Shown here piece by piece: positions 1 to 64,000 of a stretch of 64,000 nucleotides of DNA. Below the pieces are notes generated by a model, which searched no databases, was not told the DNA's origin, and saw nothing but the letters and a program-made list of their open reading frames with translations. This DNA is from an uncultured Microbulbifer sp. Lineage in GTDB: Bacteria; Pseudomonadota; Gammaproteobacteria; Pseudomonadales; Cellvibrionaceae. The translations under genes and the position numbers were made by a program. Where the stretch lies: the NCBI RefSeq assembly GCF_947498635.1, contig NZ_CANMKV010000006.1, forward strand, positions 1 to 64,000, given 5' to 3'. Every line of letters begins with the position of its first letter. Within the stretch, counting starts at the first letter, position 1.

Positions 1-480
1 CGTCAGCCGAAATGTGATAATCGATCGTAAATAAATCGGTTTCGGGCTGGGAAATATATGCCGAGCTATAGCTGGCTCACACGATTGATTCTGTTGAAAC
101 TCAGCTTAACGGAGTTTAAAAATTAAGGTCGATATGGGGCTTGGCGGCATAAAATTTCAAGAATTGTTACAAAAAGTCCAAGTGTCACAAAAGACAGTTG
201 TGAATGCTTGACTTTTCGGCCCTCAGTGAGTCGAGGCAATTCGTAATTGTCGAAATTATTTTTTTATCGAGGGTTGTAAACATAATTTTAATCGAAAAAA
301 AATTATGAATCCCATTGGTTTTGTACAAAAAATGGACAATTCGTGAGGGAGAGGGTCCGTAAATGCCGCTAACAAACAATTTGTAATGCCGCGTTATTAA
401 AAAAATATCTAGGTTTGATAAGTCTATGATACATTACGCCGCCAAAAAGTTGCCGGCGGCTATTTTCAGGAAGTGAAACG
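1..480. other. AT-rich leader region upstream of the flagellar-type operon
   Basis: No convincing gene is visible in this stretch. It contains A- and T-rich runs around 240-330 and a GC hairpin (GCCGCC at 438-443, GGCGGC at 455-460) just before the ribosome site AGGAAG of the first gene. A TATGAT hexamer at 425-430 could be a -10 box, but no good -35 accompanies it. I looked for sigma-54 (GG/GC) and sigma-28 (TAAA / GCCGATAA) promoters and found no clear match. The operon promoter is presumably here, but I cannot place it. Confidence 0.4.
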
Positions 481-1623
481 ATGGAAGACTTGAAGAGTAA
501 GATCGAGAAACTTGCTTCTTTTCTTAAAGTAGACAAACAAAATCGCCGCCTGCTGATCGATTTGGTAGAGACCTGTTTGAGAGCCGGTGAATTAGAAAAA
601 GCCGAGTATTATCTGGAACAAGGCCTAAGCCACTGGGCAGAAGATCCCTCACTGTTATTCCAACGAGGTATGTTGTGCTTATACAAAGGTGAGTACAGCG
701 CTGCAGTTGATGAGTTTTCTTCTCAAATAGGTACTGAAGCTCCTCAGGATGTTGTGATATATAACATTGCTTGGGCTCAGTTGGCCTTACAGCAACCACA
801 AAACGCACTAAATACCCTAGAAGGACTGGAAACATTATCGCCAAGGAGCGCTTTGCTCAAGGCGCGTGGTCTGCATTATCTGGGACGTATGCAGGAGGCT
901 GAAGAGCTTCTTTCTGTTGCTGTAGCAAGTGAGGAAACTGCTCTGGAGGCAGAGTCTGTGTTGGCCCTGGTTGCCTTGGATCAGGAGGATAGCGAGGTTG
1001 CCCGTGTCAAAGCCGAAGCAATTTTAGCCAAGGCACCTAGAAATGTCGAAGCCAACGTGATCATTGGAACCCTTAACTTAGGGGAGGGCAACTTACAGTC
1101 AGCAGAGAACCATTTTGAGGTTGCTTTGGCTGAAAAACCCTCTAGTGGTAGGGGGTGGCTGGGTGAAGGCTTGCTCGAACTACTTCGCGGTGAGTTCTCA
1201 CACGCAATAAGCAGCCTACAGAAAGCCGTTGAAAATATGCCAACACATTTAGGCAGCTATAATGCCTTGGCCTGGGCTTATATCTGTAATGGGGATTTGC
1301 CGGGTGCAGAAAAAATCGCCTTGCAAGCTAAGGAGCTGGAGCCAAGATTCTCTGAAACCCTGGGTACACTGGCAATCATATATCTTCTCAAAGGCAAAAA
1401 AAGTAATGCGGCGGTCCAAGCTAAGATGGCAAATCGACTTAGTGCCAATTCCTTTGCCGGGCGATTTGCTTTAGCACTTTTGGAGTCAGATTCAGGCAAG
1501 CAAGAGAATGCTGAAAGAATGATGACACAAATACTGAATAGTGAAATCAATAAACACGGAGAGCTGTTGGTGAATTCACTTTCACGTTATCAGAATCTAA
1601 CGGAATTAAAAAAGGAAGATTAA
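481..1623 (+). CDS. TPR-repeat protein leading the flagellar-type operon
   Basis: This 380-residue protein is built almost entirely of tetratricopeptide-like helical pairs. Recurrent alanine, leucine and glycine spacing such as AEYYLEQGL, AENHFEVALAEKP and AISSLQKAVENMP runs from about residue 20 to 340. No signal peptide or membrane segment is seen, so it is probably cytoplasmic. The start follows AGGAAG with good spacing. It lies 45 bp before fliQ on the same strand and is probably co-transcribed with the export genes. TPR proteins in type III systems often act as chaperones or scaffolds, but that role is inference here. Its base composition looks less AT-rich than the flagellar genes that follow, so it may have a different origin. 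Confidence 0.8.
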   Translation: MEDLKSKIEKLASFLKVDKQNRRLLIDLVETCLRAGELEKAEYYLEQGLSHWAEDPSLLFQRGMLCLYKGEYSAAVDEFSSQIGTEAPQDVVIYNIAWAQLALQQPQNALNTLEGLETLSPRSALLKARGLHYLGRMQEAEELLSVAVASEETALEAESVLALVALDQEDSEVARVKAEAILAKAPRNVEANVIIGTLNLGEGNLQSAENHFEVALAEKPSSGRGWLGEGLLELLRGEFSHAISSLQKAVENMPTHLGSYNALAWAYICNGDLPGAEKIALQAKELEPRFSETLGTLAIIYLLKGKKSNAAVQAKMANRLSANSFAGRFALALLESDSGKQENAERMMTQILNSEINKHGELLVNSLSRYQNLTELKKED

Positions 1624-1668
1624 AATTGGACACTCAAGTTAATTGATTTAGCTATATTTATAAAGATT

Positions 1669-1935
1669 ATGACACCAGAAGTTGCACTCGAGATGGTTAG
1701 AGAGATGTTGGCTACAGCTGGAATTGTGTCATCTCCAATACTTGGTACTGCTCTAGTGGTTGGAATGTTAGTTAGTGTATTCCAGGTGGTAACCCAAATA
1801 CAGGAAATGACGCTAACTTTCGTACCTAAAATGCTAAGTATTATTGGTGTGATATTTATCTTTGGTACATGGATGCTAGGTACCATTGTAGTTTATACGG
1901 AGGGAATGTTTCGCCGGATTGTTGAGTTGATGTAA
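1669..1935 (+). CDS. fliQ: Flagellar export gate protein FliQ
   Basis: The 88-residue protein has the usual FliQ length and two long hydrophobic segments (about residues 13-38 and 50-75). The typical family pattern VSVFQVVTQIQEMTLTFVPK lies in the cytoplasmic loop. FliQ is a small subunit of the FliP-FliQ-FliR export gate in the MS-ring pore. The gene ends in TAATG, so its stop overlaps the fliR start by one base and translation is probably coupled. In many bacteria fliQ follows fliP directly, whereas here fliP lies 18 kb away at the end of the operon, so the cluster is rearranged. Confidence 0.95.
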   Translation: MTPEVALEMVREMLATAGIVSSPILGTALVVGMLVSVFQVVTQIQEMTLTFVPKMLSIIGVIFIFGTWMLGTIVVYTEGMFRRIVELM

Positions 1936-2699
1936 TGTCAATACAAGTGGGATTTGAATTTGTTATAAGCATACTACTTGTTGCTACTCGGATCGCCCCC
2001 GTGTTTTTGGCATTCCCACTGCAATCCGTTATTAGCCTGCCAGTTAGGGTCAGATTATTTCTGGTTATTGCAATCTCCGTTGTTATTGCCCCATTTGTAG
2101 TAAATGCTGATATTCAATTCAGTAATAGCTATGAGTTAATTCTATTAATAACTAAAGAATTACTAGTAGGAATAGCATTGTCAGCAGTTTTAATGGCTGC
2201 AATGACTGCTTTCTTAATTGCTGGAAGGCTAATTGACTTTCAAATGGGAATTGGTGCTGCGACGCTTTTAAACCCACAGTCAAATACACAAAATTCTCTT
2301 ATAGGTACATTGCTGACATTACTCGGCACCACAATCTTTTTCTTAATTGATGGTCATCACGCACTCATTAGAGGCATTTTGCACTCATTTCAATTAGTAC
2401 CGATAGGTGCCGCAGTCGTTAAAGATAGTTTATTGGATGCGTTTGTGGCTTCAGGAATGATGTTTATATATGGAGCAATTCTTGCAGCTCCAGTATTGCT
2501 TGGATTGTTTCTGGTGGATTTTATTGTGGCAGTTTTTGCACGTACCATGCCGCAGGTAAATCCATACTTTGTTGGACTACCATTGAAAATATTTCTAGGA
2601 ATATCACTTCTCACAGCCTCCTTAAGCTACTTGATGTCACCAATTACGGCGATATTTGAATCAATATTTCGGGGTTGGGAACAGGTTCTGGTGCATTAA
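1935..2699 (+). CDS. fliR: Flagellar export gate protein FliR
   Basis: This 254-residue polytopic membrane protein has about six hydrophobic helices. The recognisable FliR stretches are TRIAPVFLAFPLQ near the N-terminus, IDFQMGIGAATLLNPQ near residue 100 and FARTMPQVNPYFVGLPLK near residue 205. FliR completes the export gate with FliP and FliQ and contacts FlhB. The start ATG overlaps the fliQ stop and the stop overlaps the flhB start by one base. Length and motifs are normal, so this should be an intact gene. Confidence 0.95.
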   Translation: MSIQVGFEFVISILLVATRIAPVFLAFPLQSVISLPVRVRLFLVIAISVVIAPFVVNADIQFSNSYELILLITKELLVGIALSAVLMAAMTAFLIAGRLIDFQMGIGAATLLNPQSNTQNSLIGTLLTLLGTTIFFLIDGHHALIRGILHSFQLVPIGAAVVKDSLLDAFVASGMMFIYGAILAAPVLLGLFLVDFIVAVFARTMPQVNPYFVGLPLKIFLGISLLTASLSYLMSPITAIFESIFRGWEQVLVH

Positions 2700-3757
2700 T
2701 GGCTAGTAATAGTAGTTCTGAAAAAACTGAACCAGCCTCTCCTTTTAAGCTTAAAGAGGCAAAAAAGCGTGGACAAGTTGCTAAAAGCTTAGAGGTGATA
2801 TCTCTTTTTACTTTAGTGGGGTTCTTATTGTTGATAGTGGGCATGGGGAATGAATTAGCCTCCCAGCTTCTAAAGAATTTAGCTGAAATGTTAGATTTTT
2901 CGGAAGTGATAAAATATAGCAATAAAGATATAACTGGCTGGGTTTCCATTCAAGCACAAAAGTCATTGTATATCATTATACCGGTTATGATGTTATCTGT
3001 TGTATTTGCTGCTTTAGGTAATTTAATTCAGACGGGATTTATTTTTTCGGCAAGTCCATTAAAGCCAAGCTTCGATAAATTAAATCCAATCAGTGGTCTT
3101 AAAAAAATGTTTTCTCTGAAAACAATATTCGATTTATTTAAGACAATAATAAAGATCGCTGTATTGATTGGGTTTTTGTATTTCTTTATTAATAGTTCAC
3201 TAACAAGATGGCTCTCTTTAGCTAATCACGATCCAAGCTCAGCTATAACCGTATTTATTGAGTCACTAATAGAGGTGCTGGCAATATTAATACCTTTAAT
3301 TGCCGCGATAGCACTGTTAGATCTGTTGTTTACAAGAAAAAGCTTTTTGAAGCAGATGAAAATGACCAAACAAGAGGTAAAAGATGAAATTAAGCGTCGC
3401 GATGGTGACCCCAAAATAAAACAAAAGATAAAAGAGCTTCAACAGGAGTTAAGAAGCAAGAGTTCCGGTCTTGGAAGTGTTCCATCTGCAGATGTTATTG
3501 TAACTAATCCAACTCATATTTCGGTAGCGCTTAAATATACAGAAGCAACAATGCTGGCCCCTAAAGTTATAGCAAAAGGAAAAGGGGAAACTGCCTTGGT
3601 AATACGAGAAATTGCCCGAAAGCATAATATCAGAATAACCCAAAGCCCCCCATTAGCAAGGATGCTTTATAAGAAATCAAAGATTGATAGCTATATACCT
3701 GTGGAGAGCTATGTGGCAGTCGCGAAATTGTTTGGTGAATTAAGAAAAAAATCATAG
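2699..3757 (+). CDS. flhB: Export switch protein FlhB with NPTH self-cleavage site
   Basis: FlhB controls substrate switching in the export apparatus. From this start the protein has 352 residues, with four membrane helices followed by a cytoplasmic domain. The autocleavage motif NPTH is at about residues 270-273, as in the family, so the switch function should be retained. I chose the ATG at 2699 because it overlaps the fliR stop (TAATG) and gives the standard N-terminus MASNSSSEKTEPASPFKLKE. An upstream in-frame ATG at 2675 lies inside fliR and would add eight unusual residues. An intact switch implies that this system still changes substrate class during assembly. Confidence 0.95.
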   Translation: MASNSSSEKTEPASPFKLKEAKKRGQVAKSLEVISLFTLVGFLLLIVGMGNELASQLLKNLAEMLDFSEVIKYSNKDITGWVSIQAQKSLYIIIPVMMLSVVFAALGNLIQTGFIFSASPLKPSFDKLNPISGLKKMFSLKTIFDLFKTIIKIAVLIGFLYFFINSSLTRWLSLANHDPSSAITVFIESLIEVLAILIPLIAAIALLDLLFTRKSFLKQMKMTKQEVKDEIKRRDGDPKIKQKIKELQQELRSKSSGLGSVPSADVIVTNPTHISVALKYTEATMLAPKVIAKGKGETALVIREIARKHNIRITQSPPLARMLYKKSKIDSYIPVESYVAVAKLFGELRKKS

Positions 3758-3797
3758 CTCTGTACGCTATAAGAAAGTAATACCTAGGATACCCTCA

Positions 3798-5876
3798 ATG
3801 CTTGAGAGAATGTTCGGAACAAAGAGTGAGGTAGTCCTCGTCTTAGGGGTTATTGGAATACTGATTGTGCTATTTGCACCTATTCCATCTGAAATCCTGG
3901 ATTTCCTTTTGTTGTTTAATCTAAGCACGGCTTTATTAATACTCCTTCTAACGTTTTATATGGATAGGCCCGTAGAATTTTCTACCTTTCCTGCAATATT
4001 ACTGATAGCAACATTGCTAAGACTTGCGCTAAATATTGCCGCCACTAGATTAATCTTAAGTAATGGAGATGCCGGAGAAGTCATTGGGGCGGTTGGTGAA
4101 TATGTAGTTGGTGGGAACTATATTGTTGGACTTGTTGTATTTTTTATTCTCATTGTTGTTCAGTTTATAGTTGTTACCAGCGGTGCTCAAAGGGTAGCAG
4201 AAGTTGCAGCTAGGTTTACTTTAGACAGTATGCCTGGCAAGCAAATGAGTATTGACGCAGATCTTAACATGGGCTTAATTGATGAAAAAGAAGCTCAAAA
4301 AAGAAGAAAAGAAATTGAGCGTGAGGCAAATTTCTATGGATCGATGGATGGTGCAAGCAAATTTGTTAAAGGAGATGCGGTTGCCGGAATAATTATTATT
4401 CTAATAGATATTATAGGTGGCCTGACAGTAGGAATCGCACAGTTAGGAATGAGCTGGGGCAATGCACTCCATACCTATACGTTGATGACGGTAGGGGATG
4501 GTATTGTGACTCAAATTCCAGCGTTAATTATCTCTACAGCAACAGGGATTATTATAACCCGAGCATCAAGCGATTCCTTCTTAGGGAATGAAATTTCCAA
4601 GCAAATTAGCCGTTATCCAAAGAGTTTAGTGTTAGTTTGTATTGCATTAGCATGTTTTTCAATTTTACCGGGCATCCCACTTTGGCCTATAGCTTTCCTC
4701 CTAGCAATCTTTATTCCAACATTGGTAATAATTTTCAAGAACAAACAATTTGATCCAGATAAGGAAGAAACAACCAACAAACAGGAAGAGGAAGAAGATA
4801 GAAATGAAAGCCAGGGATATCATGATATTGTTGTAGAACCGCTAGAAATAATAGCAGGGGATGAGCTGGGTGAATATTTATCCAAAGATACAATATTCCT
4901 TGAGAAAATAAGAGGGTTTAGAGCGCAGTATACACAAGAGATTGGTGTAGTAGTGCCTTCCTTAAAGATTTCTATTTCGCCAAAAATGGAATCAAGTGCT
5001 TATGAAATAAGATTGTTTGGTTCAAGAATCACAAAATCTGAATGCTATACAGATAAATGGCTAGGAATAAGTACAAGTAATATTATTAGCATTGACGGCA
5101 TAAAAACAAAAGATCCTTCATATGGGTTGCCAGCAGTATGGATTAATACTGAACAAAAAGATCAAGCCAAAGAAAGCGGCCTGACTGTTGTGGACCCTAT
5201 TACCGTGATATTTACTCACTTTAGTGAGATCATCAGAAAACATTCTGATGAGCTTATCACCCGTAAAGAGACAGAAATGCTTTTATCCAAAGTTAAGATG
5301 TCTCAGCCTGGCTTATACGATGAGCTAATTCCTGATAATTTGTCGCTAAGTGATATTCAAAAAATTCTTAAACTGCTTCTTAAAGAAAAAGTCCCAATTA
5401 AAAATGTAGAACTAATTGTAGAGTCATTGGTTGATAAATCTAGAACAATAAAAGAAACCCAGTTGTTGGTTGAATTGGTCCGTCAACAATTAGGAAGGAT
5501 TATATGCGAGCCTTTACTGGATGACGAAGGTGTGCTGCAGGTACTAACGTTAGAGCCTAGGCTTGAACGAAATTTAGCAGCAGGTATTGGTAGTGATGAT
5601 GGTTTGAGCAGTATGAATGTCGATCCTAGAATAATTGAAAAATTTACTATGAGTATTGCAAAGTCAGCTGAACAAATGATTAACTCAGGAAGTAAGCCGG
5701 TCTTATTATGTTCTGGTAAATTGAGGGCCCATTTACGACAACTGATAGAAAGATTTATGCCGCATATGTCTGTTATTTCCTTAAATGAAGTTCCAGGCAA
5801 TATCCAAGTAAATTCATTTGCAATCGTAAAAATAAATCAAGATGAGTTAGTTAAAAGAGAGCCAGTTGTAGCCTAA
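3798..5876 (+). CDS. flhA: Export gate platform protein FlhA
   Basis: At 692 residues this is a full-length FlhA. It has an N-terminal block of about eight membrane helices, the highly conserved cytoplasmic loop (TLDSMPGKQMSIDADLNMG, about residues 141-159) and a long soluble C-terminal domain that forms the nonameric docking ring. FlhA couples proton flow to export and receives chaperone-substrate complexes. A hydrophilic linker rich in Glu, Asp and Asn separates the two halves near residue 325-345. The stop codon overlaps the ATG of flgF. Nothing suggests decay, so the export gate is expected to be functional. Confidence 0.96.
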   Translation: MLERMFGTKSEVVLVLGVIGILIVLFAPIPSEILDFLLLFNLSTALLILLLTFYMDRPVEFSTFPAILLIATLLRLALNIAATRLILSNGDAGEVIGAVGEYVVGGNYIVGLVVFFILIVVQFIVVTSGAQRVAEVAARFTLDSMPGKQMSIDADLNMGLIDEKEAQKRRKEIEREANFYGSMDGASKFVKGDAVAGIIIILIDIIGGLTVGIAQLGMSWGNALHTYTLMTVGDGIVTQIPALIISTATGIIITRASSDSFLGNEISKQISRYPKSLVLVCIALACFSILPGIPLWPIAFLLAIFIPTLVIIFKNKQFDPDKEETTNKQEEEEDRNESQGYHDIVVEPLEIIAGDELGEYLSKDTIFLEKIRGFRAQYTQEIGVVVPSLKISISPKMESSAYEIRLFGSRITKSECYTDKWLGISTSNIISIDGIKTKDPSYGLPAVWINTEQKDQAKESGLTVVDPITVIFTHFSEIIRKHSDELITRKETEMLLSKVKMSQPGLYDELIPDNLSLSDIQKILKLLLKEKVPIKNVELIVESLVDKSRTIKETQLLVELVRQQLGRIICEPLLDDEGVLQVLTLEPRLERNLAAGIGSDDGLSSMNVDPRIIEKFTMSIAKSAEQMINSGSKPVLLCSGKLRAHLRQLIERFMPHMSVISLNEVPGNIQVNSFAIVKINQDELVKREPVVA

Positions 5877-6592
5877 TGGATGGAATCAATTCAATTATAA
5901 AAGCGATGCAAACAGACCTGAGAAAACTTAATGTTATAGGTCATAATTTAGCAAATGTTGATACCAATGCTTTTAAGCGTATTGTGGAGAATCTAAAAAC
6001 ACAAAATCTAGAGAAAGTTGATAATGCAGCAATCCGTTCGGAAAGAAAAAGAGTAAATTTAGATGTTCTCTCTCATATTGATAATTCCAACGGAGCATTA
6101 AAGCATACTGGTAGAGAGTTAAATATTGCCATCGAAGGTGACGGGTATTTTCAGATTCGTGATCAAGTAGGAACGTGGTTAACACGAAAAGGAGAGCTGA
6201 AGATCGATAGTGATGGATTTCTTACTTTACTTGATGGTTCAAAGTTGCAAGGTATTGATGGCGATATTCAAGTTCAGCCTGGAACTATTCATGTTAAAAA
6301 TAATGGAGAGATTTATCAATCTGACCAGCAAGCAATTGCAAAAATAGCAATTTTTAATGCTCCGGATCAAACCCTAGTAGAAAGAGGAGCAGGAAAATAT
6401 GCAAGTTCTTCGATATCTATTATTGAGCAACCTTCTATCAGACAAAAATTTTTAGAAACTTCAAATGTAAATCATTTGCAAGAAATGGTTAATTTGGTTG
6501 AGCTCACTAGACACTTTGAGGGTAGCCAACAGATCCTACAAGGGTACAGTACTATGATGGAAGAACTTATATCAAAAGTTGGAAGGGTCTAA
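5876..6592 (+). CDS. flgF: Proximal rod protein FlgF
   Basis: This 238-residue protein belongs to the rod/hook family. The N-terminal helix motif (MQTDLRKLNVIGHNLANVDT) is near residues 11-30, the GDGYFQI segment marks the central domain, and the C-terminal helix reads NVNHLQEMVNLVELTRHFEG. Its place directly before flgG and its length fit FlgF, the proximal rod. It starts on the last base of the flhA stop codon. It could be mistaken for FlgG, but the next gene fits FlgG better. Confidence 0.88.
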   Translation: MDGINSIIKAMQTDLRKLNVIGHNLANVDTNAFKRIVENLKTQNLEKVDNAAIRSERKRVNLDVLSHIDNSNGALKHTGRELNIAIEGDGYFQIRDQVGTWLTRKGELKIDSDGFLTLLDGSKLQGIDGDIQVQPGTIHVKNNGEIYQSDQQAIAKIAIFNAPDQTLVERGAGKYASSSISIIEQPSIRQKFLETSNVNHLQEMVNLVELTRHFEGSQQILQGYSTMMEELISKVGRV

Positions 6593-6625
6593 TAAATATA
6601 GCATTTAAAATTTGCGGGGTTAATA

Positions 6626-7390
6626 ATGATTGATGCACTTTATATTGCAGCTACTGGAATGCGAGCAGAGGCTGCACAAATTGACGCTATATCAAATAAT
6701 ATGGCAAATTTAAACACACCTGCGTATAAAAGGCAGGGTGTGAACTTTGAAAGCTTAATTTATCAAGCAGAAAAAACGGGATCGCTAAATAATCAGCTTC
6801 AATCTCAGGGGATGGGATCTGCAGCTACTAAAATTACCAGGTTTTACGAACAGGGCGATTTGAAAGTATCGAATGATAAATTAGATATAGCCATATCAGG
6901 AAAGGGATTCTTTGAAGTTGAACTTCCAAGTGGGTCTCTAGCATATACTAGAGTAGGTGATTTTAAACTTGATGAAAATGGTTTCCTAACGACAGATAAT
7001 GGATATTTATTAGCAGATCGAATTCAGGTGCCTACAGATGCAATTGAGATCAATATCTCCGAATCAGGTAAGGTTTCTGCTCGTCTAGCAAATAACTCAG
7101 AAGAATCATTGGGGCAGATATCACTTGCAGGATTTATGGCAGAGCAAGACTTGGATGTCATTACTGGTGGTTTATATGCAGCAAATGATGTTTCAGGACA
7201 AGCTTATTATTCTGAGCCAGGAGAAAATGGATTAGGCTTAGTGCGACAGGGTTATATTGAATCCTCAAATGTTGACTTGGTTGAAGAAATGTTGAGCTTA
7301 ACAATGGCACAACGTGCCTATGAAGGAAGCTCACAAGTCATTCGTGCCGCAGATGAAATAATGAAAATTAACAACTCACTAAGAATATAA
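6626..7390 (+). CDS. flgG: Distal rod protein FlgG
   Basis: The protein has 254 residues, close to the usual 260 for FlgG. It begins MIDALYIAATGMRAEAAQID and has the SNNMANLNTPAYKR motif of rod proteins. It ends with VEEMLSLTMAQRAYEGSSQV followed by IRAADEIMKINNSLR, the signature C-terminal helix of distal rod proteins. FlgG forms the rod section that crosses the periplasm and supports the P and L rings. A GGGG ribosome site lies just upstream. Together with FlgF, FlgB and FlgC it makes the rod set complete. Confidence 0.95.
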   Translation: MIDALYIAATGMRAEAAQIDAISNNMANLNTPAYKRQGVNFESLIYQAEKTGSLNNQLQSQGMGSAATKITRFYEQGDLKVSNDKLDIAISGKGFFEVELPSGSLAYTRVGDFKLDENGFLTTDNGYLLADRIQVPTDAIEINISESGKVSARLANNSEESLGQISLAGFMAEQDLDVITGGLYAANDVSGQAYYSEPGENGLGLVRQGYIESSNVDLVEEMLSLTMAQRAYEGSSQVIRAADEIMKINNSLRI

Positions 7391-7391
7391 A

Positions 7392-8345
7392 ATGTTGGTG
7401 AAGCAGTATAAATTTTTGATAATTTTCCTTATAACTGCTTCATCGGTAACTGCAGAAGAGGTTAAATTTAAACTATACCCAATCGTTAACCAGGAAACTG
7501 ATACAGTTTATGTTAGTAGCCTTGGGAAGGCCAAGCCTAAGTTAAATGAGGATTATAGAATAACTATTCCTGATGCTATAAAACTTGAAGCTACTAAGAA
7601 AGGATATTGGGTAAATAAATCTGACCTTTCCTCACTAATAAATAACTTATATCCTAAAGAAAAGATAAAAATACTAGGTCCACAAAGGATTAAAGTTCGA
7701 TGTCCAATGTTGCGGGTAGACAAGACCTTAATATTATCAAATATTGAAGAGTTATATAGAAAAAAAATTATAGCTGGGGATGATATAGCTGTTGATTCTA
7801 TTGATACCTTACCAAAAGTTAATTTATGTGTAAGACCTGGCAAAACTCTAGTAAAGAGATTCTCTAACGGGAAAATACGCTCCAGAGAGGCTGTAAATAT
7901 TACATTTGAGTCGGAGGGTAAAGTTGTTAGTAGTTTCCCGCTGTGGCTATCACTTTCTCATCAAAGCAAGGCGCTTATTTCTATTGATCAATATAAAAAA
8001 GGCACTTTATCTAATAAAATTAGGGTTACGCAAAGACAAACGGATGTCGCCAAATTAAATGAAAATATCATAAGTGAGATTCCATCTGGAATGCGCCTTA
8101 AGAAAAATTTAAGTCCCGATGAAGTGATTACAGTTGGAATGTTTGAAGCGGTACCCGAGGTGGAAATAGGTAGTCAGGTAAAAATTGTATCCATCGTAAA
8201 TGCTGTCAGAGTGATCACTACAGGAGTTGCTTTATCAGATGGGAAAATAGGAGATTTGGTTTCAGTAAAATTAAAAAATGGTAAAAGTATGTTCAAGGCA
8301 GAGGTTTTACAAAAGGGTGAAGTAGTTGTTAGGGGGGGAATATGA
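7392..8345 (+). CDS. flgA: P-ring assembly chaperone FlgA
   Basis: The 317-residue product starts with a Sec signal peptide (hydrophobic residues about 8-20, cleavage likely after TAEE or nearby). Its C-terminal half carries an SAF-type domain: SEIPSGMRLKKNLSPDEVIT, then KIVSIVNAVRVITTGVALSDG and a closing VKLKNGKSMFKAEV. FlgA is the periplasmic chaperone for P-ring protein FlgI. The protein is longer than the E. coli version. The gene lies directly after flgG and overlaps flgH by four bases (ATGA), so translation is coupled. Confidence 0.88.
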   Translation: MLVKQYKFLIIFLITASSVTAEEVKFKLYPIVNQETDTVYVSSLGKAKPKLNEDYRITIPDAIKLEATKKGYWVNKSDLSSLINNLYPKEKIKILGPQRIKVRCPMLRVDKTLILSNIEELYRKKIIAGDDIAVDSIDTLPKVNLCVRPGKTLVKRFSNGKIRSREAVNITFESEGKVVSSFPLWLSLSHQSKALISIDQYKKGTLSNKIRVTQRQTDVAKLNENIISEIPSGMRLKKNLSPDEVITVGMFEAVPEVEIGSQVKIVSIVNAVRVITTGVALSDGKIGDLVSVKLKNGKSMFKAEVLQKGEVVVRGGI

Positions 8346-9010
8346 GGATAACTCTAAAATTTATTTTATCAATTTTCCATATAATATTTTTCATTTCAAC
8401 TAACGCATATTCTGAATCACTTTTTAGTGATGAATCATTTGTACCCTTAATAGCAGATTATCGGGCAGTTGCAGTTGGCGACAATGTTACAATTGTAATT
8501 GTCGAGTCCTCGCGTGCTAGAGCGAATGATGGTAGTAGTGGATCTGCAACACTATCTGCTACTGCAGCTGGCCAGTTATCAACAACTAGAAGAGAAGAGC
8601 TGGGAGGTGCAACATTAGACTTAGGTTTTGGGACTTCACAAGATAGCAGTACAAAAAGGGATGGGTTGCTTAAGGCAGTCCTAACAGCTGATGTTATTGA
8701 GATTAGTCCAAATGGAAATCTTCTTCTTCATGGTAAGCAACATTTATTAGTAAATGGAGAGAATCAATATATATCAGTAACTGGTTGGGTGAGTCCATAT
8801 TATATAGATGAGAACAACACAGTACTTTCTAGCCGACTAAGCCAAACAAAAATCGTTTACTCAGGGAAAGATCCGGACGGAATTAGCTTTTGGAATAAAG
8901 TTGCCGGTTTTTTCTGTTGCCCGATGGATATGATATTTGGAGAGAGTGAAAACGAATTGGAAGAATTAGAATCTGAGAGTTATTTAGAAAATGAAGTATT
9001 TGATAAGTAG
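8342..9010 (+). CDS. flgH: L-ring protein FlgH without a lipobox
   Basis: The core is FlgH-like: the LIADYRAVAVGDNVTIVIVE segment near residues 38-57, the Ser/Ala-rich stretch, and DVIEISPNGNLLLHGKQHL with VTGWVSPYYID after it. FlgH normally is an outer-membrane lipoprotein. Here the N-terminal signal sequence (residues 1-24) has no cysteine at all, so lipid anchoring at the usual place is not possible. The C-terminus also carries an unusual tail of about 30 residues with a Cys-Cys pair (FFCCPMD) followed by a very acidic end. The L ring is therefore probably present but held in a different way. Confidence 0.88.
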   Translation: MRITLKFILSIFHIIFFISTNAYSESLFSDESFVPLIADYRAVAVGDNVTIVIVESSRARANDGSSGSATLSATAAGQLSTTRREELGGATLDLGFGTSQDSSTKRDGLLKAVLTADVIEISPNGNLLLHGKQHLLVNGENQYISVTGWVSPYYIDENNTVLSSRLSQTKIVYSGKDPDGISFWNKVAGFFCCPMDMIFGESENELEELESESYLENEVFDK

Positions 9011-9020
9011 AGGTTTTCAT

Positions 9021-10172
9021 ATGAATAGTTTTACATATAAAACACTTTACACAATCTTGATGTTTGTTATTACGGTAACAGCAGTGAATGATGTACTCGC
9101 ATCTATAAGGCTTAAGGAATTCGCTCGTGTTGAGGGAGTCAGAGATAATGCTTTAGTAGGTTATGGATTAGTTGCAGGACTTGCTGGAACTGGCGACACT
9201 CGTCGCTCCGATGCAACAATACAATCAATAGCTAATATATTGGCTCGATTTAATGTTATTGTCGATGAAGAAGAAATCAGTAGCCGCAATGTTGCAGCAG
9301 TTATAGTTACAGCTACCCTACCAGCATTTTATCAGCCAGGTGACAAAATTGATATTAACATTGCATCGGTTGGAGATGCTCGAAGCCTAATTGGTGGTAC
9401 TTTGCTTATGACCCCATTAACAGCGGCAAATGGGGAGATCTATGCATTAGCACAGGGCCCTATTTCTGTAGGGGGTTATTCTTATGGGCTAAATGGCAAT
9501 ATTATACAAAAAAATCATCCAACAGTAGGTGTAATTACAAATGGAGCAACGGTCGAAAAAGCAGTAAACACTCAATTAATTGAAGAGGGGACACTAAGTG
9601 TAGTTCTATCGGAACCCGATTTTACAACTGCTGCACGTGTTAAAAAAGCAATACAAAGTGTATTTCCATCACTTAATGTGTCAACACAACATGCCGGAAA
9701 AATTTTAATTGATGTACCTTCTAAAATTGATGTGATTGACCTGATAGCTGATATTGAGAACATTAAAATAAAACCGGATAATATCGCTAAGATCATTATT
9801 AATGAAAGAACGGGTACTGTGGTTTCAGGCGGATCTGTGGTTATAGATGCAGTCTCTATTTCTCATGGGAACTTAGAGCTAAATATTACAACAGATTATG
9901 CTGTTTCACAGCCAAATATTTTTGCTATCGAGTTAAATAAATCTCAAATAACGGATGAAAATGGCCAAGGTATTTCAACTGCTGTCGTACCACAAACAAA
10001 TCTTAGCGTTAAAGAGCAGTCCTTAGCGGCAGTATCTTTGCCATCAGGAAGTACAGTTAATGATCTTGTTCGTGCTCTTAAGCAGATACATGTTAGCACA
10101 AGAGATATGATTGCTATATTACAGGCAATTAAATCTGCGGGAGCTCTACATGCGAAACTTATTATCAATTAA
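9021..10172 (+). CDS. flgI: P-ring protein FlgI
   Basis: From this start the protein has 383 residues. It opens with a Sec signal peptide, then the conserved mature start RLKEFARVEGVRDNALVGYG, the GTGDT segment and GGTLLMTPLTAANGEIYALA. FlgI polymerises in the periplasm as the P ring around the rod. I prefer the ATG at 9021 because AGAGG lies seven bases upstream. An in-frame ATG at 8991 lies inside flgH and would add ten residues before the signal peptide. Its presence with FlgH and FlgA indicates a Gram-negative envelope-spanning bushing. Confidence 0.95.
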   Translation: MNSFTYKTLYTILMFVITVTAVNDVLASIRLKEFARVEGVRDNALVGYGLVAGLAGTGDTRRSDATIQSIANILARFNVIVDEEEISSRNVAAVIVTATLPAFYQPGDKIDINIASVGDARSLIGGTLLMTPLTAANGEIYALAQGPISVGGYSYGLNGNIIQKNHPTVGVITNGATVEKAVNTQLIEEGTLSVVLSEPDFTTAARVKKAIQSVFPSLNVSTQHAGKILIDVPSKIDVIDLIADIENIKIKPDNIAKIIINERTGTVVSGGSVVIDAVSISHGNLELNITTDYAVSQPNIFAIELNKSQITDENGQGISTAVVPQTNLSVKEQSLAAVSLPSGSTVNDLVRALKQIHVSTRDMIAILQAIKSAGALHAKLIIN

Positions 10173-10184
10173 CAGAAAATCACA

Positions 10185-10562
10185 ATGATTGATTTAATTA
10201 ATAGCCTAACTGGCAATCTTTTAGGAAAGTCCTTAGATCGAACTACTATTGAGAATCGTCTAATTGCAAATAACATTGCAAATTTAAACACTGAGGGCTA
10301 TAGACCACTTACAACTGAGATAGGACAATCATATGTCGATCTCCAAAAGGCCATAGAAATAAAGGATACTGAACGTTTAAATGAAATATCTGAATCATGG
10401 AAACCAAACGAAGACGTCAGTGTACACCCATCTTACATAACGGTAAGTCTCGATCAAGAAATGGTAAAGCTGGCAAACAATACCCTGTTATTCCAATCAT
10501 TGGCTACTGCAAAGTCAAAATTGTCGGACATATTAAAGGTTGCGATTAAGGAGGGGCGATGA
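10185..10562 (+). CDS. flgB: Proximal rod protein FlgB
   Basis: This 125-residue protein has the FlgB form. The N-terminal segment contains IENRLIANNIANLNTEGYRP, followed by a short middle, and the C-terminus contains VSLDQEMVKLANNTLLFQSL. FlgB joins FlgC, FlgF and FliE at the base of the rod. The start codon follows flgI by 12 bases. The stop overlaps the flgC start (ATGA). The order flgB-flgC-fliE-fliF is the one common to most flagellar operons. Confidence 0.92.
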   Translation: MIDLINSLTGNLLGKSLDRTTIENRLIANNIANLNTEGYRPLTTEIGQSYVDLQKAIEIKDTERLNEISESWKPNEDVSVHPSYITVSLDQEMVKLANNTLLFQSLATAKSKLSDILKVAIKEGR

Positions 10563-10963
10563 TGGCTACAGATAGTTTTGCAATTAGCCTGAGTGGTTTA
10601 GAGTTACAACGCCTTACCGTTGACACCATAGCGAAAAATATCGCTAACAGCACTAAGACTTTTAGTAATATCAAAGATGTATATAAGCCCCTTGAAGTTA
10701 TTGCGTCTAATAATAGTAATATACATATGAATGGGATTGAGAATATATCTATAACAGAGCGGAGTATTGATCCAAAGCGTGTTTATGATCCAACCCATCC
10801 TTATGCAGATGATGATGGTTTTATATATAAACCCGCAGTAGACAGTGTCGAAGAAATGGTATCATTGATGTCAGCTGTCCGTTCTTACCAGGCAAATATT
10901 CAAGCGTTAGAGGCTTCAAAAAAAATTATTCAATGGACAATTGATATGAGCTCAAAATCATGA
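10559..10963 (+). CDS. flgC: Proximal rod protein FlgC
   Basis: The 134-residue protein shows the FlgC N-terminal helix (FAISLSGLELQRLTVDTIAK), the VYDPTHPYADDDGFIYKP segment typical of FlgC near residues 77-95, and the C-terminal VEEMVSLMSAVRSYQANIQA helix. It is a rod subunit. GGAGG lies at 10550-10554, and two adjacent ATG codons (10559 and 10562) could both serve as start. The gene overlaps flgB upstream and fliE downstream. Confidence 0.94.
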   Translation: MMATDSFAISLSGLELQRLTVDTIAKNIANSTKTFSNIKDVYKPLEVIASNNSNIHMNGIENISITERSIDPKRVYDPTHPYADDDGFIYKPAVDSVEEMVSLMSAVRSYQANIQALEASKKIIQWTIDMSSKS

Positions 10964-11253
10964 AGATTGATGCAATAATTCCTTCAGAAAAAATTAAGTC
11001 ATTAGGTGTTTCTTCAATTTCCAATGAGCCTGAAAATAATCTATACAAGATGATTTCTTCTGAGATTCAGCATGTAAGTCAACAGTATAGAGTAGCTGAA
11101 GAGCAAGCATTAACTCTAACAAGTGGAGACTTAGATAATATCCACCAGGTAATGTCAGCTATTAATAAGGCCAAGTTAAGTTTTGAACTGGTTACACAGG
11201 TAAGAAATAAATTACTTGAAGGTTATCAGGAAATAATGAAGATGCAGGTATAA
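10960..11253 (+). CDS. fliE: MS-ring/rod adaptor FliE
   Basis: At 97 residues this matches FliE, the adaptor between the MS ring and the rod and the first protein exported through the gate. The C-terminal part with INKAKLSFELVTQVRNKLLE and GYQEIMKMQV is the family signature. It starts within the flgC stop (ATGA) and is followed after 13 bases by fliF. Confidence 0.92.
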   Translation: MKIDAIIPSEKIKSLGVSSISNEPENNLYKMISSEIQHVSQQYRVAEEQALTLTSGDLDNIHQVMSAINKAKLSFELVTQVRNKLLEGYQEIMKMQV

Positions 11254-11266
11254 CGAGAAAAGTTTT

Positions 11267-12685
11267 ATGCGTTTAGATTTAGATTCAAATCTCAAGAAAA
11301 TATTTTTATTTTTATTTTTATTTATATTTTCTGCTTGCTTGGCTACAATTTTATTTCTCTTGTTTAAAAACAATAAAGAAGTTTTAGTGGGAGATTTGCA
11401 AGGAGGTGAAGTTACTACAGTTACAAAAGCATTAATCGATAATAACATTTTGTTCGACCATGATGAAAAAAATGGTGTAGTCCTAGTTCCAGAGGAGAAG
11501 CTAGGTGTCGCTAGAATGATCCTTGCAGATAATGGACTGCTAGATTTAGAAAGTATTGGGTTCGAAATATTTGATGACACCTCATATGGATTAACAGAAT
11601 TTTCACAAAAAATTTATTATCAGCGTGCTCTTCAAGGGGAGCTTGAAAAATCAATAAAGACTCTTGAGGTGGTGCGTAGCGTAAGAGTTCATCTGGTTTT
11701 ACCTGATTCTTCTTTATTTAAAAAAAATCAAGAAGAAGCCAAGGCTTCTGTAGTTTTGACAATTAAAAATAATTACAACCTTGGTCAAGACAGGGTAATA
11801 GGAATTCAAAATCTATTAGCCGCTTCAGTACCTAAACTTAAGCCCGCCAATGTAACAGTTATGGACACAAGTGGCAGGTTACTTTCTAGCACTGAGATGC
11901 CTATAGGTGGTGCTTTACAGAAGGTGGAATTCAAGAAGGATATTGAGGGTTACTATACAAAAAAAATTAATGAAATTGTCCTCAAACTCGTTGACGAGAA
12001 AAGTGCTGTTGTAGCTGTTAATGTAGTAATTGATTACTCAAAATCAGAGAGCACACTGCAGAATACACTTCCTCTAGTTAACTCAGACTCAGGAGTTTTG
12101 GTCAGCAATAAAACAAGCAGAGAATACAATAATAGTAATTCTTCAAAATCTAATGGACGTTTAGGTGGTAGTGGTATTCTGTCAGAGAAAATTGAGAATA
12201 ACTATCAGTACTCAAGTGAACTCATAAAAAAAGAGGTTAGTCCAGGTAGGGTTAGCAGAATTAGCGTTTCCGTGTTATTAACTAAAGATTTCACTGAAGA
12301 TCAAATAGGAAAGTTAAACAATTTAATTACAAATGCAGTTGGTTTAGATGCTACAAGAGGTGATCTGATATCTATTGAGATGATCCCTTCTTTGCCGAGT
12401 ATTTCTACTGAGAAATTAGTTGCTCCCGATGATGATCCATCATTAACTTTACAAGTTAATGATAAACCACTAGTTAACACCCAAAATAGCCCTTCCTGGA
12501 AGAGTATTATAGTTGGCGGTGAAAATATCTACCTATATGTAATTCTTTTCTTTTCTTTTGTTGTTTTTTTATTCTTGGTTTTAAGAAGGGGAAGGCTTAA
12601 GGCATCAGAAAGGGCAGAAGTTTTGCAGGATATGAGAAATTGGCTCGATGAAAAATCAAATTCCGAAAAAATCAGTATCAAATAA
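11267..12685 (+). CDS. fliF: MS-ring protein FliF, shortened
   Basis: FliF forms the inner-membrane ring that houses the export gate. Visible parts are an N-terminal membrane helix (about residues 12-32) and the ring-building motifs with EKLGVARMILADNGL and YQRALQGELEKSIKTLEVVR and VHLVLPDSSLF, followed by a second membrane helix near residue 420-440. It has 472 residues, whereas typical FliF is about 550. The cytoplasmic tail after the second helix is only about 30 residues. That tail is the part that normally binds FliG, and it ends in EVLQDMRNWLDEK. The gene overlaps the next reading frame by 38 bases. Confidence 0.94.
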   Translation: MRLDLDSNLKKIFLFLFLFIFSACLATILFLLFKNNKEVLVGDLQGGEVTTVTKALIDNNILFDHDEKNGVVLVPEEKLGVARMILADNGLLDLESIGFEIFDDTSYGLTEFSQKIYYQRALQGELEKSIKTLEVVRSVRVHLVLPDSSLFKKNQEEAKASVVLTIKNNYNLGQDRVIGIQNLLAASVPKLKPANVTVMDTSGRLLSSTEMPIGGALQKVEFKKDIEGYYTKKINEIVLKLVDEKSAVVAVNVVIDYSKSESTLQNTLPLVNSDSGVLVSNKTSREYNNSNSSKSNGRLGGSGILSEKIENNYQYSSELIKKEVSPGRVSRISVSVLLTKDFTEDQIGKLNNLITNAVGLDATRGDLISIEMIPSLPSISTEKLVAPDDDPSLTLQVNDKPLVNTQNSPSWKSIIVGGENIYLYVILFFSFVVFLFLVLRRGRLKASERAEVLQDMRNWLDEKSNSEKISIK

Positions 12686-13043
12686 ATATACTAAATTGGC
12701 AGCAATTAGATACAAATCATTATCTCTTTTCGATCGTATCTGGTTGCGTTTTCAGCTTGGCAGCGAATATAGGCTGCAGCTGAGGGGGGCTTTAAACGAG
12801 CTGAAGCTAAAAGGTTTTAATAAAATTAATTATCATGATGTTAAACACCTTCTAATTGAGAAAGATAAAACGCAAATTGAAAGTGATAGCCTCGTAGATA
12901 GCCTCGTAGATAGCTCCAATCTTCCGAGCTACATTTCGTTGATAGAAAGTGAAGGGATAAATAATCTGGAGGTTAAATCTGAGGTTACACCACATGTAAA
13001 AGAATTGCTCAAGAAGATATCTGCAGAATATATTAAGGGGTAA
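12648..13043 (+). CDS. Unknown 131-residue protein in the fliG/sctK position
   Basis: I do not recognise this protein. It is soluble, basic in its first half (LFDRIWLRFQLGSEYRLQLR) and acidic in the middle, and it contains a small in-frame tandem repeat (DSLVDSLVDS) encoded by two 12-base copies at 12885-12908. FliG would be about 330 residues and would show armadillo-type and C-terminal motor-domain motifs; none is seen. The gene sits between fliF and fliH, the place of fliG in flagellar operons and of sctK between sctJ and sctL in injectisome operons. It could be a new C-ring linker, an extreme FliG remnant or an SctK analogue. A TTG at 12696 just after the fliF stop is an alternative start. 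Confidence 0.75.
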   Translation: MKNQIPKKSVSNKYTKLAAIRYKSLSLFDRIWLRFQLGSEYRLQLRGALNELKLKGFNKINYHDVKHLLIEKDKTQIESDSLVDSLVDSSNLPSYISLIESEGINNLEVKSEVTPHVKELLKKISAEYIKG

Positions 13044-13048
13044 ATTCA

Positions 13049-13831
13049 GTGTCGGATATAATTCGTCGGCCCAGAATAAATGGAACTCATAAAGTATCAT
13101 ACACTAATTCTGATGTTGCTTCTTCTTTGAAGCCGGATAGAAAAAGTGTAAGGGATATCAATGATGAAAATAATGAGTCTGAAAAAGAAATTAAGCTACT
13201 TAAGCAAGAGGTCGCATCCTTAAAGGAGACAATTTCAAAGCGTAACGCAGAGATTAAAAATATACAAAAAAATCTTCGTGAATCGAAAGATTCTTATGAG
13301 ACTCTAAAAAGTAGCTTTGAGAATAAGATAGATCTAGAAATAAAAAAAGGTTATTCAGAAGGATGGCAACAAGCAAAGAAAGAATATAAGCAGCACTTGG
13401 TTGAACACCAGTCCAAACTATCAAGTGAATTTAGTGAGAAAATAAATCTATTGAACAAGCTCTCTGAATCACAGTGGGCAAATGTTACAGAGAAGGCAGT
13501 AAGTTTTGCACTGGAAATTTCAGGCAAAGTTTTTGGGTATGAATATATAAAAGAAAATGGACTAAAAGCATTAGTAATAAATTTAATTAATGAAGCGCCA
13601 GAAAAAAAATGCATTACCATAAAAGCCTCACCCTTCGATATAGATAGGCTGAAAAAAATACATGGAGAAATCGAAGGAGCAATTGGTGGTAAGGTAAATC
13701 TTTCGCCAATCAAAAACTTTAAAAATGGTGAAATATTCGCAGAATGTGACGTTTGTATTCTTGACGGCAGTCTAGATAAGCAACTTATGGTAATTAAAGA
13801 TACAGTTCTACTTGAGTTTGAAGGTGAGTAG
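13049..13831 (+). CDS. fliH: Export ATPase regulator/stator FliH
   Basis: The 260-residue protein has a charged coiled coil (about residues 45-130, rich in Lys, Glu, Ser and Asn) and a C-terminal globular domain beginning near ESQWANVTEKAVSFALEISG. FliH binds FliI, and in flagella it links the ATPase to the C ring. Sequence conservation is low, as usual for this family, so the call rests also on position just before fliI. The start is GTG, preceded by AAGGGG with eight-base spacing. An alternative label would be the injectisome homologue SctL. Confidence 0.82.
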   Translation: MSDIIRRPRINGTHKVSYTNSDVASSLKPDRKSVRDINDENNESEKEIKLLKQEVASLKETISKRNAEIKNIQKNLRESKDSYETLKSSFENKIDLEIKKGYSEGWQQAKKEYKQHLVEHQSKLSSEFSEKINLLNKLSESQWANVTEKAVSFALEISGKVFGYEYIKENGLKALVINLINEAPEKKCITIKASPFDIDRLKKIHGEIEGAIGGKVNLSPIKNFKNGEIFAECDVCILDGSLDKQLMVIKDTVLLEFEGE

Positions 13832-13840
13832 ACTGTACTT

Positions 13841-15181
13841 ATGAATTCTGAAATAAATATCATAAATCGAATTAGAGCTGCAAATACTATAGGGAAGTTT
13901 GGAAAGCTTATAAGTTTTCATGGAACATTCCTGACTGCCGTAGGGATTGATGTATATATCGGTGATTTCTGTTATATCTATACGGATGACAAAGAATATA
14001 AAATCCGTGCTGAGGTGATTGGATTTGATGAAAGAAAAGTAATCCTTATGCCCTTTGATTCACTGAGGGGAGTAAAGCTGGGGAATTTAGTAGAAAGGGC
14101 TGAGGGTAAAAATGAATTAACAATTGGTCCTGAACTTATCGGCAGAGTAATGGATCCATTGGGGAAGCCTATTGACTCACTTGGTGAAGTTTCCCCAAAT
14201 AAAGATAATAGTTTTGATTTATCAACCCTAATCAACCCTTTTGAAAGAAAGAAAATTGACACAATCATTTCAACAAAAATACCAATTGTTGATTCACTCT
14301 TAACAATTGGCAAGGGACAAAGGGTTGGAATATTTTCTGGTAGTGGTGTTGGTAAAACAACTCTTATTACTCAATTACTTGAGAATGCTGATTCAGATGT
14401 AAATGTTATCGCCCTAATCGGTGAGCGCGGACGTGAAGTAACGGAATTCATAGAGAGTTTTCTTGGAGAGCAGGGCTTAGCAAAGTCTGTAATTATCGTT
14501 GCCTCTGCTGACCAACCACCTTTAAGTAGAGTCTATGCGGCATATACTGCGATAAAGGTAGCGGAATATTTTAGCTATCAGGGAAATGATGTATTGTTGG
14601 CCGTGGACTCCATCACTAGACTGGCTATGGCACAGAGAGAGATTGGCTTAGCAAGAGGGGAACCGCCATCTGTTAAAGGCTATACACCATCATGTTACTC
14701 TGTTTTACCACATCTTGTCGAAAGGGCTGGAGCATTTAAAAATAGGGGATCAATTACCGCATATTATACCGTCTTGGTCGAAGGCGATGATATGAGTGAT
14801 CCTATAGCAGATTATATGCGTGGAATTTTAGATGGCCACATAGTATTGGATCGTGATATTGCAGCACAAGGTAAGTACCCTGCAGTTAACTTACGGGAAA
14901 GTGTTAGCCGAGTTATGAATTCACTTATAAATGACTCAGAAAAGCTAACCCTTAATTCTATATATAAATATCATTCTTTATACTTTGAGTCGAAATCAAT
15001 GATTGAAATTGGTGCATATAAAGAGGGCGACAATTTAGAGCTTGACAAAGCAATACATATAGAAAAAAAAATTAATGATTTACTTTATACGGGCAAGCTT
15101 ATGGAAAGAACTCGGGTCATTCAAGAGCTGTCTCTTATTGTTAAGTCTGCTCACCGGCTAGAAGATAAATCAAACTCTTGA
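13841..15181 (+). CDS. fliI: Type III export ATPase FliI
   Basis: FliI is the hexameric ATPase that unfolds substrates and feeds them to the gate. The 446-residue protein has the Walker A loop GSGVGKTT at about residues 167-174 and the segment ALIGERGREVTEFIESFLGE. The Walker B-like region DVLLAVDSITRLAMAQREIG follows, with RGEPPSVKGYTPSCYSVLPH downstream. All catalytic features of the family are present. It lies between fliH and fliJ, the standard order. Confidence 0.96.
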   Translation: MNSEINIINRIRAANTIGKFGKLISFHGTFLTAVGIDVYIGDFCYIYTDDKEYKIRAEVIGFDERKVILMPFDSLRGVKLGNLVERAEGKNELTIGPELIGRVMDPLGKPIDSLGEVSPNKDNSFDLSTLINPFERKKIDTIISTKIPIVDSLLTIGKGQRVGIFSGSGVGKTTLITQLLENADSDVNVIALIGERGREVTEFIESFLGEQGLAKSVIIVASADQPPLSRVYAAYTAIKVAEYFSYQGNDVLLAVDSITRLAMAQREIGLARGEPPSVKGYTPSCYSVLPHLVERAGAFKNRGSITAYYTVLVEGDDMSDPIADYMRGILDGHIVLDRDIAAQGKYPAVNLRESVSRVMNSLINDSEKLTLNSIYKYHSLYFESKSMIEIGAYKEGDNLELDKAIHIEKKINDLLYTGKLMERTRVIQELSLIVKSAHRLEDKSNS

Positions 15182-15188
15182 AATCAGA

Positions 15189-15659
15189 ATGATCTCGAAG
15201 TTAAGACAATTTAGTGATAAAATACAAGTCTTAGTGACTTACAAGCAAATACTTTTGAATGATAGAGATAAGTTACTTAATCTAATTGCGGACAAAAAAA
15301 CATACTTGTTGAATTTGGAGTTTGATCTTGATTCCAACTCTAAAGAACTGGCTGAAGTTGAAAATTTTATTTTATCTCAGCATTCAAATAAGAATTTAGA
15401 TCTTCATTTTCTTAGAGTTCAAGAGAGTTATTTTTTTGGTATGGAAAAGAGCCTTGATGAACTTCGTTCAAAAATTGAGACGTGCAGACTGAATGAATCT
15501 GAACTTATGGAGAAATATGTCTCGCTAGAAAAAAAAATTAACGAAATTGAGGGAAAAATTTTTTCTCTAAAGAAAAAGCGAAGTTTCTATCATGGTGTTT
15601 ATGTGGATCAAGATATAAACAATCTTTATTTGCTTAGAAGCGCATATAAAAAAGGATAA
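15189..15659 (+). CDS. fliJ: FliJ-like coiled-coil export protein
   Basis: The 156-residue product is almost wholly helical and charged, with heptad-like spacing over its full length. This is the appearance of FliJ, the stalk protein inside the FliI ring that contacts FlhA. Primary sequence of FliJ proteins is poorly conserved, so the call depends on size, coiled-coil character and the position seven bases after fliI. No membrane segment or signal sequence is present. Confidence 0.75.
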   Translation: MISKLRQFSDKIQVLVTYKQILLNDRDKLLNLIADKKTYLLNLEFDLDSNSKELAEVENFILSQHSNKNLDLHFLRVQESYFFGMEKSLDELRSKIETCRLNESELMEKYVSLEKKINEIEGKIFSLKKKRSFYHGVYVDQDINNLYLLRSAYKKG

Positions 15660-15666
15660 TTACATT

Positions 15667-16302
15667 ATGGGCTTTGGGGTGGTTGAGAAAAATACCGGAT
15701 CGATTGCGAGAGATAGCTACAAAGAAACTCATGAAGATACCAAGGATTTAATGGCCAGAGAGTGGGAAAAGGCATTATTAGCGGCATCAGACTCGTCTAA
15801 AAGTTTTAAAAAAAATGAAAATATAGAGAATCAAGTAGAGTTGGTGGAGAATAAAAATCTTCTTTGGGATTTATCATCTGTCCATGAGTTTAAAGTTTGT
15901 AGCGATGTCCAGCATAGTTCAGTTATGCAAAATTATTTCAGCGGTTATCCCAAGATACCTGAAAAAGATTCCCTGGTATCGATTAGTTTGAGCAAAAATT
16001 TTCCTACAGATATAAATCTAGATTCTGCTAATAAATTTAATGATACAAAAAAATTGCCACTAATAAATAAAACAGAGAGAGCTTTATATCGTGGGCTCAG
16101 CAACTCTCTGCCTGATAGAACAATATTATTATTGGTTCGTGGAAAGTTTGGATTGGAGGTTCGTATCCGTGATTATTTTGGAAGTACTGATGAGGTAATA
16201 CGAACTGCTTTTGAACTATCAAACCGGCTAGGGATTAAGATAGATAAAATAACTATAAATGGTTCTATTATAAAAGAAGAGGTGAGTAGATATGTCTATT
16301 GA
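15667..16302 (+). CDS. FliK-position protein, candidate hook-length control protein
   Basis: This 211-residue protein lies between fliJ and flgD, where fliK is normally found. The first 130 residues are polar and low in conserved features. The last 60 residues (starting RTILLLVRGKFGLEVRIRDY) form a compact alpha/beta-looking block that could correspond to the C-terminal switch domain of FliK. FliK is usually 350-450 residues with a long Pro/Gln-rich ruler, which is absent here. If it is a ruler, the hook should be short. The assignment is by context and remains uncertain. Confidence 0.55.
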   Translation: MGFGVVEKNTGSIARDSYKETHEDTKDLMAREWEKALLAASDSSKSFKKNENIENQVELVENKNLLWDLSSVHEFKVCSDVQHSSVMQNYFSGYPKIPEKDSLVSISLSKNFPTDINLDSANKFNDTKKLPLINKTERALYRGLSNSLPDRTILLLVRGKFGLEVRIRDYFGSTDEVIRTAFELSNRLGIKIDKITINGSIIKEEVSRYVY

Positions 16303-16702
16303 TGCTGTTGGTAGAGTTGCTGGTGAGCAGTCTTTAAACGAGCAAAGTACAGTTAATCTTGATGAATTCATGCGTATCTTTATTACGCAACTGAATTATC
16401 AGGACCCGTTAGATCCTGTTGACAACCGTGAATTTCTTACTCAACTGGCTGAATTTTCAAACTTGGAAATTGCGAAATCATCACAAACGAATATTTCTGA
16501 TTTGTTAAATGTAAATGCAGTGAGCCAGTCTCTCGGTTTATTAGGCAAGACCGTAGAGGTGAGTGGTAGTGGAGGAGCAATTATCGGAAGTGTTACCTCT
16601 ATTAGGTTTGTTGAAGGGTCGCCCTTACTGTCTTTGACAACATCAACCAATGAAGTTATCACTGATTTATCACCTGCTGAAATAAGGATTATTAGGGAGT
16701 AA
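16292..16702 (+). CDS. flgD: Hook-cap/scaffold protein FlgD, short form
   Basis: The N-terminal FlgD signature is clear: LDEFMRIFITQLNYQDPLDP with DNREFLTQLAEFSNLEIAKS after it (about residues 24-66). FlgD caps the growing hook. At 136 residues it is much shorter than the usual 220-230, because the C-terminal Tudor-like and FN3-like domains are missing or reduced to the beta strands around VEVSGSGGAIIG. The gene overlaps the preceding one by 11 bases and ends six bases before flgE. Short FlgD forms are known, so this is not by itself a sign of decay. Confidence 0.9.
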   Translation: MSIDAVGRVAGEQSLNEQSTVNLDEFMRIFITQLNYQDPLDPVDNREFLTQLAEFSNLEIAKSSQTNISDLLNVNAVSQSLGLLGKTVEVSGSGGAIIGSVTSIRFVEGSPLLSLTTSTNEVITDLSPAEIRIIRE

Positions 16703-16707
16703 AATTT

Positions 16708-17889
16708 ATGTCTCTACTCAGTGTTGTAGGAAATAGTTTATCGGGATTTAAGGCTTTTACTAGGAAGTTAGATAATCTGAGTCATAATGTTGCCAATATG
16801 AACTCTCCTGGATTTAAAAAGCAGGATAGTTATTTTAGAGAGCTGAATGATAATCGTCTTGGAGATGGAATAAAATTTGCGGGTTCCAAAACACAATTTA
16901 CTCAAGGCGATATTTTTAAAACAGGACAAAATACTGATTTAGCTATTGATGGTGATGGATTTTTCATTATAAAAACTAACGATCAGTATCTTTATACTCG
17001 AGCAGGACAGTTTGAATTTAATGAAGGTAAACTTGTTGATATTAGCACAGGTGGAGATGTTTTAGCATTATCAGAGTCTGGTGAGCTAACAGAAATTAGT
17101 ATAGCTGAATGGCAGTCGACTGACTTTATTCCTACAACAGAAGTAAACTTATCTGGTAATTTAAGCTCTCTGGCCGCTGATAATACAGAATTTCCCCTCG
17201 CTACGGACCCTCCAATTACAGTAGAGGTTTATGATTCTTTCGGTGCCCTTCATTCACTTACTGTTAAGTATACAAAAGAGGTATCTGGAGAGTGGAAAGC
17301 AGAAGTTTTTAATGAAAGCAACAGCTTGGTTGGTGAAGGCTTACTGGGATTTACTTCCGCCGGATCACCGATTTCTGGATTAAATGAGTTTCCGGTAAAT
17401 CTGCTATTAAATAACGATCTTACACACGAAATTCTTTTCAAATCCGGTGAGGCCGGAGAGTTTGATGGTTTGACAAGTTTTCCTTCTCAAACTAATAGTT
17501 TAACTGCGATAAATACTGATGGGCGCGGAGAGGGAATTTTACTTAGCACTGAATTCAATTCTGATGGAAGATTGGTGTTAACTTATTCTAATGGTATGAC
17601 TGAGGAGCCATTTTCATTGGCCTTAGCTAACTTTTTGGATACAAGTTCTCTTGAGGTAATGTCTAACAGCCTTTTTAAAGCTCAAGGTATCCCGGAGATT
17701 ATTGCTACTGCTGATGAACCAATTGTTGGAAGTATTAAATCCTCTTCATTGGAGCGTTCAAATGTAGATGTAACGGATGAATTCTCAGAAATTATAATAA
17801 TTCAGCGGGGATATCAAGCCTGTTCTCAGGTGCTCACTGTTTCTAATCAAATGATCGAAGAATTATATAATAGCTCTAAAGGTCGATAG
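16708..17889 (+). CDS. flgE: Hook protein FlgE
   Basis: FlgE builds the hook. This 393-residue protein has the N-terminal SLSGFKAFTRKLDNLSHNVA helix, the GDGFFII segment and the central FlaE domain with VEVYDSFGALHSLTVKYTKE. The C-terminal helix is SNVDVTDEFSEIIIIQRGYQ. The length is normal for a hook protein. A short GGAG-like ribosome site (TTAGGGAG) lies close to the flgD stop. It is the most distal structural protein encoded in the window, since no hook-filament junction or filament genes follow. Confidence 0.94.
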   Translation: MSLLSVVGNSLSGFKAFTRKLDNLSHNVANMNSPGFKKQDSYFRELNDNRLGDGIKFAGSKTQFTQGDIFKTGQNTDLAIDGDGFFIIKTNDQYLYTRAGQFEFNEGKLVDISTGGDVLALSESGELTEISIAEWQSTDFIPTTEVNLSGNLSSLAADNTEFPLATDPPITVEVYDSFGALHSLTVKYTKEVSGEWKAEVFNESNSLVGEGLLGFTSAGSPISGLNEFPVNLLLNNDLTHEILFKSGEAGEFDGLTSFPSQTNSLTAINTDGRGEGILLSTEFNSDGRLVLTYSNGMTEEPFSLALANFLDTSSLEVMSNSLFKAQGIPEIIATADEPIVGSIKSSSLERSNVDVTDEFSEIIIIQRGYQACSQVLTVSNQMIEELYNSSKGR

Positions 17890-18654
17890 ATGAATAGTAG
17901 CAACTTTTATATTTTTTCTAAGGACGAGATTGATAAATTTTATAGCCGGGTATGTGATGAAGTTTTAGGGGCTTCTTTTAAGTGGTTTGGTTGTCAATTT
18001 AAGGAGGTTTCGATAAGTAATGCATACTCATTAGATATTGCTGACAAATCCTTTTCAGCTTCATACTATACAGAAAACATAATTGTTGATCTTCCTGAAG
18101 ATCATAAGTCCATTTTACTGGAAAAGCTATTAAACACAGCAGTTGATGACGATGATTTCGCCCATTTTATAAGCTCCGAATTATTGCTTGAATTTTTCTC
18201 TGATTTTATTTCTATTTTTGATGAGAGTCAAAGATTAAGAGCTGTAGATAAAAAATTAGATGATATTATTTTCAATTATGGTTCAGGTTGGATTTCAGTT
18301 GAGTTGTACTTTCAGGATGATTTTCTATTCAGGCTGCATCTTAATCAATCGGTTGTTAATGATGTAATTGGCAATAGGAGACAGTTTTTCTCTGATAAGA
18401 AAAGAATCTCTAAATTTAACTCATTATTAAAGGATCGTGAGTTAAAATACGCAGCTGAAATAACCCCTGTCCTGTTAAGCTTAAGCCAAATTAAGAATCT
18501 TGAAGTTGGTGATGTTATTAGGACAGATAAAAAGGTTAATGAAGAAATTCGTTTAGTTTCTGAAAATGGTCAAGTATGTATTCTCGGGTACCTCTGTAAG
18601 AAGGGTTCAAATAGAGCCATATTCTTAAATAGTCCTGGGATAATTGATAGTTAG
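17890..18654 (+). CDS. fliM: Reduced FliM/SctQ-like C-ring protein
   Basis: At 254 residues this is about 80 shorter than a normal FliM. Residues 9-18 (IFSKDEIDKF) resemble the CheY-binding N-terminal motif of FliM (LSQ-EID). The C-terminal 65 residues, with LLSLSQIKNLEVGDVIRTDK, look like a SpoA (surface presentation) domain. The middle part is strongly diverged, and I cannot find the GG-x-G motif by which FliM binds FliG. The overall layout is closer to injectisome SctQ proteins. It starts directly after the flgE stop and is followed by fliN, which supports a C-ring role. Confidence 0.72.
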   Translation: MNSSNFYIFSKDEIDKFYSRVCDEVLGASFKWFGCQFKEVSISNAYSLDIADKSFSASYYTENIIVDLPEDHKSILLEKLLNTAVDDDDFAHFISSELLLEFFSDFISIFDESQRLRAVDKKLDDIIFNYGSGWISVELYFQDDFLFRLHLNQSVVNDVIGNRRQFFSDKKRISKFNSLLKDRELKYAAEITPVLLSLSQIKNLEVGDVIRTDKKVNEEIRLVSENGQVCILGYLCKKGSNRAIFLNSPGIIDS

Positions 18655-18662
18655 GAGTTGTT

Positions 18663-18974
18663 ATGTCCTTTGAAAATGAGATCGATGTTTTAGAACCTTC
18701 TGAAATGAATGAGAGTAACGGTAAAAAATTGTTTGAACAGATTAACCCAAAGTTTCTTAAAGGGATTGAGGTGGAGGTTAAGGTTGAGCTTGGAAATACG
18801 AGTATTTCCTTTGAGAAATTGGCCACTTTATCAGCTGGGAATATCATTCAGCTAGATACACCAACAGATCAATATGTAAATTTAACAGTTGCGGATGAGG
18901 TGTTTGCTAAAGGAATTCTTGTGGTTGTTAATGGTTATTATGGTGTGAAAATTGAAGAGGTCTTTAAAGGTTGA
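18663..18974 (+). CDS. fliN: C-ring protein FliN
   Basis: The 103-residue protein carries a standard SpoA domain: GIEVEVKVELGNTSISFEKL, then the LSAGNIIQLDTPTDQYVNLT stretch and the closing GYYGVKIEEVF. FliN forms the base of the C ring and docks FliH-FliI complexes. Length and motifs are normal. GGAGTTG precedes the start. The stop overlaps the fliO start (TTGA). Confidence 0.93.
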   Translation: MSFENEIDVLEPSEMNESNGKKLFEQINPKFLKGIEVEVKVELGNTSISFEKLATLSAGNIIQLDTPTDQYVNLTVADEVFAKGILVVVNGYYGVKIEEVFKG

Positions 18975-19402
18975 CATTCCTGGGTTTATTGCGGTTTTTC
19001 TTTAGTATGCTTTTGATAGCTGTCTCGGTTCAAGTGGTTGCCGATGATGATCTTATACCTCGTCTGGAGCAGGAGAACCAGCTAGAAGTAGCTCAAAAAG
19101 AGTCCGTTGTTTTTAAACAAGATTTAATTCAGGAGGGCTTGTTTTCAAATGCATATTTTGTGGTCTTGTTTTCTTTGGTCGTTATTTTTCTTTTTTTTAA
19201 GTTCAATGGTCTTAAAAGACGAGGAGAGTTGTTGAAAGGGAATAATATAGATCTAATTGAGAAAAAAATTATAGATAATAAGCTTATGGCTTATTTGTTG
19301 GTTGTTGATGGTAAGCAGACTTTAATTGTACAGCAGCCAGGTAGTATATGTGTGACCCTTTTGTCTGGGGAAGCCAATTTGGAAGTTGATTCTGGTGCCT
19401 AA
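18971..19402 (+). CDS. fliO: FliO-like gate assembly protein
   Basis: The 143-residue protein has a cleavable-looking hydrophobic N-terminus (about residues 3-23), a periplasmic stretch, one membrane helix (about residues 58-78, rich in Phe, Leu and Val) and a small cytoplasmic domain ending LSGEANLEVDSGA. This is the architecture of FliO, which helps FliP assemble. Position between fliN and fliP agrees. The likely start is a TTG overlapping the fliN stop, and an ATG at 19007 is an alternative. Confidence 0.8.
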   Translation: MTFLGLLRFFFSMLLIAVSVQVVADDDLIPRLEQENQLEVAQKESVVFKQDLIQEGLFSNAYFVVLFSLVVIFLFFKFNGLKRRGELLKGNNIDLIEKKIIDNKLMAYLLVVDGKQTLIVQQPGSICVTLLSGEANLEVDSGA

Positions 19403-20153
19403 GTTCTCTTTGTTATTGGTTCTTATATTTATTTTAATGCCCATTGATGGTTTTGCACAATCTGACTCAGTTGATTTTTTTGATAATGAATTTACTTTTT
19501 CAGTTAATTCTGGTGATAAAGAGAGCGATTTAGCGGCCCCGATTCAAGTCCTATTGTTATTAACACTCCTTAGTGTTGCGCCGGCAATGCTAATGCTATT
19601 AACAGCGTTCACAAGAATCGTTATTGTGTTGTCTATGCTGAGGCAAGCATTGGCTATGCCTAGCACACCTCCTAACACTGTGTTGGTAAGTTTTGCTCTC
19701 CTCCTAACCATTTATGTAATGTTGCCGGTGTTTGAGGAAGTAAACAGAGCTGCCGTTACGCCTTATATTAATAAGGAGTTATCTTTAAGCAATGCTGTCG
19801 ATTTGGCGAAGGAACCGATCAAGGAGTTCATGATTAGCCAGACTCGAGAGAAGGATATTACATTAATATCTGACTTATCTAATGTTAATATACCAAGTCA
19901 ACCTACGGATCTTGATTTATCTATTTTGGTCCCAGCTTTTTTGCTTAGCGAGCTACAATCTGCTTTTTTAATTGGATTTGTTATATTTCTTCCATTTTTA
20001 ATGATTGACTTAATTGTAGCAAGTGTCCTTATGTCCATGGGTATGATTATGTTGCCACCTACAACTATCTCTCTTCCTATCAAAATACTCGTGTTTGTGC
20101 TGATTGAGGGTTGGTCCTTGCTCGCGTATTCATTGGTGGGAAGTTTTAGGTAG
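19395..20153 (+). CDS. fliP: Flagellar export gate protein FliP
   Basis: FliP is the main subunit of the export gate. The protein is about 252 residues with a signal peptide, the strongly conserved APAMLMLLTAFTRIVIVLSM region with LRQALAMPSTPPN after it (about residues 59-90), and C-terminal helices with LLSELQSAFLIGFVIFLPFL and LIVASVLMSMGMIMLPP. I favour the GTG at 19395, which lies nine bases after GGAAG. A TTG at 19386 is an alternative. Both overlap the fliO end. The gate genes are split in this operon, with fliQR at the start and fliP at the end. Confidence 0.95.
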   Translation: MPKFSLLLVLIFILMPIDGFAQSDSVDFFDNEFTFSVNSGDKESDLAAPIQVLLLLTLLSVAPAMLMLLTAFTRIVIVLSMLRQALAMPSTPPNTVLVSFALLLTIYVMLPVFEEVNRAAVTPYINKELSLSNAVDLAKEPIKEFMISQTREKDITLISDLSNVNIPSQPTDLDLSILVPAFLLSELQSAFLIGFVIFLPFLMIDLIVASVLMSMGMIMLPPTTISLPIKILVFVLIEGWSLLAYSLVGSFR

Positions 20154-20166
20154 TTTATATTTCAAG

Positions 20167-20877
20167 ATGTCTACAGAAGACAGTGAATTAATTGAAAAGT
20201 GGGATGCGCTATCTGGTCCAGCTATTGGTTGCGCACGTACCTGGCTTTACGAGTACTATAAAGATTATAGTTTCTACTTGGCTAGACGTATTTATTCCCG
20301 CCGAAAATTTACTGGTGTCGATGTTGAAGACCTATATCAGTGGGCTAGCATTGGTTTGTTGGAAGCTATAGATAGATATGATAGGAAAAGAAGTGTTAAT
20401 TTTAAAACATATGCTTCATTTAGGATTAAAGGTAGTATTATTAATGGATTGGGAAGCTACTCTGAAAGATTAAGTTTTTTTTCCGAGTCATCTGGTAAGA
20501 TTTCCAGCGGGGAAAATAATAATACTGATGAAAAAGATCTTGAGTCTGATTTATTAAATACTATTGTATCTGCTACTTTAGATTTTGGCTACGCCTATAT
20601 ACTTGATAACTACTGGTGCCTTGAAGATTCTGTTTCTATTGAGTCTCCTTATGCCTCGCCAGAATACAGCGCTTTTTTATTGGAGATGACTGAAAAGCTT
20701 GAAAAAATGTCTAATGTGCATCAAGAAATAATACGAATGAAATATGTAGAAGAAGCAAGCTTCGCAGAGATTGCAAAGCATTTATGCTTAAGTAAAACAC
20801 GAATAGTGCAGCTCCATGTTGAAGCTATAAATACTCTTCGTAAGTTAATGAATAAAAACTTTTCTTTAGAGTGCTAA
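20167..20877 (+). CDS. fliA: FliA-family sigma-28 factor
   Basis: This 236-residue protein is an alternative sigma factor of the flagellar type. Region 2 is clear (DVEDLYQWASIGLLEAIDRY and FKTYASFRIKGSIINGL), and region 4 has EEASFAEIAKHLCLSKTRIV. Region 3 is diverged and rich in Ser, Glu and Asn. The start at 20167 follows the fliP stop; an in-frame ATG at 20104 lies inside fliP. In known flagella FliA turns on filament, motor and chemotaxis genes once the hook is done, and FlgM holds it back. No FlgM gene and no obvious FliA target is in this window. Confidence 0.88.
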   Translation: MSTEDSELIEKWDALSGPAIGCARTWLYEYYKDYSFYLARRIYSRRKFTGVDVEDLYQWASIGLLEAIDRYDRKRSVNFKTYASFRIKGSIINGLGSYSERLSFFSESSGKISSGENNNTDEKDLESDLLNTIVSATLDFGYAYILDNYWCLEDSVSIESPYASPEYSAFLLEMTEKLEKMSNVHQEIIRMKYVEEASFAEIAKHLCLSKTRIVQLHVEAINTLRKLMNKNFSLEC

Positions 20878-20904
20878 ATAAAGCTCTTGTATTTTCACTG
20901 TGGT

Positions 20905-20937
20905 TTGCCAACACAGAACTCAGTTCTGTGTTGGCAA
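20905..20937. terminator. Perfect 33-bp palindrome closing the flagellar-type operon
   Basis: Two 16-base arms (TTGCCAACACAGAACT and its exact complement) flank a single central C. The palindrome lies 28 bases after the sigma factor stop and 79 bases before the convergent hydrolase stop. The sequence after it is AT-rich but lacks a clean T run. It is best read as a bidirectional terminator between convergent transcripts. Confidence 0.75.
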
Positions 20938-21015
20938 GTATAATATTATTTTGATTTGGAGGCTGATTATTTGCTAGATTCTATTGAGCTATCTGAAATA
21001 GTCTTTATATCGGAT

Positions 21016-22494
21016 TTAAAAATTTATAGCACGACATCTCGGCCCCTTCCGCGCAGAATTAAAACGATCACGCAGACGCTCAATCATCGCTGTACGAGCA
21101 GCGTCATGGTTGATGCCAATAACCACATTCACTTCCAAGCCCTTGCCGTTTTCTGTAAAGGTGGTTTTGCCCACGGTGGGGTCGAAGGTGATGGGGTCAT
21201 AAGGCGTCATGCTGTCGGCCAGGCCAGCATTTAGTTGGTCGACTTCGATAAACCCAGGTATCAGATCCATCTCCAGAGTTTCAGGCTCCAACAGCACCAG
21301 TGCGGCGATAATATCCCACAGGCGAATAACGGCATCCATGGCGAAGTCGCCGTTACCCTGGAAATCTCCACCTTCAAATTCTCGGATGGAGCTGAGCAGT
21401 TTGGAGGTATAGCAGGCTTCCGGAGTTGCACGGCGTTTAGCCAGGGCTTCGATGGTATTGCCCTGTACTTTGGCCATATCGGTGGAGTTGGTGGGCACCA
21501 GATAGGTTTCAATATTATTTTCGCTCAGGGCGTCAAAAGCCCACTGTGCACTTAGGGGGTCGAGCAGAATATTGAATTCCTGGTGGGTGCTGAAGTCGCT
21601 TTCACAGCCGAAGCTTGGGTGAGAAAAAATATTCCCGCCCAAGTTACGGGATTTATCGCCGAAGCAAGCAGCCTCGTGATTTGCGGTGAAGGGTTCGTAA
21701 TTTTCAAAGCCGCCGCCCATCATTATCACACGGTCAATTTTAGACAGCTGTTCTTCATTGGCCTTGCCGAGTACGCGGGCCAGGGTGGTCAGTTTGCCGG
21801 TATTGAAAACGACTGGAGACTGTTCCAGGTTATCCAGTGTTTCCAGGATAATGTCTTCGGCCAGTTCAAACTTAAAGGAAACACCATTGTTGCCCTGGTA
21901 GCGATAGTGATCCTGTTTTGCCCGGGGAATCAAATGGTCGGTGCCGTATAGAGTGGAGCCGTTGTCGCGCCAGGGGCCGGGTACATACTGGCCATAGAGA
22001 TTAATGCCCATGGCATTGCGGCGTTCCAGGTTCCAGGTGCCGGTGCTGAAATCTGAGGAGTTGGGCAGCTGGTAATCATCGCGGCCAGCTACAGCTTTTT
22101 CGTCATTTACCGGAGCGCTGGAAGCCTTACCGTTAGCCCCGTAGGCGACCTCTTCTGTGGCAAAGTAGGCACCGCGAATCACTTTAGTATCGTTGTTGCC
22201 CAGCCACTCGAGGATGTTGTAAACCGTATTGGCTCCGTGCGCTACAGTATTGAAGGAGTCTTCAACCACTGCCAGTTCCAGGGTATAGCGCGGGTCTTTG
22301 GCAATTAGCATCAATGCTACGGCATCGTCAAAGTTATTGAAGTCGCCGATCCAGATAATCGGTTGGGCATCTTCATTCTTGGTTGCTTGGTGCAGGCGCT
22401 TTCCATGGCGACCATTATCCGCATGGCAGGAGGCCAGGGTTGCAAAGCTACCCAGAATCAGAGCACCAGCAGAAAGCCAACGTTTTAATTTCAT
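21016..22494 (-). CDS. Exported nucleoside-hydrolase-like lipoprotein
   Basis: The 492-residue protein starts with a lipoprotein signal ending in the lipobox LASC (Cys at about residue 23). The fold marker of inosine-uridine nucleoside hydrolases is present near residues 50-57 as GDFNNFDD, followed by an Asn-rich active-site region, IDRVIMMGGGF and a C-terminal LWDIIAALVLLEPE. Compared with the family, the first Asp is separated from the Asp pair by four residues rather than three. The usual His before the late Asp is Trp. It may hydrolyse nucleosides at the envelope, but the active site is divergent. It is probably monocistronic. Confidence 0.75.
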   Translation of the reverse strand: MKLKRWLSAGALILGSFATLASCHADNGRHGKRLHQATKNEDAQPIIWIGDFNNFDDAVALMLIAKDPRYTLELAVVEDSFNTVAHGANTVYNILEWLGNNDTKVIRGAYFATEEVAYGANGKASSAPVNDEKAVAGRDDYQLPNSSDFSTGTWNLERRNAMGINLYGQYVPGPWRDNGSTLYGTDHLIPRAKQDHYRYQGNNGVSFKFELAEDIILETLDNLEQSPVVFNTGKLTTLARVLGKANEEQLSKIDRVIMMGGGFENYEPFTANHEAACFGDKSRNLGGNIFSHPSFGCESDFSTHQEFNILLDPLSAQWAFDALSENNIETYLVPTNSTDMAKVQGNTIEALAKRRATPEACYTSKLLSSIREFEGGDFQGNGDFAMDAVIRLWDIIAALVLLEPETLEMDLIPGFIEVDQLNAGLADSMTPYDPITFDPTVGKTTFTENGKGLEVNVVIGINHDAARTAMIERLRDRFNSARKGPRCRAINF

Positions 22495-22628
22495 CTATAT
22501 TTCCCTAAGGTTCGAGTGTCTTAAATTGGCGATTTCACGACTCCTCCCTGAGTCGATAAATGGCCACTCCTGTAATAACTGCCATTAACGCTTGTTAGCT
22601 ATAAATAGTGCTCAATTACAAAAGTTAA

Positions 22629-22648
22629 TGCCGGCGTAAACACCGGCA
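22629..22648 (-). terminator. Weak hairpin downstream of the RmlD-like gene
   Basis: TGCCGG and CCGGCA arms with an eight-base loop lie between the RmlD-like gene and the hydrolase gene. On the minus strand the hairpin is followed by a short TTAACTTTTG run. It could end the argS/rmlD-side transcript, but the T run is poor. Confidence 0.4.
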
Positions 22649-22698
22649 CAGGTACATCCCTATACCATTTGTTTTTTTTATTGGTTTTCCATTAGATC

Positions 22699-23586
22699 TT
22701 AATTCTGGATAAAAGATTTCAGGTTGCGTGCCAGTTGCTGAGGCAATGTTTCGGTCCCTTTGATGCCCAGGTTTGTTAAGCGTGATTTATCCAGCTGACA
22801 ATTGTAGGGGCGCGGTACTGAAAAATTAGGTTCGCTCTCTGCGCTGATATGGTCAGCACTCAACTCGCATACTTCGGCAATAATATGGGCAAGTTCAAAA
22901 CGGGTGCAGGCAGTGTCGCCGCTCCACTGATAGATTCCTTCAAACTGGGTACCTCCTTGGGTTTTCGACAAGCATTTCTCCAATACTTCTGCCACTTCCT
23001 CCACACTGGTGGGAAAACGAATTGCCCAGTGATCCAGTGTGACCGGTTTTTGTTCTCGCAGTGTCTCTAATAGGGCGGTAACACCCGATTCCTCCAGGTA
23101 GGAGACGGGTCCAAACAGCCAGGGCAACCTTAATACCCAATGGTTACCGTTGTTCAGTACCGCTTCCTCTCCTGCCAATTTGCTGCGGCCATAGAAATTC
23201 ACGGGATTGGGTGTGTCATCGGAAGTGTAGGGTGGGGCAGTACCATCAAAGACATAGTCGGTGCTGATATACACCAACTGAGCATTGATTTCGCTACAGT
23301 ACTTTGCCAATAACTCAGTACTGCCGACATTGAGCTGCCAGGCGGTATCTGGATTATCGGCACAGCGGTCAGGCCAGCGCTCGGCGGCACAGTGGATTAC
23401 CACATCCGGCTTAATTTCCAGCAGAGAAGCTTTTACCGCGCTGCTATCCGATAAGTCCAGGCGAATTAACTTTTCGCCTGCGCGAGAAAAAGCGGTTCCG
23501 GTTACAGAAAAAGTAGGGTTGTTGGAAAGTTGCTTAAATACACTACGGCCCAGCAGGCCGGAGGCGCCGGTAATCAGGATTTTCAC
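22699..23586 (-). CDS. RmlD-like NAD(P)-dependent sugar-nucleotide reductase
   Basis: This 295-residue protein is an extended short-chain dehydrogenase. It opens with the Rossmann motif GASGLLG (residues 7-13), has VYISTDYVFDGTAPPY in the middle, and the catalytic YGRSKLAGE (Tyr-x-x-x-Lys) near residues 131-139. The family includes dTDP-4-dehydrorhamnose reductase RmlD. No other rhamnose genes are adjacent, so the exact substrate is unknown. The start is GTG with AAGGAAAG upstream. It follows argS on the same strand after about 160 bases. Confidence 0.82.
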   Translation of the reverse strand: MKILITGASGLLGRSVFKQLSNNPTFSVTGTAFSRAGEKLIRLDLSDSSAVKASLLEIKPDVVIHCAAERWPDRCADNPDTAWQLNVGSTELLAKYCSEINAQLVYISTDYVFDGTAPPYTSDDTPNPVNFYGRSKLAGEEAVLNNGNHWVLRLPWLFGPVSYLEESGVTALLETLREQKPVTLDHWAIRFPTSVEEVAEVLEKCLSKTQGGTQFEGIYQWSGDTACTRFELAHIIAEVCELSADHISAESEPNFSVPRPYNCQLDKSRLTNLGIKGTETLPQQLARNLKSFIQN

Positions 23587-23749
23587 GGGTTACTTTCCTT
23601 CGATTAGGCCGGTGGGGAAAAGGTGGCCTATGTGGGGCAATGGATGGTGTGGAATGGTTTGGCGGGAGACAGAGGAAGTCTGCCCGCCAGAGAGCCGCCC
23701 GGCCAGCCTGCCTGCATGGTTGCTGGAGGTGGGGCCGGGCAGGAACAAT

Positions 23750-25486
23750 TTACATTTGCTCCATGACTTCAATCCCGAGCAAGCCGAGGCCAGTCGCGAT
23801 CGTACTGGCCACCAGGTTACATAATTGCAGGCGGCTATGTTTTTGCTCTTCGCTTACGCCTTCTTTCAGTACCGGGCAGGCTTCGTAGAAGCTCATATAG
23901 GCACTGGCCAGCTCATACAGGTAGGTGCAGAGCACGTGTGGGAAGGTGTCTTTGGCTACCTGATCCAGCACTTCGCCAAACTGGCTTAATTTAATGGCTA
24001 GGGCGCGCTCCTGCGGGCTTTCCAGTTGGATATTGCCTTTCAGTTCGCTGGGCTCAATACCGGCTTTACGGAAAATACTGCGTACGCGGGTATAAGCATA
24101 CTGTAGGTAAGGGGCGGTGTTGCCCTCAAAGCTCAGCATGGATTCCCAGCTGAAGATGTAATCGTTAGTGCGGGTTTTGCTTAGGTCTGCATATTTCACT
24201 GCGCCGATGCCCACCTTGCGCGCGATTTCTGCACAGGTTTTTGTATCCAGCTCCGGGTTTTTCTCGGCTACCAGTTTTTCCGCGCGCTCTACCGCTTCGT
24301 CCAGCAGGGCGGCCAGTTTTACAGTACCACCGCTGCGGGTTTTAAAGGGCTTTCCGTCGTCGCCCATCATGGTGCCAAAAGTGCAGTGTTCCAGGGCGGT
24401 AGATTCTGGAGTAAAGCCCGCTTTGCGCGAGGCGACAAAGGTCTGCTGCAAGTGTAGGGATTGGCGCGCATCCACTACGTAGAGGATGCGGTCGGCATTG
24501 AGCTGGTTGGTGCGGTAGCGGATAGCGGCCAGATCGGTGGTGGCGTACAGGTAGCCGCCGCCTTTCTTCTGGATAATCATCGGGCTGGGGTTGCCCTCTT
24601 TATCGGCCATCTCTTCCAGGAAGATTACGATCGCCCCCTGGTCCTCTACGGCGATGCCACTATCCAGCAGCTCTTTAACCAGTACCGGCAGATCGTCGTT
24701 GTAGCGACTCTCGGCATAGATGTCGCCCTGCTCAAGGGTAACATTCAGTTTGGAATAGATTTCTTCACAGTGACTGATGGAGATATCGATAAACTGTTTC
24801 CACAGTTTCAGGCACTGCTCGTCGCCACCTTGCAGTTTTACCACGTAGCCGCGAGCGCGGTCGGCGAAGCCTTCCTCGTCGTCGAAGCGCACCTTGGCTT
24901 CGCGATAGAACACTTCCAGGTCGGCCAGCGCCACCTCTGCATCGCTGTCTGCCAGCTTATCGGACAGGTGCGCCAGCAGCATGCCGAATTGGGTGCCCCA
25001 GTCGCCCATATGGTTTTGGCGAACCACCTTGTGACCCTGGAACTCCAGCAGACGCGCCAGGGCATCACCGATAATGGTGGTGCGCAGGTGGCCTACGTGC
25101 ATTTCTTTGGCGAGGTTGGGGGAGGAGTAGTCGATGACTACGGTCTTTGGTTCTTGCGCTGCGGCGACATTCAGGCGTTTGTTACTCTGGGCGGCCCACA
25201 GTTGCTGGCCCAGCCACTGCTCACTCAGGTGGATATTGAGGAAGCCCGGACCGGCGATCTCGACCTTTTCGATCATATCGCCCTTATCCAGTTGCTCCAG
25301 GATCTTGCCAGCCAGCTCGCGGGGGTTGGTGCTCATGCGCTTGGCGGCGCCCATAGCGCCGTTGGCTTGGTAGTCGCCAAATCCGGCTTTTTTCGCAGGT
25401 GCCACGATGGGGCCGCATTCTTCGGGGATACCGGCGGCGAGCATGGCGGCCTGGAATTTGTCGGAGAGGAGTTGGCGAATATTCAT
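23750..25486 (-). CDS. argS: Arginyl-tRNA synthetase
   Basis: ArgS charges tRNA-Arg. From the ATG at 25486 the protein has 578 residues, matching the family. It has the N-terminal tRNA-binding domain ([15 protein letters not shown]), the HIGH-type motif HVGHLRTT in the segment [15 protein letters not shown], the [15 protein letters not shown] segment and the C-terminal anticodon domain ending in [11 protein letters not shown]. An open frame continues 73 codons upstream, but it has no family resemblance and runs into the divergent sbcB promoter region. The gene is divergent from sbcB. Confidence 0.96.
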
Positions 25487-25656
25487 AGAGTGAAGCGCTG
25501 TCTTAAATTCGTGGAAACGCCGAATTTTAAAGGGCGGTGGCGGCTTTGCAACCAACGTTTTCGGACTGAGGTGGTTGGCTGTGGTCCAAATCTGTGCCCA
25601 GGTGTCCAGATAGCGTGGCGCTCGGTGGTATGATGCCGCCAAATTATGGAGGTACC

Positions 25657-27084
25657 GTGAGTTCAAGCACACTTTATTGGCACGATTATGAAACCTGGGG
25701 CACAAATCCTGGTGCCGACAAGCCGGCGCAGTTTGCCGGTATCAGGACCGACGAAGCACTGAATATCGTCGGTGAGCCACTGATGATTTACTGCCGCCCT
25801 TCGTTAGACTGCCTGCCGCAGCCGATGGCGAGCCTGGTGACCGGCATCAGTCCGCAAAAAGCCCTGGCCAATGGCGTGCCGGAGATTGAATTTATTCAGC
25901 GCATTCTCGCTGAACTCGGTGCGCCGGGCACCTGTGGAGTGGGTTACAACAGTTTACGTTTTGACGATGAAGTCACCCGCTACACCCTATATCGCAACCT
26001 TCTCGACCCCTATGAGCGCGAGTGGCGCTCCGGCAACAGCCGCTGGGATATTATCGATATGGTGCGTCTCACCTATGCCCTGCGCCCCGAGGGCATTCAG
26101 TGGCCGACTCGCGAAGACGGTGCGCCGTCCTTCCGCCTGGAAGAGTTGACCGCCGCGAATAATATTGCCCACGAGGGTGCCCACGATGCGCTCTCGGATG
26201 TTCACGCCACTATCGATATGGCGCGGTTGATTCGCAAACAACAACCGAAGCTTTACGATTATGTGTTCCGCCTGCGCCGCAAGCAGGAAGTGGCCAAGAT
26301 GATCGATATGCGCGAGCGTCGCCCACTGCTGCATATCTCCGGTAAAGTCTCCGCCAATCATGGGCATCTGACTTATGTCATGCCCCTGGCCAGCCATCCG
26401 GTTAACCGCAATGCGGTGATCGTCGCCAACTTGGCGATGGACCCCGAACCCTTGCTCAACCTGGATGCCGATAGCCTGCGCGAGCGCCTCTACACATCCC
26501 GCGACAAGCTCGGTGAGGGCGAATTGCCTGTGGGTCTGAAATTGGTGCATTTGAATAAGTGCCCGGTGCTGGCGCCGGCGAATATGCTTGACGACAAGCG
26601 CGCCGCTGAGCTGAGCATCGACCGTGCTGTCTGCGAAGCCAATTGGCAGAAACTCAAAGATATCGACTTGACCGAGAAATTGCACAATGTGTTCCTGGAC
26701 CGGGAGTTTCCACCGAAAGATGTTGAGGCTGACCTGTATGGAGGTTTCCTCAATGATGCGGATCGGGATATCTGCCGTGAGCTGCACCGGGGCTTGGCTA
26801 CCCGCGGGCCGGAAGCGCTGGCTGGAGAAATACCTTTTAGTGACAAGCGCCTGCCGGAGCTTCTATTCCGTATGCGCGCGCGCAACTTCCCAGAGACGTT
26901 GTCGGAAGAGGAGCAACAGCGTTGGCAGATTTGGTGTTTCCAGCGTTTAACCGATTCCACCGCTGGAGCTTCCATCACCCTGGAGGATTACTTCCGCCAG
27001 TTGTCTGAGCTGCGGGTGCAGCACCCGCAACGGGCGACTCTGCTTACCGAATTGGAAAACTGGGGTGATAGCCTGTTGGCTTGA
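25657..27084 (+). CDS. sbcB: Exodeoxyribonuclease I
   Basis: SbcB degrades single-stranded DNA 3' to 5' and works in recombination and mismatch repair. The DnaQ-type exonuclease motifs are visible: HDYETWG (Asp-Glu of motif I, near residue 8), [19 protein letters not shown] in the middle and [17 protein letters not shown] (motif III). The C-terminal extension is also typical ([26 protein letters not shown]). I chose the GTG at 25657 because GGAGG lies just upstream and the N-terminus then matches the E. coli length. ATG codons at 25630 and 25633 are alternatives. Confidence 0.95.
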
Positions 27085-27199
27085 TTCCGGCTTTTCTACC
27101 CCGTTAGCGGTGTATCTGGACTGGGTTCTGTAACTGGGGCCGAGTAGAATGCCGCTCGCGAAGAACCGGCGCCCACAAGGCGCAACCACTGGAGTAACC

Positions 27200-28216
27200 A
27201 TGGACTTTATCGGAGCCAATATCCTGTCCGTCAGCCAGTTTGAGCGTGCCGACATTGAGCGCGTCTTTAATGTTGCTGACGCCATGACCCCCTATGCCCA
27301 GCGTGAAAAAGTAACACGTGTGCTCGAGGGGGCGATTCTCGGCAATATGTTTATGGAGCCGAGTACGCGCACTCGCCTGAGCTTTGGCGCTGCTTTTAAC
27401 TTGCTGGGCGGTACCGTGCGTGAAACTGTGGGAATTACCGCCAGTGCAATGGCCAAGGGGGAGTCTCTCTACGATACGGCGCGGGTACTGTCGGGTTACA
27501 GCGATGTGATCTGTATGCGCCACCCCAAAGAGGGTTCGGTGGCTGAGTTTGCCGAGGCGAGTCGTGTTCCGGTGGTCAACGGCGGTGACGGTGCCAATGA
27601 GCATCCAACCCAGGCGCTGCTGGACCTCTACACTATTCGCAAGGAGCTGGCGGGGCACAACCGTACTCTGGACGATTTTCGTATCGCCATGATCGGCGAC
27701 CTCAAGCACGGTCGTACAGTGCACTCCCTATGCAAGTTACTGTGCTTGTTCGGCAAGGTACACATTACCCTGGTATCGCCGCCGGAACTGGCGATGCCCG
27801 AGGAAATCGTGGAGAAGTTGCGTGCGGTAGGGCACGAGGTGACCGTCACCGATCAGCTGGAGACCTCGATCGCCCATGTGGATATTGTGTACTCCACACG
27901 CATTCAGGAAGAGCGTTTTTCTTCTCAGGATGAGGCCAACCGCTACCGCGGGCGCTTCCGTTTAAACCGGGCGATTTTTACCCGCTATGCGGAGCCCAAT
28001 ACGGTGATCATGCACCCTCTGCCAAGGGATTCTCGCGCCGAAGCGAATGAATTGGATACCGATCTGAACGAACACCCCAGTCTGGCAATCTTCCGCCAGA
28101 CGGATAACGGCCTGCTGGTGCGTATGGCACTGTTTGCGTTGCTGCTGGGGGTGGAAGGCCAAGTGGACGAGTATGCCCGTGAGGTTCACTGGCACAGTCG
28201 CCGCAACCAGGTATAA
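27200..28216 (+). CDS. pyrB: Aspartate carbamoyltransferase catalytic chain
   Basis: PyrB makes carbamoyl-aspartate in pyrimidine synthesis. The 338-residue protein has the carbamoyl-phosphate loop FMEPSTRTRLSFGAAF (about residues 50-65), NGGDGANEHPTQALLDLYT near residue 130, and the MHPLPRDSRAEANELDTDLN segment near the C-terminus. The ATG at 27200 has GGAG five bases upstream. An in-frame ATG at 27149 would add 17 residues. No pyrI regulatory gene or pyrC-like gene follows, so this enzyme is either unregulated or regulated by an unlinked partner. Confidence 0.95.
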   Translation: MDFIGANILSVSQFERADIERVFNVADAMTPYAQREKVTRVLEGAILGNMFMEPSTRTRLSFGAAFNLLGGTVRETVGITASAMAKGESLYDTARVLSGYSDVICMRHPKEGSVAEFAEASRVPVVNGGDGANEHPTQALLDLYTIRKELAGHNRTLDDFRIAMIGDLKHGRTVHSLCKLLCLFGKVHITLVSPPELAMPEEIVEKLRAVGHEVTVTDQLETSIAHVDIVYSTRIQEERFSSQDEANRYRGRFRLNRAIFTRYAEPNTVIMHPLPRDSRAEANELDTDLNEHPSLAIFRQTDNGLLVRMALFALLLGVEGQVDEYAREVHWHSRRNQV

Positions 28217-28334
28217 CGCCAGCAGAGCTTGTTTACGGATAGGACCGCACTTTTCTGTTAATCTGATTGGGTTGCCCGGCCATAACCGTTGAGGTTGGCC
28301 TGGGCACCTCCGCAATCGCATCAGGGAAAGATGC

Positions 28335-29762
28335 ATGTCGAACTCGATAACGCCTGCGGTTTTCTTGCGCGGCGCGCTTACGCTGGCGCTGCTCTTTATC
28401 GTTTTAATGTCGAAAAGTGCCGCTCAGGAGGACACCTCTCCCCATGTGGCACTGCTGTCTATTGATGGTGCTATAGGTCCAGCCACGACAGATTATTTTA
28501 AGCGCGCTACCGAGGAGGCCGGAGAGCGCGGTGCAGCCTTAATCATTGTGCATATCGACACCCCCGGGGGGCTCGATGCGGCGTCTCGCGATATTATCCA
28601 GCACATTCTCGCCTCCCCGATCCCGATTGCCACTTTTGTCTATCCCTCTGGTGCCCGTGCTGCTAGTGCCGGTACCTATATCCTCTATGCCAGCCAAATA
28701 GCCGCTATGGCGCCGGCCACCACCCTCGGTGCCGCTACACCGGTGCAGATCGGTGGGCCACCGGGAACTCCGGGTCCGGGCAGCAAGCCACAAGAGAGTG
28801 AAGAAAAAGAGAAAAAAGAAAAGCAAGACGGTGAGGGAGAAAGCGAAGAGGGCAAGAAGGAAGAACCGCTGTCCGGCACGGCCATGGAGCGCAAGGTCGT
28901 TAATGATTCCATTGCTTTTATTCGCGGTTTGGCCCAGCGCCATGGGCGCAATGCAGATTGGGCAGAAAAGGCTGTGCGGGAAGCTGCGACCCTCACGGCT
29001 GCGGAAGCACTCGAGCTGAATGTGGTCGATATCGTCGCCAAGAATGACCAGGATCTGCTCAAGCAGATTGCTGGGCGCAAGGTTTCTCTTGATTCTGGGG
29101 AGATTACCATTTCAGCAGAAATTGCACAGCTGCCTATAAAAGAGTACGAGCCGGATTGGCGCAATGAATTGCTGGCACTGATTACCAATCCGCAAGTGGC
29201 TTATATTCTTTTGCTGATAGGTATTTACGGCCTGATTTTTGAAGGCTATAGCCCCGGTGCTTTTGTCCCTGGAATAGTCGGGGTTATCTGTTTGCTATTG
29301 GCATTTTATGCCCTGCAAGTTTTGCCAATTAATTACGTCGGTCTGGCGCTGATTATTGTTGGGGCACTATTGATTGTGGCAGAAGTATTCATGCCCAGTT
29401 TTGGCGCTTTGGGAATCGGCGGGATTATCGCCTTAGTGATTGGTTCGGTCATGTTGATCGATACTGATGTGCCTGGAATGCAGGTGTCGCGCAAACTGAT
29501 CGCGGCTATTGCCGGAGTGAGTGGAATCTTTCTCCTGGGTCTGCTGCTGGCTGTGGGCAGGAGTTTGCGTAAACCACGACTCGCCTCAGATCAAGCCCTG
29601 GTAGGGCGTACGGCGCTTGTCAGTAATGTGCACGAAAATGAAGTATTAGTGCATCTCGATGGAGAAATATGGCGTGCTCATTGTGAAACGCCTCTCGAGC
29701 CTGGGCAGCGGGTGCGAATTGTCGCCCAGCGCGGTTTGTTGCTTTATGTGGAGCCCGGATAG
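28335..29762 (+). CDS. nfeD: NfeD-type membrane serine protease
   Basis: The 475-residue protein has a signal peptide, a ClpP/SppA-like protease domain (HIDTPGGLDAASRDI and then SGARAASAGTYILYASQIAA, with the presumed nucleophile Ser in the AASAGTY motif), a charged Lys/Glu linker near residues 150-180, four to five membrane helices and a C-terminal OB-fold NfeD domain (VGRTALVSNVHENEVLVHLD). It is the long NfeD form that cleaves stomatin C-termini. The stomatin-like partner follows 74 bases later, so the two form a classical stomatin operon. Confidence 0.92.
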   Translation: MSNSITPAVFLRGALTLALLFIVLMSKSAAQEDTSPHVALLSIDGAIGPATTDYFKRATEEAGERGAALIIVHIDTPGGLDAASRDIIQHILASPIPIATFVYPSGARAASAGTYILYASQIAAMAPATTLGAATPVQIGGPPGTPGPGSKPQESEEKEKKEKQDGEGESEEGKKEEPLSGTAMERKVVNDSIAFIRGLAQRHGRNADWAEKAVREAATLTAAEALELNVVDIVAKNDQDLLKQIAGRKVSLDSGEITISAEIAQLPIKEYEPDWRNELLALITNPQVAYILLLIGIYGLIFEGYSPGAFVPGIVGVICLLLAFYALQVLPINYVGLALIIVGALLIVAEVFMPSFGALGIGGIIALVIGSVMLIDTDVPGMQVSRKLIAAIAGVSGIFLLGLLLAVGRSLRKPRLASDQALVGRTALVSNVHENEVLVHLDGEIWRAHCETPLEPGQRVRIVAQRGLLLYVEPG

Positions 29763-29836
29763 AAATAAGGTTTAGTCTTCAATAAGGGCATTTTTGCTCT
29801 ATCAAATTTTGCAGGTGGTTACAGGGAGAGAGAAGC

Positions 29837-30598
29837 ATGGTCGGTTATTTTGTTGGGCTGTTAGTGCTCGCGATATTGTTGCTGCTGATGTATGCCATCC
29901 GCGTCTTGCGCGAATATGAGCGTGCGGTGGTATTTTTTCTGGGACGTTTCCAAACTGTTAAAGGCCCTGGCCTGATTATTATTATCCCTATCATTCAGAC
30001 GATGGAGCGGGTGGATTTGCGCACGATCGTGATGGATGTGCCTTCCCAGGATGTGATTAGCCGCGATAACGTCTCAGTAAAGGTCAATGCTGTGGTTTAT
30101 TACCGGGTGATTAATTCACAGTCGGCGATTATTAATGTCGAGTTTTATCACGAGGCGGTCAGTCAGTTGGCGCAGACTACCTTGCGTTCAGTACTGGGTA
30201 AGCATGAATTGGATGAAATGCTTTCCGAGCGGGACAAGCTTAATGTGGATATTCAGAAAATTCTCGATGAGCAGACTGATGCTTGGGGTGTTAAAGTCAC
30301 CAATGTTGAAATAAAACATATCGACCTGGATGAGAGTATGGTGCGCGCGATTGCTCAGCAGGCTGAGGCGGAGCGGGCCCGACGTGCCAAAGTGATTCAT
30401 GCGGAGGGTGAGGCGCAAGCGGCATTGAAATTGACTGAGGCGGCTAACCAATTATCGCAAAATCCGAATGCTATCACCCTGCGTTATATGCAAACGATGG
30501 TTGATATTTCCAGTGCCAATAACAGCTCAACAATCGTGTTTCCGCTACCTTTGGATCTGGTTGAGCCATTACTTAAAAATCGTATCGACGCCAAATAA
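29837..30598 (+). CDS. Stomatin-like slipin (SPFH/band 7 protein)
   Basis: This 253-residue protein has one N-terminal membrane hairpin followed by the SPFH domain: [20 protein letters not shown], then [20 protein letters not shown] and [20 protein letters not shown] coiled region with [20 protein letters not shown] lies near residues 175-195. Slipins assemble large rings in the membrane and are partners of NfeD proteases, which is the upstream gene here. The precise cellular task is not known. Confidence 0.92.
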
Positions 30599-30742
30599 AC
30601 CATTTCATGGGTTATTGCTCAGTGAACAAGAATAAATTGGCATGCCAGTATTTGGTAAGGTGGTTATTTTGGGGGTAGCTATTGAGTGTGGCTGGCTACT
30701 CAGGCATTGAATAAGTGAATGGATTGTTTCCAAGTGAGTTTT

Positions 30743-30776
30743 GCAAAAAAAAGGCCGTATTTTAAATGCGGCCTTA
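30743..30776 (-). terminator. Rho-independent terminator of pgi
   Basis: On the minus strand a 12-bp stem (AAGGCCGCATTT with AAATACGGCCTT, one wobble pair) is followed directly by a run of eight T. It lies 45 bases after the pgi stop codon. The plus-strand face has only a weak T run, so it may work less well for the converging slipin transcript. Confidence 0.85.
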
Positions 30777-30820
30777 CTTGTTTTAAGAAGGTACTTTTCA
30801 AAGCTAGTAGAGAAATCTTT

Positions 30821-32443
30821 TTACAGCAGTTTTTCCATCAGGCTGCGAGTAGAACTATCCCAGTTTTCGGGTATCGCGGCTTCGGCAGATTGATAAATTT
30901 GGGAACTCAATTGCTTGCCCAGCTCTACACCCCATTGATCAAAAGGGTTGATTCCCAGCAGACATCCACTTGAGAAAACTTTATGCTCGTAAAGAGCGAG
31001 TAGAGCGCCCAGGTGGTGAGGATCGAGTTTTTCCAGGATCAAGGTGTTACTGGGACGGTTGCCGGGGATGGCTTTGTGCGGAGCCAGTGAATGAGCCTCG
31101 CGGTGTGTATGGCCGGCCTCTTCCAGTTCCTGGCGGGCATCGTGTAAGGATTTTCCACGCAATAAGGCTTGGCTCTGGCTAATACAGCAGGCCAATAACC
31201 AGCGATGCTGCTCGTGTAATTCGGAAGTGGGTTGCTTAATGGCGATAAAATCTGCGGGAATCAGGTCGGTGCCCTGGTGCAATAGTTGGTGGAAGGAGTG
31301 CTGTCCGTTGGTGCCCTCCGCGCCCCAGACCACACCGCCACTGGGGTATCCCAGCGGCTTGCCGTCTCTATCCACGCTTTTGCCCAAACTTTCCATATCG
31401 AGCTGCTGCATCCAGGCGGGAAATTTGGACAAGCGCTGTGCGTAGGGCAGGACCACTTGGCTTTTGGTGCTCCAGCACTGACGGTACCAGAACTGGATAA
31501 GAGCCAGCAGTACCGGCAGGTTTTCCTGCAGGGGAGCCTGGGCAAAATGGTTGTCCATACTGTGGGCGCCGGCCAATAACGCCTTATAAACGCTGTAGCC
31601 ACAAGCGAGGATAATCGGCAGACCGATAGCGGACCACAGGGAGTAGCGGCCCCCCACCCAATCCCAGATAGGAAAAATATTTTCTGGAGTAATGCCGAAG
31701 TCCTGTGCTGCAACTATGTTGCTGCTAACCGCAACAAAGTGCTGGGCCAGTTGCTTCTCATTTGAGCCGGCGGCCAGTATCCAGCGGCGTGCGCTCAGAG
31801 CGTTTTCCCGTGTCTCCAGGGTGGAAAATGACTTGGAAGCAATAATAAACAGGGTTTCTTCCGGGTTCAGGTCCTCTAGGGTGTCACTCAGGTCGGCGCC
31901 ATCAATATTCGCCACAAAATGTACGTGAATGCGATCCCTATGCCAGGGTGTCAGGGCTTCGACCACCATGCGTGGGCCGAGATCGGAGCCTCCAATACCG
32001 ATATTGACAATATGGCGGATGGGTTTTCCGTTAAATCCCAGCCATTCTTTACTGTGTACCTTATTGGCAAATCGCTGCATTTGTACGCGGCAATCAGCTA
32101 CGGCGCGTTCGTGTTCAGTCTTTGCGTCTCCTTGAAAGCGCAGTGCTGTGTGCAGCGCAGGGCGACGCTCAGTGTTGTTGATACTGGCTCCGCTGAGGAG
32201 GGCCGAAATTTTGCTGTTTAGATTCTGCTCTTCGGCATAGTCGATCAATAATTGCAAAGTATCCTGGCGTAGGTGATTTTTACTGAAGTCCAAGTAGATA
32301 CCCGCGGCCTCGCAGCTGAAATTTTCTACGCGTTGCGGATCGGTAGCGAAAAGTTCACGCAGGGACCACTTTTGTTCTTCGAAATGTGCTTGCAGTTGTC
32401 GAATAGCTGCGGCGCGACTTAGGGCCAGGGTTTCACTTGTCAT
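30821..32443 (-). CDS. pgi: Glucose-6-phosphate isomerase
   Basis: Pgi interconverts glucose 6-phosphate and fructose 6-phosphate. The 540-residue protein shows both family signatures: FSKSFSTLETRENA-type sequence seen here as IIASKSFSTLETRENA, and GGRYSLWSAIGLPI, with GVVWGAEGTNGQHSFHQLLH and the C-terminal INPFDQWGVELGKQL. The ATG at 32443 matches the family N-terminus. An upstream in-frame ATG would add 25 residues that are Lys/Ser-rich and unlike the family. The gene is convergent with the slipin gene. Confidence 0.96.
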   Translation of the reverse strand: MTSETLALSRAAAIRQLQAHFEEQKWSLRELFATDPQRVENFSCEAAGIYLDFSKNHLRQDTLQLLIDYAEEQNLNSKISALLSGASINNTERRPALHTALRFQGDAKTEHERAVADCRVQMQRFANKVHSKEWLGFNGKPIRHIVNIGIGGSDLGPRMVVEALTPWHRDRIHVHFVANIDGADLSDTLEDLNPEETLFIIASKSFSTLETRENALSARRWILAAGSNEKQLAQHFVAVSSNIVAAQDFGITPENIFPIWDWVGGRYSLWSAIGLPIILACGYSVYKALLAGAHSMDNHFAQAPLQENLPVLLALIQFWYRQCWSTKSQVVLPYAQRLSKFPAWMQQLDMESLGKSVDRDGKPLGYPSGGVVWGAEGTNGQHSFHQLLHQGTDLIPADFIAIKQPTSELHEQHRWLLACCISQSQALLRGKSLHDARQELEEAGHTHREAHSLAPHKAIPGNRPSNTLILEKLDPHHLGALLALYEHKVFSSGCLLGINPFDQWGVELGKQLSSQIYQSAEAAIPENWDSSTRSLMEKLL

Positions 32444-32612
32444 GGTGATCTTTGATTCGCTCTCTTGTGAGGAGTTTTTTTTGCAGTTTTGTGCGCGTTT
32501 ACTGGTACTTGCTTTCAAAAGGTTGGCAATGCTATCGCATTCCCTGTGCCGGGCTGATACCTAAGGCGTTACAGTGTATTACAAGGGGGGAGTATTCGTT
32601 AAGAATGAGCTA

Positions 32613-32648
32613 CCAAAAAAACAAATGCCGCTCGTTAAAGCGGCATTT
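32613..32648 (-). terminator. Terminator-like hairpin of the small lipoprotein gene
   Basis: AAATGCCGCT and AGCGGCATTT form a 10-bp stem with a six-base loop. On the minus strand it is followed by TGTTTTTTTGG, a good T run. It is about 110 bases downstream of the small lipoprotein stop and directly beside the inverted repeat at 32650-32736. Confidence 0.75.
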
Positions 32649-32649
32649 G

Positions 32650-32736
32650 GTGGTGATTCATACTAAATAATGCTTAGTTATTTGTGTACCTACTAGGGCA
32701 AATTTTATCAAAACCTCATTTAGTATGAATCACCAC
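32650..32736. repeat. Pair of perfect 19-bp inverted repeats
   Basis: GTGGTGATTCATACTAAAT at 32650-32668 is repeated as its exact complement at 32718-32736, with 49 bases between. The unit has the shape of a very small non-coding mobile element or of a long cruciform. No direct flanking repeat of convincing length is seen. It directly adjoins a terminator hairpin. Confidence 0.8.
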
Positions 32737-32757
32737 GCTGTTCTGCTTGAAATGATT

Positions 32758-32952
32758 CTACTTCACCACTTTCATGCAGCGTACTCTGTCTGAAGCCATC
32801 CAGCAGTCAGCATCTGCAGGACAAGCCATAGAAGTTGGAATTTGTTCAGCGCCTGGTGGGCAGTAAGCTGGCGGTGCCGGAGGGCTACAGCAACCTGCTA
32901 GAACCAGTGCACTGATAATTCCGATTAAGTACTTGGCTGGAGTGAAATTCAT
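32758..32952 (-). CDS. Small cysteine-rich lipoprotein
   Basis: This 64-residue protein begins with a lipoprotein signal ending LVLAGC (Cys at about residue 21). The mature part is about 44 residues, rich in Pro and Cys (CCSPPAPPAYCPPGAE and CPADADCW). AGGAG lies seven bases before the ATG, which supports a real gene in spite of the small size. I do not recognise a family. It is probably attached to the inner face of the outer membrane and may be cross-linked by disulfides. Confidence 0.75.
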   Translation of the reverse strand: MNFTPAKYLIGIISALVLAGCCSPPAPPAYCPPGAEQIPTSMACPADADCWMASDRVRCMKVVK

Positions 32953-33409
32953 CCCCTAACTCCTTTCCGTTGATGTTAGCCATTAGCATAGCCAATAAAA
33001 CGTCACCTGTTGGTCAGCTTTGTAAAATGTGCTTTACAAAGATACCGCCTAATTGAGTGTAATAGGCGCAGGGAGAAAATAACGGTCAGAGGTTAAGTCA
33101 AGAAGAAAGCGATGCCAGTTTATTTGTTTTTGCGCTGTAAAAACTGTGTTTTCTGGGTATCTCGTTTTTTTTGGAACGGAATTGTCTTTCCAATATTGTT
33201 TTAGTGGTTTGCCTTTTGGGTTGGAGTATAAATTTTAGATGCTTTTCTTTTTTGCTGGGCAAAAGGTCCAAAAAATTGGCGGCTCTTTACCTATCGAAAA
33301 GCGGCTGAATGGGTCAGAAGAAAAGAGGCGCTGAGGAATTTCTGAGAGGACGATTATGCCGGTAAGGTAATGAAATAGATGGAGCCCCATCTATTTCATT
33401 ATTCACGCG
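32953..33409. other. AT-rich intergenic stretch with a 14-bp hairpin
   Basis: No gene is seen here. The region is T-rich around 33110-33260. A perfect 14-bp stem (AATGAAATAGATGG at 33369-33382 with its complement at 33387-33400, loop AGCC) lies ten bases beyond the stop of the DUF3549 gene and probably helps end that transcript, though it lacks a T run. Confidence 0.55.
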
Positions 33410-34474
33410 TTAGTGGGTAGGCTTTGGACCGTGCAGGAAATTACCGAATGCCTGCGCCAGAGCCTCCTCCCGTGCTGGATTGCGCAATACGCCCAATAAA
33501 GAGGCGCGGACCAGGGGGAGAAACATCAAGTCGGAGAGCAGTAAGTTGAATGTGCTCTGGTTGTTACTGTGTGCCAGCGCATTCAACCACAACTTGGCCA
33601 ATTCTTGCTCCTGAAGATCCTGTGGGCAGCGGCTGCCGATGGCAGCGAGCAACTCGATAGGGGGCGAAGTGGATTCGGGCCGTTGTTGCGTTTGTTGTTG
33701 TAACAGTTCCTGTAGCAGGGTGCGGCGCAGGCCCTGTGCGGGGGAGTGGGAAATACCGCGCACGGCCGCGGCGATTATCGCGTAGTCCGGGATGTCACTG
33801 TGCAAAGACGCACGTGCACACATGGCGATGGCCTCCGCCAACTGGTGATCAATCGATTCATTTTCCAAGCAGTGGCACAGGTTGATCAACACTGGTGCGG
33901 CAATGTGGGGTAACTGGCGCAGAAGGAGAGCTTTATTGTTCTTCCAGTGTACGGCGAGGTCGGCAATGCCCTGTAGTGCCAAGTTGTCCCAGCGAGATTC
34001 TTGCGGATTGTGCAAATAGCCGAGCGTAGCGGCATAGTGAGCGCTGGGCTCACGTTTCAGAAGCAGCCCTGTGTGGGCGTGAAAGGTGGCCTGTCGTTCA
34101 GTCGAGGGGGTGAACAGGAGGCCGCTTTGCTGCAGCAACTGGTCTAACTGTGCGGCAGATTCCGAAGCGGATCCCTGTTTAAGTTCTTGTGCCAGTGCGC
34201 GCAACAGGTTGTCGCGAGCGGACAATTGCAGCTTGCCCTGTTCATCGAGGGGGAAGCGCAGGAACCAGACAATCGGCTCCCCGCCCTCTGCGGGTTGTAG
34301 CAGAAGTCCGCACCAGGCCTGGCGTAAGTAAGGGTGGGGCCAAACCTGTTGCCCCGCCTCGAAGGCCTCAGCGGTGGACTTGGATACAGGCTGCAGGCGC
34401 CGGCCCATATCAAACCAATGCAATTTAAAATCCGCCTCTTGTATCAGGGCGCTCAGGGTACCGCTTTCACTCAT
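33410..34474 (-). CDS. DUF3549-family protein
   Basis: The 354-residue protein resembles the DUF3549 family of gammaproteobacteria. The N-terminal part is typical (FKLHWFDMGRRLQPVSKSTA, then HPYLRQAWCGLLL and IVWFLRFPLDEQGKLQLSAR). The rest is helical and leucine-rich, possibly armadillo/HEAT-like. No signal peptide or membrane segment is present. The function of the family is not known to me. It follows nhaC on the same strand after 24 bases and is likely co-transcribed with it. Confidence 0.75.
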   Translation of the reverse strand: MSESGTLSALIQEADFKLHWFDMGRRLQPVSKSTAEAFEAGQQVWPHPYLRQAWCGLLLQPAEGGEPIVWFLRFPLDEQGKLQLSARDNLLRALAQELKQGSASESAAQLDQLLQQSGLLFTPSTERQATFHAHTGLLLKREPSAHYAATLGYLHNPQESRWDNLALQGIADLAVHWKNNKALLLRQLPHIAAPVLINLCHCLENESIDHQLAEAIAMCARASLHSDIPDYAIIAAAVRGISHSPAQGLRRTLLQELLQQQTQQRPESTSPPIELLAAIGSRCPQDLQEQELAKLWLNALAHSNNQSTFNLLLSDLMFLPLVRASLLGVLRNPAREEALAQAFGNFLHGPKPTH

Positions 34475-34498
34475 GGGGGCTTGTCGATTTCCTTTTTC

Positions 34499-35965
34499 TT
34501 AAGTTGCCGTAGCCGCCACAGAGATGGGCTTTTGCTTAAAGTGCAACCAGCCGTAGGCGATTGCCAGCAGTGGGCAAATAATGTTGAACAGGGCGTAGGG
34601 CAGATAGTAAATAGTTTGGATGCCGAGGGTGGCGGCCATAAAGGCTCCACAAGTGTTCCAGGGAATCAGTACCGAAGTAATAGTGCCGGAGTCCTCCAGA
34701 GTGCGGGACAGATTCAGCCCGTGCAGGCCTTTTTCGGCAAAGGCCTCACGGAACATGCGGCCGGGAATAATGATGGCCATGTACTGGTCGCCGGCGGCGA
34801 GGTTCATGCCAAAACAGGTGAGTACTGTGGACGTGACCAAGCCACCGACTGTTTTGATTTGGGCTAGTGTCCAGTTGACGATTACCTGAAGGAAGCCAGC
34901 GCGCTCCATGGCGCCGCCGAAAGCCATGGCGGAGGTGATCAACCATACGGTATTGAGCATGCTGCTCATACCACCTTTAGATAAGAGTTCGGCCACATTT
35001 TCATTGGCGGAGGTGGACTTGTAGCCATCGAACAGGCTGTACCAAGCGCCTTTCAATGGGGCTAAAAAGCCCTCTCCGCCACCGAGGCGGCGAGCGCTTT
35101 CTGGTTCGATAATTAGGGCGATTACGCAGCCAACGAGGGAGCCAATGATCAGCGTCGGAAAGGCCGGGACTTTGCGCCAAGCCATGGCCAGTAGCAAGAC
35201 TAGCGGTAACAGGCTCACCATAGAGATATTGAATTCACTTTTTAACGCGTTTAGTAGCGACTCGATATCGGTGGCGGAGGCAGTGCTGGTTTCGGTGGTA
35301 AAACCGAGGAAAGCAAAAACCGCTAGGGCAATGACGAAGGCTGGAATCGCGGTCGACATCATGTGGCGGATATGCTGGAACAGGTCGTTTGAGGTTACCG
35401 CTGCGGCCACGTTGGTGGTGTCGGATAGCGGGGACATCTTATCGCCGAAGTAGGCGCCGGAAATCACAGCGCCAGCGGTGACTTCCAGGGAGAGGCCCAG
35501 GGCACCGGCAATACCCATTAGTGCGACACCGAGTGTGCCAGCGGTGGTCCAGCTGGAACCGATACTGAGGCCCACCACCGCACAGATAATACAGCTGGCG
35601 GCATAGAACCACTGGGGCGAGAGTATCTGTACGCCGTAATAAATCATGGATGGCACAGTGCCGGCCAGAATCCAGCTGCCGATCAGAGCACCCACTGCCA
35701 GTAGTATGAGGATCGCACCGAATACCAGACCGATGCCGTGTAACATACCGCCTTCCATATTACTCCAGCTATGGCCATTCTTCATGCCCATCAGAGCAAC
35801 CACACAGGCGCATAACAGCAGTGCGATTTGGTTCGGACCGTAGGAAGAGTCGGCGCCGTAGAAGTAGACCGACAGCGAGAGGAGCGCGATCAGGACGCCC
35901 AAGGGGATCAGCGCATCCAGTAGGCTGGGTGTACGCGGTTCGTTATTGGGGCTGGCTTGAGACAA
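34499..35965 (-). CDS. nhaC: NhaC-family Na+/H+ antiporter
   Basis: The 488-residue protein has about 11-12 membrane helices. The NhaC-type features are SIGSSWTTAGTLGVALMGIA, ISGAYFGDKMSPLSDTTNVA near residue 170-190, and SGTITSVLIPWNTCGAFMAA near residue 430. Such carriers exchange sodium for protons, or in some cases organic acids. A marine organism would need sodium export. The start is TTG with AGGAG six bases upstream. The gene is divergent from the acyltransferase gene. Confidence 0.9.
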   Translation of the reverse strand: MSQASPNNEPRTPSLLDALIPLGVLIALLSLSVYFYGADSSYGPNQIALLLCACVVALMGMKNGHSWSNMEGGMLHGIGLVFGAILILLAVGALIGSWILAGTVPSMIYYGVQILSPQWFYAASCIICAVVGLSIGSSWTTAGTLGVALMGIAGALGLSLEVTAGAVISGAYFGDKMSPLSDTTNVAAAVTSNDLFQHIRHMMSTAIPAFVIALAVFAFLGFTTETSTASATDIESLLNALKSEFNISMVSLLPLVLLLAMAWRKVPAFPTLIIGSLVGCVIALIIEPESARRLGGGEGFLAPLKGAWYSLFDGYKSTSANENVAELLSKGGMSSMLNTVWLITSAMAFGGAMERAGFLQVIVNWTLAQIKTVGGLVTSTVLTCFGMNLAAGDQYMAIIIPGRMFREAFAEKGLHGLNLSRTLEDSGTITSVLIPWNTCGAFMAATLGIQTIYYLPYALFNIICPLLAIAYGWLHFKQKPISVAATAT

Positions 35966-36282
35966 GGTGGACTCCTGCTTGACTGCGTGGCATGTGCCGT
36001 ATTCGTTATTTTTGTCGTCGGCGACGGTTAATCCTCCTATTCTCTCGGCTTGGGGCGGTGAAGTCTACTTTCAATAACGAATAGAGCGGGAGGACCTTTT
36101 GGCTGACTGATTCGTCTAAGAGGGATTCCTACGCTTCGGTCAGGTATCTGGTCAGGTGAGGTGCTGGCAGTTCGGCGAGGCTTCCGGTATGTTCTGCGCC
36201 GATTTCTTATCCCGGCCATCCTGTGGCCGCACAATAAAATGAGCCCGGGCCGCTAGTCGTAGGTCCGGCAGGTAGTGATTTC
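35966..36282. other. Divergent intergenic region between nhaC and the acyltransferase gene
   Basis: Apart from the nhaC ribosome site (AGGAG on the minus strand near 35972-35976) I see no gene, terminator or clear promoter. A weak CGTCGGCGACG near-palindrome lies around 36017. Both promoters should be in this stretch. Confidence 0.4.
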
Positions 36283-37452
36283 ATGAGAGCAAGTGAGTTA
36301 GACCCCGCTCAATTTGAGGATATGCGCCCCTATCGCGATGAGGAAGTGCGCGATGTTCTGGACCGGTTGATTGCCGATCCGGAGATGTCCCACGCCGTAG
36401 CCCATTTCCTCATCCCCAAACTGGCGCGTTTGGAAGGGCCATTGGCCTGGCTGGTACGCCAATTCCTACGCTTTGAGTTTCGTAAAGTACACGACGTGCG
36501 CGGTGTGCAGGCGGTTGTAGAAAAGTACATCGACAAGGTTGTGAATCGCACCACCTCCGGGCTGACGATCAGCGGGCTGGATACTCTGCCGCGGGATCGC
36601 GCCTGCCTGTTTGTGAGCAATCACCGGGATATCGCCATGGACCCGGCCTTCGCGATTGTCTCTATGTACAAAGAGGGGCATGAGACTTCGCGTATCGCCA
36701 TTGGCGACAACCTGCTCAGCAAGCAATTTGCCAGCGATATCATGAAGCTCAATAAGTGTTTTACGGTCAAACGCAGCTCGGGCAGCCGCCGCGAAAAACT
36801 GCAGTCGGCCTCCAAGTTATCCAATTACATCTATCACTCCATTGTGAACGACAACGAGCATGTGTGGATCGCACAGCGCTCTGGGCGTGCGAAGGACGGC
36901 ATGGATCGGACGAATCCAGCCTTGGCGGCTATGTTCGCGATGACTAAGGATCGAGATACCCCTTTTGCCGATTTCTGGCGCAAGCTGCACATCGTGCCGC
37001 TGTCCATTTCTTACGAGTGGGACCCCTGCGACGGTCAGAAAGCCAAGGAGCTCTACGTTACCGAGCACAAGGAAGAGTATAAGAAGGCGAAGAACGAGGA
37101 CCTCGCTTCTATTGGCAAGGGTGTTATCGGCTTCAAAGGGCGTGTGCACACCGCTTTTGGCACGCCCATCGAGGCGGACTTCAATGATGTTAACAGCGTC
37201 GCCGAGGAGATCGATCGGCAGGTCGTTGGTAATTACACCCTGCACCCCACCAACCTGATCGCCTATGAGAAGATCTATGGTGAGGTGTCCGGGTTGCCGG
37301 TGGGTTACCCCCACAAGCCTTGGGATGCTGGGGAGCACCGGGAAACCTGCGAGAAGTTTGAGGCACGCATGGCCAAGATCGATGAGCGCTGGCGCGACAA
37401 GGCTATCCAGGCTTATGCCAATCCGGTGGTTTCGCGTTTGGCGTTTGAGTGA
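36283..37452 (+). CDS. PlsC-like 1-acylglycerol-3-phosphate acyltransferase
   Basis: This 389-residue protein contains the acyltransferase motif NHRDIAMDPA (the NHxxxxD form, about residues 112-121). The second motif region has RSSGSRREKLQSA, and the third is the WIAQRSGRAKDG segment. Members transfer an acyl chain to lysophosphatidic acid in phospholipid synthesis. It is longer than PlsC (about 250 residues) and belongs to the larger subgroup found in pseudomonads and relatives. No membrane anchor is obvious. It is followed by dinG after about 100 bases. Confidence 0.8.
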   Translation: MRASELDPAQFEDMRPYRDEEVRDVLDRLIADPEMSHAVAHFLIPKLARLEGPLAWLVRQFLRFEFRKVHDVRGVQAVVEKYIDKVVNRTTSGLTISGLDTLPRDRACLFVSNHRDIAMDPAFAIVSMYKEGHETSRIAIGDNLLSKQFASDIMKLNKCFTVKRSSGSRREKLQSASKLSNYIYHSIVNDNEHVWIAQRSGRAKDGMDRTNPALAAMFAMTKDRDTPFADFWRKLHIVPLSISYEWDPCDGQKAKELYVTEHKEEYKKAKNEDLASIGKGVIGFKGRVHTAFGTPIEADFNDVNSVAEEIDRQVVGNYTLHPTNLIAYEKIYGEVSGLPVGYPHKPWDAGEHRETCEKFEARMAKIDERWRDKAIQAYANPVVSRLAFE

Positions 37453-37555
37453 TTGCCACCCGGCAGCGATGCTGTTGCGGCGCTGGTGGCGAGGGGACGC
37501 TTAGTAGATAATAGCGCCCCCTGCGCCACTCACTAGCGAATAGACCTCACTCCCC

Positions 37556-39694
37556 GTGCTCAATGACAAACACAAAAGTGCCATCCAGGCCGCCTACAGC
37601 CAATTCCTGTCCAGCCGTGGGCTAACAGCCCGCTATGGGCAAAAGCTTATGGTGGCGGCTATTGCCCGCACCCTCGGCGCTATTACCCAGAATGCCAGTG
37701 GCGAGCGCGATAGCGAAAAAACCGATGGGGAGCATATCTGTGTGGTGGAAGCCGGCACAGGCACCGGTAAGACGGTCTCCTACCTACTCGCCGCAATTCC
37801 CCTGGCCCAGGCCCAGGATAAAACCCTGGTGATTTCCACCGCGACGGTGGCTCTGCAGGAACAGATTATCCACAAAGATCTGCCCGAGGTGGCCCGCCAC
37901 AGTGGTCTCAAATTTGAGTTCACCCTGGCCAAAGGGCGCGGTCGCTATCTGTGTTTGTCGAAGCTGGATCAATTGCTTTCCAGCTTTTCCGCCAGTGGCA
38001 CCGGCCTCTCTCTCGGGCTCTATGAAGATGAGCTTCCCCAGGTCGAGGCGGAGAGTGTCGCCCTCTACCAAAAAATGACTGACAATTTGGCTTCGGGGCG
38101 CTGGGATGGCGACCGCGACAACTGGCCGGAGACCATCGAGGCCGAAGACTGGGGTCGGGTGACCACCGATCACCGCCAGTGCAGTGGCCGTCGCTGCCCC
38201 CATGTCACCAATTGCAGTTTCTTCCGCGCGCGGGAGAGCCTGAGTAAGACTCAGGTGATTGTCGCCAACCACGACCTGTTACTGGCGGACTTGGCCCTGG
38301 GGGGCGGCGCAATTCTGCCGCCCCCCGAGGAGACGATTTACGTCCTCGACGAAGCTCATCACCTGCCGGACAAGGCCCTAAATCATTTCTCGCATCACAG
38401 CCGTGTCGGCGCCTCCACGGGCTGGTTGGATCAAGCCAATAAGGCCCTCGGCCAGATGCTCGGCGAGATCGGCGACGGCGCTGAGCTGGATCGTTGTGGC
38501 GAACAATTGCCGGCGGCACTGACTTCCGCCAAGCAGGGGTTGGAGCAGATGTGGCCGCTGATCGAAGAACTCTGTGAGTTTGAGGATGAGCGCGGCAATA
38601 CCAGCCGCCACCGTTTTGAGGGCGGTGTCGTGCCGGAGTCCATGATGCAGTTGGCGGAAAAGCTGCGCGAGGACTTTGATGAGCTGGAAGGCTTGCTGGG
38701 CAAAATGTTGCAAACAGCCCAGCGCATGCTGGAGGACGCGCACTCGCCGGTACCCATTGTGGACCTGGAGCGCTGGTACCCACAGCTGGGTAGCTGGTAT
38801 GGGCGCGCCGAGGCCAATTTGCTCTTGTGGGCTAATTACGCCCGCGCCGATGCCGATGGGGCCCTACCGCAAGCGCGCTGGATTACCCTGGTAGATTGGG
38901 GTGGCTCCACTGATTTTGAAGTGTGCAGTTCGCCGATCCTGGCGGGCAAAACACTGGAGTACAGCCTGTGGCGGCGCTGTTATGGTGCGGTACTTACCTC
39001 GGCGACGCTCACAGCTCTGGGTAAGTTTGACCGCCTGCGCATGCGCGCCGGCACCCCGGAGAATGCCAGTTACCAGGTGGTGCCGAGTCCCTTTGATTTT
39101 TCCCGCGCCACGCTGCAAGTGCCCGCCTGCGCGGTGGATGCGGGCAAGGCAGATCAACACACCGATGCGGTGATTGATGCCCTGCCGGAGTTGCTCAAAG
39201 AGGGTGGCGGTTCCCTGGTGTTGTTCTCCTCCCGCCGCCAGATGGAAACCGTGTACGAGGCGTTGCCGGGTACCTGGCGCAACCGTATCCTGATGCAGGG
39301 TCAGCAGTCCCGACAGCTGCTGCTGGACAGCCATCGTGAGATTGTCGATGGTGGCGGCAGCAGTGTGCTGTTCGGTCTTGCCAGTTTTGCTGAGGGCCTC
39401 GACCTGCCGGGGGATTACTGTAAGCATGTGGTGATAGCCAAGCTGCCGTTTGCTGTGCCCGATGACCCTATCGAGGCGGCCCTGGCAGAGTGGATTGAGG
39501 CCAAGGGCGGCAATCCCTTTATGCAGATCACGGTGCCCGATGCAGCCCTCAAGCTGGTACAGGCTTGCGGCCGCCTGCTGCGCGCGGAGGGCGATAGCGG
39601 CACCGTCACACTGCTGGATCGCCGGGTTGTGAGTCGCCGTTACGGCCAGGCGATTCTCAATTCACTGCCGCCTTTTAATCGCCGGATTGAGTAA
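37556..39694 (+). CDS. dinG: DinG-type ATP-dependent DNA helicase
   Basis: DinG is an Fe-S superfamily 2 helicase that removes R-loops and helps restart forks. The 712-residue protein has Walker A EAGTGTGKTVSYL, a DEAH box in VLDEAHHLPDKA, the cluster cysteines GRYLC followed by CSGRRCPHVTNC, and the C-terminal helicase motifs LFSSRRQMETVY, GLASFAEGLDLPGDY and QACGRLLRAEGDSG. The start is GTG. The gene is followed by yqcC with a one-base overlap (TAATG). Confidence 0.94.
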   Translation: MLNDKHKSAIQAAYSQFLSSRGLTARYGQKLMVAAIARTLGAITQNASGERDSEKTDGEHICVVEAGTGTGKTVSYLLAAIPLAQAQDKTLVISTATVALQEQIIHKDLPEVARHSGLKFEFTLAKGRGRYLCLSKLDQLLSSFSASGTGLSLGLYEDELPQVEAESVALYQKMTDNLASGRWDGDRDNWPETIEAEDWGRVTTDHRQCSGRRCPHVTNCSFFRARESLSKTQVIVANHDLLLADLALGGGAILPPPEETIYVLDEAHHLPDKALNHFSHHSRVGASTGWLDQANKALGQMLGEIGDGAELDRCGEQLPAALTSAKQGLEQMWPLIEELCEFEDERGNTSRHRFEGGVVPESMMQLAEKLREDFDELEGLLGKMLQTAQRMLEDAHSPVPIVDLERWYPQLGSWYGRAEANLLLWANYARADADGALPQARWITLVDWGGSTDFEVCSSPILAGKTLEYSLWRRCYGAVLTSATLTALGKFDRLRMRAGTPENASYQVVPSPFDFSRATLQVPACAVDAGKADQHTDAVIDALPELLKEGGGSLVLFSSRRQMETVYEALPGTWRNRILMQGQQSRQLLLDSHREIVDGGGSSVLFGLASFAEGLDLPGDYCKHVVIAKLPFAVPDDPIEAALAEWIEAKGGNPFMQITVPDAALKLVQACGRLLRAEGDSGTVTLLDRRVVSRRYGQAILNSLPPFNRRIE

Positions 39695-40122
39695 TGTCTA
39701 TATTGGCATCCCGGTTTTCACCAGCAGGCCCGGCCTGTTTATCCGGGATGCCGGAGTCTTTTGCCGCCCAGAAAGGGTGGCCCCAGGTGCTGGATTTTAT
39801 GCAAGCTATCTACTCTGAAGTCGCCGATCAATTGTTACAGCTCGAAGCGGAATTGCGCCTTATGGCCCTGTGGCAGGAGGAGATGCCGCCGGCGGAGGCC
39901 CTGGCCAGCAGCGAACCTTTCTGTGTCGATACCCTGACTCTGCCCCAGTGGCTGCAGTTCATCTTCCTGCCGCGTATGCGCCAGTTGGTCGAGGGGGAGA
40001 TGCCGTTGCCGCAGCGGTGCGGTATCGCTCCTATTGCCGAGGAGTATTTCAAAAACCGCGGTGGTGCTGAGCCGCTGGTGGTTATCCTCAAAGGAATCGA
40101 CGAGCGTCTGCAGCGCAGCTGA
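39694..40122 (+). CDS. yqcC: YqcC (DUF446) family protein
   Basis: The C-terminal 107 residues match YqcC: LALWQ-type seen as LMALWQEEMPPAEALASSEP, then FCVDTLTLPQWLQFIFLPRM and LPQRCGIAPIAEEYF. YqcC is often found near the tRNA pseudouridine synthase gene truC, which is not present here. The ATG at 39694 overlaps the dinG stop and gives 142 residues. An ATG at 39799 would give the usual family length of about 107 and may be the true start. The function is unknown. Confidence 0.8.
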   Translation: MSILASRFSPAGPACLSGMPESFAAQKGWPQVLDFMQAIYSEVADQLLQLEAELRLMALWQEEMPPAEALASSEPFCVDTLTLPQWLQFIFLPRMRQLVEGEMPLPQRCGIAPIAEEYFKNRGGAEPLVVILKGIDERLQRS

Positions 40123-40408
40123 ATCAGATTTTTCCGGCGCTCAAAGGGGTGCCCTTCCTGCGGCTCATCTACCTTCAATGCTGTAACGGTTCACACGCAA
40201 TATTCGAATTCTCAAGACTTGGCGCGCGTCACATTGTGGCGCTTGCATAGGTCGAGAGTAGGAACATCCCTGTTCACTGGGCTCTTTCATAGGCTAATAT
40301 CGACCTTTTGCCTGGTGTGGGAAGGAATTTCTGCGCTTGCTACTGTGAACGCTGCGAAGACGGTGTGGTCGGACTGGAATGCTAATGGGGCTAGAGGTAA
40401 TCGTTAGG
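40123..40408. other. Intergenic stretch before the protease-ligase module
   Basis: No gene is supported here. A reading frame at 40219-40407 has no family resemblance. The region probably carries the promoter for the next three genes, but no clear -35/-10 pair is visible. Confidence 0.4.
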
Positions 40409-41101
40409 ATGCAGAAATTTTCCCTTCTGTGGTTATTGGTGACGGTGCAGTTGATGCTGGGCTGTCAATCGCTGATGTATCCCGAACAGAGCGCGCAGGG
40501 GGCTGCGCCCGCTGCTGCACCAGTGGGGCAGCCACAGGGCCAAATAGCGCAGTGCCCCGAGCTTGCAGAAGTGATTTGTGCGGAGCCGGAAATCCGGGTT
40601 GTTGAAAAAGTCATCGAACGAAGAGTTGAAAAAATAGTCGAAGTGCCCGTTGCTGAGGACAAGCTGGTGCTCGGGGCTGTGGAGGAAATCTCCATCGAAC
40701 CCTCCGGCCTGATTATTGAGTCTATCGTAGATACCGGTGCGCCGACGACCACTCTGCGCGCCCAGACACTGACACGCTTTGAGCGCGATGGTGAAGACTG
40801 GATCAGGGTGCAGCTGTTACCGCCGCAGGCAGATAGCAAAGCCAAGCCCGCTTCTATCGAGCTGCCGATAAAACGCCATATCCGCACGACACGTGTCGGA
40901 TTTCCAAGCCAGCGGCGCCCGGTGGTGGAAATGAACCTGACCGTAGGGGAGGTCACCCATCTGGTCGAAGTCAGCCTCACCGATGAGGGTGGTACCGATG
41001 TAGTGATGCTGCTGGGACGCAATTTCCTAAAAGATGCTGCGGTTGTCGATGTGAGCCGACGCAATATCCAGGGGCAACCCCGGGTATTCGGAGTTAAATA
41101 G
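40409..41101 (+). CDS. Retropepsin-like aspartyl protease lipoprotein (RimK-associated)
   Basis: The 230-residue protein starts with a lipoprotein signal ending LMLGC (Cys at about residue 19). A Gln/Ala/Pro-rich spacer and a short coiled stretch (VVEKVIERRVEKIVEVPV) follow. The C-terminal domain holds the VDTGAPTTTL motif of retropepsin-like proteases and the closing VVMLLGRNFLKDAAVVDVSR. The family is usually listed as ATP-dependent zinc protease and occurs next to RimK-type ligases, as here two genes downstream. An in-frame ATG at 40379 would hide the signal, so 40409 is preferred. Confidence 0.82.
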   Translation: MQKFSLLWLLVTVQLMLGCQSLMYPEQSAQGAAPAAAPVGQPQGQIAQCPELAEVICAEPEIRVVEKVIERRVEKIVEVPVAEDKLVLGAVEEISIEPSGLIIESIVDTGAPTTTLRAQTLTRFERDGEDWIRVQLLPPQADSKAKPASIELPIKRHIRTTRVGFPSQRRPVVEMNLTVGEVTHLVEVSLTDEGGTDVVMLLGRNFLKDAAVVDVSRRNIQGQPRVFGVK

Positions 41102-41156
41102 GCCGCTTATAAAGTTAGGTTCCCTTTTGGAACCATAGATTTACGGGGAATGGCGA

Positions 41157-42689
41157 ATGTCGCCGCGCGTTCAAGTTTATGTAATTGCGGCACTGCTCGC
41201 ATTGATCGGAGCGGGTCTCACCGCTTACAAACATTTCGAATTGGGTTTCCCGCTGCTGCCGGGTGAATACCGTACCGTGTGGACTATTGAAGCCAAAGTG
41301 GGATTCGATGCCGAGGGAGGTCCGGTGAAGGCGGCACTGACGCTGCCGCGCGAGCAGCGCAATATGGAAATTCTCGGAGAAACCTTCAGTTCTTCCGGTT
41401 TTGGCTTTTTTATTGCCCGCGAAAATGACGAGTATCGGGCAGTCTGGACGCGCCGCTCCGCCGAGGGTTCCCAGTCCCTGTTCTACCAGCTCGATGTGTA
41501 CCAGACACCCGGTGCGGCGCTGGAGCAGCCACTGAACCTCAGTACCAAAGTGAAGAAGCCCTTCCTCGGTGCGCGGGAGCAGGAGGCCGTGCGCCTGGCA
41601 ATCAATTCCCTGGTGAAGCAGGCCCGCGAGCGCTCTTCCGATGTGGAGTCCTTCACCACCCAGTTGCTGTTTGAACTCAATGACGACGGCAATCAGGACC
41701 GCAACCTTATCTTTCGCCACTATGCCGACAAGTCCCTAGTGGATGTGGCCCTGTTGATGCTTGCCACTGCCGATATACCGGCCCACCGTATTCGCGGCCT
41801 CTACTTGGAAGATGATCGCCGCCGCCTCGATCCCGAGGATCTGCTCGAAGTGTATGACGGTAAGCGTTGGATCGTATTCGAGCCCGGTAGTGGCTTGCCC
41901 GGTGTTCCCGACAATTTCTTTATCTGGCAGCGCGGTGGCAAGAGCCTGCTCGATCTGGAAGGTGGACGCAATTCCCAGGTGACCTTCTCGGTGATTGCCA
42001 ATGACGTGCCTGCGCGGGATGTCTCCATGCGCAGTAGCCGGGATGAGAAAGACGCGCTGGTGGATTTCTCCATCTACAGTCTGCCTATCGAGCAGCAGAG
42101 CATTTTTAAATTGATTCTGCTGGTGCCGGTGGGTGCTTTGGTAGTGGTGCTATTACGCGTGTTTGTTGGCTTGCGCACCTCCGGTACCTTTATGCCGGTA
42201 CTGCTGGCGATTGCTTTTATTGAAACACAGTTGCTCACCGGTCTGTCAATTTTTGTGTTGATCCTGGTGTTGGGACTTTGGGTGAGGTTCTATTTAAGCC
42301 GCCTCAACCTGCTCCTTGTGTCGAGGATCGCCGCCGTGGTGGTCACGGTGGTGATCATTATGGGGGTGATCAGTGTGGTTAGTTACAAACTCGGCATCGA
42401 ACAGGCGCTGACAGTGACGTTCTTCCCGATGATTATCCTGGCCTGGACAATTGAGCGCATGTCCATCGTTTGGGAGGAAGACGGCCCCTACGAAGTGGTC
42501 GTGCAGGCCGGCGGCAGCCTGTTGGTCGCGGTGCTGGCTTGGTGGGTGATGACCAACCGCTATGTAGAGCATTGGACATTTAACTTCCCTGAACTGCTGT
42601 TGGTATTGCTGGCGTTTATTCTGGTTGTGGGCAACTACACCGGTTATCGTCTCAGCGAGCTCATGCGTTTCCGGCCTCTGGTTAAGTAG
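41157..42689 (+). CDS. Inactive-transglutaminase/7-TM membrane protein
   Basis: The 510-residue protein has one N-terminal membrane helix, a periplasmic domain with a transglutaminase-like fold (residues about 40-290, with DRNLIFRHYADKSLVDVALL and PAHRIRGLYLEDDRRR) and about seven membrane helices (residues about 310-500). The Cys-His-Asp triad of active transglutaminases is not evident, which agrees with the family name. It lies between the aspartyl protease lipoprotein and the ATP-grasp ligase, a three-gene set I know from pseudomonads. Its task is likely in envelope or peptide modification, but that is inference. Confidence 0.85.
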   Translation: MSPRVQVYVIAALLALIGAGLTAYKHFELGFPLLPGEYRTVWTIEAKVGFDAEGGPVKAALTLPREQRNMEILGETFSSSGFGFFIARENDEYRAVWTRRSAEGSQSLFYQLDVYQTPGAALEQPLNLSTKVKKPFLGAREQEAVRLAINSLVKQARERSSDVESFTTQLLFELNDDGNQDRNLIFRHYADKSLVDVALLMLATADIPAHRIRGLYLEDDRRRLDPEDLLEVYDGKRWIVFEPGSGLPGVPDNFFIWQRGGKSLLDLEGGRNSQVTFSVIANDVPARDVSMRSSRDEKDALVDFSIYSLPIEQQSIFKLILLVPVGALVVVLLRVFVGLRTSGTFMPVLLAIAFIETQLLTGLSIFVLILVLGLWVRFYLSRLNLLLVSRIAAVVVTVVIIMGVISVVSYKLGIEQALTVTFFPMIILAWTIERMSIVWEEDGPYEVVVQAGGSLLVAVLAWWVMTNRYVEHWTFNFPELLLVLLAFILVVGNYTGYRLSELMRFRPLVK

Positions 42690-42699
42690 GGGGGTTGCG

Positions 42700-43704
42700 A
42701 TGCTGCAGTTTTCTTTCCGGCACCTGATCAACAAAGTGCGCGGTGGAATAGTTTCGCCACTGGCGCTGAGTGAGATGGGCATACTCGGTATGAATGCACG
42801 CAATATCAATTACATTGCGCGCTATAACGACCGGGAAAAATTTCCCATCGTCGATGATAAGCTCAATACCAAGCACGCGGCCAAGCGTGTAGGGATTCCG
42901 GTACCGGAGTTGATTGCGGCGTTTGAAACTCCGGCTAGCCGCAAGCGCGTGATGGAGGTGATCGAACCTCTATGGAAGTTTGTGATCAAGCCGGCGCGGG
43001 GCTCCGGAGGAAAGGGCATTCTGGTGATCGCCGGGCGCGAGGGCGAAAAATACAAAAAAATTTCCGGTTCGGAAATTGAAGCCCTGGATATCTTGCGCCA
43101 CGTCAACAATATTCACAGTGGCCTCTACAGTCTCGGCGGCAAGCCCGACCGGGTGATGGTAGAGGCCCTGGTGGATTTCGATCCGGTCTTTCAGGATTAC
43201 TCGTTTGAGGGCGTACCGGATATCCGCGTCATCGTGTTCCGCGGCTATCCGGTAATGGCGATGCTGCGCTGCTCAACGCACGATTCCGACGGTAAGGCCA
43301 ATTTGCACCAAGGAGCCGTGGGTGTGGGAGTCGACCTGGCTACGGGCCGGAGCTGTCATGCGGTCCAGCGCGGGCTGCGGATTCAACACCATCCAGATAC
43401 GGAGATGTCTTTTGGCGAGCTCAAGGTGCCCGGTTGGTACGACCTGGTGCGTCTGGCGGCAAGTTGCTACGAAATGACCGGTCTCGGTTATCTTGGCTGT
43501 GACATAGTACTGGACCGCGAGAGAGGCCCGCTGTTGCTCGAAGCCAATGCCCGCCCCGGCCTTGCAATCCAGGTGGCCAATGGGGTGGGTTTGCGTCAGC
43601 GCCTGGGCTTTATCGAGGGGCTGGAGCAGGAGATGTTCGAAAAAGGCGTGGACGAGCGGGTGGCATTTTCCATGCGCGAATTTGCTGTGGAAAAAACTCT
43701 TTGA
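42700..43704 (+). CDS. RimK-like ATP-grasp alpha-L-glutamate ligase
   Basis: This 334-residue enzyme has the ATP-grasp elements FVIKPARGSGGKGILVI (nucleotide loop, about residues 97-113), MVEALVDFDPVFQD, and the metal-binding end GPLLLEANARPGLAIQVANG. Enzymes of this group add amino acids, commonly glutamate, to a carboxyl group. The start at 42700 has AGGGGGG just upstream, while an in-frame ATG at 42625 lies inside the previous gene. The three genes form one transcription unit. The acceptor substrate is unknown. Confidence 0.87.
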   Translation: MLQFSFRHLINKVRGGIVSPLALSEMGILGMNARNINYIARYNDREKFPIVDDKLNTKHAAKRVGIPVPELIAAFETPASRKRVMEVIEPLWKFVIKPARGSGGKGILVIAGREGEKYKKISGSEIEALDILRHVNNIHSGLYSLGGKPDRVMVEALVDFDPVFQDYSFEGVPDIRVIVFRGYPVMAMLRCSTHDSDGKANLHQGAVGVGVDLATGRSCHAVQRGLRIQHHPDTEMSFGELKVPGWYDLVRLAASCYEMTGLGYLGCDIVLDRERGPLLLEANARPGLAIQVANGVGLRQRLGFIEGLEQEMFEKGVDERVAFSMREFAVEKTL

Positions 43705-43771
43705 TTCGCCTTGCGGCAGTCATCCGGGAATTTACGTTATAGCTTTGCAGTAGCCCTTGCAGAGCGCTGCG

Positions 43772-44932
43772 TCAGGTGGCCGCCGTCGTGTCCGCCTGGC
43801 ACTGTTTTATCAGTAGACCCAGGCGCTTGCTTTGCATTTTCAGGCTGTACTCCACCTCTTTAACCTTACTTTGAATGGTCATCCGGTTCCATTTCTCTGT
43901 GAGTTGCTCCCCGTGGCACTGGGTATTTTGTAATTGCAGCTTTTTCCAGTTGTCCAAGGTTTTAGAGAACTGTGCGGACTCATTTCTCAGGAGTTGCAGC
44001 CATTCCTCCTTACGCTTGCCAATCGCAAGTTTTCTTTCGGCCTGTCTGAATTGTACGCTGAGCTTTGCCTTTTGAATCTGTATTGGGGATGCAACTTTCA
44101 GATTGTAGGTAATCCGCAACCAGCTCAATAATTTGATTACCCACTTGGTTGGGTCGTAGTGGTACAAGTGAATGCCATTGCGATAGTCAGTTTGAAAAGT
44201 GTGGTGGTAATTGTGATACCCCTCTCCACATAAAAAAAAGTTGACAAGGTAGTTGTCCCTAGCGCTGATATCGTCTTTATAGGGACGTGGGCCCCACATG
44301 TGGGCGAGCGAATTGATCATAAAAGTTGTGTGGTGATTAACTACCAGACGAAGAACTCCGGCGAGCAGAAGCATACCAACAACATCGCCGGTGAGCAGAC
44401 CCAGGACTAAGAGAATCCCCAGGTTCATTGAGATGATGATGGGGATGTAGTAGTTGTGTTGCCACATTACAATCTTATCCTGCTTTAAGTCTGCGACATT
44501 CTTGTGGTCGAGATGACTGCTCGGGTATTCGTGCATCATCCAGTCGATGTGAGAAAACCAGAAGCCGCGCCTCGCCGAATAGGGGTCGCGGTCATTGTCA
44601 TCGGTATAACGGTGGTGATTTCGGTGGCCGGCACACCAATTTAGTATGCTGCCTTGTATGGCGGCTGCACTGAACAGGGCGAAAAACAGGCGTAGAGACC
44701 AGTGTGCATCATAACTGCGGTGCGACCACATACGGTGGGTTCCCGCTGATATAGAGAAAGCACACAGGCCACCGAAAATGGCAAATGCTAACCACTGGTA
44801 CCAGTGATAACCGTACACAACACCATAAATAGGCACGGCAGTCAGTGCCAGTATACCGGTGATGGCAAACAGTAATGTAGAAGGCCAGAAGCGCTTTAGT
44901 TTGGTGATGGTCGCTGGTGGCGTTGTGCGCAT
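43772..44932 (-). CDS. Membrane fatty acid desaturase, copy 1
   Basis: The 386-residue enzyme is an acyl-CoA/acyl-lipid delta-9-type desaturase. The three His boxes are HRMWSH (about residues 64-69), HRNHHRYTD (about 101-109) and EGYHNYHH (about 241-248). Four or more membrane helices surround them. A tail of about 110 residues beyond the last box is charged and helical, longer than in standard family members. The ATG at 44932 fits the family. An upstream in-frame ATG would add 46 residues without similarity. The paralogue lies 200 bases upstream on the same strand. Confidence 0.9.
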   Translation of the reverse strand: MRTTPPATITKLKRFWPSTLLFAITGILALTAVPIYGVVYGYHWYQWLAFAIFGGLCAFSISAGTHRMWSHRSYDAHWSLRLFFALFSAAAIQGSILNWCAGHRNHHRYTDDNDRDPYSARRGFWFSHIDWMMHEYPSSHLDHKNVADLKQDKIVMWQHNYYIPIIISMNLGILLVLGLLTGDVVGMLLLAGVLRLVVNHHTTFMINSLAHMWGPRPYKDDISARDNYLVNFFLCGEGYHNYHHTFQTDYRNGIHLYHYDPTKWVIKLLSWLRITYNLKVASPIQIQKAKLSVQFRQAERKLAIGKRKEEWLQLLRNESAQFSKTLDNWKKLQLQNTQCHGEQLTEKWNRMTIQSKVKEVEYSLKMQSKRLGLLIKQCQADTTAAT

Positions 44933-45132
44933 ATTTCTAGCCTGTCTGCGAAATGGCTTTGGGGAAACCCGTGAGCTAGCGGCGTAATTTTTCTGGGTGG
45001 TATTTGGCGGTAAAAGCCAGATACATAGAAATATAGATAATGATTGGGTGGGGGTGCGTCCTGACTCCAAAGTTGCTTGCCAGGAAAGGTGAATCTGATT
45101 TGTATGTCATAGGCCCAGGCCATTCCGTAGTT

Positions 45133-46317
45133 TTATTTACCGAAGCCTATTGAGCTGGCGGTGGCAGCGTTTAAGCGGGATTGCCGCACTAATAACCGCA
45201 GACGCCGGCTCTGCATTTTGAGGCGAAACTTCAAATCGCGGATTTTTGTCTGGATGGCCGCCAACTTCCATTTTTTGGCGGGACCGTCTTGAGCAATCTT
45301 ACGGCGCTCTGCCAGTAGTGCCCGCCACTCCCCCATGGTTTTACAAAAGTCCGCTCGCTCCCGATCTAATAGAGACCGCCAATGCTCCTGATCCCCCGCT
45401 TCCAGTTCTTTTAATTGCTGTTCTGTGTGTTCAAATTTTACTTCCTGTACGGTTTTCTGAACCTGCATATCCGTGGCGGTTCTCAGTTGCCGGGTGATGC
45501 CGAACCAACTGAGCAACTTTATCAGCCATTTGCTCGGATCGTAGGCAAGCCAACCAACGCCATTGCGAAAGTCTCCAGGAAAGGCGTGGTGGTAATTGTG
45601 GTAGCCCTCGCCGAAAGCAAAAATATTAATCAGTGGATTATCCCGAGCAGAGATATCGCTTTTGTATTTTCTGTGCCCCCAGCGATGCCCGAAGGAATTG
45701 AGGGCAAATGCGGCGTGGTGATTGATCACCATACGCAATACGACCGCGAGCAGGAACATGGCGATAATGTCTCCGGTAATCCAACCGAATACCAAGCAGA
45801 TAGCAAGATTCATCGCGATGGCGATCGGCAGGTAGTTACGGTGCTGCCACATCACAATCTTATCTCGTTGTAGGTCCCGCACATTGTCGTGACTTTTCAT
45901 GCCGGAGGGGTATTCGCGCATCATCCAGTCCAGATGCGAAAACCAAAGTCCCCGCGCCGAGGAGTGGGGGTCCAGGTCGTTGTTGTCGGTATAGCGGTGA
46001 TGCGCGCGGTGCGCCGCGCACCAGTTCAATGTGGTGTTTTGTAGGGTTGCTGCGCTAAAAAGGGCAAAAAATAAGCGCATCAGCCAGTGGGTCTTGTATG
46101 TTTTATGGGTCCACAGGCGGTGGTTGCCCGCCGAAATAGAAATGCCGCACAGTCCGGTCACCAGCAGGAAGGCAAGCCACTGTTGCCAGGAGTAGCCGTA
46201 CTCGAATCCATATAGGGGCACGGCGGTCAGAGCCAGTAAACCGGTGCTGGCAAAGAGAATCGTGGGGGCCCAATAGCGCTTTCTCTTCTCTGCGGCGTTT
46301 GCCGAAACTGTATTCAT
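45133..46317 (-). CDS. Membrane fatty acid desaturase, copy 2
   Basis: The 394-residue enzyme is closely similar to its neighbour, with HRLWTH, HRAHHRYTD and EGYHNYHH as His boxes and the same overall helix layout. It also has a long charged helical C-terminal tail (EHTEQQLKELEAGDQEHWRS and following). Tandem duplication is the simplest explanation. The pair probably adjusts membrane lipid unsaturation, for example at low temperature. The start at 46317 gives an N-terminus parallel to copy 1; longer in-frame starts exist up to 46593 but look non-coding. Confidence 0.9.
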   Translation of the reverse strand: MNTVSANAAEKRKRYWAPTILFASTGLLALTAVPLYGFEYGYSWQQWLAFLLVTGLCGISISAGNHRLWTHKTYKTHWLMRLFFALFSAATLQNTTLNWCAAHRAHHRYTDNNDLDPHSSARGLWFSHLDWMMREYPSGMKSHDNVRDLQRDKIVMWQHRNYLPIAIAMNLAICLVFGWITGDIIAMFLLAVVLRMVINHHAAFALNSFGHRWGHRKYKSDISARDNPLINIFAFGEGYHNYHHAFPGDFRNGVGWLAYDPSKWLIKLLSWFGITRQLRTATDMQVQKTVQEVKFEHTEQQLKELEAGDQEHWRSLLDRERADFCKTMGEWRALLAERRKIAQDGPAKKWKLAAIQTKIRDLKFRLKMQSRRLRLLVRQSRLNAATASSIGFGK

Positions 46318-46599
46318 CCGCGTTACCCCGAAGATCAGCAAAGGATTTACCTGGGGCTGCCACATAGCCCTTCCGGTCTGTATCCAGAGGAGCCCCCAAC
46401 AGATCTGTAAAAATTGTGGCACAAATTTTCGAATTGGCCTGATCTGTGGGTGTAGGTAAGATTGCGAGGCCTGGCTCTTGGCGCCTCTTTGTGGTGCAAA
46501 AAATAGGGAGGTTGGCATTTGTTGGGTCGTATAACTTGGGAAAAGAGGCTCTGGGGCAGGGGGCTTCCCGGTGAGGACCTCAAAAGCTGGCATAGCGCT

Positions 46600-46740
46600 T
46601 GCATTATTTAAAGCGTGTGGGACGCATGACCTGCACTTCGGGGAGTTTGCATGGGGTTATGGCAAACCGTTTCCACTGAGAAACTTCCCGTTTTCTCTCA
46701 TCATCGCTGATTATGGCCCCGCAATGCGGGGCCTTTTTTA
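46600..46740 (+). ncRNA. Candidate small RNA ending in an orphan terminator
   Basis: A strong Rho-independent terminator (GGCCCCGC, loop AAT, GCGGGGCC at 46715-46733, then six T) lies here on the plus strand with no plus-strand gene upstream. Two further hairpins precede it: GTTTGCAT with ATGGCAAAC (46645-46667, one bulge) and GAGAAA with TTTCTC (46678-46697). Three successive hairpins with a terminal T run are typical of a regulatory RNA. The 5' end is a guess, and no convincing promoter could be placed. Confidence 0.5.
46715..46739 (+). terminator. Strong Rho-independent terminator
   Basis: An eight-bp GC stem (GGCCCCGC / GCGGGGCC) with a three-base loop is followed by TTTTTT. It sits about 125 bases before the histidine kinase gene and points away from the desaturase genes, so it ends some plus-strand transcript, most likely a small RNA. 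Confidence 0.85.
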
Positions 46741-46759
46741 TGCTTTCGCCTTCCCATAC

Positions 46760-46778
46760 ATTTCACAATGTGTGAAAT
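46760..46778. promoter_or_regulatory. Palindromic operator-like site
   Basis: ATTTCACA and TGTGAAAT form a perfect inverted repeat with a three-base centre. It lies about 85 bases before the kinase start, in an AT-rich stretch that could hold its promoter. It may be a repressor or activator site; the binding protein is unknown. Confidence 0.45.
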
Positions 46779-46862
46779 AAATTTTATTTTTGTGACTCCG
46801 TGTGGAATTCTGCTTGGTACTAATGCCCAGTAAATAGACGCTCTATATCGGGCTGGGTATAA

Positions 46863-48911
46863 ATGCCCCTTACGACTGCCAGCAAATGCCAACGAATCGA
46901 GTTAAGCGTGTCCGAATCACTAAATCCCGCTCCGCCCCATATTCCTTTTCTGCTGGCCACTCCCGAGGAGTTGCACTCCCTGTCTGGGGTGGAGCTCGCC
47001 CACCAGGTTGGTCACCTGCAGGGGTTGATGATGGATGTGGACTGCGGTCTGTGGGAGTGGCACTTAAACAGCGGTGTACAGCGTGCTCAGGGGGATATTT
47101 GGCATTTGTTTGCTGACAGTGCCGAGCGGGCCCTCGAAGCCCTGTGGAGTGGCAGCGAGTTGCACCCGGTGCACTCCGACGAGCGCCACCGTCTCTTCGC
47201 CCTGCGCCATCGCATCGTCAGCCAGGGGGGCTATTTTGATATTACCTTCCGCGCCTATGATATTACCGGCCAGCTGCGCTGGCTGCGTTTTTGTGGGCGC
47301 GCGACCACCAGTGCCGATGGCACTGAGGTCATCGTCATTGGTCACTGTGCGGATTATAGCGAGGCCCTGTCCCAGCGCTACTTGACAAGCTTGCCCAGCG
47401 AGCGGCCTCTGCAGGCACTTTCCGGGGTTGGGGACGGTTTGTGGGAGTGGGATTTACGCGCCGATGAGATGGTCCTCGATGATGCCTGTTGGGGGATTCT
47501 CGGCTACGAAGTGAGCCCGATTCGCAGTATTGGGCGCTCTGCCGCGGAGCAGTGGAAGGCCCGCATTCTCACCGAGGATATTTCCCGGGTGGAGCAATCC
47601 ATGCTGGACCATGTGCGCGATCGCCTGCCGCTGGATGTAGAGTTTCGCCTGTGGCGCTCCGATGGCAGCCTGGTGTGGGTGCGTTGCCGCGGCAAAGCGC
47701 AACTGGATAGCCGCGGCCAGCCGGTGCGGGTACTCGGCACTTTGCAGGATATCAGCGCCAGTCGCGAAGCCCTGGCACGGCTGGAGCGGGAGTTACATCA
47801 GCAACGTGAGGAAAACGCCCACCGGGCCGATCTGTTGTTTAGCCTGAGTCACGAGCTGCGTACCCCGCTCAATGCCATTTTGGGATATAGCCAGATGGTG
47901 GAGCTGGATCAGAGCCTGAATTCGGAACAGCGCCAGCGCCTGGGGGAAATTCGCCGTGCTGGTCAGCATTTGTTGCACCTGGTGGGAGATGTCTTGGAGC
48001 TCGCTCGAATTGATAGCCGGCGACTCGGCCCCTCGATGGAATCGGTGCGCCCGGCGGAGTTGGTGGCTGAGTGTAAGCGCCTTTTGGAGCCGCTGGCGGA
48101 AACTCGGCGGGTGAGTTTGGTCTTCGAGCCTCTCGGCTGGGAGTCCGCCTATATCTGTGCCGATCCGGTGCGCTACAAGCAAGTGGTACTGAATCTCGCC
48201 GGTAACGCGATTAAGTACAACCGGGAGAGCGGTCGGGTCATTATTAATTTCACGCCGCAGGCGGAAGGGTGGCTGCGCTTGAGTATTCTCGATACCGGCA
48301 AAGGTATCCCGCCGAACCGGCGCGGTGAGGTATTCGAACCCTTCAACCGCCTGGGGGAGGAAAAGGGCCATATCGAGGGCACCGGTGTGGGCCTGGCGAT
48401 TGCCAGGCGCCTCACGCAGGCTATGGGCGGGCGTATTAATTTTGACAGCCAAGAGGGGCAGGGCTCGGTTTTCTGGATCGAATTTCCCATGATTGATGCC
48501 CCCGATGCTCTAATGAGTTTCTCTGCCAATCCACAAGATCCGCCGCATTTACCCGAGGGGCGTTTGCTGCTTGTGGATAACCGTCCCTCGGCGGTGAGCC
48601 GTGTCAAAGGGATGCTGAAAGATACCCCTCAGGTTCAGTGCCTGGTGGCCACCGATGTGGTGGAGGCTATTTTTATGGCGCGTACCCAGCATCCGGATGT
48701 ATTGCTGTTTCACCGTGAGGTGCCGGGGATGTCCGCCTCTGATCTGGTGGACATCTTGGGGGAAGATATTTCCACGAGAGCGATGCGTTTTGTACTGGTG
48801 GGGGAAAATCGCAGTGGTGAAAGCCACCCGGCCCTGCCGGCTCAGTTTGATTTTATGCAGCTCTCGAGAGTGTTGGCGGAAACGCTTGGGCGGGGTGGGA
48901 GGGCGGTTTAA
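46863..48911 (+). CDS. PAS-PAS hybrid-like sensor histidine kinase with a pseudo-receiver
   Basis: The 682-residue protein has two PAS domains (about residues 55-165 and 185-300; both show GLWEW, and the second is closed by RVLGTLQDISASREALARLE), then a coiled linker. A HisKA domain follows with the phospho-acceptor His in FSLSHELRTPLNAILGYSQM, and an ATPase domain with NLAGNAIKYNRESG (N box), LDTGKGIPPNRRGEVF and GTGVGLAIARRLTQ. The last 120 residues are receiver-like (LLLVDNRPSA ... PDVLLFHREVPGM), but the phospho-acceptor Asp is replaced by His. No membrane helix is seen, so the sensor is cytoplasmic. A GTG at 46908 is an alternative start. No response regulator gene is adjacent. Confidence 0.9.
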   Translation: MPLTTASKCQRIELSVSESLNPAPPHIPFLLATPEELHSLSGVELAHQVGHLQGLMMDVDCGLWEWHLNSGVQRAQGDIWHLFADSAERALEALWSGSELHPVHSDERHRLFALRHRIVSQGGYFDITFRAYDITGQLRWLRFCGRATTSADGTEVIVIGHCADYSEALSQRYLTSLPSERPLQALSGVGDGLWEWDLRADEMVLDDACWGILGYEVSPIRSIGRSAAEQWKARILTEDISRVEQSMLDHVRDRLPLDVEFRLWRSDGSLVWVRCRGKAQLDSRGQPVRVLGTLQDISASREALARLERELHQQREENAHRADLLFSLSHELRTPLNAILGYSQMVELDQSLNSEQRQRLGEIRRAGQHLLHLVGDVLELARIDSRRLGPSMESVRPAELVAECKRLLEPLAETRRVSLVFEPLGWESAYICADPVRYKQVVLNLAGNAIKYNRESGRVIINFTPQAEGWLRLSILDTGKGIPPNRRGEVFEPFNRLGEEKGHIEGTGVGLAIARRLTQAMGGRINFDSQEGQGSVFWIEFPMIDAPDALMSFSANPQDPPHLPEGRLLLVDNRPSAVSRVKGMLKDTPQVQCLVATDVVEAIFMARTQHPDVLLFHREVPGMSASDLVDILGEDISTRAMRFVLVGENRSGESHPALPAQFDFMQLSRVLAETLGRGGRAV

Positions 48912-48926
48912 TCGCGGTGTAACAGA

Positions 48927-48956
48927 GCACTGGTCCGGCTACCGCCGGACCAGTGC
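48927..48956. terminator. Bidirectional hairpin between the kinase gene and suhB
   Basis: GCACTGGTCCGG and its exact complement form a 12-bp stem with a six-base loop, midway between two convergent stop codons. No T run follows on either side, but position and strength suggest a shared terminator. Confidence 0.7.
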
Positions 48957-48967
48957 GCGTGGATGGC

Positions 48968-49771
48968 TTAGCGTATGCTGCCCAGGTGTTTGCCCACGAT
49001 TTGCACCAGCGGCTTGAAGACTCTGGGGGTGGCACATACCAGATTGCCGGAGTCCAGGTAATCTTCGCCACCGCGGAAGTCGCTGATCAGGCCGCCGGCC
49101 TCTTTAACCAACAGGGAGCCCGCGGCGATATCCCAGGTGTTCAAGTACATCTCCCAGAAGCCGTCGAAGCGTCCGGCGGCAACATAGGCCAGGTCCAGTG
49201 CGGCGGCGCCGGGACGGCGGATACCGGCGGTCTGTCCGGCGATTTCTTTTAGTGCGCGCAAATAAGGGTCGATATTTTCCAGTGCCGGACCGTTAAAGGG
49301 CAGGCCGGTACCGATCAGAGCGCCGCGTAAACCTTGGCGCGGGGAGACTCGGATGCGGCGACCGTTCAGCGCCGCGCCGCGGCCGCGGCTCGCGGTAAAT
49401 TCTTCGCGTTTGATGGGGTCCAGCACCACCGCGTGTTCAATGCGGCCGCGGTAGCGACAGGCGATGGATACCGCAAACTGCGGTACGCCGTGGATAAAAT
49501 TGGTGGTGCCATCAAGGGGGTCGATAATCCACTCGTAGTCGGGCTCGGCGCCTTCGATCAGGCCGCTTTCTTCCGCGCGAATGCTGTGCTTGGGGTAGGC
49601 TTTGCGCAGGTGGTAAATGATTTCCTGTTCGCTGGCCTTATCCACTTCGGTGACGAAATCGTTGCGCGATTTTTCCTCGAATTTCATCAGGTCGCCGCGC
49701 TCCCAGGCCCGTTCGATCAATTCTCCAGCCTTGCGCGCTGCGCGCAGGGCAATATTTAGCATGGGTTCCAT
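48968..49771 (-). CDS. suhB: Inositol-1-monophosphatase SuhB
   Basis: The 267-residue protein has the metal-binding motifs of the family: EAEESG-type seen as IRAEESGLIEGAEPDYEWII, DPLDGTTNFIHGVPQFAVSI (residues about 85-104) and the C-terminal WDIAAGSLLVKEAGGLISDF. SuhB hydrolyses inositol phosphate and, in E. coli, also acts in rRNA antitermination. The gene is divergent from trmJ, an arrangement common in gammaproteobacteria. Confidence 0.95.
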   Translation of the reverse strand: MEPMLNIALRAARKAGELIERAWERGDLMKFEEKSRNDFVTEVDKASEQEIIYHLRKAYPKHSIRAEESGLIEGAEPDYEWIIDPLDGTTNFIHGVPQFAVSIACRYRGRIEHAVVLDPIKREEFTASRGRGAALNGRRIRVSPRQGLRGALIGTGLPFNGPALENIDPYLRALKEIAGQTAGIRRPGAAALDLAYVAAGRFDGFWEMYLNTWDIAAGSLLVKEAGGLISDFRGGEDYLDSGNLVCATPRVFKPLVQIVGKHLGSIR

Positions 49772-49906
49772 AACTATTCCGCACTGAGTGGTTGAAGTGG
49801 TTAAAAAGCAGACTGCGGGTTAACCGCAGCGGACGCGATTGTAGGGATTCCCGCTCCTTTTTGCTACACTCGCGCGCCCCCATGACATCGAATTATTACT
49901 TTCAGT

Positions 49907-50698
49907 ATGGCCAAGCCCCCTTTAGATACGACTCCGCCCAATGCGCTCGACAATGTGCGCGTGGTTCTGGTTAACAGCGCCCACCCCGGAAATATCGGTG
50001 GCGCCGCACGCGCTTTGAAGAATATGGGCCTGAGTCAGCTCTATCTGGTGGCGCCGCGCGAATTCCCCGCGGCCAATGCCGTGTGGCGCGCCGCCGGCGC
50101 AGCGGAGCTGCTCGACCGTGCCGTTGTGGTGGATACTTTGGAGGAGGCGGTGGCGGACTGCGGTTTGGTAGTGGCCACCAGTGCCCGCGAGCGGCGTATT
50201 CCCTGGCCCCTGCTCACGCCGCGCCAGTGCGGTGAACGCGCCGTGGCCGAAGCCTCGAGCCATCCGGTGGCGCTGGTATTCGGCCGCGAGGATCGCGGTT
50301 TGACCAATGAGGAGTTACAGGCCTGCAATTTCCACGTACATATTCCTGCGAACCCCGAATACAGCTCTTTGAATCTGGCTACTGCGGTGCAGGTGCTGGC
50401 CTACGAGGTACGTATGGCGGCACTGGAGGCGGATAGAGGCGAGCCCTTGAGCTACGCCGATTGGGACCGCCCGCCGGCCAAGGCCAGCGATATGGAGCTC
50501 TATTTTGCGCACTTGCAACAGGCTCTTGGTGAACTCGGATTTATCGACCCCGATAACCCCCGTCAGACGATGACCCGCCTGCGCAGACTGTTTAGTCGGG
50601 TGCGTCCGGACGATATGGAGCTGGGCATCCTGCGCGGCATGTTGACCGCCATCCAAAACCATATACACCGCTCTGGTGGTAAGGGGCGCCCGGACTAG
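49907..50698 (+). CDS. trmJ: tRNA (Cm32/Um32) methyltransferase TrmJ
   Basis: TrmJ methylates the 2'-O of residue 32 in tRNA. The 263-residue SPOUT-family protein shows the N-terminal VVLVNSAHPGNIGGAARALK motif, VALVFGREDRGLTNEELQAC (near residues 120-140) and IPANPEYSSLNLATAVQVLA, which form the knotted S-adenosylmethionine site. It is followed by iscR after about 105 bases, the usual neighbour. Confidence 0.95.
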   Translation: MAKPPLDTTPPNALDNVRVVLVNSAHPGNIGGAARALKNMGLSQLYLVAPREFPAANAVWRAAGAAELLDRAVVVDTLEEAVADCGLVVATSARERRIPWPLLTPRQCGERAVAEASSHPVALVFGREDRGLTNEELQACNFHVHIPANPEYSSLNLATAVQVLAYEVRMAALEADRGEPLSYADWDRPPAKASDMELYFAHLQQALGELGFIDPDNPRQTMTRLRRLFSRVRPDDMELGILRGMLTAIQNHIHRSGGKGRPD

Positions 50699-50727
50699 TT
50701 GAGTACCCGAGTACTGCGCTTGGTTAT

Positions 50728-50760
50728 ATACTTGACTAAGGTGCTGGGTTATTTCATACT
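50728..50760 (+). promoter_or_regulatory. iscR promoter with an IscR-like operator
   Basis: TTGACT (50732-50737) and CATACT (50755-50760) are spaced by 17 bases and make a good sigma-70 promoter 42 bases before iscR. The ten bases ATACTTGACT at 50728-50737 match the left half of the type 1 IscR site exactly, while the right half (to 50752) is only partly conserved. The overlap with the -35 box fits autorepression by the [2Fe-2S] form of IscR. Confidence 0.7.
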
Positions 50761-50802
50761 CGCGCCCCATCGGAAAAGGCTGTACATCAGTTTGGAGCTG
50801 GT

Positions 50803-51279
50803 ATGCGTTTGACAACCAAGGGCCGCTACGCGGTAACCGCCATGCTGGATCTGGCGTTGCATGCCGAGCGCGGACCGATCAGCTTGGCAGATATTTCCAA
50901 GCGACAGGGGATTTCTCTGTCCTATCTGGAACAGCTATTTTCACGCCTGCGGCAATCTGGGCTGGTGTCCAGTGTGCGCGGTCCCGGCGGTGGTTATCGC
51001 CTGGCTCGCGATGGCGAGGAAATTTTTGTGGCGCAGATCATTGATGCGGTCAATGAATCGGTGGATGCCACCAGCTGCGGCGGTAATGCCGATTGTGCCA
51101 ATGGCGAGCAGTGCCTGACCCATTATCTCTGGTCCGATCTGAGTGACCAGATTCACGGATTCCTGAGCGGTATCAGCCTGGCGAACCTGGTGTCTCGCGC
51201 CGAGGTACAGGAAGTGGCGCGCCGCCAGGATATGCGCGAAGCACCGGAACAGCGGGTCGCCTTACTCGGCGGTCTGTAA
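50803..51279 (+). CDS. iscR: Fe-S cluster regulator IscR
   Basis: IscR is an Rrf2-family repressor that senses Fe-S status through its own [2Fe-2S] cluster. The 158-residue protein begins [20 protein letters not shown], has the winged helix with [20 protein letters not shown], and the cluster ligands in [20 protein letters not shown] (three Cys plus His). All ligands are present, so it should bind a cluster. It opens the isc cluster. Confidence 0.96.
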
Positions 51280-51337
51280 GCATCGGCCACCCGAGTGGCC
51301 AAAGCGGAATATTTGAGAATTATTGAGCGGAAACGGT

Positions 51338-52558
51338 ATGACTATGAAGCTTCCCATCTACCTGGATTATTCAGCTACCTGTCCGGTTGACCCGCGTGTC
51401 GCTGCAAAGATGGCAGAGCAGTTGACGATGGAAGGCAACTTCGGCAACCCGGCTTCTCGGTCCCACCTGTATGGCTGGAAGGCCGAAGAGGCGGTGGAAA
51501 ATGCCCGTCGCCAGGTGGCCGAGCTGATAAATGCCGACCCCCGTGAGATTGTCTGGACCAGTGGTGCCACCGAGTCCGACAACCTGGGCATCAAGGGTGC
51601 CGCCCACTTTTATCAGGGGCGCGGCAAGCACATCATCACATCCAAGATCGAGCACAAAGCGGTTCTGGATACCTGTCGCCAGCTGGAGCGCGAAGGCTTT
51701 GAGGTGACTTACCTCAACCCCGGCAAAGACGGCCTCGTGACGCCACAGCAGCTCGAGGAAGCGCTGCGCGAGGACACCATTCTGGTGAGCCTGATGCATG
51801 TGAACAACGAGATCGGCGTCATTAACGATATCGCCGCTATCGGTGAGCTGTGCCGCTCGCGCAAGGTGATCTTTCATGTGGATGCGGCGCAGAGCGCCGG
51901 TAAGCTGGCTATCGACCTGCAGGAAATGAAGGTCGATTTGATGTCTTTCTCCGCCCACAAAATTTACGGTCCCAAGGGCATCGGCGCCCTGTATGTACGC
52001 CGCAAGCCCCGCGTGCGCCTGGAAGCACAGATGCACGGTGGCGGTCACGAGCGCGGAATGCGTTCCGGAACCCTGCCCACCCACCAGATCGTCGGCATGG
52101 GTGAGGCTTTCCGCATCGCCAAAGAGGAAATGGCCGAGGAAAGTACGCGCCTGGTGGCGCTGCGCAACCGCTTCTGGGATCTGATCAAGGATATGGAAGA
52201 GGTGCACATCAACGGTTCCGCCGAACAGCGTATACCGGGCAACCTGAATGTCAGTTTTGCCTTTGTTGAGGGTGAGAGCCTGATCATGTCTCTGCGCGAT
52301 CTGGCGATTTCGTCTGGTTCCGCATGCACTTCGGCGAGTCTCGAGCCCAGCTATGTATTGCGTGCTCTGGGTGTGAACGACGAGCTTGCACACAGCTCCC
52401 TGCGTTTTAGCTTTGGTCGTTTCACCAGCGAGCAGGACGTGGATACCGCAGCGGCTGCCGTGCGCAAGGCGGTGGAAAAACTGCGCGAATTATCGCCGCT
52501 TTGGGATATGTACAAAGACGGTGTCGACCTAAACAAGATTGAATGGGCCGCTCACTAA
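51338..52558 (+). CDS. iscS: Cysteine desulfurase IscS
   Basis: IscS takes sulfur from cysteine for Fe-S clusters and tRNA thiolation. The 406-residue protein has the PLP-lysine segment [20 protein letters not shown] (about residues 199-218), the His of DAAQSAGK upstream, and the mobile-loop active-site Cys in [14 protein letters not shown] (near residue 330). I chose the ATG at 51338; an ATG at 51344 gives the exact E. coli N-terminus [12 protein letters not shown], and a TTG at 51323 is less likely. Confidence 0.96.
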
Positions 52559-52585
52559 GCGCGCGCATGAGTTAGGAGAAAAGAC

Positions 52586-53008
52586 ATGGCCTATAGCGAT
52601 AAAGTAATTGACCACTACGAGCACCCCCGCAATGTCGGTCGTATGGACGATAAGTCGGACAACGTGGGTACTGGAATGGTGGGCGCGCCCGCCTGTGGCG
52701 ACGTGATGCGTCTGCAGATTCAGGTGAGCGATGAGGGTGTGATTGAAGACGCCAAGTTCAAAACCTACGGCTGTGGTTCCGCCATCGCCTCCAGCTCCCT
52801 GCTGACCGAGTGGGTGAAGGGCAAGACCATCGATGAGGCGGAGCAGATCAAAAATACTGCCATCGCCGAAGAGTTGGCCCTGCCGCCGGTGAAGATTCAC
52901 TGTTCGGTGCTCGCGGAAGACGCGATCAAGGCGGCAGTGCGCAATATCCGCGAGAAGCGTGGCGAATCCGTTGAAGCTGGCGACACGCAGGAATCCGCTG
53001 CGGGTTAA
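52586..53008 (+). CDS. iscU: Fe-S scaffold protein IscU
   Basis: IscU is the scaffold on which clusters are built. The 140-residue protein has the three ligand cysteines in [20 protein letters not shown] and [14 protein letters not shown], and the HscA-binding LPPVK motif. It is about 12 residues longer than the E. coli protein at the C-terminus ([18 protein letters not shown]). A GGAG ribosome site precedes the ATG. Confidence 0.97.
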
Positions 53009-53048
53009 TCTACCGGGCCCCGAGCCCATCAGTAGTGAAGGTATTGTT

Positions 53049-53372
53049 TTGGCTATTACCATGACCGAGGCCGCCCAGGCTCATATTAAGAGTCAGCTGG
53101 CCAAACGCGGCAAAGGTATCGGCATTCGTGTGGGGGTTAAAACCGCCGGGTGTTCGGGCCTTGCCTATGTTCTGGAATTTGTCGATTCGGCAGAAGCCGA
53201 AGACGAGGTGTTTGAGTACGGCGGTGTACAGCTGATCGTAGACCCCAAGAGCTTGGTTTACCTGGATGGTACCCAGCTCGATTTCGTCAAGGAAGGGCTC
53301 AATGAGGGCTTTACCTTCTCTAACCCCAACGTTAAAAACGAGTGTGGCTGCGGCGAGAGTTTTCACGTCTGA
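53049..53372 (+). CDS. iscA: Fe-S assembly protein IscA
   Basis: IscA is an A-type carrier or iron donor. The 107-residue product has the three conserved cysteines (TAGCSGLAY and [10 protein letters not shown]). I place the start at TTG 53049, because GAAGG lies seven bases upstream and the length then equals E. coli IscA exactly. An ATG at 53061 is possible. Longer in-frame starts overlap the end of iscU and add sequence without similarity. Confidence 0.94.
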
Positions 53373-53390
53373 CCGGGGCCCGCTACAGTG

Positions 53391-53428
53391 AGGCCGGGTG
53401 CGTTGCGCATGCCGGCCTTTTTATTGGC
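53391..53428 (+). terminator. Internal Rho-independent terminator between iscA and hscB
   Basis: AGGCCGGGTGCG pairs with CGCATGCCGGCCT around a TTG loop and is followed by TTTTTATT. It is 18 bases after the iscA stop, inside the isc cluster. A second hairpin (CCCGGCA / TGCCGGG, 53428-53446) follows at once. The site probably reduces read-through into hscB-hscA-fdx. Confidence 0.8.
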
Positions 53429-53498
53429 CCGGCAACCCATGCCGGGTGGGGGCGCCGCCGCCCAGTTTTTAAGGCCTAGTGCCGGCAGGTGAACTGAG

Positions 53499-54026
53499 AT
53501 GGCAACCAATCTGACCCATTTCGAAATATTCGGGCTCGAACCCGCCTTTGAACTCGATCGCAGTGCGTTGGCCGTGCGTTATCGGGAATTACAGCGGGAA
53601 TTTCACCCGGATAAATACGCTTCCAAATCCGAGCGCGAACAGCTGCTGGCTATATCTATGGCTGCACAGATCAATGAAGCTCACACGGTGCTGCGCGATC
53701 CAGTACAGCGCGCGGCCTATCTGCTCAAGCTCGCCGGTGTGGAAGTGCCGCCGGAGCAGACCACCGCCGATACGCAATTTCTCATGCAGCAGATGCTGTT
53801 GCGTGAGCGCCTCGAGGAAGTGCGCGAAGAGCCAAATCCCACCGCCGCGCTGGAAGAACTCGCCGAAGAGGTCGATGGCCTCTGTCGCGGGGAGCAGAGG
53901 CGATTTGCCGAGACCTATGCGGCGGGCAAGCTCAGCGAAGCCGAGGATTCCCTGCGCAAACAGCAGTTCCTGGTGAAATTACAGTCACAAGTGGAAGAGC
54001 TGGAAGCCGACCTGTTCGGCGATTAA
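53499..54026 (+). CDS. hscB: J-domain co-chaperone HscB
   Basis: HscB delivers IscU to HscA. The 175-residue protein has an N-terminal J domain with the HPD motif (REFHPDKYASKSERE, near residue 32-46) and a C-terminal three-helix domain that binds IscU (LREVREE... LSEAEDSLRKQQFLVKLQSQ). The length is normal. A GGTG ribosome-like site precedes the ATG. Confidence 0.95.
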   Translation: MATNLTHFEIFGLEPAFELDRSALAVRYRELQREFHPDKYASKSEREQLLAISMAAQINEAHTVLRDPVQRAAYLLKLAGVEVPPEQTTADTQFLMQQMLLRERLEEVREEPNPTAALEELAEEVDGLCRGEQRRFAETYAAGKLSEAEDSLRKQQFLVKLQSQVEELEADLFGD

Positions 54027-54054
54027 ATAAGCGGTATCAGAATATAAACCGGGA

Positions 54055-54075
54055 GCTGGCACAGGCTGTGCCAGC
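54055..54075. repeat. Intercistronic hairpin between hscB and hscA
   Basis: GCTGGCACAG and CTGTGCCAGC form a perfect 10-bp palindrome around a single G, 28 bases after the hscB stop. No T run follows. It may stabilise or slow the transcript at the hscB-hscA border. Confidence 0.6.
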
Positions 54076-54107
54076 GCGATTAATCCCGATGACAGAAGAG
54101 ACAAGCA

Positions 54108-55979
54108 ATGGCATTACTGCAGATTTCCGAACCGGGACAGAGCCCCGACCCCCATCAGCGCAAGCACGCAGTGGGTATCGACCTGGGCACCACCAACTCG
54201 CTGGTGGCCACGGTGCGCAGCGGCTCGGCAGAGGCCATTGCCGCTGAAGATGGCAGTGTCATTCTGCCTTCGGCGGTACATTACGCCAGCGAGGGGATTA
54301 CCGTCGGTGCCCAGGCGCGCGCGCGCGCTGCCGCAGACCCCTACAACACTATGTTGTCGATTAAGCGCCTGATGGGGCGTGGAGTGGCCGACGTCAAAAG
54401 TCTGGGCGAACAGTTGCCCTACCACTTTTCCGACAGCGATGGCGGTATGCCCACGATTGAAACTGCCGCGGGTCCGGTGAATCCGGTGCAGGTGTCGGCG
54501 GAGATCCTTAAAAAGCTGGCCCAGCGCGGTCGTCAGGCACTCTACGGCGCAGAGGGCGGGGAACTCGACGGTGCGGTAATCACGGTCCCAGCCTATTTTG
54601 ATGACGCCCAGCGCCAGGCCACCAAGGATGCGGCCAAACTGGCTGGCCTCAAGGTATTGCGCCTGCTCAATGAGCCGACCGCCGCTGCCGTGGCCTACGG
54701 CCTGGATCAGGGGGAGGAGGGCGTGATTGCCGTCTATGACCTCGGTGGTGGGACCTTTGATATCTCTATTATGCGCCTTTCCCGCGGTGTCTTTGAGGTG
54801 ATGGCCACCGGTGGCGATACCGCTTTGGGTGGCGACGACTTCGATCGCACCATTGCCGCCTGGATTGCCGATCAGGCGGGACTGGGTACCAACCTGGACG
54901 CCATGACTCAGCGGGTATTACTGGATAGTGCCTGCGCCGCCAAGGAATCCCTGTCCAGGTTTGAACAGGTGGAGGTACGCCACGGGGATTGGCAGGGCGT
55001 GCTCGACCGGGAAACGATGGCCTCGCTACTGGACCCGCTGATCGATAAGACTTTGCGCGCCTGTAAAAGGGCCTTGCGCGATGCCGATATTGGTGTTGAC
55101 GAAGTACAGGAAGTGGTTTTGGTGGGGGGCTCCACTCGCACCCTGCGTGTGCGCGAACGGGTCGAGGGTTACTTTGCTCGTCCTCCCCATGCGGAAATTG
55201 ACCCGGACCAAGTGGTTGCCATCGGCGCTGCCTTGCAGGCGGATGTGTTGGTGGGCAACAAGTCGGGTGACGATCTGCTGCTGCTGGATGTGATCCCGCT
55301 GTCGCTGGGTCTCGAGACCATGGGCGGGTTGACTGAGAAGCTGATCGCGCGCAATACCACTATCCCGGTGGCCAAGGCCCAAGAATTCACCACCTTCAAA
55401 GATGGCCAGACCGCGATGGCGATCCATGTGGTGCAGGGGGAGCGGGAACTGGTAAGCGACTGCCGTTCGCTGGCCCGTTTCGAGTTGCGCGGTATTCCTG
55501 CGATGGTGGCGGGCGCGGCTCATATCCGCGTCACCTTCCAGGTGGATGCAGACGGTTTGCTGTCTGTGAGCGCTATGGAGAAGAGCAGTGGAGTGAGCGC
55601 GGATATTACCGTGAAGCCCTCCTATGGCCTTGAAGACAAAGATATTGCGCGCATGTTGCAGGAGTCCTATACCCACGCAAAGGAAGATATTGCCCTGCGC
55701 GCTCTACGCGAGGCCCAGGTGGAGGCGGAGCGCACGCTCGAGAGCTTGCTGATTGCTCTGCGTGAAAACGGCGCCCAGCTGCTTGAAGAGCGTGAGTTGA
55801 GTGAACTGGAGCATGCCATGGAAGCCCTGCGCTTGGCGCATAACGGCGGCGATGCCGAGGAAATCCGTTTGCGAATGGAGTCACTCAACAAACTGTCCGA
55901 GCCCTTTGCCGCGAGGCGTATGGATGCCTCGATCAAGCGTGCCATGCGGGGGCACAGCCTGGACGAATTTGATAAATAA
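54108..55979 (+). CDS. hscA: Hsp70-type chaperone HscA
   Basis: HscA is the specialised Hsp70 that drives cluster release from IscU. The 623-residue protein has the nucleotide-binding domain with [39 protein letters not shown], and [19 protein letters not shown], then the substrate-binding domain starting near [20 protein letters not shown]. The length and order fit HscA rather than DnaK, and the neighbours hscB and fdx confirm it. Confidence 0.97.
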
Positions 55980-56056
55980 GAGGTGGGCGCATAGCCTGCA
56001 CAACCTGCGGCCGGGGCTCGCCCCCGTCGGATTGAGACCATAGAGAGTCAGTACCT

Positions 56057-56395
56057 ATGCCGAAGATAGTATTTTTACCCCATCCAGAAATGTGCCCCGA
56101 GGGTAAAGTGGTGGAAGCGAAGAGCGGCGTCAGTGTGATCGACGCGGCGCTCGCCAATGATATCGAGATTGAACACGCCTGCGAAAAGGCTTGCGCCTGT
56201 ACCACCTGTCACGTGATTGTGCGGGAGGGCTTCTACTCTCTGGAAGAGCCCGATGAGCTGGAAGAGGATTTACTGGATAAGGCCTGGGGACTGGAACCCG
56301 AGTCGCGTCTGTCCTGCCAGGCAATCGTAGAAGATGAGGACCTGGTGGTTGAGATTCCCAAGTACACCATCAATCAGGTGTCTGAAAAGCACTGA
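56057..56395 (+). CDS. fdx: [2Fe-2S] ferredoxin Fdx
   Basis: Fdx supplies electrons during cluster assembly. The 112-residue protein has the four cluster cysteines: three in EHACEKACACTTCHVIV, in the C-x5-C-x2-C arrangement, and one in SRLSCQAIV. Length and acidic composition are as in E. coli Fdx. It follows hscA by about 80 bases. Confidence 0.97.
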   Translation: MPKIVFLPHPEMCPEGKVVEAKSGVSVIDAALANDIEIEHACEKACACTTCHVIVREGFYSLEEPDELEEDLLDKAWGLEPESRLSCQAIVEDEDLVVEIPKYTINQVSEKH

Positions 56396-56421
56396 TAACA
56401 GCGGGTGAGGAAGCCAAGCCG

Positions 56422-56616
56422 ATGAAGTGGACAGATATTCACGATATTGCCATTGAACTCTGTGAAACGCATGAAGATGTAGATCCGCTCACGGTCAATT
56501 TTGTTGACCTGCGCAACTGGGTGGTGGCCCTGCCGGGTTTTGACGACGACCCCGGCCGCTGCGGTGAGAAGATCCTTGAGGCGATTCAGGCCGCCTGGAT
56601 CGAGGAGCGCGAATAG
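56422..56616 (+). CDS. iscX: Isc accessory protein IscX
   Basis: IscX is a 64-residue acidic regulator that binds IscS and may deliver iron. The typical sequence MKWTDIHDIAIELCETHEDV and FVDLRNWVVALPGFDDDPG is present. It ends the canonical isc cluster, 26 bases after fdx. Confidence 0.96.
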   Translation: MKWTDIHDIAIELCETHEDVDPLTVNFVDLRNWVVALPGFDDDPGRCGEKILEAIQAAWIEERE

Positions 56617-56673
56617 CTAGACCGGGTTCAGTAGGGTATTGGTATTGGAGTACAAAAGTCGATCAATACCCCG

Positions 56674-56770
56674 TATAATCCGCCGGCCGCGAAAAGCGGT
56701 GATTAAAAATTGAGTACCCCGCGGTGGGTATGAAAGGAATATCACGGAAGAGCAACTGAGCAGGTTGCTC
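56674..56770 (+). promoter_or_regulatory. Putative ndk promoter and leader hairpin
   Basis: TATAAT at 56674-56679 is a perfect -10 box with a weak -35 (TACAAA, 17 bases upstream). Downstream, before ndk, the hairpin GAGCAAC / GTTGCTC (56750-56770) is followed by TTTCTATAT. The hairpin could be the isc cluster terminator or an attenuator in the ndk leader. Confidence 0.5.
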
Positions 56771-56815
56771 TTTCTATATGTAAGTTCAGTTACAAAAATT
56801 AATTTGGAGATAACC

Positions 56816-57244
56816 ATGGCCCTGGAGCGTACTCTTTCTATCATTAAGCCGGACGCAGTAGCCAAAAATGTCATCGGTGAAATCGAGAGCCGTTTTGAAA
56901 AAGCCGGTCTGAGCATTGTTGCCATGAAAATGGTTCACCTGTCCCAGGAGAAGGCCGAAGGCTTTTACGCTGAGCACAAAGAACGCCCTTTCTTCAAAGA
57001 CTTGGTTGACTTCATGACCTCCGGTCCGGTTGTTGTACAGGTTCTGGAAGGTGAAAACGCCATCCTGGCTAACCGCGATCTGATGGGGGCTACTAACCCG
57101 AAAGAAGCGACCGCCGGCACCATCCGCGCCGACTTCGCGGACAGCATCGACGCCAACGCCGTACACGGTTCCGATTCCGCTGAATCTGCTGCTCGCGAAG
57201 TGAGCTACTTCTTCGCAGATGACGAAATCTGCCCGCGCGCTTAA
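56816..57244 (+). CDS. ndk: Nucleoside diphosphate kinase
   Basis: Ndk balances nucleoside triphosphate pools. The 142-residue protein begins [20 protein letters not shown]. The conserved active-site stretch is [20 protein letters not shown], in which the catalytic His lies in the NAVHGSD motif (His at about residue 117). GGAGA lies eight bases before the ATG. Longer in-frame starts lie in the leader and are unlikely. Confidence 0.97.
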
Positions 57245-57308
57245 TTTGCGTATTGCAATCGCATCGGCCCGCTCGGGCCGGTGCAATTCTTCCCCCGAGG
57301 TGAACCGA

Positions 57309-58427
57309 ATGACCACTGAGAAAACCAACCTGCTCGGCCTTTCCGTTGAAAAGCTGGCCGCCTTTTTTGACTCATTGGGCGAGAAGCGCTTCCGCGCTGT
57401 TCAGGTTTTAAAGTGGATACACCAGAATGGGGTGGACGATTTTGCTGAGATGACCAATGTCAGCAAGACCCTGCGTCAGAAATTGACGGAAGTGGCTGAG
57501 GTTCGCGCACCAAAAGTGTTGAATCAGTGGGACTCCGCCGATGGCACGCGCAAGTGGTTGATCGAAGTCGAAGGTGGCAATGCCATCGAGACCGTTTATA
57601 TCCCCGATGGTGAGCGGGGCACTCTATGTGTTTCTTCCCAGGTGGGTTGCTCCCTGGATTGCAGCTTCTGCGCGACCGGTAAGCAAGGTTTTAACCGCGA
57701 TTTGACCGCGGCAGAAATTATTGGACAGGTGTGGATCGCCTGTAAATCTTTCGGCCAACTGGACCCGAAAGGTCCGCGCAAAGTCACCAACGTGGTGATG
57801 ATGGGGATGGGCGAGCCGCTGCTCAACTTCGACAATGTGGTCGATGCCATGAACCTGATGATGGAAGACAACGCTTACGGTATCTCTAAGCGCCGCGTGA
57901 CCCTGTCTACCTCCGGTGTAGTGCCGGCACTGGACCGCCTCGCCGATGTGACCGATGTAAGCCTGGCGATCTCTCTGCACGCGCCCAACGACGAACTGCG
58001 CAACGAGCTGGTGCCGATCAATAAAAAATACCCGATAGCGGTATTGCTGGATTCCGCCAAGCGCTATATCGAGAAGATGCCGGATACCCACCGCAAGATG
58101 ACCATCGAATATACCCTGATGCGCGAGATCAACGACCGTCCGGAGCACGCCGAAGAGTTGGCAGAATTACTGCGGGAGATTCCGGTAAAGATCAACTTGA
58201 TCCCTTTCAATCCGTTCGATCTCTCCGATTACCAGCGCGTGAGTAACAACGCTCTGCGTCGGTTCCAACAGATTTTGCTCGACAAGGGCTATACCGTTAC
58301 CGTGCGCACCACCCGCGGCGACGATATCGACGCGGCCTGTGGGCAGCTGGCTGGCAGTGTGAATGATCGCACCCGCCGTTCCGAGCGCTATCGCAATGCC
58401 GAACGTCCGGTGCGTATCGTTGGCTGA
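57309..58427 (+). CDS. rlmN: Dual-specificity rRNA/tRNA adenine C2-methyltransferase RlmN
   Basis: RlmN is a radical SAM enzyme that methylates A2503 of 23S rRNA and A37 of some tRNAs. The 372-residue protein has the [15 protein letters not shown] motif (C-x3-C-x2-C), [12 protein letters not shown], and the C-terminal Cys of DAACGQLAG that forms the methyl carrier link. GAGGTG precedes the ATG. It follows ndk directly, the usual order in gammaproteobacteria. Confidence 0.97.
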
Positions 58428-58949
58428 ATATCAACGCCTTTTCTAAGCCTGTGAAGCCGGTCCGTGGTTATTTTTCTGGTCGGCTCGTGAATATCCCTCC
58501 CGGTCTGGCCCCTTCTATTGGTGGCTTTTTCTGGCTGCGCTAAGTCAGAACTAAAAATATCCGATTCCCCGAATAACTCTTCCCTGGCGACTGCCAACTT
58601 TCCTTACAATTTTGTTTTTAACTTTGGCTTCTAGCTGAGATTGATCCTGTCCAGTTGCCTGTGAGTCTGACTGCGCGGCAGTTGGCGATCTGGATGTGTG
58701 GAAGATCCCCTCCGTTTGTATAGGGGCTTCTCATTGCTGAAACCCAATATGAGCCCTGCAACGCTTTGCGACAGTTTCAACAGATTGTGGCAAAGAAACA
58801 CTTTAGGGTAGCGTCAAACGCATTTAGCGGTAGTCGTCGGTCTTTCTTGATCTACGGTTACCCTTTGGTGTCAACCTGGGCACTTATCCCTGCGTTGATG
58901 GTCCAGATTTTTCTGATAATAATTCAATCGACGGGGTTAGCTGGGGTCT
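58428..58949. other. Intergenic region between rlmN and the di-heme peroxidase gene
   Basis: No gene is supported. A reading frame at 58766-59041 runs into the next gene and has no family resemblance. In many relatives pilW follows rlmN at once, so this stretch and the following gene look like a later insertion. No repeat or mobile-element end is visible. Confidence 0.45.
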
Positions 58950-60908
58950 ATGCAGGCTGCAACATTCCATTTCAAATTATCCACTTCATTACTACTCAGA
59001 GTATTGGTCTTGCCACTGTTTCTGTTGGCGGTTGGCTGTAGTTCCGGTTCCTCCGATGGAGGTGACAGCAGTGAAGCGGAAACTGTGGAGGGCGATACGG
59101 GCTCCGGTGGCAATACCGGCACAGATTCTGATGATAATACGGGCACCGATACCGATACCGATACCGATACCGATACCGATACCGATACGGATACAGAAAC
59201 TGGGCAGAGCAGTGCCCCGCAGGAGCTGATCGCCAACGCCTTTTCCGGGACCAGTATCGGCCTATCCTGGCAGCGCGACGGTGTGACTTACCGTATTTAT
59301 CGCGGCGGTGAAAAAATTGCCGAAACCAGCAGCGCTTTCTATGTGGACCAAGGGTTGTCGGTCAATACCGAGTACAGCTACGCGGTGACCAGCGGTGATC
59401 TGGGCAACGACGAGCAGACGGCGCGGGCCAGCGCAAAAACCCTGATCAATAACAGCAATAGCGGTCTTAACAATGGTGCGGTAACGGTACCGGTCCTCGA
59501 GCGCCTGGTGAACTTGGACGAATGTAAAAATGTTCGCAGTGCCCTGGATTTATTGGATGAGGATCTGGATATCTGCCTGGAGGCCATGTTGGAATTGAAT
59601 AACATGGCGGGGCACTTGCAGGATATGCGCGCTTTTGCCGCCAGGGTCCGCAGTGAACAGGAGCCGGCCATGATCGAGCTGGGTATGCGCCTGTTTTACA
59701 GTAAATCCCTCAGTGCCAATGACGATGTGGCCTGTGCCTCCTGCCACCACGCCGCAGTTGGCTGTAGCGGTGACAATCTCTCTATGCCCGTTGGTGTGAA
59801 TCCAGTGGATTCCGCACTGATTGGTCCCGGTCGCTCGGACGGTATCAACGAAGTGCCCATCGTCCCCAGAAACGCCCAGCCTATTTGTAACGTGGGGTTG
59901 TGGAGCCAGGGGCTCTTCTGGGATAACCGGGTTGCGCTCACCGATCGCGGAGTGCGCACCGATTCGCGAGATGTCAGCCTCAATACCGAAGCGGCGGTAG
60001 GCACAGGTACTCTGGCGCTGATGATGGCACAGGCACACTTTCCGATAACCAATCCAGCGGAGATGGGCGATGTCACCCAGTTCGGTTATGACGCGAGCAG
60101 CGATAGTGGCAATACCAATTATCGCGAGGATATAGTGGCGGCCAACCTGGGACGGGAGTCCTGGAGTGCATTGTTTAGCGCAGCTTTTGGTGATGACCAA
60201 ATTACTTTCAGCCGCATAGCGCAGGCTATCGCGGCTTTTGAAGCGGTGCAGCTTTTTATAGATAACCCATTTTTCGATTATGTGGATGGTGACTCGAGCG
60301 CCCTCGACGGTGATGAGAAGCGTGGTGCGATTACTTTTATGTCGGGGAATTCCGGCTGTACTAATTGTCACGCGGGGGCATTTTTCACCTCGGAAGGCCC
60401 GCGTCCCGCAAACTATCCACAAATTGGTATAGGTACCGATGAGAATGGCAGTGGGGCAGATCTGGGAGCAAATGGTGCGGGTGCTTTCCGGCCACCAACA
60501 CTGCTGAATGTGGCGATCACAGGTCCCTGGGGGCACAGTGGTCAATTCGCTACTCTGCGCAGAAATGTCGAGCACTATCGTGATCGCGCGGCCTCCATTA
60601 ACCAATACTACGCCAATAGTGAAATGTGTGATTTGGCGCAATTTGAGCATCTGGCAAACTGCGCCACTAAAGTGGCACCCAATGGCCTTGCGCTCTCCCA
60701 GGCCATTCTCGCGGCCAATGGTGGTGATGCGGGCAATAATCTCAGCGATACGGAGATCGATCTGGTCGTGCGCTTTTTGGGAACATTGACAGATCCAGAT
60801 GCCGCCAACAGCGCATCCAACTCCATCCGCACATTGATCCCCCCCCGCGATGGTGGACCCGACGGCCGGCAGCTGGATGCAAAAGATGGGGCGGGCAACG
60901 CATTGTAG
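58950..60908 (+). CDS. Lipoprotein FN3-di-heme cytochrome c peroxidase
   Basis: The 652-residue protein has a lipoprotein signal ending LLAVGC (about residue 30), a low-complexity Ser/Gly/Asp linker with a run of Thr-Asp pairs, an FN3-like domain (about residues 88-165: PQELIANAFSGTSIGLSWQR, YRIYRGGEKIAET) and a MauG/cytochrome c peroxidase region. Two haem-binding motifs are present, CASCHH (near residue 264) and CTNCHA (near residue 470). The PPTLLNVAITGPWGHSGQFA segment also fits the family. It should reduce peroxide or oxidise a partner at the outer membrane. The substrate is unknown, and it appears monocistronic. Confidence 0.88.
   Translation: MQAATFHFKLSTSLLLRVLVLPLFLLAVGCSSGSSDGGDSSEAETVEGDTGSGGNTGTDSDDNTGTDTDTDTDTDTDTDTDTETGQSSAPQELIANAFSGTSIGLSWQRDGVTYRIYRGGEKIAETSSAFYVDQGLSVNTEYSYAVTSGDLGNDEQTARASAKTLINNSNSGLNNGAVTVPVLERLVNLDECKNVRSALDLLDEDLDICLEAMLELNNMAGHLQDMRAFAARVRSEQEPAMIELGMRLFYSKSLSANDDVACASCHHAAVGCSGDNLSMPVGVNPVDSALIGPGRSDGINEVPIVPRNAQPICNVGLWSQGLFWDNRVALTDRGVRTDSRDVSLNTEAAVGTGTLALMMAQAHFPITNPAEMGDVTQFGYDASSDSGNTNYREDIVAANLGRESWSALFSAAFGDDQITFSRIAQAIAAFEAVQLFIDNPFFDYVDGDSSALDGDEKRGAITFMSGNSGCTNCHAGAFFTSEGPRPANYPQIGIGTDENGSGADLGANGAGAFRPPTLLNVAITGPWGHSGQFATLRRNVEHYRDRAASINQYYANSEMCDLAQFEHLANCATKVAPNGLALSQAILAANGGDAGNNLSDTEIDLVVRFLGTLTDPDAANSASNSIRTLIPPRDGGPDGRQLDAKDGAGNAL
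59145..59192 (+). repeat. In-frame hexanucleotide repeat ACCGAT
   Basis: Seven perfect ACCGAT units (59145-59186) and one ACGGAT unit encode a Thr-Asp run in the linker of the peroxidase lipoprotein. Because the unit is six bases, copy-number changes would alter linker length but not the reading frame. Confidence 0.9.
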
Positions 60909-61274
60909 TACTGGAGTCCTACTTCAAAAGTTATTGATTTTTCTGGTGAGCCTGGGGCTCACCGGATTGTCATTTGTGGGGCTAGTCCACGATTTTCTTG
61001 ATTTTCCAGTGGCTGGGGGCTGGGCTAATTGGAATTTATTAGGGGTACACTGCTGAAACTAACAGTACTTTGCGGCACTATAGATAAAGGGATCGGATTA
61101 AAGGACCGCTGGCCTAGACAGCATCGTGATTCAGCGAGTGGGTGGCTCTGAAGCCTCCCTTTGCCGGTGAGGAATCATCATGGCTTCTATTCGGGCTTGC
61201 CCCGATTGTGATTGAAACCGGTCTTTTCTTGATCCCCAAACGGATAGATAAAAAATAAATTTACGGGTGATGTT
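60909..61274. other. Intergenic region before pilW
   Basis: No gene, clear terminator or clear promoter is seen. The end is AT-rich (around 61240-61262), which would suit the promoter of the pilW-rodZ unit. Confidence 0.4.
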
Positions 61275-62054
61275 GTGTCTGCAAAATCTTTTGGCCTGCC
61301 TTTGCTTGGGCTGATACTCGCCGCTTTGCTGGGGGGATGTGTGACCACCGGGATGCCTGAACGCCGGGAAGTTAATCTGGAGAATGCACTGGAAACCCAC
61401 GTTCAGCTCGGTATTCGCTATCTGCAGAGCGATGAGAATCGCGAGCTGGCCCGCCGCCATTTCAATAAGGCTCTGGAATTGGGCAGAAAGAACCCCATGG
61501 CCCACCACGGCCTGGCTCTGTTGTATCAAGCTGATGGTGAACTGAAAGTGGCGGAATCCCACTTTAAAAAGGCCCTGCGCTACGATGATGACTTCTCAAT
61601 GGCGCGTACCAATTATGGTGTTTTCCTCTATCAGCAGGAGCGATACGAGGCTGCGCTGGAGCAGTTTCGCCAGGCCTCTGCCGACCTGACCTATAACCGC
61701 CGCTTTTTTGCCCTGGTTAATTACGGCCGTACAGCCGGCCGTTTGGGTATGGTGGAGGAGGCCGAGAGGGCCTACACCCGTGCGTTGGCTCTCAATGGAA
61801 ATCTGCCGGTTGCCTTATTGGAGCTGGCGGAGCTCAAATATGGGTCCGGCGATTATGCCGTGGCCAAGCAGTATCTCGATAAATATAGTGAGAGCAGCCG
61901 CCAGACACCGCAGTCCCTGTGGTTGGGAGTCCGGATCGAGAAGGTGTTTGGCAACCGCGACAAGGAGCTCAGTTACGCCCTTGCGCTGAAAAATTTGTAC
62001 CCGTACTCTGCGGAAACACTGAAATATCAGGAGTTGAGTGGTAATGACGGATAG
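61275..62054 (+). CDS. pilW: Type IV pilus biogenesis lipoprotein PilW (PilF)
   Basis: PilW/PilF is the outer-membrane pilotin that guides the PilQ secretin. The 259-residue protein has a lipoprotein signal ending LLGGC, then about six TPR repeats (AHHGLALLYQADGELKVAES, YGVFLYQQERYEAALEQFRQ, ELAELKYGSGDYAVAKQYLD). The start is GTG. The gene overlaps rodZ by 11 bases, so the two are coupled as in related bacteria. Confidence 0.93.
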   Translation: MSAKSFGLPLLGLILAALLGGCVTTGMPERREVNLENALETHVQLGIRYLQSDENRELARRHFNKALELGRKNPMAHHGLALLYQADGELKVAESHFKKALRYDDDFSMARTNYGVFLYQQERYEAALEQFRQASADLTYNRRFFALVNYGRTAGRLGMVEEAERAYTRALALNGNLPVALLELAELKYGSGDYAVAKQYLDKYSESSRQTPQSLWLGVRIEKVFGNRDKELSYALALKNLYPYSAETLKYQELSGNDG

Positions 62055-62997
62055 CAGTTCCGTGCACCGCGACAGCGGCCAAAGCGAATCCAATACACAG
62101 CTGTCTCCCGGCACTATGCTGCGCGCAGCGCGCGAGGCGGCCGGGTTATCCCGCGAGGAGCTTTCCCGGCGCCTGTGTATTATTGATAACACCGTGGAGT
62201 GGCTCGAAAGCGATCTCTATGAACGCCAGCCGGAGGCTGTTTATGCGCGGGGTTATATCCGCAATATCTGCCGGGAGCTGAGTATTGATTCTGTACCTGT
62301 GCTCTCTGCTTATGATGCTGCGCGTCCGAAGCGGCCGACGCGCAAAGATTCGAGTCGTATCGAAATCAAAGCCGATGCTCTGCGTCCGGCGCGCAAACGT
62401 GGGCAGGGCTTTTTGGCACTGCTGCCGCTAGTAGCGGTGGGCGGCGTTTTCTGGTGGCTCTACGGGGGCCCGGTGACTATTCCCGCTCTGCAGAACTCTG
62501 CCGAGCAAAGTGCGCCGGTTGCGCAAACCAATCAAATACGCTCCGTGCCCAGGGAAACCAGCCAAGAGGAGCCCACTTCGATTGACGTGTCTCTGGCCGA
62601 GGCTCCCGAATTGCAGCACCAGGCTGCACCGCAACCGGCGGTAGAGGCGGTGGCGGCTACAGAGGAATCGGCACCTTCTACTGCGGAGATCACCGAGCAA
62701 TCGATAGAGTCGGCGGAGCAGCTTCCCACAGAAGTCGCCCAGCTGGACAAACAGCTGCAAGGGGCTCTGTTGCTCAGTTTTGATGAGGACTCCTGGATTG
62801 AAGTGAAGGACGCCGAGGGCGTTGTACTACTTGCCGGTGTGCAGGCCGCAGGCAGCTCCAAGACCCTGGACGGACGCGCGCCCTTTGAATTGATGCTCGG
62901 TAACGCCGGCGCCACCAAGGTGGTTTACCGCGAGCAAACCATCGATAGTGGCCCCATCGGCAACCGCCGGACCCGCCGCCTGATCGTAGGCGATTAA
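62044..62997 (+). CDS. rodZ: RodZ-like cell-shape protein
   Basis: RodZ links MreB to the envelope. The 317-residue protein has an N-terminal Cro-like helix-turn-helix (LRAAREAAGLSREELSRRLC and then VYARGYIRNICRELSID), one membrane helix (about residues 120-140), a Pro/Glu/Ala-rich periplasmic linker and a C-terminal DUF4115 domain (SFDEDSWIEVKDAEGVVLLA, ending with FELMLGNAGATKVVYREQ). The ATG at 62044 is preferred over the GTG at 62038. Confidence 0.93.
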   Translation: MTDSSSVHRDSGQSESNTQLSPGTMLRAAREAAGLSREELSRRLCIIDNTVEWLESDLYERQPEAVYARGYIRNICRELSIDSVPVLSAYDAARPKRPTRKDSSRIEIKADALRPARKRGQGFLALLPLVAVGGVFWWLYGGPVTIPALQNSAEQSAPVAQTNQIRSVPRETSQEEPTSIDVSLAEAPELQHQAAPQPAVEAVAATEESAPSTAEITEQSIESAEQLPTEVAQLDKQLQGALLLSFDEDSWIEVKDAEGVVLLAGVQAAGSSKTLDGRAPFELMLGNAGATKVVYREQTIDSGPIGNRRTRRLIVGD

Positions 62998-63097
62998 AGG
63001 GATCTTCGCGGTTTGGGCGCGAACCCTGTAGGTTTGCGCCCAATCTCTCTATAATCTCTCCCTCGATTTTTTAGCAGCAATACTGCCAGGTCAGCCT

Positions 63098-64000
63098 ATG
63101 CAATTTGAATCTCCCATTGTCCGCCGCAAGTCGCGCCAGATCATGGTAGGTAATGTGCCGGTTGGGGGCGATGCCCCAATCTCGGTGCAGAGCATGACCA
63201 ATACCGAAACCTGTGATGTGGCCGCCACTGTGGGCCAGATTCAGCGCTTAGAGAACGCCGGTGCCGATATTGTGCGGGTCTCCGTGCCCAGCATGGAGGC
63301 CGCCGAGGCTTTCGGGGAAATAAAAAAACAGGTGAATGTCCCGTTGGTAGCGGATATTCATTTCGATTACCGCATCGCCTTGCGCGTGGCCGATTTGGGT
63401 GTAGATTGCCTGCGCATCAACCCCGGTAATATCGGCCGTGAAAAGCGCATTCGCGCGGTGGTAGATAAAGCTCGCGACCTGAATATTCCGATTCGTATCG
63501 GCGTGAACGCGGGTTCCCTGGAAAAAGACCTTCAGAAAAAATACGGCGAGCCCACTCCCGATGCCCTGGTGGAGTCCGCCCTGCGCCATGTCGATATCCT
63601 CGACAGTCTGAACTTTCAGGACTTCAAGGTCAGCGTAAAGGCCTCAGATATCTTTATGGCCACCGCCGCCTATCGCAAACTGGCGCAGCAGATTGAGCAG
63701 CCCTTGCACTTGGGGATTACCGAAGCTGGCGGCCTGCGCGCCGGCACGGTCAAATCCGCAATCGGTCTCGGTGCTCTGCTGCTCGATGGCATTGGCGATA
63801 CCTTGCGCGTCTCCCTAGCGGCGGACCCGGTGGAAGAGGTCAAGGTGGGCTGGGACTTACTCAAGAGCCTGCGCCTGCGCAACAAGGGCATCAACTTTAT
63901 TGCCTGCCCCAGCTGCTCGCGCCAGAATTTCGATGTGGTAAAAACCATGAACGAGCTGGAGACGCGCCTGGAGGATGTCACCACACCGTTGGATGTGGCG
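63098..64000 (+). CDS. ispG: 4-hydroxy-3-methylbut-2-enyl diphosphate synthase IspG, partial
   Basis: IspG is the penultimate enzyme of the MEP isoprenoid pathway. About 301 of some 370 residues are seen before the window ends, so no stop is included. The N-terminal [20 protein letters not shown] and the [20 protein letters not shown] segment are typical. The first two cluster cysteines are in [12 protein letters not shown] near the end; the third should lie beyond the window. It is the third gene of the pilW-rodZ-ispG block. Confidence 0.96.

Follow-up and report, generated by a model that had tools for sequence, protein, structure and literature searches.

The flagellar cluster and its genes

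The window, the whole stretch of 64,000 nucleotides analysed here, for which the nearest FliF proteins name the genus Microbulbifer, carries a flagellar cluster at 1669-20877 with all genes on the + strand, in the order fliQ fliR flhB flhA flgF flgG flgA flgH flgI flgB flgC fliE fliF, a gene for a small protein that we call protein X, fliH fliI fliJ fliK flgD flgE fliM fliN fliO fliP and a sigma factor gene. Directly upstream of fliQ, also on the + strand, lies a gene (481-1623) for a protein of 380 residues, TPR1, that matches Pfam TPR families; a homolog, 61% identical, precedes fliQ in another genome (G022, locus L039), and relatives occur in two further clusters (G477 and G505). At L039 we also noticed, by eye only, transposase-like ORFs (1951-3961) upstream of the cluster.

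Among the export genes, fliR (1935-2699; TIGR01400), flhB (2675-3757; TIGR00328, which beats the SctU model) and fliP (19386-20153; TIGR01103) scored above cut-off, flhA (3798-5876; TIGR01398, E 6e-228) scored 758.6 bits, just below its cut-off of 772.1, and beat the SctV model, and fliQ (1669-1935; TIGR01402, E 2e-25) reached 88.7 bits against a cut-off of 88.9. Since flagellar models outscore injectisome models for FliQ, FliR, FlhB, FlhA and FliP, we assign the operon to a flagellar-type T3SS rather than an injectisome. The ATPase gene fliI (13841-15181; TIGR01026) is above cut-off, and the rod, P and L ring and hook are also encoded: rod genes flgF (5876-6592; TIGR03506 above cut-off, TIGR02490 E 6e-39), flgG (6626-7390; TIGR02488, E 1e-74), flgB (10185-10562; NF009266, E 7e-11, under cut-off) and flgC (10559-10963; TIGR01395, above cut-off), flgA for the P-ring chaperone (7392-8345; TIGR03170, above cut-off), flgH for the L ring (8342-9010; NF001301, E 6e-28, under cut-off), flgI for the P ring (8991-10172; NF003676, above cut-off) and flgE for the hook (16708-17889; TIGR03506, above cut-off), together with fliE (10960-11253; TIGR00205, above cut-off) and flgD (16292-16702; NF007197, E 4e-22, under cut-off). 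The fliH-like gene (13049-13831; GTG start) was recognised by position and a weak YscL/HrpE match (NF005392, E 3e-5), the fliO-like gene (18971-19402) by position and TIGR03500 (E 0.018), and the fliJ-like coiled-coil gene (15189-15659; weak coiled-coil matches) and the fliK-like gene (15667-16302; no family matches) by position only. The final gene of the cluster codes for a FliA/WhiG-type sigma factor (20104-20877; TIGR02479, E 4e-24, under cut-off).

Two ring components depart from the usual form. FliF, the MS-ring protein (11267-12685; TIGR00206, above cut-off), has a cytoplasmic tail of 28 residues beyond its last predicted transmembrane helix, the last stretch of which reads ER..VL.DMRNWL. 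The FliM-like protein (17890-18654) matches the C-terminal FliMN_C domain only (PF01052, E 2e-7; PF02154 unmatched), and next to its gene lies fliN (18663-18974; PF01052, E 4e-19). In all four FliM-like proteins tested, from the window cluster and three relatives, FliMN_C was recognised and the FliM middle domain was not, whereas in an ordinary FliM of the same genus the FliM domain was recognised too. The GC content of the cluster (1669-20877) is 36%, against 55% at 21000-64000, which suggests that the cluster was acquired horizontally; megablast of 1500-20900 against plasmids returned zero matches.

Protein X and its family

The ORF of protein X (12648-13043, + strand; ATG start; 131 residues) shares 38 bases with the 3' end of fliF, and fliH starts at 13049. 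An earlier note on this DNA had placed a small protein in the fliG slot between fliF and fliH, and this was borne out: the slot is filled in 34 genomes, and, with a related ORF found there in 34 of the 34 operon genomes looked at, a chance ORF is ruled out. The note also saw no FliG features in the protein, which holds for the single sequence. With protein X alone, the best Pfam E-value was not below 0.08, NCBIfam gave no match, a protein search at E <= 1, which depends on shared exact words, returned only protein X itself, and a fold search with its own predicted model, in which helices at 13-54 are of high confidence, found little. Because single-sequence, fold and word-based protein searches yielded little, we assembled the X family by gene position, choosing the start codons of several members ourselves (L066 and L067 are included in alignment A5 and absent from A2). 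A profile of the family built without Microbulbifer members ranked protein X 1st among the 234 ORFs of the window (E 2e-4; runner-up E 1), and in the exact-word-dependent protein search the family profile found 6 proteins only. Members are 98-236 residues long; the shortest, of 98 (L044, 10533-10826, - strand), comes from a same-genus genome whose FliF forms the longest end branch of the FliF tree described below.

For the family, the absence of FliG kinship did not hold, as a FliG domain match, the outcome that the earlier note had itself named as refuting, appeared once the family profile was used. Direct profile comparison of the X family with FliG gave probabilities of 89-94; the hhalign match to the FliG N-terminal domain had an E-value of 4e-5 with 26 members and 4e-4 with 22, and residues 10-59 of protein X align, in this family-level comparison, to the N-terminal FliF-binding domain. 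The FliG middle (ARM) domain is likewise represented in the family. Searched singly against Pfam at E <= 1, the 26 members matched FliG_M once (0.0065), FliG_N once (0.061) and the related MgtE_N nine times (best 8e-5). The FliG_C torque domain remained under a probability of 1 against the family in hhalign, and since FliG_C is missing, protein X is better described as a FliG derivative than as a full FliG. For the family, then, profile and model comparisons show a cut-down FliG, in which protein X is predicted to keep the N-terminal domain that binds FliF, together with the middle (armadillo) domain in reduced form, with the MotA-facing C-terminal domain missing. The family thus resembles FliG in its operon position and in the profile and predicted fold of the N-terminal and middle domains, and differs from it in the absent torque domain, in length (98-236 residues against about 335 for FliG), in the absence of the EHPQ of the FliG middle domain from the one member inspected, and, for protein X, in a genome that has no MotA over the cut-off.

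The FliF tail changes along with the slot. Its median length is 73 residues (51-120) in 59 FliF proteins encoded beside FliG and 34 (20-51) in 21 without it, so that the very short tail described in the earlier note stands, at 28 residues. Close to its end, FliF has a W with L, M, I, F or H after it in 19 of the 21 short-tail proteins and in 33 of the 59 with FliG.

Occurrence of the system, missing flagellar parts and giant Rhs genes

We found the operon with a related small protein in the slot in 34 genomes, this one included. Among 58 relatives, FliF was matched in 29, of which 7 (including this genome) show a small protein after a short FliF and 21 have FliG beside FliF; the remaining one (G053) could be assigned to neither. 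Its locus on contig C1 (L037) is a FliF-like ORF of 305 residues, with FliG not adjacent and no recognised operon neighbour. An ordinary FliG adjoins FliF in 59 of 80 named loci fetched by FliF profile and is absent from that place in 21; these 21, from Vibrio, Legionella, Xanthomonas, Stenotrophomonas, Caballeronia, Ralstonia, Variovorax, Ramlibacter, Massilia and others, with one from Verrucomicrobia, match the window in gene order up to the limits of their contigs, and a small ORF occupies the slot in each. Three further systems turned up in genomes first fetched for an ordinary FliF (G080, G099 and G106). In a draw of 397 Pseudomonadota genomes that includes the window's own, at least 4 have the system (this genome, G477, G505 and G543), counts from this draw being lower bounds because no more than 9 first-look candidates per genome were scored with the family profile, and no more than 14 for the giants (see below); the G477 cluster holds the same genes in permuted order, and that of G505, which the family profile did not detect, was identified by its giant gene. 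Of 31 operon genomes, 3 (G028, G060 and G061) have a small protein that escaped the profile, and in G069 and G073 its match was weak. In a FliF tree, a branch with support 100 separates the 30 FliF proteins of the system from the 59 with FliG; this quickly built, unrooted tree has some long branches and excludes one ORF of over 700 residues. An Aquabacterium genome that already has one such locus carries a second fliF - small FliG-like - fliH - fliI locus (L194, G059 C38:723-1178).

This genome is a draft assembly of 4.52 Mb in 173 contigs, listed as 100% complete. FliG_C (PF01706) was absent from the whole genome at E <= 0.001, in a search that was positive in 4 of 14 control genomes; this is the outcome of the genome-wide fliG search that the earlier note had called for. 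Flagellin_N was absent at the same threshold, and none of the eight MotA/ExbB-family proteins passed the MotA cut-off; with NCBIfam models, one was over the TolQ cut-off, five were nearest TolQ/ExbB, one was nearest ZorA and one was unmatched. The protein nearest the ZorA models (L008, C39:38762-38986; under cut-offs) is encoded next to a further ORF, and the locus is possibly a Zorya-type defence locus. Across the operon genomes, FliG_C and flagellin were both absent in the same 12 of 31 and both present elsewhere in the other 19, and none of the 20 FliG_C matches in the other 30 operon genomes fell at the operon's small protein. As they are jointly absent in 12 of 31 genomes and otherwise located at other places, FliG_C and flagellin are not part of the system. 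By these searches of the draft assembly, the genome is shown to encode a hook-basal body that should not rotate, and no filament gene. The earlier note's proposal of a C ring that is not a rotor agrees with the lack of FliG_C at the small protein throughout the 31 genomes, with the missing FliM middle domain, and with the want of FliG_C, flagellin and MotA over cut-off here.

In three same-genus relatives, the start of a giant Rhs-repeat gene adjoins the cluster. We searched with the giant N-terminus and found it in 6 of the 7 genomes with the system against 0 of the 51 others among the 58 (Fisher p 2e-7), where "other" means that the system was not seen there. Among named genomes (49 of 50 covered, L122 being left out, the controls preselected as 29 proteobacterial FliG-type loci of the 59), it was present in 20 of 24 with the system and in 1 of 25 without, the latter a partial match (p 7e-9); the first split had been 18/21 against 3/28, before the controls G080, G099 and G106, which also held the system, were reassigned, and the family profile was applied to 10 of the 28 control genomes. 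In the 397-genome draw, giant matches beginning at the N-terminus occurred in three genomes, each of which has the system; the counts were 3 of 4 with it (2 of 3 leaving out the window genome) against 1 of 393, again a partial match (p 2e-6). None of these co-occurrence counts is independent of ancestry. Giant and system occur together in 28 genomes, and in 16 of them the giant gene and the gene for protein X or its relative lie on one contig, about 8-38 kb apart, a physical link that may also reflect shared transfer. Two partial matches (G225 C9:22458 and G102 C5:21896) cover profile positions 39-77 and 42-70 only, and probably represent a common Rhs-associated part.

Leaving aside the partial match, 24 of the 29 giant matches in named genomes lie in open frames of 2,285-8,751 residues and 5 in shorter ones. 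The three giants scanned all have Rhs repeats and contain one or two cysteines each; DUF6531, Ig-like, CBM and LysM domains are present in some, and one has a C-terminal TNT toxin domain. Single genomes can hold several giants that share this N-terminus, their open frames running to about 5,000-6,100 residues (G018 C1:1856766 and 1886645; G074 C3, C5 and C8). In the window genome, contigs C19 and C27 each carry one giant start at their extreme end; the two starts are very similar and break off there (L131 and L199, C19:1-299 and 607-1182; L248, C27 end), as would be anticipated where a draft assembly meets a repeated gene. A divergent small TPR gene lies beside the C19 giant start; in G477 and G505 its relatives belong to the cluster, after the sigma factor gene.

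Interpretation and comparison with known systems

Taken together, these results lead us to think it likely, with good confidence, that the truncated FliG serves as a ring anchor in a non-rotating, filament-less hook-basal body that probably secretes giant Rhs proteins, perhaps with the aid of a TPR chaperone. Protein X would use the short helix at the end of FliF to tether the ring of the FliM-like protein and FliN beneath the MS ring, and the ring so held would let FliH and FliI load cargo. The hook-basal body encoded by the operon, with its rod, P and L rings, hook, export gate and ATPase, would form the secretion channel, and the likely cargo would be the giant Rhs-repeat proteins, which share an N-terminus and co-occur with the operon. 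A possible chaperone for these giants is the TPR protein whose gene adjoins the giant gene in this genome and, in two other genomes, sits in the operon.

In injectisome operons, SctK is encoded between SctJ and SctL, and the earlier note had read protein X by this parallel. The analogy survives, as protein X lies between the MS-ring gene and the FliH/SctL gene, is similarly small and has a presumed linker role, but sequence comparison lends no support to kinship. SctK was represented by two sequences, taken from the only class genomes (2 of 143) that have a YscK match over cut-off; against these the X family gave probabilities of 1.3-3.6. Although SctK came out ahead of every other non-FliG comparison (E 0.012, probability 3.6), the E-value of FliG was four to five orders of magnitude better; SctK against FliG directly reached a probability of 3.7 at best. 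SctK was absent from the sequence and fold hits of the X family, an absence that excludes nothing, and YscK (PF06578) had no match in this genome. A table in a 2014 review pairs SctK with "FliG (?)" (PMC4045390), and this entry, like position and size, would favour a SctK homolog, or a new linker family, in an injectisome-like machine with a flagellum-resembling operon. We regard this as very unlikely given the better fit of flagellar models to the export genes and the presence of rod, ring and hook genes; homology with SctK is unsupported against the two sequences, which make for a weak negative and are too few to exclude it. Functionally, protein X may do the work of a sorting-platform linker where SctK would sit, yet it is related to FliG.

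A genome without flagellin, FliG_C or MotA over cut-off, and an operon so AT-rich, could also be explained by decay, in which FliG, stator and filament were lost and the rest are relics; this is highly improbable in our judgement, as open genes in an unchanged order, up to where the contigs end, are seen in relatives from Vibrio, Legionella, Xanthomonas and Burkholderiales (permuted in G477), while a reduced FliG stays in place, giants co-occur and relics would hardly be kept so widely. It is scarcely credible that the operon builds a working second flagellum whose FliG, stator and filament are supplied by genes at other loci, since, for all that 19 of the 31 operon genomes do hold FliG_C and flagellin, the other 12, this one among them, have neither, a truncated protein already fills the FliG slot and the FliM middle domain went unrecognised in all four proteins tested. 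More weight, though still the smaller share, falls to the idea that the FliG reading is right and some other cargo is exported, the giants being linked only through the same mobile DNA, which is compatible with our reading in all but the cargo. The foreign composition of the operon in this genome, the operon genomes in which our searches found no giant, and the giants within 38 kb on one contig all suit this idea; it is countered by a giant-operon link that recurs in several families and by the fact that, in the named and 397-genome searches, all matches starting at residue 1 or 2 of the giant N-terminal profile come from operon genomes, the partial matches in G102 and G225 lacking the profile start.

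On balance, we lean slightly towards a broader claim, that this is a distinct flagellum-derived secretion class, present in about one in 100 of the proteobacterial genomes drawn, in which FliG became a static linker and giant Rhs proteins (mostly of about 2,300-8,800 residues, a toxin domain being present in one or more) are exported through a hook-like tube by means of a shared N-terminal signal and a TPR chaperone. We found no description of such a system in the open PMC literature, a coverage to which subscription papers mostly do not belong. Filament-less flagellar bodies are known from Buchnera, whose hook-basal bodies are thought to export protein. Another comparison is with the flagellum-related T3SS of Myxococcales, which, as described by Abby and Rocha (2012; PMC3459982), lacks FliG and MotAB and was proposed to move proteins; it is likewise kin to the flagellum, and it is missing FlgBCDEK, FliE and FlgH, whereas the window operon has FlgBCDE, FliE and FlgH.

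The giants resemble the Rhs and polymorphic toxins treated by Zhang et al. (2012; PMC3482391) in their Rhs repeats (three of three) and TNT toxin domain (one of three), and differ in a shared N-terminus that tracks a flagellum-type operon, a link unmentioned in the passages of that paper concerning such toxins. Their N-terminus offers a testable export signal for a group whose secretion route did not come up in the literature covered. The correspondence between SctK and FliG, left open as "FliG (?)" in the table cited above (PMC4045390), may also be viewed in the light of a torque-less FliG series that keeps the place of FliG, and relatives of 98 to 236 residues without the torque domain indicate how a rotor part can turn into a fixed linker. 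If true, the system would provide a second flagellum-to-secretion transition for comparison with injectisomes, one in which the truncated FliG is still recognisable.
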